This document shows, one piece after another, positions 1-64,000 of a stretch of 64,000 nucleotides of DNA. Position 1 is the stretch's first letter; the number at the start of each line of letters is the position of its first letter. Both the position numbers and the translations under genes were made by a program. The notes below the pieces were generated by a model, which made no database searches, had not been told where the DNA came from, and saw only the letters and a program-made list of their open reading frames with translations. The stretch comes from Prostheceraeus crozeri (lineage: Eukaryota; Platyhelminthes; Polycladida; Euryleptidae). The stretch lies in the NCBI GenBank assembly GCA_907163375.1, contig CAJQUW010000529.1:1-64000 (forward strand). The letters are read 5' to 3'.

Positions 1-2331
1 TAAGATGCAACAAACGTTCATGCTAGAAATAAATCACATAGCTTTATATAAAGGCTTTTACAGGTGAAAAGAGTTTTTACCGGAAAATCTGTTTTCTATA
101 AAGCCAGAATTGCAAGAAAATGTAGTTTTAAGAACAACTTGTATTCTAAATCTGTGACAATCCAATAACTATTGTGAGAATATTTCAATTAGGACTGTGC
201 GCGGTGCATCGATACCCCGGCTCTTCTTCTTGCACCGGTTCTCTGGCAGATGCACCCAATTGTGCGAATTCCGATCAAATTGACGTTTTACTGTATAGTT
301 TCAATTCTATCCAATTCATTTTGTCAGCTATCTTAGTCAGCAAATCGGAGAGAAATATATTTTCTGCAGTATACTTGATCTAACTAGAAGAGCAATGTTC
401 AATTCTATTTATCAATTGTAATTTCTACCGTTGAAAGGAAAAATGCACAGCGTATTTTGCAGATCCTTCATTTTGGTGAGTTACATAAGCGCGGTGAGTC
501 ACAATAGATAGATACAAAGGAAGTACGAGTCTTAGCTACATTGTCATATTCCAATGAATTATGACGTCATTTGCAGAGCTAGGAAGAGAGGAGAAGTCAC
601 GATCATAAAAGGAAACAAAATATGACGACACAACAATACTGGTCATGGAAGTCCAACAATGGTAGGGTAACACAAGCAGGAGACATCACCCTTCAGTCGA
701 AACATAACTGCATAGAGAATTAAACCCTTAATTTTCTACATCAGAAGTGGAATAGCATGAACAATGACATTATATCACAAAAGAACCGATGCATTCTGGA
801 TGATGGAGAAAGAAGTTGTGCATTAGGTGACTCGAAATTCGACAGTTCAAGTTCATGATAAATCATTTAAGGCGACGAGGTCTTTATTCCCCTCCAGAAT
901 TTCAATTAACACACCTCATTGTGAATCCTGAAAGATAATTCCCTGCTGTTAACTCCTCTTGACATAACTTAGCATTTCAGCGGCCCGTGAACCGTTCGAA
1001 GATTTCTTCGGCACTGGTAACATTGTAGCTTTTCACATGGAGACTACTAAAGTCGTTCAAGATGTTTCACCACTGCATTCTACTTTGTAGATAACGTGAC
1101 ATAGCGTTCGATCTTTCTGCATTTTCCAGAATGTGTTCATTCACATTAATAAAGTAATCAAAAAAAAAATAAACTCTTCCGACTGCTATTTATATTTTTT
1201 AGAAATAAACATTTTTTCTTTTGATAAAAAAATAAAAATTACAAAAAATTAAAAACCCGACGTTCCGTTCACCTACTGACATTAGTAAACTTTAGTAATT
1301 GTATTTCTTCCACATCCCATTGGTGCATTGCTGTCTGACATTTTTTGCTGTATAGATTTCTGTTTTCATCCAGTTTTAAATAATTCCATTAGAACTGTCA
1401 TTGAGACACACGGGTTAAGTGTGATGGGAGTCACCTCCAAGTGTTGGTATAACTAAGTTAAGGGAGGCCAATGTAAATTCTGCAGCAAATTCTGCCTCAA
1501 ATTATTTAACACGATTAGAATTTTCCTAGTACTCTATGTAAGTTGTGTCGAACTCAAGAACATATGAATATTTGCTATCAAAGATAGAGTCCCTGTACCT
1601 TCAAGATCATGAAGTTTTAATTGAAGATCACACGACAATTTAGAACGTAAAGCAAATTATATTTCACCTGCCCTGTGACATGTGCTTCAGCGCAACAGTG
1701 CTAGCACGTCTACGGTCAGCGACACTGTGCCCTAATTATCTACATTTTTTCATATCATTTCAATATGCCCTCACAAAAGAAAGACAGTGTTAGACGCTGC
1801 ACTGCTTCCCTTAGAGAATTTCTGTGAAAATTTATCTTGCACTAAGACATTTTTCATATCATTACAATTTGCCCTCACAGAAGAATGACAGTGAGATTAT
1901 GGAAATTCATCCACATGAAGAAAAGAGTTTGCTTGATTTGGTTCTGAGTCTAAAAAAGTTTATTTACATATTTTTTCATTATTTTTAGTTTTAACGATCC
2001 AAATATTTCTACCCCCCCCACACCCTAACCCACAAGAGTCTGTGACACTATGATGACCCCCCAATACCAGGAACCCCCCACCCCCCCGCCTATCTAAGAA
2101 CTTAAACTTTAAGGCGCCATCCCACTATAGAGGTGCTGAAGCCCCCTCTAATTGTTCTAAGAAGGCCGAACCCCCCCTACCTGAAGAGACAGAGAACCAA
2201 CATTATCTGTCAATTTGATAATAAAAATCTGATATCAAATGGATCTTTCAAAGAATGAATGTAATAAGCGGCAACATGTGAGTTGCAGTAATCAGTGATC
2301 TGAAAGCCCACATGCATCCATACATCATCAT
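1..2331. other. Gene-poor AT-rich sequence
   Basis: No convincing coding exon is visible. The open frames are short, lack recognisable domains and have no supporting splice sites. The region contains A/T-rich stretches (about 1145-1260) and the C-rich tract listed separately. Confidence 0.5.
2011..2182. repeat. C-rich low-complexity tract
   Basis: Several runs of 6-9 C residues (from 2011, 2057, 2085, 2092 and 2173) stand out from the AT-rich surroundings. No coding or tandem periodicity is visible. It could be low-complexity DNA or the degraded edge of an element. Confidence 0.5.
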
Positions 2332-2339
2332 GCTCAAAC

Positions 2340-3682
2340 TAAAGATGTGCGTCGGATCGGAGAATGTCCGTCGATCCGATCCGACCGAATCCAAAAGAAT
2401 CCAAAGTTTTCGATTTCTGTGCTTTGAATTGGAAGTATTGAATCTCAGCGTATAGCTTCTCTCAATGATTTCAAGAATGAGGTAATGGAAGTATGGACCA
2501 CGGTATTCATACTAGAAGTCTGAATCCATGCGGCAATGTATAGAGGCTGTCGTAAAAACCAGAGAGGGACCAGCTAAACTTTGATATTTTGATTGTGTTG
2601 TTGAAGCAATAACATCAGATTTCGTATTTTTTTAGTAAGCGTAGTTGGCAAAAATCACACAATTACCCTGGGAACATATTTCGAGAGTTGGAATTGATGT
2701 TATTGCATTAAAAGACTATATTCTAACTCAAATGGAGAATTATGCTAATCAAATGACCAGCATGGTATATCTGCATGCATTTTGAATATAGGCATACAGT
2801 TGGCATATACATTGTGTCTTCGCAGCATATCATTCCTATCGGTTAAATTATTGGTCTGGTCTTCAATGTAAGGCTAGACATAGTGCTAATATTTTCTTGG
2901 TGAGTTATCTTAATAATCATTCGGATATTCCTTTCATGGTATACAGGCTCGAATGATGGGACAAGGGTTCAACATTTTTGTATGGCCTGATTAGCCTAAT
3001 GATCTTATGATTTATGAAATGTCTTCATTTGAAGTCTATATTGCGCCGCAACACAACAGCCTACCTGAATGTAGGCTATTTGCACAATGCAGAAGTATAA
3101 CACATAGAATAAATAATATCAGATGCCGGTACCATAAATGTCTTCATTCAAATAACCATACTTTCTTTTGAATAGGAACATAATGTGGAAGGTCTTATAA
3201 AGCTTACATCGAAATATCATCGCTCTGAGAATGAGACAAGCTGATTTAATGATAGAATATTTCTTATATTATTATATCATTAGATAGCTCAGTTGGTAGA
3301 GCGTTGTCCAAGAATGCCCGAGGTCGGTGGTTCAAATCCACCAAGACGCACAGTCTTATTTTGTCTGTAAAATCATCTGCATAGCGTATCATTCTCCTCT
3401 GACTACCGAGTCTGCGTACGCCGATTTTATAATGTACTAAACAGAAAGGAAATATATGACTCCGATCTCGGACACAGAAGAGCGGTGTTTCAAGTGTGGA
3501 ATAAGTGCAGAATGTGTTGTGTTCTTAATGTATGTAAGTGTAATTTTCTGAGTTGCATTGAAGACATAATATACGTATAGATTTCCAAAATGTCAGATTA
3601 AATCGGATTTTTCTTGACCGATCTTGTCCAATCCGAGTCCGAAATGATTGATCAGAAGTTGGATCGGATCCGCACACCTTTA
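2340..3682. mobile_element. Non-autonomous hAT-like DNA element, 1.34 kb
   Basis: The left end reads TAAAGATGTGCGTCGGATC. The reverse complement of the right end reads TAAAGGTGTGCGGATCC, giving imperfect terminal inverted repeats. The adjoining subterminal DNA is rich in GGATC/GATCC motifs on both sides, as in many hAT elements. Flanking 8-mers gctcaaac (2332-2339) and aatcaaac (3683-3690) share their last six bases, consistent with the 8-bp target duplication of hAT. No transposase frame is seen inside, so it would depend on another element. A tRNA-like relic lies in its right half. Boundaries are read directly; the superfamily is inferred from duplication length and terminus style. Confidence 0.7.
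3278..3350 (+). pseudogene. tRNA-derived SINE head or tRNA pseudogene
   Basis: Both internal promoter boxes are present: the A box TAGCTCAGTTGG and the B box GGTTCAAATCC. The D arm (GCTC/GAGC) and T arm (GGTGG/CCACC) pair perfectly, and the 23-nt spacing between them is that of a real tRNA. The acceptor strands do not pair (cattaga against aagacgc), only three of five anticodon-stem positions pair, and U33 is replaced by A. A functional tRNA is therefore unlikely. It fits the 5' head of a tRNA-derived SINE or a dead tRNA copy inside the hAT-like element. Confidence 0.65.
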
Positions 3683-3690
3683 AATCAAAC

Positions 3691-6600
3691 CTCAACTTGT
3701 TGTCGACCATTTCGTGAAGAAATAGAAAGATTTTTGGGAATTTTAGTTTTCGCCGGTTTTTGCCATTTTTTGCGGGTTTTTACCATAGCAGCAAAAAACC
3801 AACTCTGATTAATGGGCATGCAGATGATATGGCATTATATAAAAAAATAGAACGCTCCCTATTGATTTTGGCATAGAAATATCAAATATATTCTTAGTCA
3901 TAGAAAATCATGACTAATGTGAATGTTAGCAATTTAAAATCTGTGCCTGCAGATAAAAAGCTGCTATGTACAGTACCTGCATATTTTCATGTACATGCAC
4001 CATAGACTAGTATGCATTTGTATTAGTTGTTATGCTAAGCATCTTTCGCTTACGCTCGCTTATTTTGGGTTTTTGCCAACAGTTATAAATGCTTCTGCAG
4101 CTCTATTCAAACTGTTTATAAACTACTTAATGATAGGCATATCCTTTATATGTGTACTTAGTACATGTTTTTGCTCACTATTCAGATATTACACATGCTT
4201 GTCTAGGTAAGTATTTTTCAAGGTGATATCGCTGCATAAACATCTTGACCATGAAAGTGAGTGTTTTTGCATAGACATCATGCTGGTCATTTGATCAACA
4301 TAGCGACCATTGCAACTTTTAATGCCTCTTTAGAGAACATGGAGTTCACGTAATTTATGTCCGCTTGATTATCCACTGAAAATGAGCACGTTCACATCAA
4401 CCTAACTGAATAATAAATTATCAAGGACTCCTAAATAATATACACGGCACAAAATTATACACGATGCTGTATGCTAAGAAGCATGAAGCATGAAGCATGC
4501 TGAAGCTGCAATTTCTCAAGTTATTCAACATGCTTGCTACGTTGGCCGTGATACATTCCTTGTCATAGGCTCTGCATTGTGGGTTCAGATTGCAACATAC
4601 TCTTAGATAATGACGACCACAGATATGGACTCCCTTGTGATTCCAACACGCAGGCAAGGCCATGTATCTTTGTGATGATGACGTTGACTGTGTGTTAAGT
4701 CTGTGACAGTTAGCGTGTAATGGAAGAAGATTCCTAATAGCAAGAGACGTGTCGTTGTAAATCTCATCTTTGTTAGGCCTCAGCCACACTGCGAGCTTTT
4801 CCAAGCGTTTCCGAGCAAAGCGTTTTGCAGCAAATATAAAGTCATCATTGGAGCATTTGTAGACTGCTACGCAGCGAGCAAAGCAGACCAGAGCGATTCA
4901 TATCTTGCGGACACACGTTCGCTCGGAACGCTCATGTTTGCTTTCAGTGTGCCTGAAGTCTTACAGATTCCGCATTCGCATCCGATCATTGTTCGTCTAA
5001 AAACAAGACAAAACAAAACAAGATAGTTGTTTAAACCATCATGCACCCCATGCTATCAAAGAAAACAACAGCAAAATGTCTTCAAATTTAATCGTAATAT
5101 GCATTTGCATCTTTGACCAAATGAGAGAAGTAGCGCTCTTAGCATGCATTTAACCTAACGACGGGAGATGATAGCCATATCGTCATAGCAAGAGGCAAAC
5201 TCCTCTTTGTGTCACGGTCGATCTATATTAAAGCTTCTTTTACATGATAATTGCAGGTAGACGAAACATAACCTCATAATTTCTTAACTGCGGTTCAAAT
5301 TCCCTGATGCGGTGAAGCATCGCGACATCCTCGAAGATGGCTATTGTAGGTGTTCTATGAAAGCAATGGTTTTCGAACCTCAATTTTCAAATGCCAAATA
5401 CGGAAACAGGAGGTCGGAAGTGGACCGGAGCTCATACGGTGTGACCGCTCTTTTATACATCATTTGAATTGGGAAAGGAGTACCAATATGATACTCATGT
5501 CAATGAAGTTCTAAAGTGTCGAAATGCCGGACGCAGTTTACGTTACACGCCTACTTTGTAGAAAACAAGGCATTTATGTACCTGCTTCTGACATGTGTGA
5601 TCTACGGTCCGACAATTTGTTTCGTCTTGCGGTGTGATCACTCATTCAGCGATATGACACACACAATATTGCCCGCCGTGACAGGGATACATTTACTTGA
5701 TGATGAACAGATCATACCACTATATTGTCTATTCCTATGCCGAAATGGCTGTGAACCGCATTTCCCTACTGAATAGGCCATTAGTACACATTATAAAACG
5801 ATCTGCTCAGAAATATAGATTTCTTAAATAATGTTAATGTGATCAAATGATCAGCATGGTATACTGTTGTCATTTCAAATTACATTTTGTACAACAAAAC
5901 GGCAGTTTTGCCAATTTCAAATATGTAGATGTGTAACTCTTCCTCGAATGATGACGAATGACAACTATATTGGACAAGGTGAATGTATTTCCAAAGTTTT
6001 CTTTTGTATCTTATTCAACTTTGTAGCGGGAACATTTGGCGCAAAATCTTGTTCTGACTGTATAGTTAGCCATTTCTTCTATAAGTGGATTTATGATATT
6101 GCATATCATACATGCATGAGTAAATCACTGATTCTATTTAATTTTCTACATTAAATTGGATAAAAATGTTCTAGGTTCTATTTTTGCTATTGTTTTAGGT
6201 CCCAGCTTTCTTTTAAAATATTTCTTTCATCAGTTCATGTGCTAAACATCTCAGAAGCAATTAAGAAATTAAGAAGAATCGCGATTTACCTTTGATGTGT
6301 CCAAAAACTGATCTACATGAATATAAGCCTATATAATGAGAATTTAATATGTAATATGAATGTGTCAACATACCTGTGCTCTAGAGCACGTAATTCCCAT
6401 TGTCTACTTATGTTTCTAAATCTATGGTGCAATGATATAGGAATAATGGCAGTTTGTACATTCCCCTGCCGTCATTTTCATTACTTATAATGCATGCTAT
6501 TGTGTAGCTTTCTATGTATACAGGTGAATAATTTCCAACAATCAAGTCGTTATATAGCACCACAATTACCTAGATATTATAGTACCTAGATTTACCTACT

Positions 6601-7651
6601 TTGCAACGATATAGGTGACGGTGACTATGCATAAAAAAGACTATGCATTAGAAAAAGCATCTCCGGATTTCGCCTTCAGGTTTGAAGAGTTTTCTAATGG
6701 ACTTGCAATCACTCACTTTGCTTTTGCTGCGGCAATGTCTGTTAGTGCGCTCATTGAGAGAAGCCATTTTGTTGAACGATCCCAGCTTTGATAGTGATCA
6801 TTCTACCAGGTGCAGCTATAGCTCTACTGTGGATGATGCTTGCAAAAGAACGTTTTGACTGCGCAATGTGACGGTCCAACATATATTTTGTAGTGATATA
6901 AATCAACATACCACATCCAAGTCACTATCGGTGTTGAGCTAGAACGTTTCTTTGGATGATAAACAGAAACTCTTCCTCTTGTTGCTTCCGTCATTATTAC
7001 GTTGAGTGTGATCAACCAAAAACATTGCATTCCTTCACAAAATTTCACTAGATATTCAGCCTCTTTTTTTACTGCAACCTTTCCATTGTTTATATATTCT
7101 ATCATAACCTGTGAAACATCATTTTGGTTGTGTTACAATACATTGACCTTCCGCAATGTTGATCAGAATTTTGTGAAAATTAGACAATGCGTTATGTCGA
7201 GACAACCATTCACTATTACCAAAATATATCAAGGTCCAAAATCATGCCATTAAAAGGGCATCAAAATAGCAATCTTGTCGATATAGCCTATTGACTTTCC
7301 ACTTCAAATGCAGATAACTGCGTTTTGATGCAACGCATAATAGGAATAGGCTTGCAAAATTAAGCTATTCAGTACATGCTCATTCAAATAGGCTACCATT
7401 TGCTTTTGTCAATTTTCCATGCGATAAATAAAATCTTCCATTTTTTTGTTACACCGACCGATTATTGCTACTATGTCAGTTTGCAAACTGACGTATCCTT
7501 ATCAAGGTGCTACTAGAAATTGTATACTCTCTGTCTCTAGAAATTTGAATCTCAATAATCATGTAAAATTTACCATAGGATGGTGACCTGTCATGTTTCA
7601 TAATGGAAAAATGTTAATCAAAAACTTGTGAATTAACAAGATACATACTTC
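3691..7651. other. Gene-poor sequence
   Basis: Only short unsupported frames are seen. The longest, 127 codons on the minus strand at 4421-4804, has no recognisable domain and overlaps a probable MITE end. Nothing here supports a gene. Confidence 0.45.
4773..4963. repeat. Possible MITE, about 190 bp
   Basis: The left end TTAGGCCTCAGCCACACTG is roughly inverted at the right end (CAGTGTGCCTGAAGTCTTA). The interior is richer in G+C than the flanks and carries repeated GAGC/GCTC motifs. No clear target-site duplication was found, so the boundaries are approximate. Confidence 0.4.
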
Positions 7652-7767
7652 AAGATATCCGTGTTTTAGAGGTAATTATGAGAGATATCCGTGTACAGAG
7701 GTAAATATGAGAGATATCCGTGTACAGAGGTAAATATGAGAGATATCCGTGTACAGAGGTAATTATG
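7652..7767. repeat. 29-bp tandem repeat, four units
   Basis: The units start at 7652, 7681, 7710 and 7739. Each carries GATATCCGTGTACAGAGG followed by TAA(T/A)TATG. Units 2 and 3 are identical, unit 4 differs by one base, and unit 1 has TTT in place of ACA. The units abut without spacers, so this is not CRISPR-like. Confidence 0.9.
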
Positions 7768-7810
7768 GAAATTATTAACCTCTTCTGAAACATATCTATA
7801 GCATGCATTA

Positions 7811-7922
7811 TAACAGATAATGGATGATTTATTTCGGTCATATAGAACTTATTAACCTCAGGCCTAGGCGACCTTCGGTTAATAAGTTCTATGATGACCT
7901 CAAAATCATCCATTATCTGTTA
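7811..7922. repeat. Long imperfect hairpin, arms about 46 nt
   Basis: The left arm starts TAACAGATAATGGATGATT and ends AGAACTTATTAACC. The right arm is its near-exact reverse complement, ending AATCATCCATTATCTGTTA. The loop is about 19 nt and G+C-rich (around 7857-7875). It is probably a miniature fold-back element. Confidence 0.85.
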
Positions 7923-8024
7923 CATAACATGGAAGTTACCTGCTAAGATCAAAGACTTCCTAAATTGCAGAAGAATGTTCAGTTACAGGAAGTCTATGGA
8001 TAGATGTAGATGTATATAAGTAGA

Positions 8025-8136
8025 CAATGGAAATACCACATGAGATTTCTACGGTAAGTAATGGACGCAATCGTCGGCCGCGGCCTCTGATTTGTACATT
8101 ACTTACCTTGAAATCTCATATGGTATTCCTATATTG
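8025..8136. repeat. Second long imperfect hairpin, arms about 39 nt
   Basis: Left arm 8025-8063 (ATACCACATGAGATTTC to GGTAAGTAATG) is inverted at 8097-8136 (CATTACTTACC to ATGGTATTCC). The loop is G+C-rich, with TCGGCCGCGGCC in it. The design, arm size and spacing match the hairpin at 7811-7922, but the sequence is unrelated. Confidence 0.8.
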
Positions 8137-10403
8137 TTACCGTGTAGCATCATTGCAGTCCGATTTCTTATACAGAAAGTGCATTCAATAGAAAAAATTG
8201 GACAGCGAAGATATCATTGTTGTCTGTTTCTTAGATACAGAATTCAATAGAAAAAAGCGGACAGCAATGATGTTAGCATTGTTGCCCGCCTTCTAAAATA
8301 GAGTCATTGTCCGTTTATTTTAACCATCCATCGAGTAAAAATGATAGAAGCATAGCTTGTGAGTTCCATGTTTATCATAGTATTAATGTACTTGCGCTCC
8401 TCTTTAAAGAAGAGCGGTCTCTTCAGCACTACGCGCTTCAACATTGTCATTCTGCCATTCCTTAAATCGGACCGCAATCAATCATTGCTACTGAGTAAGT
8501 AGGGTTTTGTCAGCCGATATTTCACCTGTAATTTTTTCTATGAAAGTCGTTGATGTATTATCGTAAAGTCGTCGACTTTTATTGCATAATTAAGGTCGTC
8601 TAATCTGCTATGTAACACCGTTGAAGTAGGTGCATTTCACCATCCATGTCCGCATTCCCAGTGAAAATGACATTGAGATGATTCCTATGGTTCACAATTT
8701 GGACTCGTAGATATCTCAAGCTTGACTTTAATGTTTCTGAGCTATATAATGCATGGCCTATGTAGAAAATTATCATAGATTTGAATCTTTTGTAGATCAA
8801 AATCTTGGATTTCTGTTGTCAGAGATTTTAGGTTCAGTAGCAATGTGATATTGGAGTTCAGATATCTGAACCGCAATAAAGGGCCGAGGGCCGTCAATAT
8901 TCATATTCAATATACGTCTGAATTGCAATATCATTGTGTTATGGTCATCTATGATTGAGCCGCAATATGCTAAACAGGAATATTGCGGTTTAATATTTTG
9001 ACATATGAAGATATACGAACCTGAGCACAATGCATACATTGCCTTTCAATGATCAGCCTAAATCGTCTGGCGCTGCTATTCTAACCCAATGAAGATGAAA
9101 ATCATGTCGATTTCTACATCAATCACCGGATACAATGCCGTAACTGGTATTATTGTCCGTTGAATTACATTGAAATTGCATTGAGTTGAAAAATACATCA
9201 TTGTCCGGAAGAAGCACTCTATGTCAAATCTCCATAGAAATTATGCAATAGTCAGAATTCTAGAGCAAAGCTTCTCAGATATCCATGTTAAAACATAAAT
9301 TGTCACATATCTTTTAATTAACTATTTTAATCTGGTCAATAAATTTCAAGGAGAGACGAAAGCTGTTTTTAGCATCAATTCAAGTATAAATTGTCACTGC
9401 TGAATCCTTAATATGAATCTTTTTACTGATATTTTTTAAAAATCTTTCATTGCAATTATAATCAGTGTTGTAGAAACATAGATTTTCGATTGCCACTTAA
9501 GAATCATTGCTTGTAGACATCGCCATAGATTTCATCTTCATTGGTTTAGAATACCAATGATATCCACTTGTATCGGACATAAATGCAAAGTTCCTCGGAA
9601 TATGATTCGTGTTCTCGGAATCTATGCATTCATGTCTTCTAACAGTGGATACTAGTCCTATATTTGAAGGCATATATCTTCATTTGAGGTTTTAAAGTAT
9701 GCAGTGATTGAGGCCTGATATCAGTTAACATCAATACGTTGTAGAAATGCGAGCAATACTGTTCTGGTCTTGCTTCTTTCACTTGAAAGCACGATGTGTA
9801 TTTTCTCATTTTGCAATTCTTTGGTACATGTATTTACTCATTCAAGTGTTTGATGATAAGTTTTGTACAATTTCATTAACTCATTTGTTCAGTTATTAAC
9901 CTGCATGCGATGATGAATTTGAGCGAGTTGTTAGTATTGTATTTCTATATTTTATTCATAGTTACCGCTGCAAAATGTAATGCGTATATAATGTGTCATT
10001 TTATTCACTTTTACACACTTGAAGCTGATCTTGAACCGTTGATGTGAATAAATGTGCTCATTCAATTGAATATGCAAATTTTGAATATTATTGAATAAAA
10101 TTGGATAGCAATTTTCTTCGGATCAAAATGTACAGACAGGCACGTCCGTGATTTAGATTCTTTCGCAGGTGTCGCCAAACGTGCATGTAGGATAAGCTCA
10201 TGTACTTACTGTGCATGCAGCTCATGCAAAACAGAATCGATTCAAAATAAAAAGTAGCAATTTTCCTTAACTGTTTGAATTTAGATGATTGATATCGCGC
10301 TCAGTATAGAGCTTACGCCACTGAAGCACATGTACGTGGTATTAAATGAGAATGCATAGGAGGCTCTTCCAATCACTATACACTGCGAATTTCATATTTT
10401 CAG
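8137..10403. other. Gene-poor sequence with small palindromes
   Basis: No coding exon is recognised. There are recurrent short motifs such as ATTGTCCG and CCGCAATA, and local palindromes such as TTCAGATATCTGAA near 8856. These suggest old MITE debris. Confidence 0.4.
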
Positions 10404-10519
10404 TATGTCTGGATTAGAATTAGCGCCCACAATTTATCAAAGGATGAAGGATTTTTTTCGGCAAAATTCAAGGATTCGCACACATTCTTTCCGACGAAAT
10501 GTCCGGCGAAGAAGTGCAG
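10404..10519 (+). CDS. Candidate internal exon of unknown gene
   Basis: A 116-nt open segment is bounded by a good acceptor (pyrimidine-rich TATTTTCAG ending at 10403) and a consensus donor (GCAG|GTGAGAAT at 10519/10520). Its reading from ATG at 10405 is basic, with several RR and RRR clusters, and resembles no family I know. No neighbouring exon could be paired with it. The combination may be chance, so confidence is low. Confidence 0.15.
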
Positions 10520-10786
10520 GTGAGAATTTCTTTTCAATGTGTTCAACGATGAAATTAAGTAAGATCGGATGCCTATCAGATGGGTCTCCAGATGAGTTCA
10601 TACACAGTAAAGTTATATATTTTGGTACTCTGTAATTTCAGAACAATCTTTGATTTTTTCGCATTTGAGACACTCGAGTCTTTGTACAGTATTTCATTTT
10701 TCTCCATGGCCTCGCTTGTTCTCTTGGTGGCCGTACATCAAGGAATGACAAAATGATGAAAGGTTTGCATGACATCAACTAAAATC

Positions 10787-11042
10787 CATAGAAATTGACA
10801 ACAATAAAACCTCTAGAATGGAAGTAAAGCTTCATGCAATACACAATAGTGGCACATAAATCGCGCGCATTTTCACTTAGATTCGCTTGTCAACGGCTGT
10901 GTAATTGGATTAGAATCAGTCACATGCGGAATTCAAAGCTTTTCATTGGTGCTTCATGCCCCAACTTAGTTCCCCCGGATGTGCCGCGACCTTGAGTCAA
11001 TTTCCATTCTAGCGAATTTCAGATAAACAGTTTATTTCTATG
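10787..11042. mobile_element. 256-bp hAT-type MITE, copy 1
   Basis: The element starts CATAGAAATTGACAACAA and ends TTTATTTCTATG, so the termini are inverted repeats. It is flanked by a perfect 8-bp duplication ctaaaatc (10779-10786 and 11043-11050). A second copy of exactly the same length lies at 43,428-43,683, with about nine in ten bases the same by eye and a different perfect duplication. There is no coding capacity. Exact length and flanks make this one of the best-defined mobile units in the window. Confidence 0.92.
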
Positions 11043-11050
11043 CTAAAATC

Positions 11051-12739
11051 AAAAGCTACACATGGAACAGCTTAATTGATTTACTTTCTATGCAAAATAG
11101 AATAGCTATAGCACAAATTTTGGTTTGAACATAGGCTGTCCAAATAATCACATAAGTAGCAAGAACTGCATCATGAAAACGATTTCAGAATAAAATTACA
11201 TCGCAAATAACACTTCATTCAACGCGAGTCAAAAAATAGTAAAACGTAAAAAGTTAATTGATATATAAATTAGCACAGTTTTAAAATAAAAAGTCTTTCT
11301 TTCTGAATACACAATTCAGGTCTTAGATGCCGTATAGATGCAGTTTCAGTGATTGACAATTGCAGTGAGCCTCTCGTCCTCTTGAACACCGTAAACCCTT
11401 GCTTTTCTTTTTGCAGCAGCATTGACTTTTCCGAGCTCTCAGTAAGATGGCCTCCCACCTCAATCCGCCATCACACGCCATCGTGCTAATCAGTTATAAT
11501 TTAGAAATGTTACTTAGAGTTATGAAAAGCATTTACTTGACCGAGTTAGGATCAAATCTCAAATTCACTAGAGGTATGATACTACCGATTATATTACGCA
11601 TAATATAATTCATTGAAAAATGACTGGAAACCAATTATTCTCAGGAGGGTTATTTTACGGCAAGAATTGTTGTTGCGAAATTTCCTCTCAACGATGTCTA
11701 CCGGTATATACAATGTATGTACTAGCATGTATATGACACTTGTGTATTGCAGTACTGCATTCAGTGAACAGGCAACACAGCGGTAACCATACGTAAGTAT
11801 CGTTAGATGTACTGGTGACTGGTGTTTGAGGAATATTCATTTATGCTAAAACTGAGAATGTGCTATTAACAATATACGTCGATTCATGCAAATTCTATGG
11901 ACCACTATGGATAGAGCCATGCCATTCAATTTCCATGGATTTATACAGAAGCTTACAGAATTTGTTTGCTTAGTTCACTAATTTTGCTGACGCTTTGCTT
12001 TACATTATCTGAAAATTCATTCAGCGCATAAATTCATTCAATGTGTGAAAACCGCATCCAACAACATTCAATATTGCTGAATATGTCTATTTCTAGTCAA
12101 TGTAATTTTTATTATTTTCACGAACATGAAAAACCCAACTTTTCAGTACAAGGAGCGATATCGTTGTCGATTTTTTCGACCATGTTCCAAATGCTAGATG
12201 TAGGCACTTGTCAAGGATATTGAACGTAATTTCAATGAAAATGATACATAGAGAAAATAAAATCCTGACGTAAATATACTTTGCAGCCTAAAAGTTCGCC
12301 ATGAACTGCAAAGTGTTGACTGCAAGGACTGTGAAGTTGACCAAGGACTGTAAAGTAATGCTCATGCACTCTAAGGCTATGGTATTATCAACTTTTCAAC
12401 ACATGCACAGAAATAAGAATTTAACATTTTCTTTGTTAAATTATTGACATGGATTTTAAAAATGCATAAATTGAAGTCATAGTTAACTATAGACCATAGA
12501 AATTTAGTAGTCAATGGTTTAACCATAGATATCTATATAGTAAGTATCCATGTTTTAACATTTAATATTTAACACTACTATTAAAAAGCATTACCATGGA
12601 TTGCTAGCCATATGCTATCTTAGATAGCTTTGATATCCGATCTATAGTTTATCATTACAATATTATACTATGTAGTATATGCGACAACTTAAAAAATAAA
12701 AACAAATTCTTAAAATAAAATTCACAGACTTGCAAGGTG
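11051..12739. other. Gene-poor AT-rich sequence
   Basis: Short open frames lack domains or splice context. Nothing else is recognised. Confidence 0.45.
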
Positions 12740-13375
12740 AAGCTCTTCCTCACCTATGCCTGATTCTAGTATGGAGATGAGGGCACGAGTGTTTGATCGC
12801 ATCAGGCAAAACAAAGTTTTCGTGCTATGGCCGATTTGCACTCACTAAAACGGATGCCTTTCTGGATAGACAGTCTTGTGGCTATCCGTTCTAGGACTGG
12901 AGCAGCCTCACTTCTCAACTCACCATGTGCTCATGACGACCGGTACACGTTGCCATTCTAATTCTCGGCAATTGTGGTTATTTCGGATGTGCTTCCTTCG
13001 GTCAGCTGCTACCAATGTCGACTCCTCCGAGGTACTCGCTTTAGAAACATTTAGGTTATTTAGCAGGTGTGCCACAGTGAATTCTAAGGCACCAATTCGC
13101 ACCAATTCGGCAGGAGCACATCAGGAGCATCAGCTGTTGTCGTATTTTCTGCCACAGAACCACAACCAGAGCATTTTTCAATTTGTGGGCGTAAATTCGC
13201 GGACTGACAAAAGCTAGCGAACTGATCTCGCGAGGTGTTGTGCCTTGCAGTGACATTTGGGCCTCTTTTACATGTTATAGCATGATGGCCACAAAGGTCG
13301 AGTACCACACCAGGACATCGAGGAAACTGCAAGGTACATGAAGTAAGGAAAACCTAGCCACCACTTAATGAGAAC
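12740..13375 (-). pseudogene. Decayed retroelement C-terminus (zinc knuckle/endonuclease-like)
   Basis: Read on the minus strand, overlapping frames give successive pieces of the C-terminal region seen in invertebrate reverse-transcriptase polyproteins. In order: KWWLGFP near 13,370; CGHHAITCKRG and RHN..RDQFASFC at 13,084-13,332; APDVLLPNW; then VAHLLNNLNVSKAS and RRKH....CRELEWQRVPV at 12,920-13,105. The Cys/His cluster followed by RH and PD resembles the knuckle plus restriction-like endonuclease of some non-LTR elements. The first Cys pair is incomplete, at least two frameshifts separate the pieces, and stops occur below 12,920. No reverse-transcriptase core is present. The family is inferred from motif memory; the clade is uncertain. 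Confidence 0.65.
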
Positions 13376-16300
13376 CGGGAACTCATTATAGGCTACTTGA
13401 TAGTGAAATCCGAATCCAGGCGATGAAATGGCTGATATCCAAGAACCGGACGTTGCGTTGCTGAGCGCATGGAGCCGTTTGAAATCCGATTGACTTAGCT
13501 GACTCGAAAGACTTCATTGCAGATGTCGAGAAGACTCGACATGGGAAGACATGAATTTCTGAGACATTGGATTTTCTTCTGTTAACGAATTATTGCAAAT
13601 TTGATATTTTGGATCAACATGGCAGTTGAAATGGTGTTACCGTCTGCCTTTATCAGCTTATTAGGTTATGACTGTTATTCGTTTTCATCATGGACATGTA
13701 CTATGACTCTATCAGAGACTTCTACATAATTTATTTCTATGTTGACTGATTTCTTTGTATGTCTATGTTTGAATGTCTGGACAGTGGTCTAGACATGAGA
13801 GCATAAACATAGCGACCTGTATTGATTGAATGATGTTTTAAATATAACATCTGGAATCGTCGTATGAGTTGGTTGTGTTGTTATAACCACTGGAAGCAAA
13901 TATTATAACAAATGGTAATTGCCTTCTTTGCTGAATTTGAAACTATATAATCCGAGTATGGTATGCATGAACGAAAAGATGAAAGAAAGGCCGCACTTGA
14001 GATTCGTTTCATTGACCGAAGCCCTAAACTACCGGAGCGAATTCTCAGTTGAGATTGTATCCATGCTTTTTCAGAAAGTTCGATCGCCAAGCTCTCTTCC
14101 AAACAAATCTAACGTCATCGTCATAATTATTTGCACGAAGATAAAAAAAGTCAACTTTCAGTGCAAGGAGCGTTTTCGCTGTCGAGAGAGAGCGCAGTGA
14201 TCGAGATCATTAAGTGAGATCATTAAGTGTGAAGACTGATATCGTGATATATCATGATTTAAATTCCGTAAGAATACATGGTCGTTTAATGCACTGTTTT
14301 TATGACTTTAAATTGAAACTTAGTTTTTTCTTAGTTCATTACATTGTTGCGAAGGACTGTGAATTGCATGAAATAGCCACTGAAAAATGATAAGACCCGC
14401 AGAAATGATCAGGAATTAATAGTAGTAAAAGATATGAAGTTATTAGTAAAGGATGCGAAGTTCGACGGAGTCAATTTCATCAAATATTGTCAGCTACCTG
14501 ACAGAAAACCAGAATACTGTTGATAATTGTGCTAATGATAAATTGTTTACCAATTACATGTTTTTAGTTCTGCATTAGTTGCTCAATGATTTAAAACCAT
14601 TATGATCACCCTGATTTAAACACCATGTAAGGTGAACGAAGGTTCAAAGCAAGACAATTGGCGGAGGCATGTCTTTGTTCTCTCATAGCGGCTGCAGATT
14701 GTTTACGTTCATTGTTTTTACTTTTACACAAATGAGAAAAATATTAAAGAAGTTTGATAAGGACCTATTAAACTTATATGAATATTCGTAACTTAAATAT
14801 TTGTGCTCCTCATTTCGCAAAGATTCAGAGGATACCAAGCATGAATATTTTTGATGAAAAAATGAGAACACGGTATGTTCAACCAAAAAGGTTCAACCAT
14901 CACGATATCACGAATTTTATATTAGTTTACCGATTTTGATGATCAGCATATCAAAAGAGAGCTCAGAAATGCGCATTCTACCTGTGCTTGATTCAGTATC
15001 ATACTCACATGTTTTCTTACTGAAAAATTGAAACTGTAAATTGAACGAGTTTCATATTTTGAACACTGCTCAGCAAATGCCATCACAGATGAAAGTCTGT
15101 CATATCTCATTTTAAAGCTGAGAATGCAAGCCCTAGAATAATGTATGGTGCGTTGTTGTGCAAGGCGATTGTAAGGCATGAGAATCGATTGAATTTTATC
15201 GAAATTTTCGTGGTCCTTTTTTCATGATCATCTCTGCAATGTCAAATGCAGGAAAATCAGCAATCCGTACGCATTGGGACGCGACTTGAAGTTAGTTTAA
15301 GTTGGCACGTCACTCTGAATGTTGCTATCAAATGAAACTTTATCAACATGCCTTTGTGTGGAATATTTTGCTATATTAAAATCGATTTCTTACTTCATTT
15401 TGTCAAGAGCTAGCACTCTAAGTCTGCTTTATGTTTGAAATAAGTTTCGCCTTTTCATTTTGTGGAATATTGTATCTATTTGATTAGATAACATGCATGT
15501 AGAGTGTGATGTAAAAATGCACACTTAAAATATACATTTGAAGTGTTTTGTTCTCCACAATTAGGCGAACGGTAATTCACTCTGGTAATCGCATAATAAA
15601 TGAATGACATACAAAACTCGTGCTTGTTTTGTATTTACAAGTTAGTCTACGGTCTTCGCTGTACACTTTGTTCTGGTATACATTATTATGAGAATTTGAA
15701 CTAAATCGAAGTTCATTTTTAGCTTGGATGCTCGAGCTCCAGTAAATTGTCAATGGGACGCTACATCTCAGATTTACGGAATACTGGATCTGATACGACA
15801 ATTTTATCAAAAAAAGGCATTTCAAATCATTGCTTGTCTTAGAGTTGAAGTTTGTATATTGCAGTTCATGGGTTCAGCGGCATGCTCGAATTTTAAACGT
15901 CAGGGTTAGACAGAGGATTAATTTGAAAAATTGAAGAAATTCCTCAATTGTAATTTTTGAAATAACGATTCCAAGTCCCTTATCTCCGGCGACACTTTTG
16001 TTTTTGGTGCGAGTTGAACTTTCGACTCTGATAAACCTTTGTGGTCACTAGATTTTAAATTCCGAAATATTGGCACTTTATCATTCTGATTATTTTTATA
16101 TTGCAAGAATAGCCGTTTTTCAATTCAAAATAGTTGCATACGGAGAAGATGGTTTCCTAAACTGATTAATTCAAATCAATTTTATTAATCTCCTCACAAA
16201 GTAACTTTATGCCACACTAAATTTCAATCTTTTTCACAGGTCAACATATCGAACTTCAGCACGTGCGCGTAAGTAATTCTGCTTTTTCTTGACGCTATAT

Positions 16301-17150
16301 TCAAATAACATTGAAGATATTGCATGTTTTCTATTCAGTCAATGTTAGTCAGTCTGCACTATTGACGCAATAATTAGTTGAGCATTGTGCTTGAATATCC
16401 TCATTTTCTTTGAGTAACCTGTTCTAATTTGATATCTCAGAATAATCTCAGCATTTTTATTAGAACAGTTATTTAAGTATAAAATTGTTTTTTAATAAAA
16501 AGTGAAATGAATGATTTTCAAGATGATATTAAGAGCGAGTTTAAGCTATGCTCCTGTAAGCATCTCTTTGTTAAAATTATCAGTCTACAACTTCATCAAC
16601 AACATTTCAAGACATAAAGAGACAGAATAGGCTATTTCTGAGAATGAGAGTCACAGGAATAAAAAGAGAGGCATAAAAAGGAATCCTAGCGTGCAAGTTT
16701 TGTATTTATATCGTTATATCATATTGATAGGTAATCAATAATATCAAAAATGTAAGATCAGATGACATGCTAATCCATTTGTATTGGGCAGTGTATTTTA
16801 CTCTGTCAGAAAAAAGCATGTTTACAGATTTGGTCATTTCAGCCTTTAAATCAAGCCTTCGGTCATACTTTTAGGCCTACAATAAGCACTGTGTTGCTGA
16901 TTCGTTCCGCTACAGTCAAGAAGGCATGAATCTTACAATGTATTTGTGAACGCTTATCTGAGTAACATGGGTTTGAGTAAGGGTTGGCAATCATGTGAAA
17001 AAACTAGTTTTTTCCTGGGGATTTTAAACTAACTAGTTTTTGTTAGTCGATTTATTGACATGGGACGGATCCGCATATCTACACTGGACTTTGTATTCTA
17101 ACTAATCCTGCTTTTGGATTCGTCTGTCGCTGCTACTCTGGAGGTGATGC
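13376..17150. other. Gene-poor AT-rich sequence
   Basis: Open frames of 60-93 codons occur on both strands without recognisable motifs or splice support. No repeat family was identified by eye here. Confidence 0.4.
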
Positions 17151-17570
17151 GATTCTATCTCAGACATTGTATGCGATGGTAGAGAGAGGTGGAAATATCC
17201 GTCTGCCCTTAGCTTAGGTGATTGCGCAAGCGCGCGCACTGCGTGAGGAAAGTTGTATTAGGGAACACACGAGCTGTCGTTGTCACATTGAAGACTGAAC
17301 ATCTGCTAAGTGAACAGCACTTTGACTAAATGTTTCTCCGCCATAAATTCATCATATGGAAATATTATTCACATCGTTCGACTCCTCACGATCTAACTTT
17401 GCTGATTGTGTGCGTTCAATGCGGTGTCAGGGGTTTAGTTTATCAGAATTCAGGCTTGAATTTGCAATGGAAAATTGAACTTTCTGCCCCTCGGGACTAG
17501 TTCCAAGCGTAACCATTAGTATTAAAAAATGTCATCTTTTGACCCAAACACGCAGATAGAGCAATTTATC
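17151..17570. repeat. Dispersed repeat of about 420 bp, copy 1
   Basis: This closely matches 42,267-42,698 in the same orientation. Shared blocks include AGAGAGGTGGAAATATCCG, CATTGAAGACTGAACATCTG and CCCCTCGGGACTAGTTCC. Identity appears to be about 85-90% by eye with small indels. Neither copy has clear inverted termini, so the element class is unknown. Confidence 0.8.
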
Positions 17571-17774
17571 TCTGTGGTAAATACATCCGATTTCATGAGC
17601 TTTTTTTGGCCGATGTACATGGCATGTAATTAACTACAACTTGATGAAACTAATCATTTTATGGTAGCCCTGTCTGTTGTCGTCAGTGGAATACACCGAG
17701 TAATTTTAGAATGGATGTTTGCACGAATTTAGTCCGTTAATTTTGAATCATTTATGATGAAAAGAGGAATAAGA

Positions 17775-18010
17775 TACCGTAAAACGGGGTGAGTTCGCCA
17801 CTTGTAAGGGGTGCTTCTTTTCGTTTTTTTCGTTAGGAAAAGTGTTACCCAACCATTTTTCTTAGTTCAAACTTGATATTGTCTTTCGAATAAAACATCA
17901 TTGTGGGTTGAATTCGCCACAAACAATTTTACAGTATTTAATGCTATTATAGACAGCTGGAGTGAAGTGGTTGTGATTGTTTGTTTGAGGGCGAGTTCGC
18001 TGCCCAATGA
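17775..18010. repeat. Terminal fragment of a pogo/Tigger-like element
   Basis: The stretch begins TACCGTAAAACGGGGTGAG. It carries three spaced copies of a (G)AGTTCGCC/GAATTCGCCAC-type motif (about 17,791, 17,910 and 17,994). Repeated GGGCGA/TCGCCC motifs also mark the ends of the transposon at 55,882-59,666. No opposite terminus or transposase was found, so this is a solo end or a degraded copy. Confidence 0.4.
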
Positions 18011-18603
18011 AAAAAATATGAAAAACATCAAGTTTTAACTGAATGGCGTGCAATGGCATGCAATGGGAGCAATGTTAAAATAGCAAATACAACGTTTGTG
18101 CAGCACATGCAGCTATACTCGAATATATGATGACTATCATTCCTGTTGTCATAAAAACGCAGGTTATACCAGCTTTGACCAATTTTCCCATTTTTGTAGT
18201 TTTTCCCAGGACGGTATTTACCGGTCCAACCCTTGTTTGAGTGGAAACATGGCCATCTCAACTGTAGAAAGATTCGGATGCAGTATGAGACGAAAATATG
18301 AAGAAGGTTGTTTACTATGATGCTTGCTATTAAAGTTTGACATTTAGCAATGTAATTTTCCCCAACAGCCAACAATAAATCTAAAATTGTCTCGCACACA
18401 TCTACATACACTTTCCCTGATATTTTCCTTTATTAAAAAATATCTCCATTCAAAATGTCAGCTAAATTCATTTATTTATTTAGAAAGGAACGATTTGGTT
18501 CCCTTAGCTTTTTGCTGTGAATCTTTCAGAACTAAACCGTGTAACTTTGACTATTAGTTTTAGGATATATTCAAAGTTTTCCCCAAATTCGTTGGATATA
18601 GCC

Positions 18604-18722
18604 ACAGAGTAAGTATATACATGTAGTAGGTTGAGTTTCGACTCAAAAAGTATCTCTGTACAGTGAAAATTTTTATATCAAATGATTCAGCTTTTTGCGG
18701 AGATTACGTTCCTGCGGTCAAT
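18604..18722 (+). repeat. Truncated end of the 0.66-0.78-kb MITE family
   Basis: It matches the left ends of the copies at 19,583 and 37,827 (inverted). Shared blocks are GACTCAAAAAGTAT, GTACAGTGAAAATTTT and TTTTTGCGGAGATTACGTTCC. The match stops abruptly at about 18,722, so only one end remains. Confidence 0.75.
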
Positions 18723-19582
18723 ACAGGCACTTATTTCAACGTGATTTATTACCATCGAATGAGCTGTTCTCATTGATGACATTATATTCATTGTTGTTTT
18801 GATCTGCATGCAATGGCAACAACTTACTCGACAAAAACAGCCTAATATCCTCTTTTTATGTCTAAAATTCTGCTTTTTTAGCTTCTGCTGCTACAGAATA
18901 GTACTTCATTTTACTTATTACAATTTGAAAACTTCAAACCCATTTCGGAATGAAATTGCCATCATTCAATTTACTTCTACATAACTAATAATTCGAATCT
19001 TCGATGCTATAGGATGCCGTAGGTACTCCTTATTATATCCATTATGAAAAATTCTCCTATCACTTTTGTTTTTCACCAGTTACATGTACTAATAGCTAAA
19101 TAGTTAAATGTTTTCTTTCAGAGACTTGTATGTATAATTCCTTTAACTGCTGTTATTTGAGTTCACGTTGAATTTGTTGAAGTACTGTGTCACTTACAAT
19201 TGATGAGTTCATCAATTATTTCAGCACAAATAGACTTTTGTCTGCATTATTTGTCTCTTACAACGAATGAGTAAATAGGAAGTGCAAGTATGTAATATAA
19301 ACCTCTTACAAGAAAAATAGAAACATTATATAGTTATAGCTAGCTCTTGAGGTTTATACTGCTTTTTATAGACTAGCTATGGCATGATATAGCTATGGCG
19401 AGGTTTACATCTACTATAGCTAGGCAATAAAAGAAGTTTTTACCTCAAAAGCTAGCTATAATGATATTATCAACCGACATGACAACAAAGTGTAATACAT
19501 TGAAAATGTATTACCACTGCTATATTGCATTTCACTCTCGACGGCTTTGGAGGTCATAAAAATGATTGAAATGAGTTTGAAA
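18723..19582. other. Intergenic sequence with one short inverted repeat
   Basis: No gene is recognised. It contains the inverted repeat at 19,334-19,462. Confidence 0.45.
19334..19462. repeat. Short inverted repeat with TAGCTAGCT arms
   Basis: The arm TTATAGCTAGCTCTTGAGG is inverted as CCTCAAAAGCTAGCTATAA about 90 bp further on. Between them are more AGCTATGG/CTAGC motifs. It is possibly a MITE relic. Confidence 0.6.
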
Positions 19583-20240
19583 CATAGAGTAGGGATATAT
19601 AGGTAGAGTATCGACTCACAAAAGTATCTGTATACAGTGAAAATTTTATATCAAAAGATTCAGTTTTTTGCGGAGATTACGTTCCCGTGGTCCAACAAAT
19701 TATTTGATCAGTTTTAAAAAAGTGAAAATTTTGCCAATTTATATACTACCGAGATGACTCCTCTATGTAAGTAGTGTGCAACAAGTTGGATATCAAGAGG
19801 AATGAATATTTGCTAATAAGCATCCTAACTATGCGGAAATTAAGCTGATTATCAAATGAATTTCATACTTCGTATTATAATGGAAGTCTTCATGAAAAAG
19901 TCGACATCTTATTGTGCTTTCTTGGCTGAAATTTCATATTTCTAATTCATGAAAGCAATAGCAAGTCATCGAGTTGCCAATTTAACAAATATTACCTCTC
20001 CAAGGCTGTCATGACACGGAGGATCTGTGAAATAATATCATTTCATTCTGCTTTGCTATCATGATCAGTCAATTCCGTTGTAATTTCTTCAAAACTGCAG
20101 AAATGTGCATATCTCACATTTTGAAACAATGCCGACTGTATCTCCCTTGAGTTCATTTAATAAAATCGAAAGTGTATATGTACACATTAGGGATTTAATA
20201 AATGCGGAGTTACCACTCTACCCAATATACTTACTCTATG
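19583..20240 (+). mobile_element. 8-bp-TSD MITE, 658 bp, intact copy
   Basis: The termini are inverted: CATAGAGTAGGGATATATAG at the left and ATACTTACTCTATG at the right. Flanking octamers are gtttgaaa (19,575-19,582) and gtttgaga (20,241-20,248), one mismatch apart, as expected for hAT-type insertion. Related copies lie at 33,884-34,658 and 37,827-38,607 (both inverted) and 34,665-36,770. There is no coding capacity. Confidence 0.88.
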
Positions 20241-20279
20241 GTTTGAGATGCATTATTGCCCGGAATTGGAGGGTATATA

Positions 20280-20732
20280 CACCAGGTGACATGCCAAGTG
20301 GGGATTAACGCGTAATTACGGAGCACCCCAAACATCCGTGGTAAAAGACATTCTATTCTTCTACGCGCCTACATACGCGCTGCACTAAGAGTCAGAAATC
20401 ACTTGATCTGATGCTGTTAAAACATGGGAAATATTTATGAATACGCGCGGGCAAGCGTTTATAGTTTGCGCGTCGTCCACGGTTGTCTGCGTTGCCGCTT
20501 GAACCACGGATGAATCGCTAAGCATGTTCTATGTTCCCTGAGCATGAAATTGAGGTCCTATCACATTGTTTAGCCTCTGATACATGCAGACACATGAGAC
20601 GCAAAGTCTATATAACAGGACTGCCGACTATAATAACTTATATAACAGATGTTGCAGCAATGTCCCGCATAGCCATGGATGTTTAGGGTCATGTGTAATT
20701 ACGCGTGATTGAGCGTGGCATGTCACCTAGTG
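20280..20732. mobile_element. TA-flanked MITE with terminal inverted repeats of about 60 bp
   Basis: The left end CACCAGGTGACATGCCA is inverted at the right end as TGGCATGTCACCTAGTG. The similarity continues inward through GCGTAATTAC and AAACATCC. TA dinucleotides flank both sides (20,278-20,279 and 20,733-20,734), which suggests Tc1/mariner or pogo mobilisation. A related scrap lies at 33,778-33,836. Confidence 0.82.
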
Positions 20733-20908
20733 TACTGTCGCACAGTAGCGTTTTATGAAGTTGTTTATTCCACTGCTGAGAGTGTTCTAATGCACTTGCA
20801 TCCACACTTTTGTTGATCGTGGGCAACAGCTCACGATTAAGATATTAAGGCAACTGATTCTCGTCACCGATTCAATTATCTGTTGACATAAGCTGATCAT
20901 GTAGCGTT

Positions 20909-21930
20909 TTGCGATCTGTTCTACACAAGAAATCAACGGGACTATTGCAGAATCTACGTCCAGTAACACCAGGAAGAACAACAGCTGGTGCACGAAAGGC
21001 TGGGTGTCATGGCGGTATGCCCAGTCTTCTCCAATTCCCGACATTGGAGGAACTGTCGACCGCTGATGAGAAAGTGACCTCGAGTGCACTGTGTCATTTC
21101 ATCTACGAGATCAGAAGGCAAGACGGGAAAGAATATCCGCCCTACACGCCCTACACTGCCCTAAGAAATGACAGACCGAGTCTTCAAGTATTGTCAAAGG
21201 AAGACATGGCATTCTGCTACTTCCGAAAATGCCTCGACGCAAAGATGATTGATCTCACCAAAAGAAGAATCGGAACATCACGAACTCGAGCAAATCCGGT
21301 ATTAGTTGAGCATGAAACACAGCTATGGAATAAGTGCGCCTTTTCTTTGAATGATATCTTCGGTCTATTAGGTGGTTTACTTCTACATATGCAAAGCTTT
21401 CGGTCTACGGGCCTCAGACGAACATAGAAGGCCAGAAGTGTCACAAATATCATTTGGAGAAGATTCCTTGGGGAAACATATTCGATTTTCCGGTCGAGAT
21501 AATAAGTCATACAAAGCTCGTTTCGGACAATCCAAGATCCATCTACAAAATAATATAAAAATACATCAAATCACTACAACGATGTGACATTTTTCAAGGT
21601 CCGTTTTATCGCCGTCATTTGAATATGATATCCAATGAGCCTCGCTTTGGAAAAGCACTAGTCAACAAGATCGCACAGCTGTTACCTAAAGCTGCCACAA
21701 CTGCTGGGTTGTCGGGAAACTTTACAGGACATTCCGAAAAAGTAATTTACGCCACCACATTATTTCAGCAAAATTTTGATGAGCAACTAATCAAGGACAG
21801 AACAGGCCATCGAAACGGATCTGTCAGACATTACAAACGTGTCTGTGAAAGACCAGGCCATCAGCGCAGCTCTCGAACCTCCACCTCCAAAAAAGAACCT
21901 TTTCGACTGCTCCAGTCAAAACAGTTCTGA
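20909..21930 (+). pseudogene. Crypton-type tyrosine recombinase pseudogene
   Basis: Three collinear segments in three frames make up one recombinase. The first (20,909-about 21,375) has LCHFIYEIRRQDGKEYPPY, KCLDAKMIDLTKRRIGT and LWNKCAFSLND. The second (about 21,372-21,585) has KAFGLRASDEHRRPEVSQ and FGEDSLGKHIRF. The third (about 21,583-21,930) has GPFYRRHL, GLSGNFTGHSEKVIYATTLF, FDEQLIKDRTGHRN and VRHYKR. The order matches metazoan Crypton integrases (DUF3504-like fold): the GHS block stands for the HxxR box, the GH block follows, and HYKR would hold the nucleophilic tyrosine. The HxxR box reads HSEK, which may be a clade trait or a loss. Two frameshifts make it non-functional as it stands. 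Cryptons lack terminal inverted repeats, so the element's ends cannot be defined. Confidence 0.85.
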
Positions 21931-22933
21931 TTTCAACTTGACTGTTTCTCTTGCATGAATAAAGAGAAACATTTGTGCTACTTTGGAATACTTTTTTGGA
22001 TTTTAAATAGTTTGTCATTAAATATTCAAATTTCATGCATTTGAAATAGACGCAAGATTAATTGAAAATAAAGTGAATAAAGAACTTTTAGATCAATTAA
22101 AATATATGTAAAAAATCTCAAAAAATGAAACATTACACATCAAATTAGAATTTTCATCTAGAACAAATTATATACATGTACTGTATACTGCACGTCCGGA
22201 TACTAGCTGTCTCACAATCTAAACGTACACAAAAGAGCGAATTTATTCATCAATTATTCACTCGGTATGAAACTGGCAGCAACAGAAAACAACCCCATTC
22301 AGAATATTGAAAACAATCCATTGAGAATGATGGCAAAGCAGTATCTGAATGCTGATATAGCATAGAAACACTTGCAGAAATCTGCAGTTACCCGACGTGG
22401 TATCTATGATTCATGCAGGTCATATAGCGAGAAATGTCGGTTGACTGTAAAACTGTGGCGACAATTTGGTTGCACCATTATATGCCCGCCGATTTCACAT
22501 AAAATTCTCACCGTACCAGATAGTCATGAACCGTCGTCCGTCACTCAAGTTTGAGGATCCATTAATGAATGCATTGGCAAACTGATATTTCAAATCATTT
22601 CTAGAGAGAAATCTGAATTTCAAATCTACTCACATTTTGCAGACATTCATAGACTTTCAAACTTTTCATGAATTATCATCTATTAAGAGAGCAAACTACC
22701 ATAGACTTCAATAAAAGTCAATCAAAGATTTCTTAATCTCTCCAATATCTGTGACTAACGGTGATCAATAATTGCAATATTCATAGACTTCTCAAGAGTC
22801 ACATACAATAGCACTGCATCATGGATTTTGCGGGGAGAAATATCAAACAGGCTGACGCAGCCTCGTCTATGTCTGATATTACTCCCCTAAAAACTATTAC
22901 TAGCCTCAAACAGCTGGAAGGCTTACACTCAGT
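21931..22933. other. Intergenic sequence left of the minisatellite
   Basis: AT-rich, with no gene recognised. The array starts abruptly after the unique string GCTTACACTCAGT. Confidence 0.5.
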
Positions 22934-25900
22934 CAGTCGCTGATACAGAGGAGGAGGTTGCAGTCGCGGACTGTGGGGAGGAGGTTGCAGTCGCGGACTG
23001 TGGGGAGGAGGTTGCAGTCGCGGACCGTGAGGAGGAGGTTGCAGTCGAGGACTGTGGGGAGGAGGTTGCAGTCGCGGACTGTGGGGAGGAGGTTGCAGGT
23101 TGCAGTCGCGGACTGTGGGGAGGAGGTTGCAGTCGCAGACGGTGGGGAGGAGGTTGCAGTCGCGGATCGTGGGGAGGAGGTTGCAGTCGCGGACTGTGGG
23201 GAGGAGGTTGCAGTCGCGGACTGTGGGGAGGAGGTTGCAGTCGCGGACTGTGGGGAGGAGGTTGCAGTCGCGGACCGTGGGGAGGAGGTTGCAGTCGCAG
23301 GCTGCGTGGAGGAGGTTGCAGTCGCGGACTGTGGGGAGGAGGTTGCAGTCGCTGACAGTGGGGAGGAGGTTGCAGTCGCGGACCGTGGGGAGGAGGTTGC
23401 AGTCGCGGACTGTGAGGAGGAGGTTGCAGTCGCGGACCGTGGGGAGGAGGTTGCAGTCGCGGACCGTGGGGAGGAGGTTGCAGTCGCGGACTGTGGGGAG
23501 GAGGTTGCAGTCGCGGACCGTGGGGAGGAGGTTGCAGTCGCGGACTGTGGGGAGGAGGTTGCAGTCGCGGACCGTGGGAGGAGGTTGCAGTCGCGGACGG
23601 TGGGAGGAGGTTGCAGTCGCGGACTGTGGGGAGGAGGTTGCAGTCGCGGACTGTGGGGAGGAGGTTGCAGTCGCGGACTGTGGGGAGGAGGTTGCAGTCG
23701 CAGACTGTGGGAGGAGGTTGCAGTCGCGGACTGTGAGGAGGAGGTTGCAGTCGCGGACTGTGGGAGGAGGTTGCAGTCGCAGACTGTGGGGAGGAGGTTG
23801 CAGTCGCGGACTGTGGGGAGGAGGTTGCAGTCGCGGACTGTGGGGAGGAGTTGCAGTCGCGGACTGTGGGGAGGAGGTTGCAGTCGCGGACTGTGGGGAG
23901 GAGGTTGCAGTCGCGGACTGTGGGGAGGAGGTTGCAGTCGCGGACTGTGGGAGGAGGTTGCAGTCGCGGACTGTGGGGAGGAGGTTGCAGTCGCGGACTG
24001 TGGGGAGGAGGTTGCAGTCGCGGACTGTGGGGAGGAGGTTGCAGTCGCGGACCGGGGGGAGGAGGTTGCAGTCGCGGACTGGTGGGCGGAGGTTGCAGTC
24101 GCGGACTGTGGGGAGGAGGTTGCAGTCGCGGACTGTGGGGAGGAGGTTGCAGTCGCGGACTGTGGGGAGGAGGTTGCAGTCGCGGACTGTGGGGAGGAGG
24201 TTGCAGTCGCGGACTGTGGGGAGGAGGTTGCAGTCGCGGACCGTGGGGAGGAGGTTGCAGTCGCGGACCGTGGGGAGGAGGTTGCAGTCGCGGACCGCGG
24301 GGAGGAGGTTGCAGTCGCGGACTGTGGGGAGGAGGTTGCAGTCGCGGACTGTGGGGAGGAGGTTGCAGTCGCGGACTGTGGGGAGGAGGTTGCAGTCGCT
24401 GATACCGAGGAGGAGGTTGCAGTCGCAGGCTGTGGGGAGGAGGTTGCAGTCGCGGACTGTGGGGAGGAGGTTGCAGTCGCGGACTGTGGGGAGGAGGTTG
24501 CAGTCGCGGACTGTGGGGAGGAGGTTGCAGTCGCAGGCTGTGGGGAGGAGGTTGCAGTCGCGGACTGTGAGGAGGAGGTTGCAGTCGCGGACTGTGCGGA
24601 GGAGGTTGCAGTCGCGGACGGTGAGGAGGAGGTTGCAGTCGCGGACTGTGGGGAGGAGGTTGCAGTCGCGGAGAGTGGGGAGGAGGTTGCAGTCGCGGAC
24701 GGTGGGGAGGAGGTTGCAGTCGCGTAGAGTGGGGAGGAGGTTGCAGTCGCGGACTGTGGGGAGGAGGTTGCAGTCGCGGACTGTGGGGAGGGGGTTGCAG
24801 TCGCGTACCGTGGGGAGGAGGTTGCAGTCGCGGACTGTGCGGAGGAGGTTGCAGTCGCGGACTGTGGGGAGGAGGTTGCAGTCCCGGACTGTGGAGAGGA
24901 GATTGCAGTCGCGGACTGTGGGGAGGAGGCTGCAGTCGCGGACTGTGGGGAGGAGGTTGCAGTCGCGGACTGTGGGGAGGAGGTTGCAGTCGCGGACTGT
25001 GAGGAGGAGGTTGCAGTCGCGGACCGTGGGGAGGAGGTTGCAGTCGCGGACTGTGGGGAGGAGGTTGCAGTCGCGGACTGTGGGGAGGAGGTTGAAGTCG
25101 CGGAGAGTGTGGAGGAGGTTGCAGTCGCGGACTGTGTGGAGGAGGTTGCAGTCGCGGAGAGTGTGGAGGAGGTTGCAGTCGCGGACTGTGGGGAGGAGGT
25201 TGCAGTCGCGGACTGTGGGGAGGAGGTTGCAGTCGCGGACTGTGGGGAGGAGGTTGCAGTCGCGGAGTGTGGGGAGGAGGTTGCAGTCACGGAGTGTGGG
25301 GAGGAGGTTGCAGTCGCGGAGTGTGGGGAGGAGGTTGCAGTCGAGGACTGCGGGGAGGAGGTTGCAGTCACGGAGTGTGGGGAGGAGGTTGCAGTCGCGG
25401 ACTGTGGGGAGGAGGTTGCAGTCGCGGACTGTGGGGAGGAGGTTGCAGTCGCGGACTGTGGGGAGGAGGTTGCAGTCGCGGACTGTGCGGAGGAGGTTGC
25501 AGTCGCGGACTGTGGGGAGGAGGTTGCAGTCGCGGACTGTGGGGAGGAGGTTGCAGTCGCGGACTGTGGGGAGGAGGTTGCAGTCGCGGACTGTGGGGAG
25601 GAGGTTGCAGTCGCGGACTGTGGGGAGGAGGTTGCAGTCGTGGACTGTGGGGAGGAGGTTGCAGTCGCGGACTGTGGGGAGGAGGTTGCAGTCGCGGACT
25701 GTGGGGAGGAGGTTGCAGTCGCGGACTGTGCGGAGGAGGTTGCAGTCGCGGACTGTGGGGAGGAGGTTGCAGTCGCGGACTGTGGGGAGGAGGTTGCAGT
25801 CGCGGACTGTGGGGAGGAGGTTGCAGTCGCGGACTGTGGGGAGGAGGTTGCAGTCGCGGACTGTGGGGAGGAGGTTGCAGTCGTGGACTGTGGGGAGGAG

Positions 25901-28900
25901 GTTGCAGTCGCGGACTGTGGGGAGGAGGTTGCAGTCGCGGACTGTGGGGAGGAGGTTGCAGTCGCGGACTGTGGGGAGGAGGTTGCAGTCGCGGACTGTG
26001 GGGAGGAGGTTGCAGTCGTGGACTGTGGGGAGGAGGTGCAGCCGCGGACTGTGTGGAGGAGGTTGCAGTCGCGGACTGTGGGGAGGAGGTTGCAGTCGCG
26101 AACTGTGAGGAGGAGGTTGCAGTCGCGGACTGTGGGGAGGAGGTTGCAGTCGCGGACTGTGGGGAGGAGGTTGCAGTCGCGGACTGTGAGGAGGAGGTTG
26201 CAGTCGCGGACTGTGAGATGGAGGTTGAAGTCGCAGACTGTGGGGAGGAGGTTGCAGTCGCGGACTGTGGGGAGGAGGTTGCAGTCGAGGGCTGTAGGGA
26301 GGAGGTTGCAGTCGCGGACTGTGCGAGGAGGTTGCAGTCGCGGAGAGTGGGGAGGAGGTTGCAGTCGCGAACTGTGGGGAGGAGGTTGCAGTCGCGGACT
26401 GTGGGGAGGAGGTTGCAGTCGCGGACTGTGGGGAGGAGGTTGCAGTCGCGGACTGTGGGGAGGAGGTTGCAGTCGCGGACTGTGGGGAGGAGGTTGCAGT
26501 CGCAGGCTGTGGGGAGGAGGTTGCAGTCGCGGACTGTGGGGAGGAGGTTGCAGTCGCGGACTGTGGGGAGGAGGTTGCAGTCGCGGACTGTGGGGAGGAG
26601 GTTGCAGTCGCGGACTGTGGGGAGGAGGTTGCAGTCGCGGACTGTGGGGAGGAGGTTGCAGTCGCGGACTGTGGGGAGGAGGTTGCAGTCGCGGACTGCG
26701 GGAGGGAGGTTGCAGTCGCGGACCGTGGGGAGGAGGTTGCAGTCGCGGACTGTGGGGAGGAGGTTGCAGTCGCGGACTGTGGGGAGGAGGTTGCAGTCGC
26801 GGACTGTGGGGAGGAGGTTGCAGTCGCGGACGGTGGGGAGGAGGTTGCAGTCGCGGACTGTGGGGAGGAGGTTGCAGTCGCGGACTGTGGGGAGGAGGTT
26901 GCAGTCGCGGACTGTGAGGAGGAGGTTGCAGTCGCGGACTGTGGGGAGGAGGTTGCAGTCGCGGACTGTGGGGAGGAGGTTGCAGTCGCCGACCGTGGGG
27001 AGGAGGTTGCAGTCGCGGACTGTGGGGAGGAGGTTGCAGTCGCAGGCTGTGAGGAGGAGGTTGCAGTCGCGGACTGTGGGGAGGAGGTTGCAGTCGCGGA
27101 CTGTGGGGAGGAGGTTGCAGTCGCGGACTGTGGGGAGGAGGTTGCAGTCGCAGACTGTGTGGAGGAGGTTGCAGTCGCGGACTGTGGGGAGGAGGTTGCA
27201 GTCGCGGACTGTGGGGAGGAGGTTGCAGTCGCGGAGAGTGGGGAGGAGGTTGCAGTCGCGGACTGTGGGGAGGAGGTTGCAGTCGCGGACTGTGAGGAGG
27301 AGGTTGCAGTCGCGGACTGTGGGGAGGAGGTTGCAGTCGCGGACTGTGGGGAGGAGGTTGCAGTCGCGGACTGTGGGGAGGAGGTTGCAGTCGCGGACCG
27401 TGGGGAGGAGGTTGCAGTCGCTGACTGTGGGGAGGAGGTTGCAGTCGCGGACTGTAGGGAGGAGGTTGCAGTCGCGGACTGTGAGGAGGAGGTTGCAGTC
27501 GCGGACTGTGGGGAGGAGGTTGCAGTCGCGGACGGTGGGGAGGAGGTTGCAGTCGCGGACAGTGGGGAGGAGGTTGCAGTCGCGGACTGTGGGGAGGAGG
27601 TTGCAGTCGCAGGCTGTGGGGAGGAGGTTGCAGTCGCGGACTGTGGGGAGGAGGTTGCAGTCGCGGACTGAGGGGAGGAGGTTGCAGTCGCGGACTGTGA
27701 GGAGGAGGTTGCAGTCGCGGACTGTGAGGAGGAGGTTGCAGTCGCAGGCTGTGGGGAGGAGGTTGCAGTCGCGGACTGTGAGGAGGAGGTTGCAGTCGCG
27801 GACTGTGGGGAGGAGGTTGCAGTCGCGGACTGTGGGGAGGAGGTTGCAGTCGCGGACTGTGGGGAGGAGGTTGCAGTCGCGGACTGTGGGGAGGAGGTTG
27901 CAGTCGCGGACTGTGGGGAGGAGGTTGCAGTCGCGGACGGTGAGGAGGAGGTTGCAGTCGCGGAGAGTGGGGAGGAGGTTGCAGTCGGAGACTGTGGGGA
28001 GGAGGTTGCAGTCGCGGACTGTGGGGAGGAGGTTGCAGTCGCGGACCGTGGGGAGGAGGTTGCAGTCGCGGACTGTGGGGAGGAGGTTGCAGTCGCAGGC
28101 TGCGTGGAGGAGGTTGCAGTCGCGGACTGTGAGGAGGAGGTTGCAGTCGCGGAGAGTGGGGAGGAGGTTGCAGTCGCGGACTGTGGGGAGGAGGTTGCAG
28201 TCGCGGACTGTGGGGAGGAGGTTGCAGTCGCGGACTGTGGGGAGGAGGTTGCAGTCGCGGACAGTGGGGAGGAGGTTGCAGTCGCGGACTGTGGGGAGGA
28301 GGTTGCAGTCGCGGACAGTGGGGAGGAGGTTGCAGTCGCGGACAGTGGGGAGGAGGTTGCAGTCGCGGACTGTGAGGAGGAGGTTGCAGTCGCGGACTGT
28401 GGGGAGGAGGTTGCAGTCGCCGACTGTGGGGAGGAGGTTGCAGTCGCGGACAGTGGGGAGGAGGTTGCAGTCGCGGACTGTGGGGAGGAGGTTGCAGTCG
28501 CGGACTGTGGGGAGGAGGTTGCAGTCGCGGACTGTGGGGAGGAGGTTGCAGTCGCGGACTGTGGGGAGGAGGTTGCAGTCGCGGACTGTGGGGAGGAGGT
28601 TGCAGTCGCGGACTGTGGGGAGGAGGTTGCAGTCGCGGACTGTGGGGAGGAGGTTGCAGTCGCGGACTGTGGGGAGGAGGTTGCAGTCGCGGACGGTGGG
28701 GAGGAGGTTGCAGTCGCGGACTGTGGGGAGGAGGTTGCAGTCGCGGACTGTGGGGAGGAGGTTGCAGTCGCGGACTGTGGGGAGGAGGTTGCAGTCGCGG
28801 ACTGTGGGGAGGAGGTTGCAGCCGCGGACTGTGGGGAGGAGGTTGCAGTCGCGCAGACTGGGGAGGAGGTTGCAGTCGCGGACTGTGAGGAGGAGGTTGC

Positions 28901-31900
28901 AGTCGCAGGCTGTGGGGAGGAGGTTGCAGTCGCGGACTGTGGGGAGGAGGTTGCAGTCGCGGAGAGTGGGGAGGAGGTTGCAGTCGCGGACTGTGGGGAG
29001 GAGGTTGCAGTCGCGGACTGTGGGGAGGAGGTTGCAGTCGCGGACGGTGGGGAGGAGGTTGCAGTCGCGGACTGTGGGGAGGAGGTTGCAGTCGCGGACT
29101 GTGGGGAGGAGGTTGCAGTCGCGGACTGTGGGGAGGAGGTTGCAGTCGCGGACAGTGGGGAGGAGGTTGCAGTCGCGGACTGTGGGGAGGAGGTTGCAGT
29201 CGCGGACTGTGCGGAGGAGGTTGCAGTCGCGGACTGTGGGGAGGAGGTTGCAGTCGCGGACAGTGGGGAGGAGGTTGCAGTCGCAGGCTGTGGGGAGGAG
29301 GTTGCAGTCGCGGACTGTGGGGAGGAGGTTGCAGTCGCGGAGAGTGGGGAGGAGGTTGCAGTCGCGGACTGTGGGGAGGAGGTTGCAATCGCGGATTGTG
29401 GGGAGGAGGTTGCAGTCGCCGACTGTGGGGAGGAGGTTGCAGTCGCGCAGACTGGGGAGGAGGTTGCAGTCGCGGACTGTGAGGAGGAGGTTGCAGTCGC
29501 AGGCTGTGGGGAGGAGGTTGCAGTCGCGGACTGTGGGGAGGAGGTTGCAGTCGCGGAGAGTGGGGAGGAGGTTGCAGTCGCGGACTGTGGGGAGGAGGTT
29601 GCAGTCGCGGACTGTGGGGAGGAGGTTGCAGTCGCGGACGGTGAGGAGGAGGTTGCAGTCGCGGACTGTGGGGAGGAGGTTGCAGTCGCGGACTGTGGGG
29701 AGGAGGTTGCAGTCGCCGACTGTGGGGAGGAGGTTGCAGTCGCGGAGAGTGGGGAGGAGGTTGCAGTCGGAGACTGTGGGGAGGAGGTTGCAGTCGCGGA
29801 CTGTGGGGAGGAGGTTGCAGTCGCGGACCGTGGGGAGGAGGTTGCAGTCGCGGACTGTGGGGAGGAGGTTGCAGTCGCAGGCTGCGTGGAGGAGGTTGCA
29901 GTCGCGGAGAGTGGGGAGGAGGTTGCAGTCGCGGACTGTGGGGAGGAGGTTGCAGTCGCGGACTGTGGGGAGGAGGTTGCAGTCGCGGACTGTGGGGAGG
30001 AGGTTGCAGTCGCGGACGGTGAGGAGGAGGTTGCAGTCGCGGAGAGTGGGGAGGAGGTTGCAGTCGCGGACTGTGGGGAGGAGGTTGCAGTCGCGGACAG
30101 TGGGGAGGAGGTTGCAGTCGCCGACTGTGGGGAGGAGGTTGCAGTCGCGGACTGTGAGGAGGAGGTTGCAGTCGCGGACTGTGGGGAGGAGGTTGCAGTC
30201 GCGGACTGTGGGGAGGAGGTTGCAGTCGCGGACAGTGGGGAGGAGGTTGCAGTCGCGGACTGTGGGGAGGAGGTTGCAGTCGCGGACTGCGGGGAGGAGG
30301 TTGCAGTCGCGGACTGTGGGGAGGAGGTTGCAGTCGCTGGCTGAGTGGAGGAGGTTGCAGTCGCGGAGAGTGGGGAGGAGGTTGCAGTCGCGGACTGTGA
30401 GGAGGAGGTTGCAGTCGCGGACTGTGGGGAGGAGGTTGCAGTCGCGGACTGTGGGGAGGAGGTTGCAGTCGCGGACTGTGGGGAGGAGGTTGCAGTCGCG
30501 GACTGTGGGGAGGAGGTTGCAGTCGCGGACTGTGGGGAGGAGGTTGCAGTCGCGGACTGTGGGGAGGAGGTTGCAGTCGCGGACTGTGGGGAGGAGGTTG
30601 CAGTCGCGGACTGTGGGGAGGAGGTTGCAGTCGCGGACTGTGGGGAGGAGGTTGCAGTCGCGGACTGTGGGGAGGAGGTTGCAGTCGCGGACAGTGGGGA
30701 GGAGGTTGCAGTCTCGGACTGTGGGGAGGAGGTTGCAGTCGCCGACGGTGGGGAGGAGGTTGCAGTCGCGGACTGTGGGGAGGAGGTTGCAGTCGCGGAC
30801 TGTGGGGAGGAGGTTGCAGTCGCCGACTGTGAGGAGGAGGTTGCAGTCGCGGCCTGTGAGGAGGAGGTTGCAGTCGCGGACTGTGGGGAGGAGGTTGCAG
30901 TCGCGGACTGTGGGGAGGAGGTTGCAGTCGCGGACTGTGGGGAGGAGGTTGCAGTCGCGGACTGTGGGGAGGAGGTTGCAGTCGCGGACTGTGGGGAGGA
31001 GGTTGCAGTCGCGGACTGTGGGGAGGAGGTTGCAGTCGCGGACGGTGAGGAGGAGGTTGCAGTCGCGGACTGTGGGGAGGAGGTTGCAGTCGCGGACTGT
31101 GGGGAGGAGGTTGCAGTCGCGGACTGTGGAGAGGAGGTTGCAGTCGCGGACTGTGGGGAGGAGGTTGCAGTCGCGGACTGTGGGGAGGAGGTTGCAGTCG
31201 CGGACGGTGGGGAGGAGGTTGCAGTCGCGGACTGTGGGGAGGAGGTTTTGCAGTCGCGGACTGTGGGGAGGAGGTTGCAGTCGCGGACTGTGGGGAGGAG
31301 GTTGCAGTCGCGGACGGTGGGGAGGAGGTTGCAGTCGCGGACTGTGGGGAGGAGGTTGCAGTCGCGGAGAGTGCGGAGGAGGTTGCAGTCGCGGACTGTG
31401 GGGAGGAGGTTGCAGTCGCGGAGAGTGGGGAGGAGGTTGCAGTCGCGGACTGTGGGGAGGAGGTTGCAGTCGCGGACTGTGGGGAGGAGGTTGCAGTCGC
31501 GGACTGTGGGGAGGAGGTTGCAGTCGCGGACTGTGCGGAGGAGGTTGCAGTCGCGGACGGTGGGGAGGAGGTTGCAGTCGCGGACTGTGGGGAGGAGGTT
31601 GCAGTCGCGGACTGTGGGGAGGAGGTTGCAGTCGCGGACCGTGGGGAGGAGGTTGCAGTCTCGGAGAGTGGGGAGGAGGTTGCAGTCGCGGACGGTGGGG
31701 AGGAGGTTGCAGTCGCGGACTGTGGGGAGGAGGTTGCAGTCGCGGACTGTGGGGAGGAGGTTGCAGTCGCGGACTGTGGGGAGGAGGTTGCAGTCGCGGA
31801 CTGTGGGGAGGAGGTTGCAGTCGCGGACTGTGGGGAGGAGGTTGCAGTCGCGGACGGTGAGGAGGAGGTTGCAGTCGCGGACTGTGGGGAGGAGGTTGCA

Positions 31901-31966
31901 GTCGCAGACTGTGGGGAGGAGGTTGCAGTCGCGGACTGTGGGGAGGAGGTTGCAGTCGCGGACTGT
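22934..31966. repeat. Giant 27-bp G-rich minisatellite, about 335 units
   Basis: The commonest unit is GGACTGTGGGGAGG followed by AGGTTGCAGTCGC (14 G, 4 C, 4 A, 5 T on the plus strand). Variation is concentrated in the segment before GGGGAGG: GGACTG, GGACCG, GGACGG, GGACAG, GGAGAG, AGGCTG and CGACTG. GTGAGG and GTGCGG also replace GTGGGG. A few units are off-length: 26 bp near 23,570, 23,600, 23,705, 23,758, 23,830, 23,947 and 26,322, and a TT insertion at 31,246. G+C is about two thirds, against about 36% in the flanks. Because 27 is a multiple of three and the unit lacks stops, very long open frames appear on both strands. These are by-products: they read as QPPPHSPRL, ATATSSPQS, VADCGEEVA or RTVGRRLQS repeats. 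Confidence 0.97.
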
Positions 31967-33777
31967 TGAAAATGGTCACATATTCTAAAAAAACACTATG
32001 TTCTTTTTTGCTTTTTACCCTAGCCATGGTACAGACGCACGGAGAGAAAGAGTACAAACGTCTATCAGTATTACACTGAACGAATACGATCTGTCCGTGG
32101 AAGACAAGACGGAACATGCGAATGAAGCGAGTGCTCACGGGTGACTTCACAACTTCTAAAAGAATGATAGTCCAGAGCTCATAAACATTTCCGATGGAAA
32201 AAATAGAAAATTTTCACATTCGGAGTCAGGTCCACAGACGATGTTCTTTTAAGTACACTTGAAATCAAACAATATGTCTATCAGCACTAAGGAACGCAAG
32301 CAACCAGTCATACGCGAAAAGCATTCACAAATACAGAGATTGTGACAGACATTTGAACGGAACTGAACAATAAACGACTTCAGAAAGTAGTCACTGATTA
32401 TGTTTAGGGATTGCAATTCGGCATTCATTGGGGTTTTGCTAATCTTGAAATAGCGACATTCGTTTAGTTGTCATTTTAGCCGTTATTCATGGATGTTTTG
32501 ATATTAATTTTGTAGTCAATGACTTCCTTGCCAATAGAAATTGAATAGACTATTGAATACATTTCGAAATTTTTCTTAATATTTATAATTCAGTATTGCA
32601 GTACATTACAGGTGTGTCAGTATATAACTACTTACATGTTTGATTACACAGTGTACAGTGTATATGCTCTCGACATGCATTCTAGTCATTGGTTCATGGA
32701 CTAGGAAAGTTAAGAAAATAGCAAGAATTTCAGAATTAGTTCGTCTAAACCTACAATTTGTACATTTTCCTACTTCGATTCTTTTCAGCAGCAAATCAAT
32801 TTGTTGTAAAGGCATGAAACTGTATATTCTACATTATAGAGATGAGATGATAACACATCAAGAACTGCGCGCTTAGAAATCGTAAAAACTCTTGCGTGAA
32901 CTTTTCTTCTTGCGACAGCTGTGCTGAGCTGAGCAAATTTGCTGATGGTGAATTCGGTCATGCCAAAAGTTTGCAGGGATATAATCAAAGAAACAAAAGC
33001 TTTGATGTCTCATGTGCGTATGTTGGAAGACTCTCAAGAGAGAAAAACTGTTTTGATAGCGGAATGTCTTTGAATTGTCATGGGTTTAGAGAAAACAAAG
33101 ATTCTGTCATGGAATTTGCAATATTATATTCGAGTGTACGGTATGATAGATAGTCATGACATGATTCAGAGACTTTTATCTATAAAAAGGACTCACATTG
33201 AAAATTATCGCTTTTTGCTAGTTGTACAAAATGCTTGCAAAAAAAGTGGCAAAATTCAGACGTTCAAAAAGCACACTTTCAAAAATGATTTATAAATTTG
33301 ACCTTCCAGTGGGCCCAATTCCAGCGATTCTTTGTCGAATCATGAAATGCGCTGAAGTCAAAAGTCACGAAAGCATAGGTTGTCTGATTTAGCTTTGCGA
33401 GGACCCCAACAAAATGTCTAGGGAGAATGCCCTCCGGAATGGTAAGGGCTATATGAGCAAAATTACTTGTTATTGCAAATCACAGTAAATTAGGTAGGCT
33501 AATAGAGTATTAGAATTATATAGTAGCGCAGATCATCTAGGAAATAGTACAAGAGGTGGAAGTACGCAGCTGCGAAAAGAAAGTACTGCGAAATATGTTT
33601 TGGAGTGTGATGCAATTTATATGTGGTTTGGACTACTTTCAGCCCCTTTCATGAATCTTTGCGCAGACATTTTGAGCGGAAATGAAATCCATGATGTTAG
33701 TAGTTCAACAACATCTTAGTTGCTTTTGATGATTAAATGTGTGATGAAAGAATTATTGATTTGAGCGTGCTTCACGC
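31967..33777. other. Intergenic sequence right of the minisatellite
   Basis: G+C falls back to background immediately. Open frames of 60-85 codons at 32,606-33,295 have no recognisable domain. Nothing here supports a gene. Confidence 0.45.
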
Positions 33778-33836
33778 GTAACTAAGGATGTTTAGGATCA
33801 TGTGTAAACTAATTACACATGACCGTCGCCTGCACG
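33778..33836. repeat. Fragment related to the TA-flanked MITE
   Basis: AAGGATGTTTAGGATCATGTG and TAATTACACATGACC match the inner parts of the terminal repeats at 20,280-20,732. They are brought close together, as if the interior had been deleted. Confidence 0.55.
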
Positions 33837-33883
33837 ATTTTGACTTTTATTGGATACTTCATGAGCAATGACCAATGGTAAAA

Positions 33884-34658
33884 CATATAGAGTAAGTATA
33901 TTAGGTAGAGCAGGAAGTCAGCATTTATTTAATCCCAACGTGTATACAGTTTCGATTTCATTAAATGAACTCGAGGTGAACACAGTTGGAATTGTTGCCA
34001 AATGTGAGATATGCAAATTTTTGCAGTTTTGAAGAAATGACCACGTGATTGTGTATTGCAATGCGAAAGGAATTGCGGTATTTTGCAGATCCTCCGTGTC
34101 ATGACAGCCTTGGAGAGGTAATAAATTCGACAGGCTGCTGTTACTTTCATGCTCAACCTCAAGAGTATTTTCTTAAGCGTGCTCATATCACAGGCAACCT
34201 ACCATTGGCAGAGCAAAATCACATAATCAAAGACAATTATCTCAATTAACTTCGAAAGATGGAAATGGGTCCCATCACTATTCAGATTCAAGAAATGAAA
34301 CATGAATTTAGTGAATCATGAAATCATGCCGGTGAAAATTGAATTAGAAACTTGAAATTTCAGCCAAGAAAGCACAATAAGATCTCGACTCTTCGTTGAA
34401 GACTTCTATCATAGTGCGGTTCATGAGTTTCAGCTTAATTTCCGTTTAGTTAAATCCTTTTGATATCCAACTTGTTTCATACCACTTATAAAGTGGCTTC
34501 ATGTCGATAGTATATAAATTTGCAAAAATTTAGCTTCTTAAACACTGCTGAAATAATTTTTTGGACCTCAGGAACGCAATCTCCGCAAATATAAAAATTT
34601 TCACTGTATACAGATACTTTTTGAGTCGACACTCTGCCTAGTATATAATCACTCTATG
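33884..34658 (-). mobile_element. 8-bp-TSD MITE family, inverted copy
   Basis: It starts CATATAGAGTAAGTATATTAG and ends ATAATCACTCTATG, running antiparallel to the 19,583 copy and sharing its internal blocks. No matching octamers flank it (tggtaaaa and attttggt). It abuts the next copy head to head, so rearrangement after insertion is likely. Confidence 0.8.
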
Positions 34659-34664
34659 ATTTTG

Positions 34665-36770
34665 GTGTATACAGTGAAAATTTTATATGAAAAGATTCAG
34701 TTTCTTGCGGAGATTACGTTCCCGTGGTCCAAAAAATTATTTGATCAGTTTTAAAAAAGTGAAAATTTTGCCAATTTATATACTACCGAGATGACTCCTC
34801 TATGTAAGTAGTATGCAACAAGTTGGATATCAAGAGGAATGAATACTTGCTAATTAGCATCCTAACTAAGCGGAAATCAAGCTGATTATCAAGGAAATTC
34901 CATGAATTGTATTACAATGAAAGTCTTCATGAAAAAGTCGCGATATTATTCGTGCTTTCTTGGCTGAAATTTGAAGTTTTCAATTCAATTTTCACCGGCA
35001 TGATTTGTGATTCACTATATTCATGTTTCATTTCTTGAATATGAATAGTGATGTGGATCCATTTACATCTTTCAAAGTTAATTGAAATCATTGTCTTTGA
35101 TTATGCGATTTTGCTCTGCCAAGTTGCTTATAAATGATCACGCTTAAGACGATTCTCTTGAGGTTGAGCATGAAAGCAATAGCAGGTCATCGAGTTGCCA
35201 ATTTAACAAACATTACCTCTCCAAGGCTGTCATGACACGGACGATCTGTAAAATAATATCATTTCCTTCTGCTTTATCCCTCCAGGCGGTGGGCCCTTCA
35301 GCCACCTTCCAGGCGGTGGGGGGGGCATATTTATGCCCCCCCCAGGATATCCTAAACTAAGTGTGCGAATTTTATGAAATGCTGGCCTTACACATTTCGG
35401 ACATGCTGAATTCAGTGGTGCCATTTGCATTACTTAATTTGACTGTCTTCATGCTATAAATAGCATTTCAAAATTTGAAAATGCGTTATTTTTTTTCAGA
35501 AAATGTATTTTTTATGTTTTTAGCGAAATTTTATCATCAGATTATCGCAAAAATTGACTCAAACATGTTTCAAGTTCTCTGAATACAATGGTGATGTTCG
35601 CATTGCTTTAAAATTTGAATATATGCATAAATAGCATTTTAAATTTTGAAAATTTATTTGTTTAGTTATTATCAAATAAAATTATATATATAGTTTTTTT
35701 TTGAGATAATCAACAGAGAGGACTCTAAAAATATTGAAACATTTATCACTCTTATCAAAAGAGCTTTTTGTTGATGTCATAGAAGCATATTTGATTCAAA
35801 CAAATGTTTTTCATTGTTGAATACAACTCAAGTTGATCAAATTTGGTTACAGCTGATTATGAAGAAAACTGTTACCGATTCCAATGCAGTCAAATTAGTC
35901 ACGCAATAGCGCCTTCGGCGTGTTTGTAAGTGATGAAAGGATGCAGTGGGAAGGCGATTGAACGTGATACGCAGACTTATTGCCTCTACTGCCAAGGTGT
36001 TTAGAACCAAGGTGTTTAGAAAATCTTTTATAGTGTTTAGAACTCATTTTTTCTACAAATTTTGAAAACAGTATTCCATATATTTATGTTCAAATAGTAC
36101 ATGTACATGCCTACATGTAGAAAATACATAACATATACATGTGAATATATTTTCAATACATAACAGTAATGAAAAAGATGTAAAAACTAATATTACTCTA
36201 TAAAGTACTTACAATATCATTGTAAGTAGTATATGCAGCTTATTTTCAAATTTGAATTGGTAAACCGTGATAAGCATAAAGTTATTTATAGTCAAATAAG
36301 TTATTCTATACGTAATGAGTGATTCCAAGCAATAGCAATTCATTCATAGACAAAATTTCTGAAGAATTTCACTGATTTGATAAAATTTCGAAAGTACTTT
36401 TCAATAAAGGTCATGTAAAGGTCGTTTCTGTGATCCAATTTTAATAATTTTACAGGAAATTGTCAAAAATACGCAAAAAATAAGCTACTGAAAATTTCAG
36501 AATCATACGTTTCATCTTTCATGAATTAGATCAAAAAATACAAAGGGGGGGCATAAATATGCCCCCCCCCACCGCCTGGAGGGTTATGTTATCATGATCA
36601 GTCAATTCCGTTGTAATTTCTTCAAAACTGCATAAATGTGCATATCTCACATTTGGAAACAATTCCGACTGTATCTCCCTTGAGTTCATTTAATAAAATC
36701 GAAAGTGTATACACATTGGGGATTTAATAAATGCGGAGTTACCACTCTACCTAAATATATTTACTCTATG
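34665..36770 (+). mobile_element. 8-bp-TSD MITE family, copy interrupted by another element
   Basis: It begins inside the family consensus (GTATACAGTGAAAATTTTAT), lacking the outer 40 or so bp. It runs parallel to the 19,583 copy and ends TATTTACTCTATG at 36,770. The stretch 35,278-36,583 is a foreign insertion; the family sequence resumes directly after it at ATCATGATCAGTCAATTCCG. Confidence 0.8.
35278..36583. mobile_element. 1.3-kb element with G/C-hairpin termini
   Basis: The left end CCCTCCAGGCGGTGGG is exactly inverted at the right end as CCACCGCCTGGAGGG. It is flanked by TTAT at 35,274-35,277 and 36,584-36,587, a 4-bp duplication. Just inside each end is a hairpin: a run of G, then CATA/TATG around a 2-nt centre, then a run of C. 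The left end carries an extra partial copy of the CCAGGCGGTGGG block. The AT-rich interior has no transposase frame. Insertion into a known MITE fixes the boundaries. The superfamily is unclear; TTAT is reminiscent of, but not equal to, the TTAA of piggyBac. Confidence 0.85.
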
Positions 36771-37818
36771 ATTTTGGCCTTTATTGGATACTTCATGAAA
36801 AGTGTCCAATAGTAAAGCAATTAAATTGAAATTACATTGTGATGATAAAAGCAGTGAACTGGGGCAGCTCAGCCAGAATTGTTAGTATGATTGTGTTGCA
36901 GATGTAGACCTGTGTTAATTGTATGTTAAGCCCATACTGCTTTCTTCACGATTGTTCGCCGAACCGATAAAAAGAAATGATTTAGGCATGCATGTATTAA
37001 ATTCATCTAATTAACCTTTATTCTACTAAACAACGCACGCGCACTGCAGTGGTTGAAAAGTATTTTGGGGAATTGCGAGTTTGTGAAAAGCCTAATGGGA
37101 TATATCGTCGCTTTTATGTCTAATTGATGTATCTGAATTTCACGTAACTTTGGTGTCACATAGGACTACTAACTAGACGCATCCTTGGAGGTTCGTAATG
37201 AAATTTGCAAGTCATTTACTTGTGATGATTGCCTAATACATGAGTACATCCTTAATAAAGTAGACTATCTGTTACTTACGATAACAAATGCGACGATGTT
37301 CCCGTGTGACTCTTGAACTAAATATGTATACTTTAGTTATTGTTTGACTAATGATGTATTCAATAAAAATAGGTTTCAGGCATTTTTCAAATACTTTCCC
37401 ATTAATTATACATTTTGCTTATATATGAATGGCGGAGCAGATCAGGGTTTTTGAGAATTTCTTTAAGTGCTTCATACTCGCACACCTGATATAGCAAATT
37501 CTAGGTGCATACAGAAAATAAGAGGTGTATGGAGGTATTCAAGCTAATGTCGTCCTTGTTTTATTAGAGCTTGTGACTTCAATCTTTCTCACATATCTTA
37601 GATCCTCTTTTTTGAACAGAGCGAAGCAATGATGGAGCAATGGACTGAGAAATTATCTTCTATTCAGACATCTTCGGACACCGACTTTTCAACGTTAGCC
37701 AGTATGATGAAAATAGTATTATAACTCGCTTGACAACTCTGACACCCGGTAGGCGGTGCACATAGTCTTACAGAGCTTTTCCACGAATAACTGAATTTTT
37801 ACTCTGAGAGACCTTTGT
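36771..37818. other. Intergenic sequence
   Basis: The first 40 or so bases (ATTTTGGCCTTTATTGGATACTTCATG...) repeat the flank at about 33,836-33,880, so this flank is part of the local duplication. No gene is recognised in the rest. Confidence 0.5.
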
Positions 37819-37826
37819 CGTTCAAC

Positions 37827-38607
37827 AATAGAGTAAATATATAAGGTAGAGTGGTAACTCCGCATTTATTAAATCCCCAATGTGTATACACTTTCTATTT
37901 TATTAAATGAAGTCGTGGGAGATACACGAGGCATTGTTAGAAATGTGGAGATATGCAATTTTCTGCAGTTTTGAAGAAAATTGCCACGGAATGGAGTGAT
38001 CATGATTGTAATGCAGAAGAAATGATGGTATTTCACAGATTTTCAGTGTCATGACAGCCTTGGAGATTTAATGTTTGTTAAATCAGAAATTCGATGGGTT
38101 GCTATTACTTTCATGATCAACCTCAAGAGTATTTTCTTAAGCGAGATCATGTCACAGGCAACCTACCATTGGTAGAGCAAAATCACATAATCAAAGACAA
38201 TGATTTCAATTAACTTTGAAAGATGTAAATGGCTGCACATTACTATTCAGATTCAAGAAATGAAACATGAATTAAGTGAATTCTAAAATCATGCCGGTGA
38301 AAATTGAATTAAAAACTTCAAATTTCAGCCAAGAAAGCGAATAATATCGCGACTTTTTCATGAAGACTTTCATTGTAATACAATTCATAGAATTCCCTTG
38401 ATAATCAGCTTGATTTCCGCTTAGTTAGGATGCTAATTAGCAAGTATTCATTCCTTTTGATATCCAACTTGTTTCACACTACTTATATAGGAGCGTCATC
38501 TCGGTAGTATGTCCGCAAAAAACTGAATCTTTTCAAATAAAAAATTTTCACTGTATACAGATACTTTTTTGAGTTGACACTCTACCTATATATATCCCTA
38601 CTCTATG
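37827..38607 (-). mobile_element. 8-bp-TSD MITE family, 781-bp copy with perfect duplication
   Basis: This is an inverted copy, starting AATAGAGTAAATATATAAGG and ending TATATCCCTACTCTATG. It is flanked by a perfect 8-bp duplication cgttcaac (37,819-37,826 and 38,608-38,615). It is longer than the 658-bp copy because of internal length differences. Confidence 0.9.
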
Positions 38608-38615
38608 CGTTCAAC

Positions 38616-39688
38616 AATCTATGAAAATCATTATGCTACCTGACCAGTATCTATGCATTCGTGCAGTCATGCAGACAGAGATATCGAATTAGTACAAGTC
38701 TGACTGCAGCGAGAGACAGCTTGCTGTCACTTTTATTTTCATACGTGCTTGAGTTTAAGATGCTCTTAGAGGGTTATTAGCGGTGATAAGGAGTTGAAAT
38801 GTCAACAAATAGGTAAATAAAGATACAGATTTTCGGATTTTAGCAGAAAACGGAGAAAATCGGCGAAACAGTTTAAGAGAAAGGAAAGCGTCTGCTGCTG
38901 AGGAACGTTTGCAGAGGAGTGTATAATTCAAAGTCCATGCTAACGCAACGTTTTCAAATACCACGTTAATACTACTACATGTCATTAAATATTTATGTTA
39001 TGGTCATAGATTCAGAACAAGATTCATCCAACAATTAAATAAACTTTTAATAGGTAGATCATGATAAAATAAGTTTCCCTTCTTTATGTAATTTAATGGA
39101 CCATACGTCATAAAGACGTGTAGCCTTTCTAAAAAAAATGGACTGTCGTTGGAGGAGATCAGTAATAAAACGAGAAGCAAAGAAATGTGAAGAAGGATCG
39201 TGCGCCAACTGCATATTGCAGATCTAGATGCAATCTAGATGGATCGATGGATGAGTACTAGGATGTATAGTTTATGTCTTACAGTATTGCTATGCTTTGA
39301 TTACTGTCTGTTCATGTATAAGGATGTCTCTATATTTTCCCAAGTATCTGTTCTGAATGATTCAAATTTTTTGTAAATTTTTTTATCTAAGTCTGCATCT
39401 AAGATTTGTTTCTGTCGAAAGTTAGCACCCGTTGAGATTGGACGAAAGGCCTCAGACTAAAAGATCTCAATAAATTTCGTGGCTCTTTTTATTTACAATA
39501 TATCAAAAGGGGATTCACTTTGTAAACAAATTATTTCCAATTAATTTCTGTCTTCTTCACGAAGCCATCTTCAGGAAACATAAATATATTGTTAATGATC
39601 TTAATTATCTTATCATTAACAAACAAATCTTATATAAAATTCAATGCAAAATGATTACTGCACTGTGAAATGTACGATATCAAAGCTA
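38616..39688. other. Intergenic sequence, possible retroelement tail
   Basis: No gene is recognised. The stretch 39,420-39,560 (GACGAAAGGCCTCAGAC, then GAAGCCATCTTCAGG) resembles non-coding tails seen near Penelope-like elements in other invertebrates. This is recalled similarity only. Confidence 0.3.
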
Positions 39689-39903
39689 CATACGAAACCT
39701 GTATACAAAAGGAGAATAACAAAATGTACGAAAGGACTATTTTTCGTGTTGATGCACTACGAAAGCGATTGGGTTTCCTATTGGTTGATCTTCATTATCT
39801 GTATCATCCAATAGGAAACCCAATCGCTTTCGTAGTGTATGAGCACGAACAATAGTCCTTTCGTACATTTTGTTATTCTCCTTTTGTACATCGGTTTCGT
39901 ATT
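39689..39903. repeat. Near-perfect hairpin, arms about 97 nt
   Basis: The left arm runs from TACATACGAAACC through GGAGAATAACAAAATGTACG to GGGTTTCCTATTGG. The right arm from CCAATAGGAAACCC to GGTTTCGTA is almost its exact reverse complement. The loop is about 18 nt (GTTGATCTTCATTATC). The few mismatches include an extra T in a T run and short differences near the outer ends. It could be a fold-back element or a source of double-stranded RNA if transcribed. Confidence 0.92.
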
Positions 39904-42266
39904 CAAAATCAGCCAGCTTTCGTACTCTACAGTTTACAGTGTTGAGAAAAGGTAATAGAAGTCAGGGGAATGGAAAGTCTCTCAGGTAGTCCATTGATGC
40001 TTGGCCGCTGTTGTTGGATGACTATTGCTTCACGAAGGCAAAAGATTGGGTTCATCGATATCGGACCCGATGATATTGATATCAAACTTATTACCACAGA
40101 TGATGTCACTGAGCACTGAATTGCATGTTTTAGTAAACTGATGATTGATTATTTTTCATGTGTTCTTTTATACTGTACATACTGTATGGAGTGGTCGTAT
40201 TGTGTTGCCAATAAAAGTTGAATAACAGCTACGGCATGTAAGTTTATATACTATCATTCTGTGATGGCAAATTTGTTGTTTTGAATCTGCTCGGTGTTCA
40301 GCGAGTGATTGGAATCATAGAATGAATGCATTTCACTACACTTCTTTCTCTTCTTGTAAAGCTGTGATATTTCAAGTTTTAGATCGGATAAATTGTGTTT
40401 TTTGTCTACACTGTAGATCGCTCAATGCCAATCACATGCGAAAGATGCATACCAAAATGTTTTTTTGGTATATTTTTGTAAATATTTGTATGCTTTTCTT
40501 ATGTTATTTCAAGTGTTATGATTTACATGCGAAAGCCATACCAGCACAATGTTAGATGAAAGCATCAATCATGTCCAAAGTATGTTGATTTAAGGCCTTT
40601 TGTCAATAAAGATCATAGTCTTGTTACTACTGTTTTGTAAGTAGTGAGATGATGAAATTCAAGAGAATTACTTTCAACACTGAATTCGATTTTAATACAT
40701 GTAATTCTAAGGTAATCAATAATAATCAAATCAATAATCAATAATCAATAAGTATTCAACCATCAACAATTATGCATTATGTAATTTTGAAATTAAGCAT
40801 ATTATCAATCCGAAATAAAAACACATTATAATTAATGAACGCAAAAACAGTTATGTTTGAGATATATAAGTCAACATGATTGCACGAAATATAGTGTTTG
40901 AATGAATTGATGTTAATCAACTTGGTTCATAAAGTAGAGCTAACTAAGCGTCCTGTAAAAGTAGCTAGACAAGTAGCATCGACGACATACTCGAGGAGTA
41001 TAAAATAAAATATATCAAAAAGAAATATATTCAAAAAGAAAAAGACTGGTATTACTGAAAAAAGTTATTTGACAGTAGTATACATATACATATATGTGCT
41101 ATGTGTGACTTTTAAAGCTATACATACAGAGGCATACAATGAGATGGAATTTGCATCGGTCTCGTTTATGAAAAAAACCCACAACTCTATTTTATTGGAT
41201 ACACCAATCACAGATAGAATAAGATGGTAATCGCGACATGCTAATCACAGAAATCACAGAGATAAATAGTTCTTATTCGACATACCTAATCACAGAAATG
41301 TAAATGAGATGTCGTATGAGAAACATACCAGATCTGTGTAAGCATACGAGAATCTCGTATCAATTGTTAGTTTCAAATTGTATGTGATTTTGGTATATGT
41401 TTATATGTAATTTTCATATCCAGCGATTTGCAGTGTACATGTACAAGTAAGTGGTCAAGAATTGCAAGGAATTTTGCAACATCTAGTCTTAATTGATGAA
41501 TGATTTGTAATTGGAGATTGCTATGAATAAAATTGCTTCAAAAATCAATGTACCATTGATCCTGTAAAAACAATTATAATTAATGACAATTTGACAGTGA
41601 ACTGTTCATTTTGAAAGAGAAGCGCACAAACCGTTGAGATTATGATCGCCAATCATCGGCGGGTAGGGAATTTCAATACTCAGAAGTCTTGTATCATCTA
41701 AAATGATGACTTTCTGCAGCCTTCATTCTGAAATGCTTTACTATATGCATGCAGACAACTTATAATTACTTTTACATTTTTCAGGCTCATCGGGTGATGA
41801 AAAATCACGCAGTCGACCCAGTGAACCTATGATTGTGGAAATTGGTTAACAAATGAAGTGTGTACAAACTCTTGTCAACCAATGATGCGATTTATGAGAC
41901 GAAAAAGCATCATAACTTCCCGGTGCTGTTTCATGACATTTCTACTCCAAATCTTTGCATTTTCAATTCTGGAATTCAGAAAGTGAATGACAAAGAAATA
42001 TCTTCTTGAAACAAATCACACGGCTAGTTTTTCAATTACTATATTAAAGTAAACATTGACTTTATTATACATGTAGCTTCTACTTTGAATTATATACATA
42101 TGTACAAAGGTAAAAGAAAATTCAGCGACATCAAAATATGTGTTCTTGTCTTGCATACTTTTAGGCATCGATGAAAGTTGACTTGCTTCTCAGATATGAC
42201 ACAGCTGAAGATTAAATGGATGTACCCTATCTTCCGTACCAGCTGTTTGGCAGTGTCAGACGGATG
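39904..42266. other. Gene-poor AT-rich sequence
   Basis: No domain-bearing frame is seen. It includes the simple repeat at 40,713-40,752. Confidence 0.45.
40713..40752. repeat. AATCAATA-type simple repeat
   Basis: About five consecutive AATCAAT/AATAATC units lie at the boundary of an AT-rich tract. Confidence 0.8.
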
Positions 42267-42698
42267 GATTCTACCTCAGACATTGTATGCAATGATAGAG
42301 AGAGGTGGAAATATCCGTCTCCCTTTGGCTTACGTTATTGGTTAAGCGCGCGCAATGCGTGAGGAGAGTTGCATTAGAGAGCACACAAGCTGTCGTTGTC
42401 ACATTGAAGACTGAACATCTGCTAAGTGAAAAGTGCATATCTTTGACTCAATGTTTCTCCGTGATAAATTCATCACATGGAAATATCATTCACATCGTTC
42501 GACTCCTCATGATTTAAATTTGCTGACTGTGTACGTTCAATCCGGTCTTGATGATTTAGTTTGTCAGAATTCAGACTTGAATTTGCATTACGTTCAATTG
42601 AAAATTGATCTTTCTGCCCCTCGGGACTAGTTCCAAGCGTGACCATCAATATTAAGAAATGTCATCTCTAGACCCAAACACGCAGCCAAAGCAATTCT
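42267..42698. repeat. Dispersed repeat of about 430 bp, copy 2
   Basis: Same orientation as 17,151-17,570, with the shared blocks listed there. This copy has a 10-base insertion around 42,432 and additional small indels near 42,590. It ends within GACCCAAACACGCAG...GCAATT, where the other copy also diverges. Confidence 0.8.
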
Positions 42699-42844
42699 CT
42701 GTCGGCAGTGTGAATAGAACACACCTAGCTTTTCATCTGACCTGCACTTGAACCCAGATCAGTTGAGTTGCGATAAGAAACGGAATTTGAACTTAATTTG
42801 TGTATTAACTTAATCATTTCATACTCAGCACAACTATCTAAAAA

Positions 42845-43157
42845 TTGCCGAAAAAAGCCTTCATAATTTTGTGTAGCCAACTTGCAATTTCAAGCGTGGG
42901 CTCATAGATAGCTCCGCTCATAGATAAAATAGGTCTCAACGGATAGGCTGGTTGGACTTGTGAGTTCTCGGGAGACCGTGAATGCGAGGTATGCTGTGTG
43001 CCGAATTCAGGAACAGTTTCCGTTGATAAGCTGAAGTACCTCTTTCGCGCAGAAGTTGAACCACCAACTTGCGAAGACCACTTTCAACTTGCTTAGTGCG
43101 ATCACTCTGATCTCGATTACAAGTAAACTTGTCCTCGTCGCTGAAGATTTCACTCAT
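42845..43157 (-). pseudogene. Penelope-like reverse-transcriptase fragment
   Basis: Read from 43,157 downwards, the frame gives SGLRKLVVQLLRERGTSAYQ and then HSIPRIHGLPRTHKSNQPIR. The block PRxxGLPKxHK followed by P(L/I)RPI(V/I)S is the N-terminal part of the reverse-transcriptase domain in Penelope-like and related elements. After QPIR the frame stops. Shifting one base gives PLRPILSMSGAIYEP down to about 42,845, continuing the same domain. A frameshift and loss of the rest of the domain make it a relic. Other reverse-transcriptase groups share this block, so the exact family is not certain. Confidence 0.65.
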
Positions 43158-43427
43158 CTTTGGAGCATAGTCAGAATTTTTGTACAGAATTGTTTTGTCT
43201 CCCTTTTATCTTCCTTTTAATCTTGTGATCATAGCATGGTATAGAGTATGCACCTATATCGCTATACTTCGTTTCCTTGAGGCTTTGCTTAATTTCCGTT
43301 AACTTAGAATATATTTTATCTCTTGCATACACTACTTGCTATTTATTATTATGTTCTTTATTGCATCAGCTGACCGGTCACAGATCGATAATGTCAGGTT
43401 TTATCATCTTTCTATGTGTGTATCAAT

Positions 43428-43683
43428 CATAGAAATTGATAACAATAAAACCTCTACAATGGAAGTAAAACTTCATGCAATACACAATAGTGGCACATAA
43501 ATCGCACGTATTTTAACTTAGATTCGCTTGTCAACGGCTGTATAATTGGATTAGAATCAGTCACATGTGCAATTCTAGGTCTTTCATTGGTTCTTCATAC
43601 CCCAACTTAGTTCCCCCGGATGTGCCGCGACCTTGAGTCAATTTCCATTCTAGTCAACTTCAGATAAACAATCTATTTCTATG
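43428..43683. mobile_element. 256-bp hAT-type MITE, copy 2
   Basis: It has the same length and termini as the copy at 10,787-11,042 (CATAGAAATTGA...CTATTTCTATG). It is flanked by a perfect 8-bp duplication gtatcaat (43,420-43,427 and 43,684-43,691). Equal length and independent perfect duplications indicate two separate, fairly recent insertions of one source. Confidence 0.93.
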
Positions 43684-43691
43684 GTATCAAT

Positions 43692-44809
43692 GTGTCAGAA
43701 AGCCGCAATTATGTTGTTTTGATTTGTGCTTAGAATACATCATCCGGCACTTGCATTTCAGTCCTGTGTATAGTGTGAACAAGAACAGGCGGAACATGTC
43801 GCTATTACCAAAATGAAAGCGGCTTTGATTTTCATATTCAATGTATCCAAGGGATCAATCTTTTCTCAAGTTTTGCTTTGTTTTTGAGACTGCTTTCAGT
43901 TGTAATTATGTCTTGAGTTTTACTTTTCATATCACCTGTGTTGTCACTGCGTTGTATTTAACTATCGCAGTTTTATGATGGCTGGAAGCAATGAGGCTAA
44001 TATGCACTCATTGATACCATCATCCTAGTGACCATCCATTAGGAAAACTAGGGGTAAGAGACTGACCAATTGTACATTAGGAAGTCGGCAGGAAGGGCAC
44101 GCAGACACTAAGCGTCGTGCTCCAATAAAGTCCAGGACTGAAGGACTGCACCGTCTCCACCCTCATAAGGGGAAGAAGTGGGCACAAAATACTTAATTAA
44201 ACATTTCGAATTATTAGTAATAAAAGGTCGCCAAAATATGGCATTTATAAAGCCTTTCGCGGAAATTTTGAATGTGCCGTGTAGCTTATCTTTTCCTTTG
44301 TCACTGTTGATAATTTTTAACTACGAAATGAAGATAATTCAATAGATATAAAGTAAATAGAGTAAAATAGCTTGCAATCTGAAGCAAAGAAGCGTCTATT
44401 GAAATTATAGGCGGATAGAGTCGTACATACTTTCATAATTTAGCTACAAATTTCCAGCAAAAATGTGATGACTTTTCTCTACTGTGTCTATTGGTCCGGC
44501 AGACAAAATGTAAATGGAAGATGTGGTTCTGCACCAGTGATTTCCACAATTTTTGATTCAATTTTTGTGAAATTCGTCGTGAAAAGTTAATTCCTCAATC
44601 CTATTCAATTAATACATTCGTAGTTATCGAGAGCGGTTTATCAGAAGCCACTCTGACTAATATACATCGACATGCATGAAAATGAATGTCTTTCAAAGTC
44701 AAGAGAGTACGAAAAATGAAATTCCATATACAAATGACTTTGCAAGAGGCCGCTTCCCTAGCAAACATGAAGGCAAGCCTCGATTTTTATTAGGCGGAAC
44801 TCCGTAGTC
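43692..44809. other. Intergenic sequence
   Basis: No coding exon or repeat family is recognised. Confidence 0.45.
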
Positions 44810-45517
44810 CGGCAGCCAGAACAAGTTTCTGCAGGGATCGAGGCCGAAAATGAGACTTTCATACATTGATGCACACCCTATGCATACTTCGAATCTGCAC
44901 GTCTGCCGAGTTCTAGTGAATTCCTCTTCTTGTCAGACAGGATGAAAGAAAAACACATGCAAATCCAATGGGACGCAGATTGGAGCATTTGGTTAAAATG
45001 AAATTTTCCAGGTTTTCTCTTATCAACTGGAAAGTATTAAGTCTAGAGTCATAGTTTTTGACATGGAATGTCTTCAGGTCATATCCTTTCATCTTCATGC
45101 ACCCCTATCTATAAAGCTAAACACATTTAGATTTGGCGAGCCTCTTATGTCGGCAAACACAGACATTTTGAACAACTTTATCCACATTCTCACTTACATT
45201 GCCGATCAGATGCATGATAATTGCACATTCACATCACAGGAAATGACATGAAGACAATCCATATCAAAAATCATGGCTCTAGACTTAATACTTTCCAGTT
45301 GATAAGCGAATACATAGAAAATTTCATTTTAGCCAAAAACTCTAATCTGCGTCCCATTGGATTAATAAGTGTTTTTCTTTGATCCTGTATGCAAGAAGAG
45401 GAACTGACTAGAACTCGGCAGACGCACCGATTCGTAGTAGGCAGAGGGTGCAAATCATTGTGTGGAATTCTCACTTTCTTCCTCGATCCCTGCAGAAACA
45501 CGCTCTGCCTATGAGAC
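44810..45517. mobile_element. Fold-back element, about 0.7 kb, copy 1
   Basis: The left arm begins CGGCAGCCAGAACAAGTTTC (44,810) and runs to about 45,085. The right arm is its inverted counterpart, ending near GATCCCTGCAGAAACACGC (about 45,500). Both arms contain the blocks AATCCAATGGGACGCAGATT and TCTGCCGAGTTCTAGT or their complements. The arms are clearly diverged here, with many substitutions. A related element with far more similar arms is at 52,344-53,789. There is no coding capacity, and short frames inside are incidental. Confidence 0.8.
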
Positions 45518-45660
45518 TGGTAGCTCCGAAGAATACATAATCCAGGAAATATTAATAATAAGTGTTGAGAAATATCATTCCATGTGCACTAGTGAGATAT
45601 ATTCACACTCTGAATCAGAGTGATACGATTTCATTTCAGTAGAATGTTAGCGTTCAGACT

Positions 45661-46940
45661 CTAACAGACTGTCTCTGGTTTGACGTTTTCCTTCTTCACA
45701 AATGTTCGGAAAACGAATTCACAAATTATAGCAATGAAAACAAGGGCGTAGCCGGCTAAAAGGAGATAAAAAACACTTAGGCTTGAATGAAGCCGAATGG
45801 GCAAAATCGATGCAAAGAATGCTGTTATCTCAGAGTACGAATATGTCAGTCCTGAGAATTGAGTTGTCATATCAACACCTGCTTCACGCAATCGCAACAG
45901 GGCTGTATTTATCTTAGAGTCAATACTTGATTGGCTACTCAAAAAGCCAAACTAGAAAAGTATGGTCCAACCTGAACGGCTGCGAGGTTAGAATTATTTG
46001 CCACCATTATTTTTGCACGCATCGAATCTGTTAGAAGTGCAATTTGACTGCTTGTGGATAGAATATCTGCTGACAGGGTTTCAAAAGTGCCCATAGGTGT
46101 TGCACCATTTGCGAATACGCTACTCCAACCATCATAAAGGTTCGTAAGTGGCATGGCCCTCGTCAATGAACATATAGTTGAATCCTGTGGACAGCGGATA
46201 TCGTATCCAGTTAAATCAAGTGATCCAGGAATTCGGCCAGTGTCACTATTGACAGCAACAGTTATGAAAATTCCTCCTATAAACATGAACATCAAGCAAA
46301 GTACAAATGCTGCCCAGAAAATGAGCAAAATTGACCCTCCAATAGATACAGGAAGTCTACAATGATTTTTCAGCAGCAAGCCACCAAATACAAGCATGAC
46401 ACATTCGACGGGCTGGAGTTTGCTTGGATTTTCATAATTCCATTCATTTTTATGATGGTAGCCGAACGGGTAAAGTACCTCACAGCCAATCATGAGTGTT
46501 AAAGTCAACAACAGTGCAAGAAGTATGAATGACCAGACAGATGAATGAAAAATATCGGTGAAATTCACAGCTGGCATTGAGAGCCGTCCAGATTTCTGAA
46601 ATACGAGTGTTGGAGCCAATCGTATAACGTCTATTGATGCACTCTCTAGCAGAGCTGTTTTGAGGATCAAACAAACTTGATAGGAACTGTTGCAACTCTT
46701 GATTGATTCAACGCTGTCAAAATCCATGTTTGAATATGAAGGAGTAAATGTCACGTTTGAAATATATTTCAATTGTAAATTCAATTGCTGCATCACAGTT
46801 TTTGAAATTTCTGACCCAGTCATTATTTGTGGAACCAAAGTTTGAAAATTTTCAGCAGTCTCTGAGACCACTAAATTGTTTCCATAAAATATCAGTAAAT
46901 AAATAGCCGATGAAAGCAAACTCTGACTCCGACACTCCAT
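45661..46940 (-). CDS. Ionotropic glutamate receptor-like channel, one frameshift
   Basis: From ATG at 46,940 the protein has a possible signal peptide (residues about 6-28, SLLSSAIYLLIFY), then a short S1-like ligand-binding half. TM1 follows (about 134-156, SSVWSFILLALLLTLTLMIG), then a re-entrant pore helix (about 176-190, PVECVMLVFGGLLL) and TM3 (about 203-228, ILLIFWAAFVLCLMFMFIGG). The S2 half is next. At 45,939 this frame stops, after ...YFSSLAF at a five-T run. The family resumes in the next frame with IDSKINTALLRLREAG, the end of S2, and TM4 (SVFYLLLAGYALVFIAIICEF), stopping at 45,661. The topology, pore spacing and the ALLRLREAG motif are those of iGluRs and variant IRs. There is no amino-terminal domain, and the usual SYTANLAAF gate in TM3 is replaced by FMFIGGIFI, so ligand and gating are unknown. 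The frameshift may be an assembly error, a recent lesion or real loss. It appears intronless, about 425 residues if uninterrupted. The frame stays open upstream to 47,025, so the start is uncertain. Confidence 0.8.
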
Positions 46941-49700
46941 GCCGCTTGAGTTTAAATGAATCGTGAGCGAGCTTACCAACCCTTCGAACTCAGAGAGTGA
47001 ATAAAGCCATGAGGTTGTAGTATTTTATGTATCTAATCGGTTGATGAACTCCGATGAAAGTGTCATGAACTTTAATTCAAAATAAAATGTTTTTTAAGTC
47101 TCTACCTTGCTTGTTGCTCATTATTTGATGTGCGGTATCACTTGAAAACTTGCAAGCACGTGGCAACTGCCTCGTTATCTATCAAATACATGCTCATGCT
47201 CTCATTGTGCTTTTTTATGTTTGTGAAACTATGACTACAGGAAATTTTATTGGTCTTACTTCAATATAGCTGCAAATTCTTGCTGAGCAAACGCGAGGTG
47301 CCCGTTAAAGAAGTTAGTGGCGTCATCAGTTCTGTTTTCCGCTGCTGTGCGCAAACGACGCTACTTGGCATGGCGACAGGTGTCACGCTTAACTCAGGAT
47401 GAGACAGAGTGAAGATTGAGATAAAAAAGTCAAAACTTCGAACGAACTACACCTTTAACAGCTTGACTACTACGCCTCTTGCGTGTCTTTCTCACTTTCA
47501 TAATTTCTGGTAGAACATCAATCAAATAAACAAAAATTATACTTTGGAAGGCATCAGAAAAATGTATAAATAATAGCAACAAAGCTGCGATAAATAAAAT
47601 GCAAAAAAGACACTTATAGGAACATTTCATGTCGCAAAAGCTTGAAGAAAACCAAATGAGAACCCCTCTGCCGCAACAATGGGTACCGTACAAATCATGT
47701 AGGCCACTGAGGAACTGGATACACCCTGTGGGAACGCATCTTGCTAATATCAACAGATTATCTGGCGAGGTAGCGATTTTGTGGATAATTTTTTAAAGGT
47801 TCATTTTCGTGTAAAAACTATTTACGCATGTGAAAATGGTCATCATTTATCCAAAAACACGTGTAAAATTAAAAAACGACAGGTGGCGAAAAAGTTGCTA
47901 TAATTAGTTGGTAGATATTTGTTTACTAATGCGAGCTGATTTTTCGCCTACCGGCGAAATCGTGGATATTGTAGCAACTAATTAGTGGTAAGTAGTAATG
48001 TTCGTATATTACCTTCACATGAAAATATATTGTATACTCAGTCTGATCTGATAAAAAGGGATCTTTTTTAATTCACGAAGGCTTAAACTAAAAAAAGTAT
48101 TTATCTTCCATAAATGTCGCAGTAAATGCTATGATATTATTCAAATATTTGTCATTGTTGTAAATTATTGAATGTCAAGAGATGTTATAAAAATTGATAT
48201 ATGCGGATTCTCAATAATCTTTTCATTAACAAAGAATGATAGTCTGCACTTATTTCTTAGATAGATTAGCCATATGTGGGTGATGGTGAGGAGGTGAGGG
48301 AGAAAAAAAGTCTCGGCTGTAGAGGCGGATTACTGAAGAAAATAAGAAAGAAAGTCAAAAGTAAAAGATGGCATACAGAGCGCGAATTGTCACCGGCGAA
48401 CTTCGCCAGCGAATATGCTGCAAATATGACTGAACTGTAGCATGATATTCTGCAGCTGACATCCGCCAGTTTTTCGCAAGATTCGTTCCCACAGGGCAGC
48501 TACACGACCTAGACCCTTCAGAAAAGCTACCCACGCATGTCCGTGGGAGTGGAGCTGTACCGCCTTTTTTCGAGCAGTTGACCGGGCCTGCCACCCAATG
48601 TATTACCAGTGGGTTCGGGACCCTCGAACTACCGAACGCTCGTATGCCGTTAATACCTGTCACATGGATCTGTCACACCTTAACCTGCAACAAATGTGGA
48701 AGTGCAAAAGAGAACAGTGAAAGGAAGTTCGATCATAAATGAGGCAAATAAGTGCCAAAAACTAAATCCAACAACATGAAACATCTGGTGACTGTTCATT
48801 AGGGTGGTTCAAAAAAATCGAAGTTGGAAAAGTCAGGATGCACGTCGCTATCCGACCTGAACATATTCGATAATTTCTCAACAAATCCTAGAAGACGAAG
48901 CATGAACAGTCAAGGCAAGGCAAGACAAAGGAACGAGACATTTCACATCTGATACATTTCTCTTGGGCTACATCGAATATCATGCAGTCACCATCAGCCC
49001 GGCCATTTGAGTCGTGGTAGTAACCATGTGAAAAAAATTGTATCAGCTGGGTGCAGTTATGTACCAGCAGAGACGAAAAGCAGACACATTTTTGTGGATG
49101 ATATACGACAGACATTCAATCAGGATGAATAAAGCGCTTAATTTTACAAGTAATCATCGTGAAAAATTATTCAAGGGCTCACAATGAACACATCGAGGTC
49201 GCTGGGTAGGCCTACACCTTTTAATCATAAATGATTCATGGTATCTGGGCACTTTTTCGGAAACTAGACAAGCTTTTACCTGATCTGAACCTAAAACTTA
49301 AATTTTGTTTAATGATAAACAAATTATTGACCTCCTGCAGTACGAATGACTGTCAAATAGCAGTAATGACGGTTTATGTGTCGTGCAAGTTGTGTTTTGC
49401 GAAATTTTGTTGCTTTATGATGGAATACTAATCAGTTTATCACTTCCATGTTGTAGCAGCAGTCAAGAGATAAATTCCACTCCTTAATTGGTGAAAAATT
49501 ACGAGACTCGCCTGTAAAACAAAGACTAAGCAAGGATGAATATCACTTTTTTTATCACGTGAGCAGCTTCTTAAACTTGTAAACTTGTAAATCTGTAAAC
49601 TTCCAAAATCAGCGAATCACCGTTCACGAATATCATTGTGACATTCTGATGACTGACGGACTGCAGTATTATGTTTTATATCCCTTAATCGGTAGCTGAA
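46941..49700. other. Intergenic sequence with two unassigned open frames
   Basis: Minus-strand 47,430-47,753 (107 codons) has a hydrophobic stretch CLFCILFIAALLLLFI followed by a basic tail, but no recognised family. Minus-strand 48,355-48,663 (102 codons) lies in a locally G+C-richer patch and is likewise unassigned. Neither has visible splice or promoter support. The rest is gene-poor. Confidence 0.35.
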
Positions 49701-52343
49701 GTAGTGGTCGATGTATTGTAATTCAAATGAAGAAATGTGGAATTGCATGAAGTACTATAGACGGATGAAGAAACTGGCGATAACAAATTCAAGTGAAGAA
49801 ATAGTATTTTCCATGTGTAGTCTTAGGTATAGTGTGTATAGTTTCATTGCTTTCGGTGTAGTAGAGTGTCATTGTAGTTCTATTGTTTACCTCCATTATC
49901 CACTTTCCACTTATCCACTCTTACCATTATCCACCATGTGTAGTGTCAGATATAATTCACTTGTAATCAGTGTAGTAGCATCGTTGTATTTCCATATTTT
50001 ACCCCACTTTTCCAATTTTTATTCATCGGTTTCCTGGTGTTTTATAGTATCCATTTTTAATTTCCTTAACCTATGGTGACCATTGTCTTATTCTATTTCC
50101 ACTATCAGCATCTGTAGTCGGTACAGTATATTAGAAGTCTGTTTTGAACGTGTATACGGCAGTGTTTGGAATCTATGGTATTAGTATATTAACAGCAAGA
50201 ATGAGTAGTATTACAAGTCTTAAGATTTCCATTTTTACCAGATATTGGGCCAAAGCTGATCAATTTTAATTCGTTGCCACGAGAAAGCTACATTGAGTTC
50301 TTTTAAGAACTGATTAATTCAATGGTTACAGTAGCATTGCCTTTGTACACTTGCGGATTGGAGAACGCCATCAGTCCTCCTTAGGACTACTTTAACTAAT
50401 AATTTAAATTAGTAAGCATTATATTCTATTATAAATGGCTACTGGGATGACTTTCATCATCGTATGAGAATTCAGCATTTCGGAATAATTTGACGATTAT
50501 TTTAATAACTAATTTTGTTAGTCGTGACAATTGAACTAAGGAAAAAGAACTTGAAAAAAGAGAATATAATAGTTTCTCTTTTGTTACTTTATTAAAATGA
50601 ACAATTCAAATTGCAATATTTTAAGTGAAATGGCTGTATATATTATCATCACAATTGAATGAGAAGATACTTCTGCTATCTGATGATTTTATCTTAAATA
50701 AGTCAGTTCAAGTGTAGAATCTAGGAACATAGCATAGGATTAGAATTTTATGCAAACAATTGATGCTTAAAAATAAACAATCCCTTTATTATAACGCTTA
50801 TGTCACGATGACTGAAACCAATCGTGTCAGTTTATCAATATAAGCTGGGGTGGGGCCATTTCCGTGTCCGCACCATAGCGGACATATTCGAATGATTACC
50901 CGTGTCCGCACTGTCGCCCGCAGTTCAGTTATTGCTCCTGAGCTCAGTATGTCAAGTTTCTAACTAATATTCTTTTATTCCGAGAAAGTAGAAGCTGGCG
51001 ATAAGGATCGAAACATAAGGTACCATCAGACGTTGCACATCCAACACGCCCTTTGTATCACATCCAAACAAACTAGAGAACATCAAAGTCAATGTGAGAA
51101 GTCAAATCTTTTCCATTGTGTGAATATGCCTAATGCTATATAGGCCTATTCTTTGCAGAGGAAACTTCTAAAAAAGCCATCGTTCACAACCGGGCAATAA
51201 AGCCAAGGTCTAGCTTTCAAGAAGAGTATCTAAAGAATACAAATAATGAATACCTTACTGCGTGTGGAAGGCCTACTCAGACTGCGTCGAATGAACAAAC
51301 CATGTATAGCTCCGACCATAGAGTACTCCATGGCTCCGACGAAGTGCATAAGCTTCAAAAACTTTCATCATTGCTGAAGGTACTTCAATCTGCCTTGAAG
51401 CATCACCTACTCCATACAAAAGCATTGAAACCAGGTCAGTAACTGCATCCATCAGGCTTCCTCAAACACAGAAAGAGAAGACTCAAACTTCATATGCACA
51501 AAACTGACCATGTCTCAAAAACGTGATACGAACATAATAAACACAAAGACTACTGCTGCTGTTCAATGTCCTTCACCTCTGTAGGACACCAGTGAATGAT
51601 TTCATGACCATTTTGATTTCATGGACGTTGAGTGTACAAAAATTTAGTAAACCTTTAAGAAATAGGCCATTTTCCATGAAAACTAGAGAACTACAACCTA
51701 GAGTAATCATAGACTAAGTTTGTAAAACGTTTCCTGCCACCCATTGCCTCTATAGGACACGTGTGAAGGATTCCATGACCATTTTGTGTAGGTACCTGGT
51801 CGTTGAGTGTGCATAAATTTAGAAAATCTGTAAGAAATAAGCCATTTTCTATGAAAATTAGAGATTTACAACCTTTAAACAAAGGGATGTAGGCTATAGC
51901 TGGTGATAAAAGTTAGCAACACTGACTTTACCAATAGCGATCTATTAATCAGTGACAAGAAGCTGGCGAATTTCGGTTTGCCAATAGCCATCTACTCGCA
52001 AACTGCATTATCGCTAGCTAAGACATCGCTTGCTCGCTCACTAAAAGCCAGCGACTAGTGAGCACTTTTCCCAGCGGGTACGTCTAGATCTGATCGTGTA
52101 TTCAACAGTGAGACTGAACGCCATCCAATTGAACTACTTCATAAACAAATGCCGTTCAAAATTTTCGTGAACTTGTCATTTACTGGTGGTCGACATCACA
52201 GAGTGTACATGTTTTAGGAACTGACAGTGCCGTGGGAGGATCGACTAGAGGAGGCGCATGAGAGAAAGACGAATAGATATGAAAGGCTGGTGGAAGTGTA
52301 GAAGGAAAGGATGGACGATCAATATATGGCCGGTATATCGACC
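49701..52343. other. Intergenic sequence with a diverged tandem duplication
   Basis: Plus-strand 49,711-50,079 is open for 122 codons. It spans a weak internal duplication (CCATGTGTAGT...GTGTAGTAG at about 49,811 and 49,935), so it is probably not a gene. Nothing else coding is recognised. Confidence 0.4.
51569..51884. repeat. Two-copy diverged tandem duplication, about 180-bp period
   Basis: Copies at about 51,569-51,704 and 51,743-51,884 share GACACxxGTGAA, CATGACCATTTTG, GTTGAGTGT, AGAAATA(G/A)GCCATTTTC and TAGAGA..TACAACCT. Identity is roughly 80% by eye. Confidence 0.75.
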
Positions 52344-53789
52344 GGCAGCCAGAACGAGTTTCTGCAGGGAAAGAGGCCGAAAGTGAGACTTTCACAGAAT
52401 GATGTACACCTTATGCCTACTACGAATCTGCGCGTCTGCCGAGTTCTAGAGAGTTCCTCTTCTTTCCAGACAGGATCAAAGAAAAACACATGTAAATCCA
52501 ATGGGACTCAGGTTGCAGTTTTTCGTTAAAATGAAATTTCCTATGTTTTCTATTATTAAACGAAAAGCACCAAGCCCATAGTCATATTTTTTGGTATGCA
52601 ACGTCTTCAGGTCATTTCCTATGATGTGCATGTGCTATTATCATGCATCTGATCGGCAATGTATGTGAGAATGTGGTTCAATGTGGATAAAGTGGGCCAA
52701 CATGTTGGCATTTGCCGACACTAAGAGGTTCGACAAATCTAAATGTGTTTCGCTTTATAATATCACAAAATCGTGTTTAGGTAGTTGAAAAAGAAATAGT
52801 TAATTAGCCATAAATAAATAAATTATTACCGCAAAGAAAACCTCTTAATACCAACCCAAATTACGAGCATCTTGATATTAAAAAACTTATTAATAATTCA
52901 CAAGACTGGAATTGTCTGCTTACCTGACAAGGGTCTGAAGTCCTAATGACTTGATAATTCAAGCAGAATCGTTAATAAACGTTATTATGTAATTGTGACT
53001 AGAGGGATAATTCGAGGCGCTATCCTAAACCTAAATCTAAACATCGTGATGACACTTAAGCCTTTCCCATCTGGACCCTATCAGCGTCACGTAACGTTTA
53101 TCTATATATAATCATAACAAAAGGGAGATTAAACTGAACATGTGAAACATCTGTAGTTGTCTCAAATAACTTAGTTTTAAGTCAGACGTTAAACCCATAG
53201 ATGAAAATTAAATTTATTAAAGCTTACAAATGAATAAAATATGATAAAAATAAAATAAAATCATATGAAAATTAAATTCAAGAAATGAAATGATGAACTC
53301 TTAAATGAAATAAATATTAAAACGAAACGTTAAAAAATGAGTATAAATGAAAGAAAACATTTTTTTGTGACTTTTAAGAATTATAATAGTTTTTTTGGAA
53401 TGTTTTTGAAAGAATTTAAGTCCTTAAAAGGACTGATTATCCGTTCTCCGTGGGTATCTGAGGTCATCAGCAGGTGACTCGGACAGGATAGACAGGGCTG
53501 CGTGAACATGAAAGAAAATGACCTGAAGACGTTACATACCAAAAAATATGACTATGGGCTTAGTACTTTTCGTTTAATCAGAGAAAGCATAGAAAATTTC
53601 ATTTTAACGAAAAACTGCAATCTGCGTCCCATTGGATTTACATGTGTTTTTCTTTGATCCTGTCTGGAAAGAAGATGGGCTCTCTAGAACTCGGCAGACG
53701 CGCAGATTCGTAGTAGGCATAAGGTGTACATCATTCTGTGAAAGTCTCACTTTCGGCCTCTTTCCCTGCAGAAACTCGTTCTGGCTGCT
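52344..53789. mobile_element. Fold-back element copy 2, arms about 280 bp
   Basis: The left arm (52,344 to about 52,622) starts GGCAGCCAGAACGAGTTTC. The right arm (about 53,513-53,789) is its reverse complement, ending GAAACTCGTTCTGGCTGC. The two arms match almost base for base by eye, including GAATGATGTACACC and AATCCAATGGGAC. The next 140 or so bases of the interior (52,623 to about 52,760) match the interior of copy 1 in the opposite orientation. The following 750 or so bases are absent from copy 1. No transposase frame is visible. Confidence 0.85.
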
Positions 53790-54394
53790 AAACTAGTAGA
53801 TGGCGGTTGCAACGATGGTACGTTTTTTGAAGAGCTTAGGATTAGAGAGAAAAGTCACGAAAGCAGAGAATGATTTGATTGAAATAGCGATGAGATCATC
53901 TGCGCGGATATGGAACTGTGCAAAGCTTTCACCCAGCAACAGACAATGATTGACATTCCTTAGTGGACTCCGTCACCCAGGCAAGTGAGTTCAGAGGAAG
54001 GGGTCGAAACTCGCAGATGAGATGCATTGTGCTGAATGTTCTAGTGCTCGCTCCAAAGGCATTGCAATGTTTAGTTATCTAACTTCTGAGGTATGGCGTC
54101 ACCGTTTCTTGTAGAATAAATAACAGGCCTCCCACCAGCGAAAATATTTCTTAGGTTTTTAGGATTATATTTTCCAATTCAAACGCACTAAATTTCGTAA
54201 AATTGATGTCATCTGACTAGATCAATCTACTATTAGCAATTTGCAATTGAAAAAATCTGATTTAAGGGATAAGGCCCCAATATTTTCATTACATTGTACA
54301 TGTACCTGCGATCATGATTAGACTTTAAGAACTCAACTTAATTCATGTTTATCGCTTCTTGTTATAGATAGAACTACATGTAAATCATGTTCGG
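53790..54394. other. Intergenic sequence
   Basis: No gene or repeat is recognised. Confidence 0.45.
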
Positions 54395-54571
54395 CAGTGG
54401 CGGCTTGTCTTGACACCAACAAAAGCAGCGTGAGTAGGCTCTAATGAAATCTCGTGATTTATTTCTCCTCGGGATCATAATCCCAAGATCACGGAATGGA
54501 TGTCATTTTAGGAAAGTCAGAATCCAGGATTCAGTCAACCTGGGTGTACCAAATGTTATAAGCCGCCACTG
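54395..54571. mobile_element. Small hAT-like MITE, 177 bp
   Basis: The left terminus CAGTGGCGGCTTGT is inverted at the right end as ATAAGCCGCCACTG. CAGTGGCGGCT is a common hAT terminus. Flanking octamers (atgttcgg and atttttga) match at only five positions, so the target duplication is decayed or the bounds are slightly off. There is no coding capacity. Confidence 0.7.
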
Positions 54572-55140
54572 ATTTTTGATATTTCTTCCCAACTCCGACA
54601 CACACAGGGCTGCCACTCTTATCAAAAATAAAAACCGGAAAGTCAAATCGGAATAGGCCCCCTCAAAGTAAGTAACTTACGATCATTCGATATCACACAA
54701 CCCGGTAAGTTTTGAAAGCGTTCAAGCAGCAGTTGGGTCTGTTCTAATAAAGATGCTTCTGAATCCTCACAGTTAGCAAGTAAATGCATAAAATGATTAC
54801 TGATGCTCATTCAATCATCAGTTTTAACAGGGTGCTCTAACTAGAACAGTTACTATTTCAGGAGAACCGTTTTCGAAGGTTAGACAAAGTGTACTACGAA
54901 GACCCCTGTACCTGCCCCCAATGCAAAATCAGCATGAAGTTATTGAACGATTGACGATTTCAGCTCGATATCAAGACTGCATAGTATCGAATAATCTACA
55001 TGTAGGCCTATGGATGATTTTACTTAACTGTTTAAAAGACAACTGTCTTCATTTCGTTCAAACATTTTTCATCAAATTTATAATGCAATATTCTCGTGCA
55101 GCTTTGTCATTTTCTATTAATCGTACCATGACATCACACG

Positions 55141-55720
55141 GTGCAAGATTCCGTCTTTGTTGTGAAGAATTTTCATGAAACCACTAGGAAATTACTGTTC
55201 AGTTGGAAGACTGCTTCAGCAGGCGGTCTGGTCACAGAAAATATCTTCATACAAAATCCATGGTCAGCTCGGTCTATATGCTTGGGCAGGCATTTCTGTA
55301 AGTCATTTTCTTTGGCAGAGCCATCATTCTTACAAAAAATCGAGAATGTATGGTAAAATCTTCCTTTCTATGCTGCATGAAATATACCGAATATCATGAA
55401 GGATAGGAATATCTTCATACACGATGGAATGCCATCGCACTATTACAGACCCATCGTTAATTATCTAAACAGCAATTTTCCTAAATCTTGGATTGACTGT
55501 CATGGGAGCATTTGGAATGGCTTCCGATACCACCAGATTCAATGCCCTGTGACTTTTTTCTTTTGGGAACGTTTAAGAAATAGTGCATCTATGCGCTTGG
55601 ATGAACTTGGAAACACCTTACAGTTTTTTGCAGATCGACGAGCGATTGCGTAGAGATATGCTCTTGCGTTGTTGATCGAAGAATTAAAATGCGTTCGGGC
55701 AAATGGTGAGCAGGTAGAAA
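55141..55720 (+). pseudogene. Dead mariner/Tc1-like transposase
   Basis: Fragments in shifting frames follow the order of a mariner-type DDE transposase. They are GLYAWAGIS at about 55,265-55,295, then the second-aspartate block IFIHDGMPSHYYRPIVNYL, then FPKSWIDCHG and FFFWERLRN (55,396-55,653), with a weak continuation to about 55,720. The usual WPPRSPD block before the last acidic residue is replaced by a reading without the aspartate (...YHQIQCPVTFFFW). With the frameshifts, this makes it inactive. The N-terminal DNA-binding part and the element's termini were not found. Confidence 0.7.
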
Positions 55721-56638
55721 ATAAATGTTATAGTGTTAGCAACTGTTTTCCTTTGAATCATAATGAACTTACAGAAATTGAATTAATCATTCAGCCGCTA
55801 ATTGCATCAACAACTTTGAAATGATCACTCAGAACCCGCCACGTTACATAAACAAACTGATTTTGAATATCACACAGAATAGGGTATTTTGTTCCAAAAT
55901 CGCCCACTTCGGCAATGTGTTTTTCAACGACCGTGTGCTCGTAATAGAATGCTGATATATGTGCGATTTCAGCCTCATCATTTCCAAATAATCCAATTAA
56001 CAACAATATGACAACGAACTCTCTGTCAAACATTTAAATCTTGCTCCACACATGGTTTAAGCACGGCACAAAATTTAACTTGATTTTGTGCAAACTCGCC
56101 CATGCTTGATAAAGTCGCCCACAAACTCAGGTAAACTCGCCCAGTAATATAGCTCTACATATAGAACAGCTTTAAGTCTATTCCTCTATAGGATATGGTC
56201 TATTAAGATATTGTTAACCTTCAGCCTGTTACAACCATCAATAAGATCACTTAAGCAAGAATTAACTATGCTACAAGTAGGCCTACTCCTATTTTGAAAT
56301 AATTAGCTAATCATAATTTCCCACCAGATTCTTTCTACACAGTCTATTTCTATGTGACCTATGATTTTTGTTTATTAACTCTAAGGCTTTAATCTCAGTA
56401 TTTTCATCTATAGATTCATAGGCGTTTAAAAATATCGAAAATATATTCCACTGCAGTCTTATCGATACAGGCCTACATTCTGGAAATTTATGGATTTTTT
56501 TCATTGAAGCCTAGATCAAACCCAAAATGAAATGCAACAAAAACTAGTCAATTCATATAAAATTTGAATTCCACATCCCAATTTAGCATTGAAATTAGCA
56601 GTCAGCAAGTCGCAAACGAATTTTTCATTTGCCTTTTC

Positions 56639-56805
56639 CTATCCGGTGCAAAGAATGTGAGCCCACTCCTCACATTTACTACATTGGATCCATTGTTCCC
56701 CGCGTTTCGAAGAAGACCATGATTCTTCGCAGTATAAGCACGACCAATCATGTACATTTGCTTTCTTCTCAACCTTCCTACGCTTCTTCGAACGATAGCG
56801 ATGAA
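56639..56805 (-). CDS. Pogo/Tigger transposase, exon 2 (C-terminal PHD-like zinc finger)
   Basis: A strong acceptor (ATTCTTTCAG, ending at 56,806) joins in phase to the exon 1 donor across a 413-nt intron, completing a 616-residue protein from the 58,902 start. The exon begins with a basic stretch (HRYRSKKRRKVEKK), then WSCLYCEESW and WIQCSKCEEWAHILCTG before TAG. The spacing C-x2-C-x15-C-x2-C-x4-H-x2-C matches the first six ligands of a PHD finger, a module found at the C-terminus of some animal pogo-like transposases. The last Cys pair is absent, so the finger is short. An AATAAA signal lies downstream at 56,376-56,371. Splicing is inferred from sequence only. Confidence 0.82.
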
Positions 56806-57218
56806 CTGAAAGAATTGCATATTTTCTGTAGTGCATAGCATTCAGAACATGTTGCAAACTTCGATAACTAAGCTGAGCCCCTAAGACTTGCGACTTATTG
56901 AAGACATGCACCAATGGTAGGCACAACATATTGCTCAAATAAAAGAAATTGTGCATGATTTAAAATGTTTAAGGATATACATACGTAAGTCGAAGGTGAA
57001 AAAATAGACCTATTCATAGCCTATTTATTATCTAAGTGTCTGGTTTAGGTTTCTGTCTAAATGTTAGACTAATAAAGATGAAAGTTTTCTGTAAACTTGT
57101 GTCCATGAGAGTATATCACTAATGAGTAGCCTATACATGGATCTGAATAAGAATCTCAAATACCTAAATACAAACCCCAAATGGTCCCCTAATTATTTTT
57201 TTCGTAAACTGAACTTAC

Positions 57219-58902
57219 CATCCTCTTTTTGTTTCCTCTGGCTCAACTCATTGATGTAAGTTTTATTTGTCAGATGAAATGGTATTCGCTTCCTTTTGAT
57301 TTCTTTCTTCCTGATCCTCTTAGGAGTTGGACATAAGTTCCAAAAGCTGCACTGAGGAAGATCTTGGTTGTAAGAGGGATCGTTGTCGCCGATCGATGGA
57401 CTCAGTTCGGGTAGCTGCTCGACATAATCTACGGGTGGGGTCAATGTCGATTGTGGTTTTGCTTCATCGACTATAAGCGCTTCAGCTTCGGTCAGTGTCG
57501 ATTTTGGTTTTGCTTCATCGACTATAAGTGCTTCAGCTTCGGTCAGTGTCGATTGTGAGTTTGCTTCATCGACTAGAAGCTCTTCGGCTGGGGTCAGTGT
57601 CGACTGTGAGTTTTCTTCATTGACTGGAAGCTCTAAAGGAATCTCTTCGGCTTGCGTCAGTGTCGACTGGTCATTTTCGTCTTTATCTACAGGCACATTT
57701 TCTTTTTCTGTGATGTTACTTGGAAGGAATGCGTCAGCAGGTATTTTTGACATATTCAACGGGAAAATGCCTGTACGTTTGAAAGACGAAATCACTACGT
57801 TTTTTTCAAATGCTTTGTTTGATATTTTGGTAATCAAATTTAGAAGTTCAATCTTGGACAGTGACCGGCCTCCATTTTCTCGGACTAATTGAAGTCCAAT
57901 AGATCGCCATTCACACTTCATTGTTGCGAAGACATCCTTATCCAAAGGTTGCAAATACTGAGAAGTGTGTGGGGGTAGACACCAAACCTCGATATTCTGT
58001 GAGTGAAGAGAAACGATAAAGTCATAGTTAAGAGAATGGGTTGAATGTCCATCCAGTAGCAGTAAAACAGTTTTCTCTTTATCTATGTCCCCATATCTTC
58101 GTTTCGTTTGAATGAACTCAGCAAATTTTCTTCCGAATTCAACCATCAGTTCAGATGTTATCCAACCCTTCTCGCTGCATCGAATGTAGCCACCAGGTGG
58201 AGCATATTCTGCCCATTCTTTTCTAACAATCTTTCCTTTGAATATTATCAACATCGGAGAGCGATCTCCATTCGCATTAACGGCAGTTAACAATGTCGTT
58301 GTTTCGCCCTTTTCCTTGGGAGTGATTTGAAAAACACGGCCTGTAGCACTTGCTAGAACAGCATTGGCTTCGAAATGGTCTTGTAATCCCGTCTCATCCG
58401 CGTTGTATATGTACTTTGGATCATTTAATATCTCTTTCTCAATCAGAAAAGCGGATAAATCATCAAAGAACTTCGTCACTAGAGGCCGGTTCATCCCGCT
58501 TGCCCGAAACGTCGAAAGAATTTCAGGCTTTCTGGTTGAAATTGATGGATTTCTGGACAGAAAACCGCACAGCCATTCGTATCCCGCCGACTTTTTACTC
58601 TCGTTAAATGGAACTAATGCTTGATTAGCCTTAGCGTAGTCGTAAGCAAGCTTACACACCGCAGATTTAGAAAGACCAAACCCTTGTTTTGCTAACTTTA
58701 TTATCAATTCTTTTAATTCGTATTCTATTTCTTTGCTAAACACTGGTTTTCTTCCTGATGACGAGGTAATCACCTTTGTGTTCCCACTTATTCTATCTCG
58801 CAATGTAGTTCTCGGAACATTCCATCGACGTGCTATCATGCGAACAGATGAAGCGTCAACCTCGGTTCGAGTATTGTAATAACTTTCTAAGGCTCTTTCC
58901 AT
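57219..58902 (-). CDS. Pogo/Tigger transposase, exon 1 (HTH plus DDE domain)
   Basis: This exon encodes the DNA-binding and catalytic parts. Residues 1-45 form a psq/CENP-B-like helix-turn-helix (ARRWNVPRTTLRDRISG). Residues 50-125 form a second CENP-B/Tc5-type domain (GFGLSKSAVCKLAYDYA). The DDE domain follows, with catalytic acids at D169 (YNADETG), D284 (LLLDGHSTH) and D321 (LQPLDKDVF), 36 residues apart for the last pair. A 17-residue acidic repeat spans about 420-490, and a basic PKRIRKKEIKRKR segment near 540 could direct nuclear import. The exon ends at a consensus donor, GATG|GTAAGT (57,219/57,218). The coding frame is open upstream of the ATG, and a better start (MSLPGRKSKS at 59,009) is one base out of frame across a seven-T run at 58,963-58,969. 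The true N-terminus is therefore either longer, with one base missing here, or truncated. Confidence 0.9.
57435..57670 (-). repeat. In-frame 51-bp tandem repeat in the transposase
   Basis: Copies aligned on GCTTCATCGACTA start at 57,461, 57,512 and 57,563, with a diverged one at 57,614, each 51 bp apart. They encode a 17-residue unit of the type VDEAKPQSTLTEAEALI. The repeat keeps frame and lies between the DDE domain and the basic tail, as a flexible acidic linker. Confidence 0.9.
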
Positions 58903-59668
58903 ATCTTTCGGATCCCACTTGTTTAACTTAGATGCCTTACAGCTACCCTTCTGGCCATCTTCTTTTTTTGTAGACGATTTGATTTTGATTTTCGTCCAGG
59001 TAAAGACATTTCTACAAAAAGTTACTGCATATATATTCCCATCTAAGTGGGCCTACATCCTATCTATGTTGAAGGTTTGTGTGCCAAATCGCAAATAACT
59101 AATGTACATTTATGCAATTTCTGTATAGAATTGACGGATGATGATACCACATAAGATAATGGATAAGTCTAATAGCAAAATCGGATACGATTTGAAGTTT
59201 TTCAAAAGTTAGGGTAAATTCGCCCACATAAATCCAGCTGGGCGACTTTATCTAATTGGTCGTATTCTATAAAACGGTCGACATTTTGTCGCATGAACGA
59301 ATACTAAATGAAAGAATAACTTTCATAGTTTTAATAGAGCTTTGTGATGATGTGTTCTCATGATATTAACGTTGAAATGTTTCTGACTATCCTTATGAAC
59401 TGCTAGAGCGACAAGTTAAGCAAAAAACGCCAACTCACTTAGATGACGTGCAACTCACCGGGATTTCACACACGAAATGAATAAGGCGATCTGTCTGATG
59501 AAATGATGCAGCCAACTTTGATTGGCCGATCGAATAGCAAATAGGAAGCGCTAATCTTGAGGAACGCAATCGTGACGGCTGCAAATGTGGCGGTTTCTCA
59601 CCGTGGGAAAGCAGTTAACGTAGGTGGGCGAGTTTCTCCGGTGGGCGAGTTTGGAACAAAATACCCTA

Positions 59669-61412
59669 TATGTTGACGACGAAAAATCGCATTTGCTCAT
59701 TATGAGAAAACGGAGTTCTATATTGTGCCCAAATATTACACATTACAGATGCCATGCAACTTAATATACTATTTAATCTGAAATGAGAGCAACATTTGAT
59801 ACAATCCATTACAGGAAACACTAAAGTTTCTAGATTTTTAGCCGTCATCAGTGCAGTATGCCTGTAAAGATCTGTAACCCACGTGCGAGTGAGTGGAGTG
59901 AGTTGCTGATTTACTGCACTGATGGAGGCTAAAAAGTCAAAAACGCTTGCAGTTCAGGCTGAAGAAACTTGATCAGTGCTTGTAGCTCCGGCAATTATTC
60001 AAATCAAACCTTGCTCTCATCTCCTGTAGGCTACTTCAAACAGAATAAAAAATAATTACATCTGAGAAAAACTTTTGAATTTCAAACAAGATTATGACAG
60101 CTATTTGATTAAGGTTGAGTTGCCATGGCATACGTAAACGCAAAATCAATACGAAAAGAAATCCTTGTCACTTCTGCAACTGTTTGCGAGATTTCAATTT
60201 TCGTTGGTGTCTTCGCCGAAATTTAGCCGCTTTTGCAACAAGTGATCATACAAAATATTCTTTCGTCACTCCCTTGTGTTCCCGAAACTTTTTAGTAGAT
60301 TTTTCTTTCATATTTTTCTGGCAGACGCTTTTTGAAAGACACGTTTTGGAGAGAGCATCAAAGCAATCAGAACTCAATTCATAACAGACTCCATAATCAC
60401 GTATTACAACTTTTTTCGCAAAGAATTCCCACTTAAATTCATTTCATATTTCAAAACCTTGATTACCTACGTTTCGTCCAGTTTCTTCCCGATTAACCAA
60501 AATCTATGGCACTCCTATAGGAAACGTCCTACGGAATTATTGTAATTTTCCTATAGCGGGTAGTGCTATTGCTATGGAACTCTATTCTATGGCACTGTTG
60601 GAATGTTTTGTCCCATTGAATTTTGGGGAACTTTGATCCTATTACCTGTGGGACTAATTTGTCCCATAGACTTGTGGGAAATCCTATCCTATCGAATTTC
60701 GGGAAATCCTGTTCTATCGAACTTCTGTCCCATAGAATTTTGGGAAATTCAGTTTTCATGGCAGCTCCTAATGCTACAGCGTGTCTAAACCTTTCCACGA
60801 CATACTAACGCTTTATGTGATCATGATTGTAAAGAATAATCAGTTTAGTTTAGCAATTGTGATAATGTCAATTTAAAGACAACATGCATGAGGTATTCGC
60901 ACTTTTCACTTTCGATCCCCTTGACATGTCGGTGAAAGTCCGGCCCAGATTTTAAAAAAAATTGTTTGAGAATCAATCGCACTATGGAGTATTATTTTTT
61001 AGCTAATTTCATGATCATTCACAAAACGCCATTAATTCAAAAAACAGCCAATGATTTTTAATATCTTCTCTTTTTAGCCGTTTGAACACTTGCTTCGATG
61101 AAAAGTTTCTCAGAAATCATTCACCATATTTCTTTCTCTTCCATTGGGAAATGTAGTAGGAGTTGATCTGCAACAAACAGGAAATACATTATAAATATGC
61201 GATAAATGATAAGTTGATGATGGAACATATACGTTCTGCATATATGCAGATAAACTTCATTTAAATGAAAAATAGTGCAAAATATTGCAATTGAAGAGTA
61301 TTTGATAATTGCTATGTTTCTTGTATTGGAGATTTATATTATTAATATAAGATTATAACATAATAATGCAAATGCGCCCCGCTGTGATCTTGCACATGAA
61401 AAATATCGCCAG
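59669..61412. other. Intergenic sequence
   Basis: No domain-bearing frame is seen. It contains the degenerate tandem repeat at 60,600-60,755. Confidence 0.45.
60600..60755. repeat. Degenerate tandem repeat of about 26 bp
   Basis: Successive imperfect units follow the pattern TGTCCCATAGAATTTTGGG then AAATCCT. Examples are at 60,609, 60,661, 60,685, 60,712 and 60,728, with heavy variation. The pattern also weakly extends left to about 60,520. Confidence 0.65.
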
Positions 61413-61769
61413 AAGTTTCATTTTACTTGTTTATTGTCACAACTGCGTTTCGTCTGCTCTCAGTAGTTGTGACACGCAGAATGAATCAAACTGATTGAAA
61501 CATGATTCCTGCTAGAATATCGATCAGACAATGGTCCTCTCTTTTTATTCAAGTTGTCGATGCACTTCTTTTCCTATTAGTAATTTTTCTGCATATGTAC
61601 TTTTTAGCTACTACTTATTCATTTCGTGATTGCTTGTCCAGTGACTGTCCAGTGCTTGATCGATTTTCTAGAAGGAATCATGTTTCAATTAGTTTGATTC
61701 AGTCTGCGTGTCACACCTAGTGAGAGCAGACAAATAAACTTTTGACAATAAGTAAGTAAAATGAAACTT
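61413..61769. mobile_element. Fold-back MITE, 357 bp, arms about 110 nt
   Basis: The left arm from AAGTTTCATTTTACTTG through TGTGACACGCAGAATGAATC to AATATCGATC is inverted at the right end (GATCGATTTTCTAG to GTAAAATGAAACTT). The central spacer is about 140 bp. No clear target duplication was seen. The 72-codon frame at 61,502-61,720 is a by-product. Confidence 0.85.
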
Positions 61770-62571
61770 TATGGAACATTAGACTATATTGGTTTCCATG
61801 CATGCATGCATGCGTATATTCAAGGTGTAAGTATGTACATGTAAAGTTATTGTCTTTTCTAACTTTTTGTAAGCATCTTGCGATACTGGTAGAATTTTAG
61901 ATTTAAAGGCACTGCTATTATTGATAAGATTTATGCTCTTATGCTTTCACCTACTAAAACCGCATCAGATAAAAAGGAAAGAGTTTAAACTTATTAGGGT
62001 GATTATCATGTTTGTATTAAAATTCAAGTGTGAATTTTAATTTTAATACATAATTAAAATAATTTCAAATATTATGGACCATGGATTCAAGCTTCATAGA
62101 TAATTAAAATACTGTGGTGGCGGTGATATTAGATTTCTGTCATTACATTTGGTCCATACATGCTTATTTAGAGAGCAACTCATCATCCTTATGAATAGAT
62201 TCTCTTCTTTGTTTCTTTGAAAAGTCGGTCACCTCAGTTTGATGTGAATTGTAGCCACAGATTTAGAGAGGAACAGATAAACTGCTTTCCCTAAACGTTC
62301 ACGCTGACGGCGTTGAAGGCCGCCGATCGGTGTTTACTTTGATGACAATTTGCGATAGACAGGCAAGAAATGTGTTGACCAGATGGGATACTTATCGCGT
62401 TGAGGCGATAACATCTCACGTTTTTGACAATTTGATGATTATGCTCATGTGTATGACATATATGTGTGCTAAGTCCATTTTGAGATAAATTGATGTCGAC
62501 ATCATTCAACAGCAATTCTGTAGGGCTGCTGAACAAGAATTTTGATTTAATTAAATGATAAGTCGTCACAG
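61770..62571. other. Intergenic sequence
   Basis: It contains a short CATG/TGCA alternation (61,797-61,813). No gene is recognised. Confidence 0.45.
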
Positions 62572-63012
62572 GTGATTACTTCATATCGTAATATATGTAA
62601 ATGTATTGTTCTACGAAAGCGTCTGAGATGTAAATCACAGAAAATAAGACGCGCTTCTAAAATGATCAGTTCCCTGTTGAAAGTCCTTCATGATAAGGAA
62701 ATGATTGCCGACGGTGGATATAAAAAACTCGGACAATTTGGAGGTCTAACTTTTGCATTATTTAAGAATGAAATAAAGAATCACGAAAGAAAACAAGGGA
62801 GGCGGCATCAAAATGAAGTGGCCGAGTTCGCAATAGCTTTGCATTTTTACAGTCCATCAGCCTATCGATTTGTCCGTAAAATCCTAGCTCTTCCACATGA
62901 GTCTCGAATCAGAGAATGGATATCCAACTTTGAATGCGAGCCAGGACTGATCAGACAATCATTTGATTTCCTAGCCAACGAATTTGAAAAGGATGTGGGA
63001 ACCCCACGATAA
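62572..63012 (+). CDS. P-element/THAP9-like transposase segment
   Basis: The open frame (146 codons to TAA) carries the conserved N-terminal region of P-element and THAP9 transposases. There is a basic coil (VLRKRLRCKSQKIRRASKM), then MISSLLKVLHDKEMI and LTFALFKNEIKN. The diagnostic block VAEFAIALHFYSPSAYRFVRK followed by LPHESRIREWISNFECEPG comes next. No frameshift is present, unlike most relics here. The THAP zinc finger and catalytic domain are missing, and no downstream exon was found before the window ends. CACAG just before 62,571 could be a splice acceptor, so this may be an exon of a larger gene; otherwise the first in-frame ATG is at 62,662. It could be a transposon fragment or part of a domesticated THAP9-like gene. 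Confidence 0.75.
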   Translation: MITSYRNICKCIVLRKRLRCKSQKIRRASKMISSLLKVLHDKEMIADGGYKKLGQFGGLTFALFKNEIKNHERKQGRRHQNEVAEFAIALHFYSPSAYRFVRKILALPHESRIREWISNFECEPGLIRQSFDFLANEFEKDVGTPR

Positions 63013-64000
63013 CAGAAGCTGCAAATATATCCAACAACATCACCGACGATGAAAACACTGAATTCCTTTATTCGCTTTGGATGATGGATTTGCATAAAAT
63101 GGATAATGACTGGTGACTCAATGTGTTATATTACGTTGCAGGATGTAGCCAGAAAATCAGTTTGGGGGGACAAGGTTCTGATGAATTGCAATTCTTAAAA
63201 CTGGTATTCAATTACATTATATAGTACCTACTTCCTATGATTTTGATTGACGTTTACGGAATATACATTTTAACACTTTGTATACATGTAACTACATGCA
63301 AGCGTATTAGAATCTGAAGCTTATCTGAAATACCTGCTAGATAATAAAGAATTTTCATTTCATGATTTAACTTCTCATTTACATGTTATGTCCAAAATTA
63401 TTAGATGAATGTTTCCATACCCTGGTTTGTACATGAATTAATAACCAAAAAGCCGAATCTTGTTCAAGGAATTGTACAATGTTGACTGAAACATGAAATG
63501 CCTCTTTCGATACACACCAAGTCAACCAATGTGCATAATCGCTCTCAATATTTCAATGTATTTCTTGCGATATAAATTCGATTATAGCTCTTCCATATTT
63601 TTACAAAATAGTTTTTTATTATTTTCCGATTGGCCTCAGTCTGCTACAGGTAGAACTGAATAACTTCGGAACTTAGGCGCCTACACGTTTCTGGAGGTAA
63701 ATTATATTATAAAACAGTCAGTTCTTTGTAACGTTCTTAGTCCCATTGCAAAATTTAATGGAAAAAAGACGCATATCGTTCGATTTAGACTGTAAACTTG
63801 ACTAAACTCAAAGACAGTTGATTATTTATTGTCATTGGGTAAATATGAATATTAGCCTATACACACTGTAACCAACAAGCGTACAACCAAAGATACACCC
63901 GAGTTATTTAAGTGATGATTTGAAATATTGATAATACGTGTGCAGAATCTATACACTGCTTCAGACAAACTTTTGCTGAATAATGTCATTTGACATGTTC
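63013..64000. other. Sequence at the right edge
   Basis: No continuation of the P-element-like frame, other exons or repeats are recognised. Confidence 0.45.

Follow-up and report, generated by a model that had tools for sequence, protein, structure and literature searches.

A locus-specific 27-bp GC-rich minisatellite of a flatworm genome, with a near-invariant and a variable part in each unit

Analysis of a 64,000-nucleotide stretch of the Prostheceraeus crozieri genome, hereafter the window, revealed a real, large and locus-specific GC-rich minisatellite, known from one assembly, whose 27-bp units are divided into a nearly constant part and a part that carries most of the substitutions. 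This split is real, and its cause is not demonstrated. We consider it likely that the array is a neutral, strand-asymmetric minisatellite of this one locus, lying among mobile-element remnants and grown and shuffled by slippage and recombination; we infer both the exchange mechanism and the neutrality. Apart from the near-invariant half of each unit, it is a large but ordinary minisatellite. Its 334 units document closely how an array acquires changes and propagates them, and the split, absent from two sister arrays, represents a clean case for asking whether minisatellite amplification depends on sequence.

Minisatellites consist of head-to-tail units of about 10–100 bp, forming arrays of about 0.5–30 kb. 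The present array, with 334 head-to-tail units of 27 bp over 9 kb, falls within these bounds, and displays the GC-richness and strand asymmetry that are usual, though not universal, in this class, as well as confinement to one locus with variant repeat units. TRF found one array (22950–31966, period 27, 333.9 copies, 94% matches, score 16203), and cyclic alignment to the consensus resolved 334 units of 66 gapped types, in agreement with the single block of about 335 units of 27 bp reported in a preliminary description made from the sequence. The canonical unit occurs 181 times over the 27 columns, or 178 times when insertions are counted, and 12 of the 334 rows are gapped or bear an insertion, one of these being merely the cut array end. 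The start at 22934, already proposed in that description, is justified because positions 22934–22966, which comprise an incomplete, diverged first unit and the beginning of the second, match the array at 24393–24425 with 97% identity (Table 1). The G+C content amounts to 0.663 compared with 0.366 in the rest of the window, a 1.8-fold difference close to the doubling claimed earlier, and a GC skew of 0.55 bears out the G-richness of the plus strand. The statement that every common unit has a G run and TCGCGG holds for most units, the array of about 334 units containing 273 copies of GGGGAGGAGG, 284 of TCGCGG and 308 of GAGGAGGTTGCAGTCGC, but 'every' is slightly too strong since the GGGG run is missing from the type that ranks second in frequency (18 units).

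Table 1. The array, its parts and its neighbours in the window, and the comparison arrays on their own contigs
Feature	Position	Strand	Unit and size	Basis or remark
Possible tyrosine-recombinase mobile element remnant, left neighbour	20736..22477	+		Phage_integrase, matching pieces
Copy of a high-copy element, left neighbour	22471..22893		~423 bp	ends 40 bp before 22934
27-bp G-rich minisatellite array	22934..31966	+	334 units, consensus GGAGGAGGTTGCAGTCGCGGACTGTGG	TRF, cyclic alignment, partial first unit; unit restricted to the locus
Diverged partial first unit	22934..22949	+		resembles the array around 24393-24425, 97% over query 41-73
20-unit block	27944..28483	+	units 186-205	unit-string alignment with a block 66 units further
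Related 20-unit block	29726..30265	+	units 252-271	unit-string alignment
Decayed fragment of a larger repeated element, right neighbour	32023..32236			56 bp past the array
C25			unit 78 bp, 61.6 copies, 4.8 kb	found by pattern scan
C146	37128-39890		unit 28 bp, 98.5 copies, 2.8 kb	found by pattern scan
C4365	84000-89500		unit 28 bp, at least 197 copies	fills the whole 5.5 kb examined
C7350	from 322000		unit 30 bp	fills the whole 6.5 kb examined; exact hits over 311649-327739 (16 kb)

With regard to its distribution, a genome-wide search for the unit, suggested in the preliminary description, gave, in the 2.05-Gb genome, 327 forward and no reverse matches to a 23-mer when as many as three mismatches were allowed (control 0 and 1), and all 327 lie in the window, which excludes a dispersed satellite DNA family. 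The core 16-mer, allowing one mismatch, has 334 forward and 6 reverse matches in the genome and 327 in the window; 100 shuffled versions of the window contained none. The few core matches outside the array are at chance level (backward control 6 and 10), and the core shows no enrichment elsewhere in the genome. Stretches of 72–73 bases spanning either edge of the array had no match other than themselves, apart from one array unit matched by the left-edge stretch. The array was also considered as part of a mobile element, which was rejected since the array and its 40–60 bp flanks are unmatched elsewhere, whereas the adjoining elements are repeated. In addition, none of the 31 further loci examined contained the core word, no exact matches were found in viral contigs or prokaryote genomes, and Rfam gave no RNA family match at the gathering score. 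Among the published accounts available to us in excerpt, no minisatellite with clustered or core-confined variation, and no flatworm minisatellite, was recognised as this array.

Inside the unit, 16 substitutions fall in positions 1–16 (0.30% per base and unit) and 226 in positions 17–27 (6.2%), as expected from the conserved core and variable segment recognised beforehand. Of the 81 single changes that are possible, the first part displays 12 of its 48 and the second 28 of its 33 (Fisher p ~1e-7). When each unit type was derived from the nearest commoner type, using the 322 units without gaps or insertions, at least 75 events were inferred, with 68 of them outside a quiet 13-bp block at positions 4–16. 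The likelihood gain of such a split reaches 26.5, compared with a 95% level of 5.8 and a largest value of 11.5 in 500 draws of an even-spread null (5.0 with 200 draws), so that substitution is not uniform along the unit. Changes are fewer in the core and, moreover, are not seen multiplying there: single-copy types hold 15 events in positions 1–16 and 39 in positions 17–27, and multi-copy types 0 and 21, respectively (Fisher p 0.008, a test that assumes the unit types to be independent). The variable segment being nearly saturated, recurrent mutation there could itself yield multi-copy types.

The genome harbours other long GC-rich arrays (C146, C4365, C7350 and C25), with a G+C content of 0.57–0.61 and units carrying GGGAGGAGG on one strand, the remainder of the unit being, as judged by eye, unrelated to that of the window array. 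The presence of GGGAGGAGG in all five arrays is not readable as a common core, because four of them were found by searching part of it. The position test detected no split in C146 (32 events, gain 3.6 against a null of 5.5) or in C4365 (15 events, 3.0 against 5.8), and a weaker split around a G homopolymer in C25 (39 events, 11.5 against 7.2), whose events come from only 24 of its 61 units, those without gaps. With another consensus phase, 34 events and a gain of 4.0 were obtained for C146, and 38 events and 13.8 for C25. C7350 is nearly invariant, with 206 of 216 rows identical, and has zero substitutions to test. Thus, the window array is not unique in kind in this genome, and none of the few arrays compared with it, three of the four being testable, has as strong a split. 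The GGGAGGAGG run itself is not generally protected, since the commonest substitution of C146 and C4365 falls within it (21 of 97 and 37 of 197 units, respectively).

Some further observations concern these arrays. In the 6.5 kb read of C7350, the sole variation is a 3-bp deletion at five places and the 206 full units are identical, which makes it far more homogeneous than the window array. C146 and C4365 have the same 28-bp unit on two contigs, with substitutions of 2.7% and 1.1%; the two contigs may be allelic or represent separate loci. Across 30 loci totalling 118,550 bases, a biased sample, the longest array reached at least 471 bp and lay at the end of the examined stretch. Pairs of GGAGGAGG at 27-bp spacing number 3676 forward and 2747 reverse in the genome, and 309 in the window, counts that attest only to the commonness of the pattern as they are mixed with GGA microsatellites and the backward control is the pattern itself. 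A narrower pattern gave 17 forward and 6 reverse matches, against 16 and 2 for its backward control, hence no special excess.

Selection or molecular drive might preserve a constant block of this kind, GGAGGTTGCAGTC, as a putative protein-binding element, the rest of the unit serving as spacer. Such an element, hinted at in the preliminary description, seems to us rather unlikely. It would fit the sharp box profile, with 7 of the at least 75 events in 13 of the 27 positions, the confinement of core variants to single-copy types, and the fact that two comparison arrays with units of about this length have no split. However, nothing beyond the core itself speaks for protein binding: the core word is not enriched outside the array, each of the 334 copies should be nearly selection-free, and the eight open frames scanned, which would not reveal small exons, include no host gene adjoining the array.

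Mutation rather than selection could also have produced the contrast. The GGGGAGGAGG run is immediately preceded, on its 5′ side, by positions 17–27, and error-prone synthesis past a stall at this run would make them a local hypermutation segment, an explanation that is possible but not probable. The contact of the variable segment with the G run agrees with it, as do the transversions (122 of the 226 substituted cells) and the frequent multi-base changes in this segment. G-rich minisatellites such as CEB1 form quadruplexes and rearrange, according to the parts of the CEB1 reports at our disposal, and provide a precedent (PMC2673046, PMC5491262). Nevertheless, the profile is box-shaped, with no gradient away from the G run, and the array is devoid of G3 motifs with loops up to 12. 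Furthermore, C146 and C4365, which contain GGGAGGAGG, are most variable inside the run, and the stretch before it forms no hot block.

The variation could in part be a consensus artefact, as the PacBio assembly was polished with short reads that are not uniquely placeable in a 9-kb array. The available text of the assembly report describes an assembly by Flye, polished by NextPolish with short and long reads (PMC9469890), and the order of the variant units is near random, as errors of placement would have it. We regard this as quite improbable, given that errors should ignore the split within the unit and that C146 and C4365, presumably treated alike, have none; the same excerpts give a read N50 of ~30 kb, and such reads can span 9 kb (PMC9469890). 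Variants may have been displaced from one unit to another during short-read polishing, and the fine unit order should therefore not be over-read.

The distribution of unit types along the array suggests exchange between distant units. Multi-step types recur far apart, namely a four-change type at units 13, 191 and 257, and two-change types found 12 and 8 times; such recurrences are not easily given by repeated point mutation and thus support exchange in the array. The closeness of same-type units lacks significance overall (P 0.13), although 5 of 17 variant types are closer than random at P <0.05, uncorrected. The alignment of the two 20-unit blocks listed in Table 1 scores 21.3, against maxima of 7.6–15.7 in five shuffles, which reveals a block duplication, and a 7-unit block recurs 22 units off (score 17.0). 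A lag of 66 units gives the highest excess of matching variant units, its z of 4.2 lying just below the best-of-all-lags 95% level of 4.27. Repeat homogenisation, the other proposal of the preliminary description, finds support in the distant multi-step types and in the block duplication, but does not alone explain the split because it acts on whole units.

According to the neutral minisatellite reading that we favour, an ancestral single 27-bp stretch would have been duplicated, either by unequal exchange or by slippage during replication, after which intra-array recombination would have enlarged and reshuffled the array through block duplication and non-reciprocal transfer, leading to one dominant type and scattered variant units. 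The copy number, period and base composition, confinement to one locus, interspersed recurrent variants, the lack of any sign of coding constraint, and the presence of other long G-rich minisatellites in the genome argue for it. Against it, a neutral array is expected to be even along its unit, as are C146 and C4365 (with few events), whereas the window array is uneven. For the split itself, we weakly favour a raised mutation input in positions 17–27 combined with a presumptive core-dependent amplification. Duplication or transfer would need a perfect anchor in the quiet block, and units with a damaged block would not multiply. Pursued further, this leads to a doubtful proposal, in which the unit would be a two-part module made of a 13-bp block, kept perfect for copying, and a freely varying segment of 14 bp, with the block either serving as an annealing anchor or being recognised by a sequence-specific factor of recombination or replication. 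If true, the array would record core-dependent amplification, and a single sequence would make this molecular drive visible.

The preliminary description also stressed that the repeat is open in nearly all frames. This is true of the unit, in which all six frames are open, but it carries little weight as six open frames in tandem are found in 22% of shuffled 27-mers of the same composition. A coding repeat, for example in the EEVAVADCG or TVRDCNLLP frame, is hardly credible. Synonymous changes do exceed expectation in two frames (0.38 against 0.28, and 0.44 against 0.26); however, of the 89 and 83 synonymous changes, 68 in each case fall at position 23 (mapped by hand), and 10 of the 11 internal gapped rows shift the frame, one being a multiple of three. 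In the EEVAVADCG frame, also mapped by hand, the third codon positions of the quiet block are without substitution, which is the opposite of protein-level constraint and argues against coding. We rejected a coding tandem repeat on the grounds of frame-keeping and synonymous preference, and the array is apparently non-coding DNA.

Quadruplex, CpG and open-frame features add little to this picture. The G-quadruplex clusters announced beforehand persist as two-tetrad candidates (309 motifs with loops 1–7 on the plus strand), but not as canonical ones: four runs of at least three G with loops 1–7 number 0 on either strand of the array, which excludes a canonical G-quadruplex array, and G3 motifs with loops up to 12 also number 0 on both strands. 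Extending the loops up to 25 gave 55 G3 motifs on the plus strand, and G4Hunter reaches at least 1.2 in 3.3% of 25-base windows. Similarly, the hundreds of clustered CpGs are present (689 in the array), but their density mostly follows base composition, the observed/expected ratio being 0.99 compared with 0.85 in the flanks; on this ratio, a CpG island was discarded. A hairpin stem pairing positions 12–16 with 20–24 (CAGTC-GCG-GACTG) is intact in 254 of the 334 units. A conserved hairpin or structured-RNA repeat was rejected, since 108 of the 125 changed pair cells break this stem.

Among known systems, the GC-rich hypervariable autosomal minisatellites of vertebrates, of the Jeffreys type (for example, MS32), resemble the window array in their unit of tens of bases, kilobase length, GC-richness, strand asymmetry, interspersed variants and locus specificity. 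The present array differs from them in belonging to an invertebrate and in having its variation largely confined to one part of the unit. The COX1 gene of this genome translates well, with conserved residues in place, when AAA is taken for N and ATA for I, which indicates the mitochondrial code of echinoderms and flatworms. Human CEB1, as described in the accessible parts of its reports, shares the G-rich strand, the repeat-to-repeat polymorphism and the kilobase tandem array (PMC2673046, PMC5491262). Its unit, of 39 nt and 77% GC with a G-sextet and three G-triplets, forms quadruplexes (PMC2673046, PMC5491262), whereas the unit studied here has one GGGG run and otherwise G-doublets, without a canonical motif. 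According to the excerpted account of MSY1 on the human Y, variants are interspersed in many autosomal human minisatellites and arranged in blocks in MSY1, and the window array is like the former, its variants being interspersed and not in blocks (PMC2599865). MSY1 is comparable in its unit of 25–27 bp, its potential hairpin and its base-substitution variants, but it is 75% A+T and has block-wise variants, as far as the same account goes (PMC2599865). In the window array, moreover, units of other lengths occur, and most changes in the arms of the hairpin disrupt it.

The array is bordered by repeated elements. Full-length matches to the ~423-bp element on its left have 87–90% identity (40 of the 1692 candidates were scored), and this element is probably MITE-like. 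Further left, the stretch listed in Table 1 matches Phage_integrase with an E value of 0.0015; its 18.8 bits fall short of the curated cut-off (27.1). On another contig, a shortened relative comprises pieces corresponding to 20736–20782, 20775–20945 and 21790–22477, and the remnant in the window may derive from a tyrosine-recombinase mobile element. On the right, the decayed fragment shares 73–79% identity with its relatives (40 of the 169 candidates scored, with 14 copies aligned).

In other parts of the window, a 619-residue open frame at 57193–59052 on the minus strand matches DDE_1 (E 1.6e-22), together with a sub-threshold Tc5 HTH match, and is what we take to be a pogo/Tigger-like transposase; a 51-bp tandem repeat lies inside it at 57439–57625. 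A 361-residue open frame at 45939–47024 on the minus strand matches Lig_chan (E 5.9e-8) and is ionotropic-receptor-like, and another open frame, at 62551–63012 on the plus strand, matches the HTH domain of P-element transposases (E 5.9e-17). Finally, a tandem region with a period of 175 and at least 2.7 copies starts within 73315–74000 of C433, and resembles positions 51575–51874 of the window.
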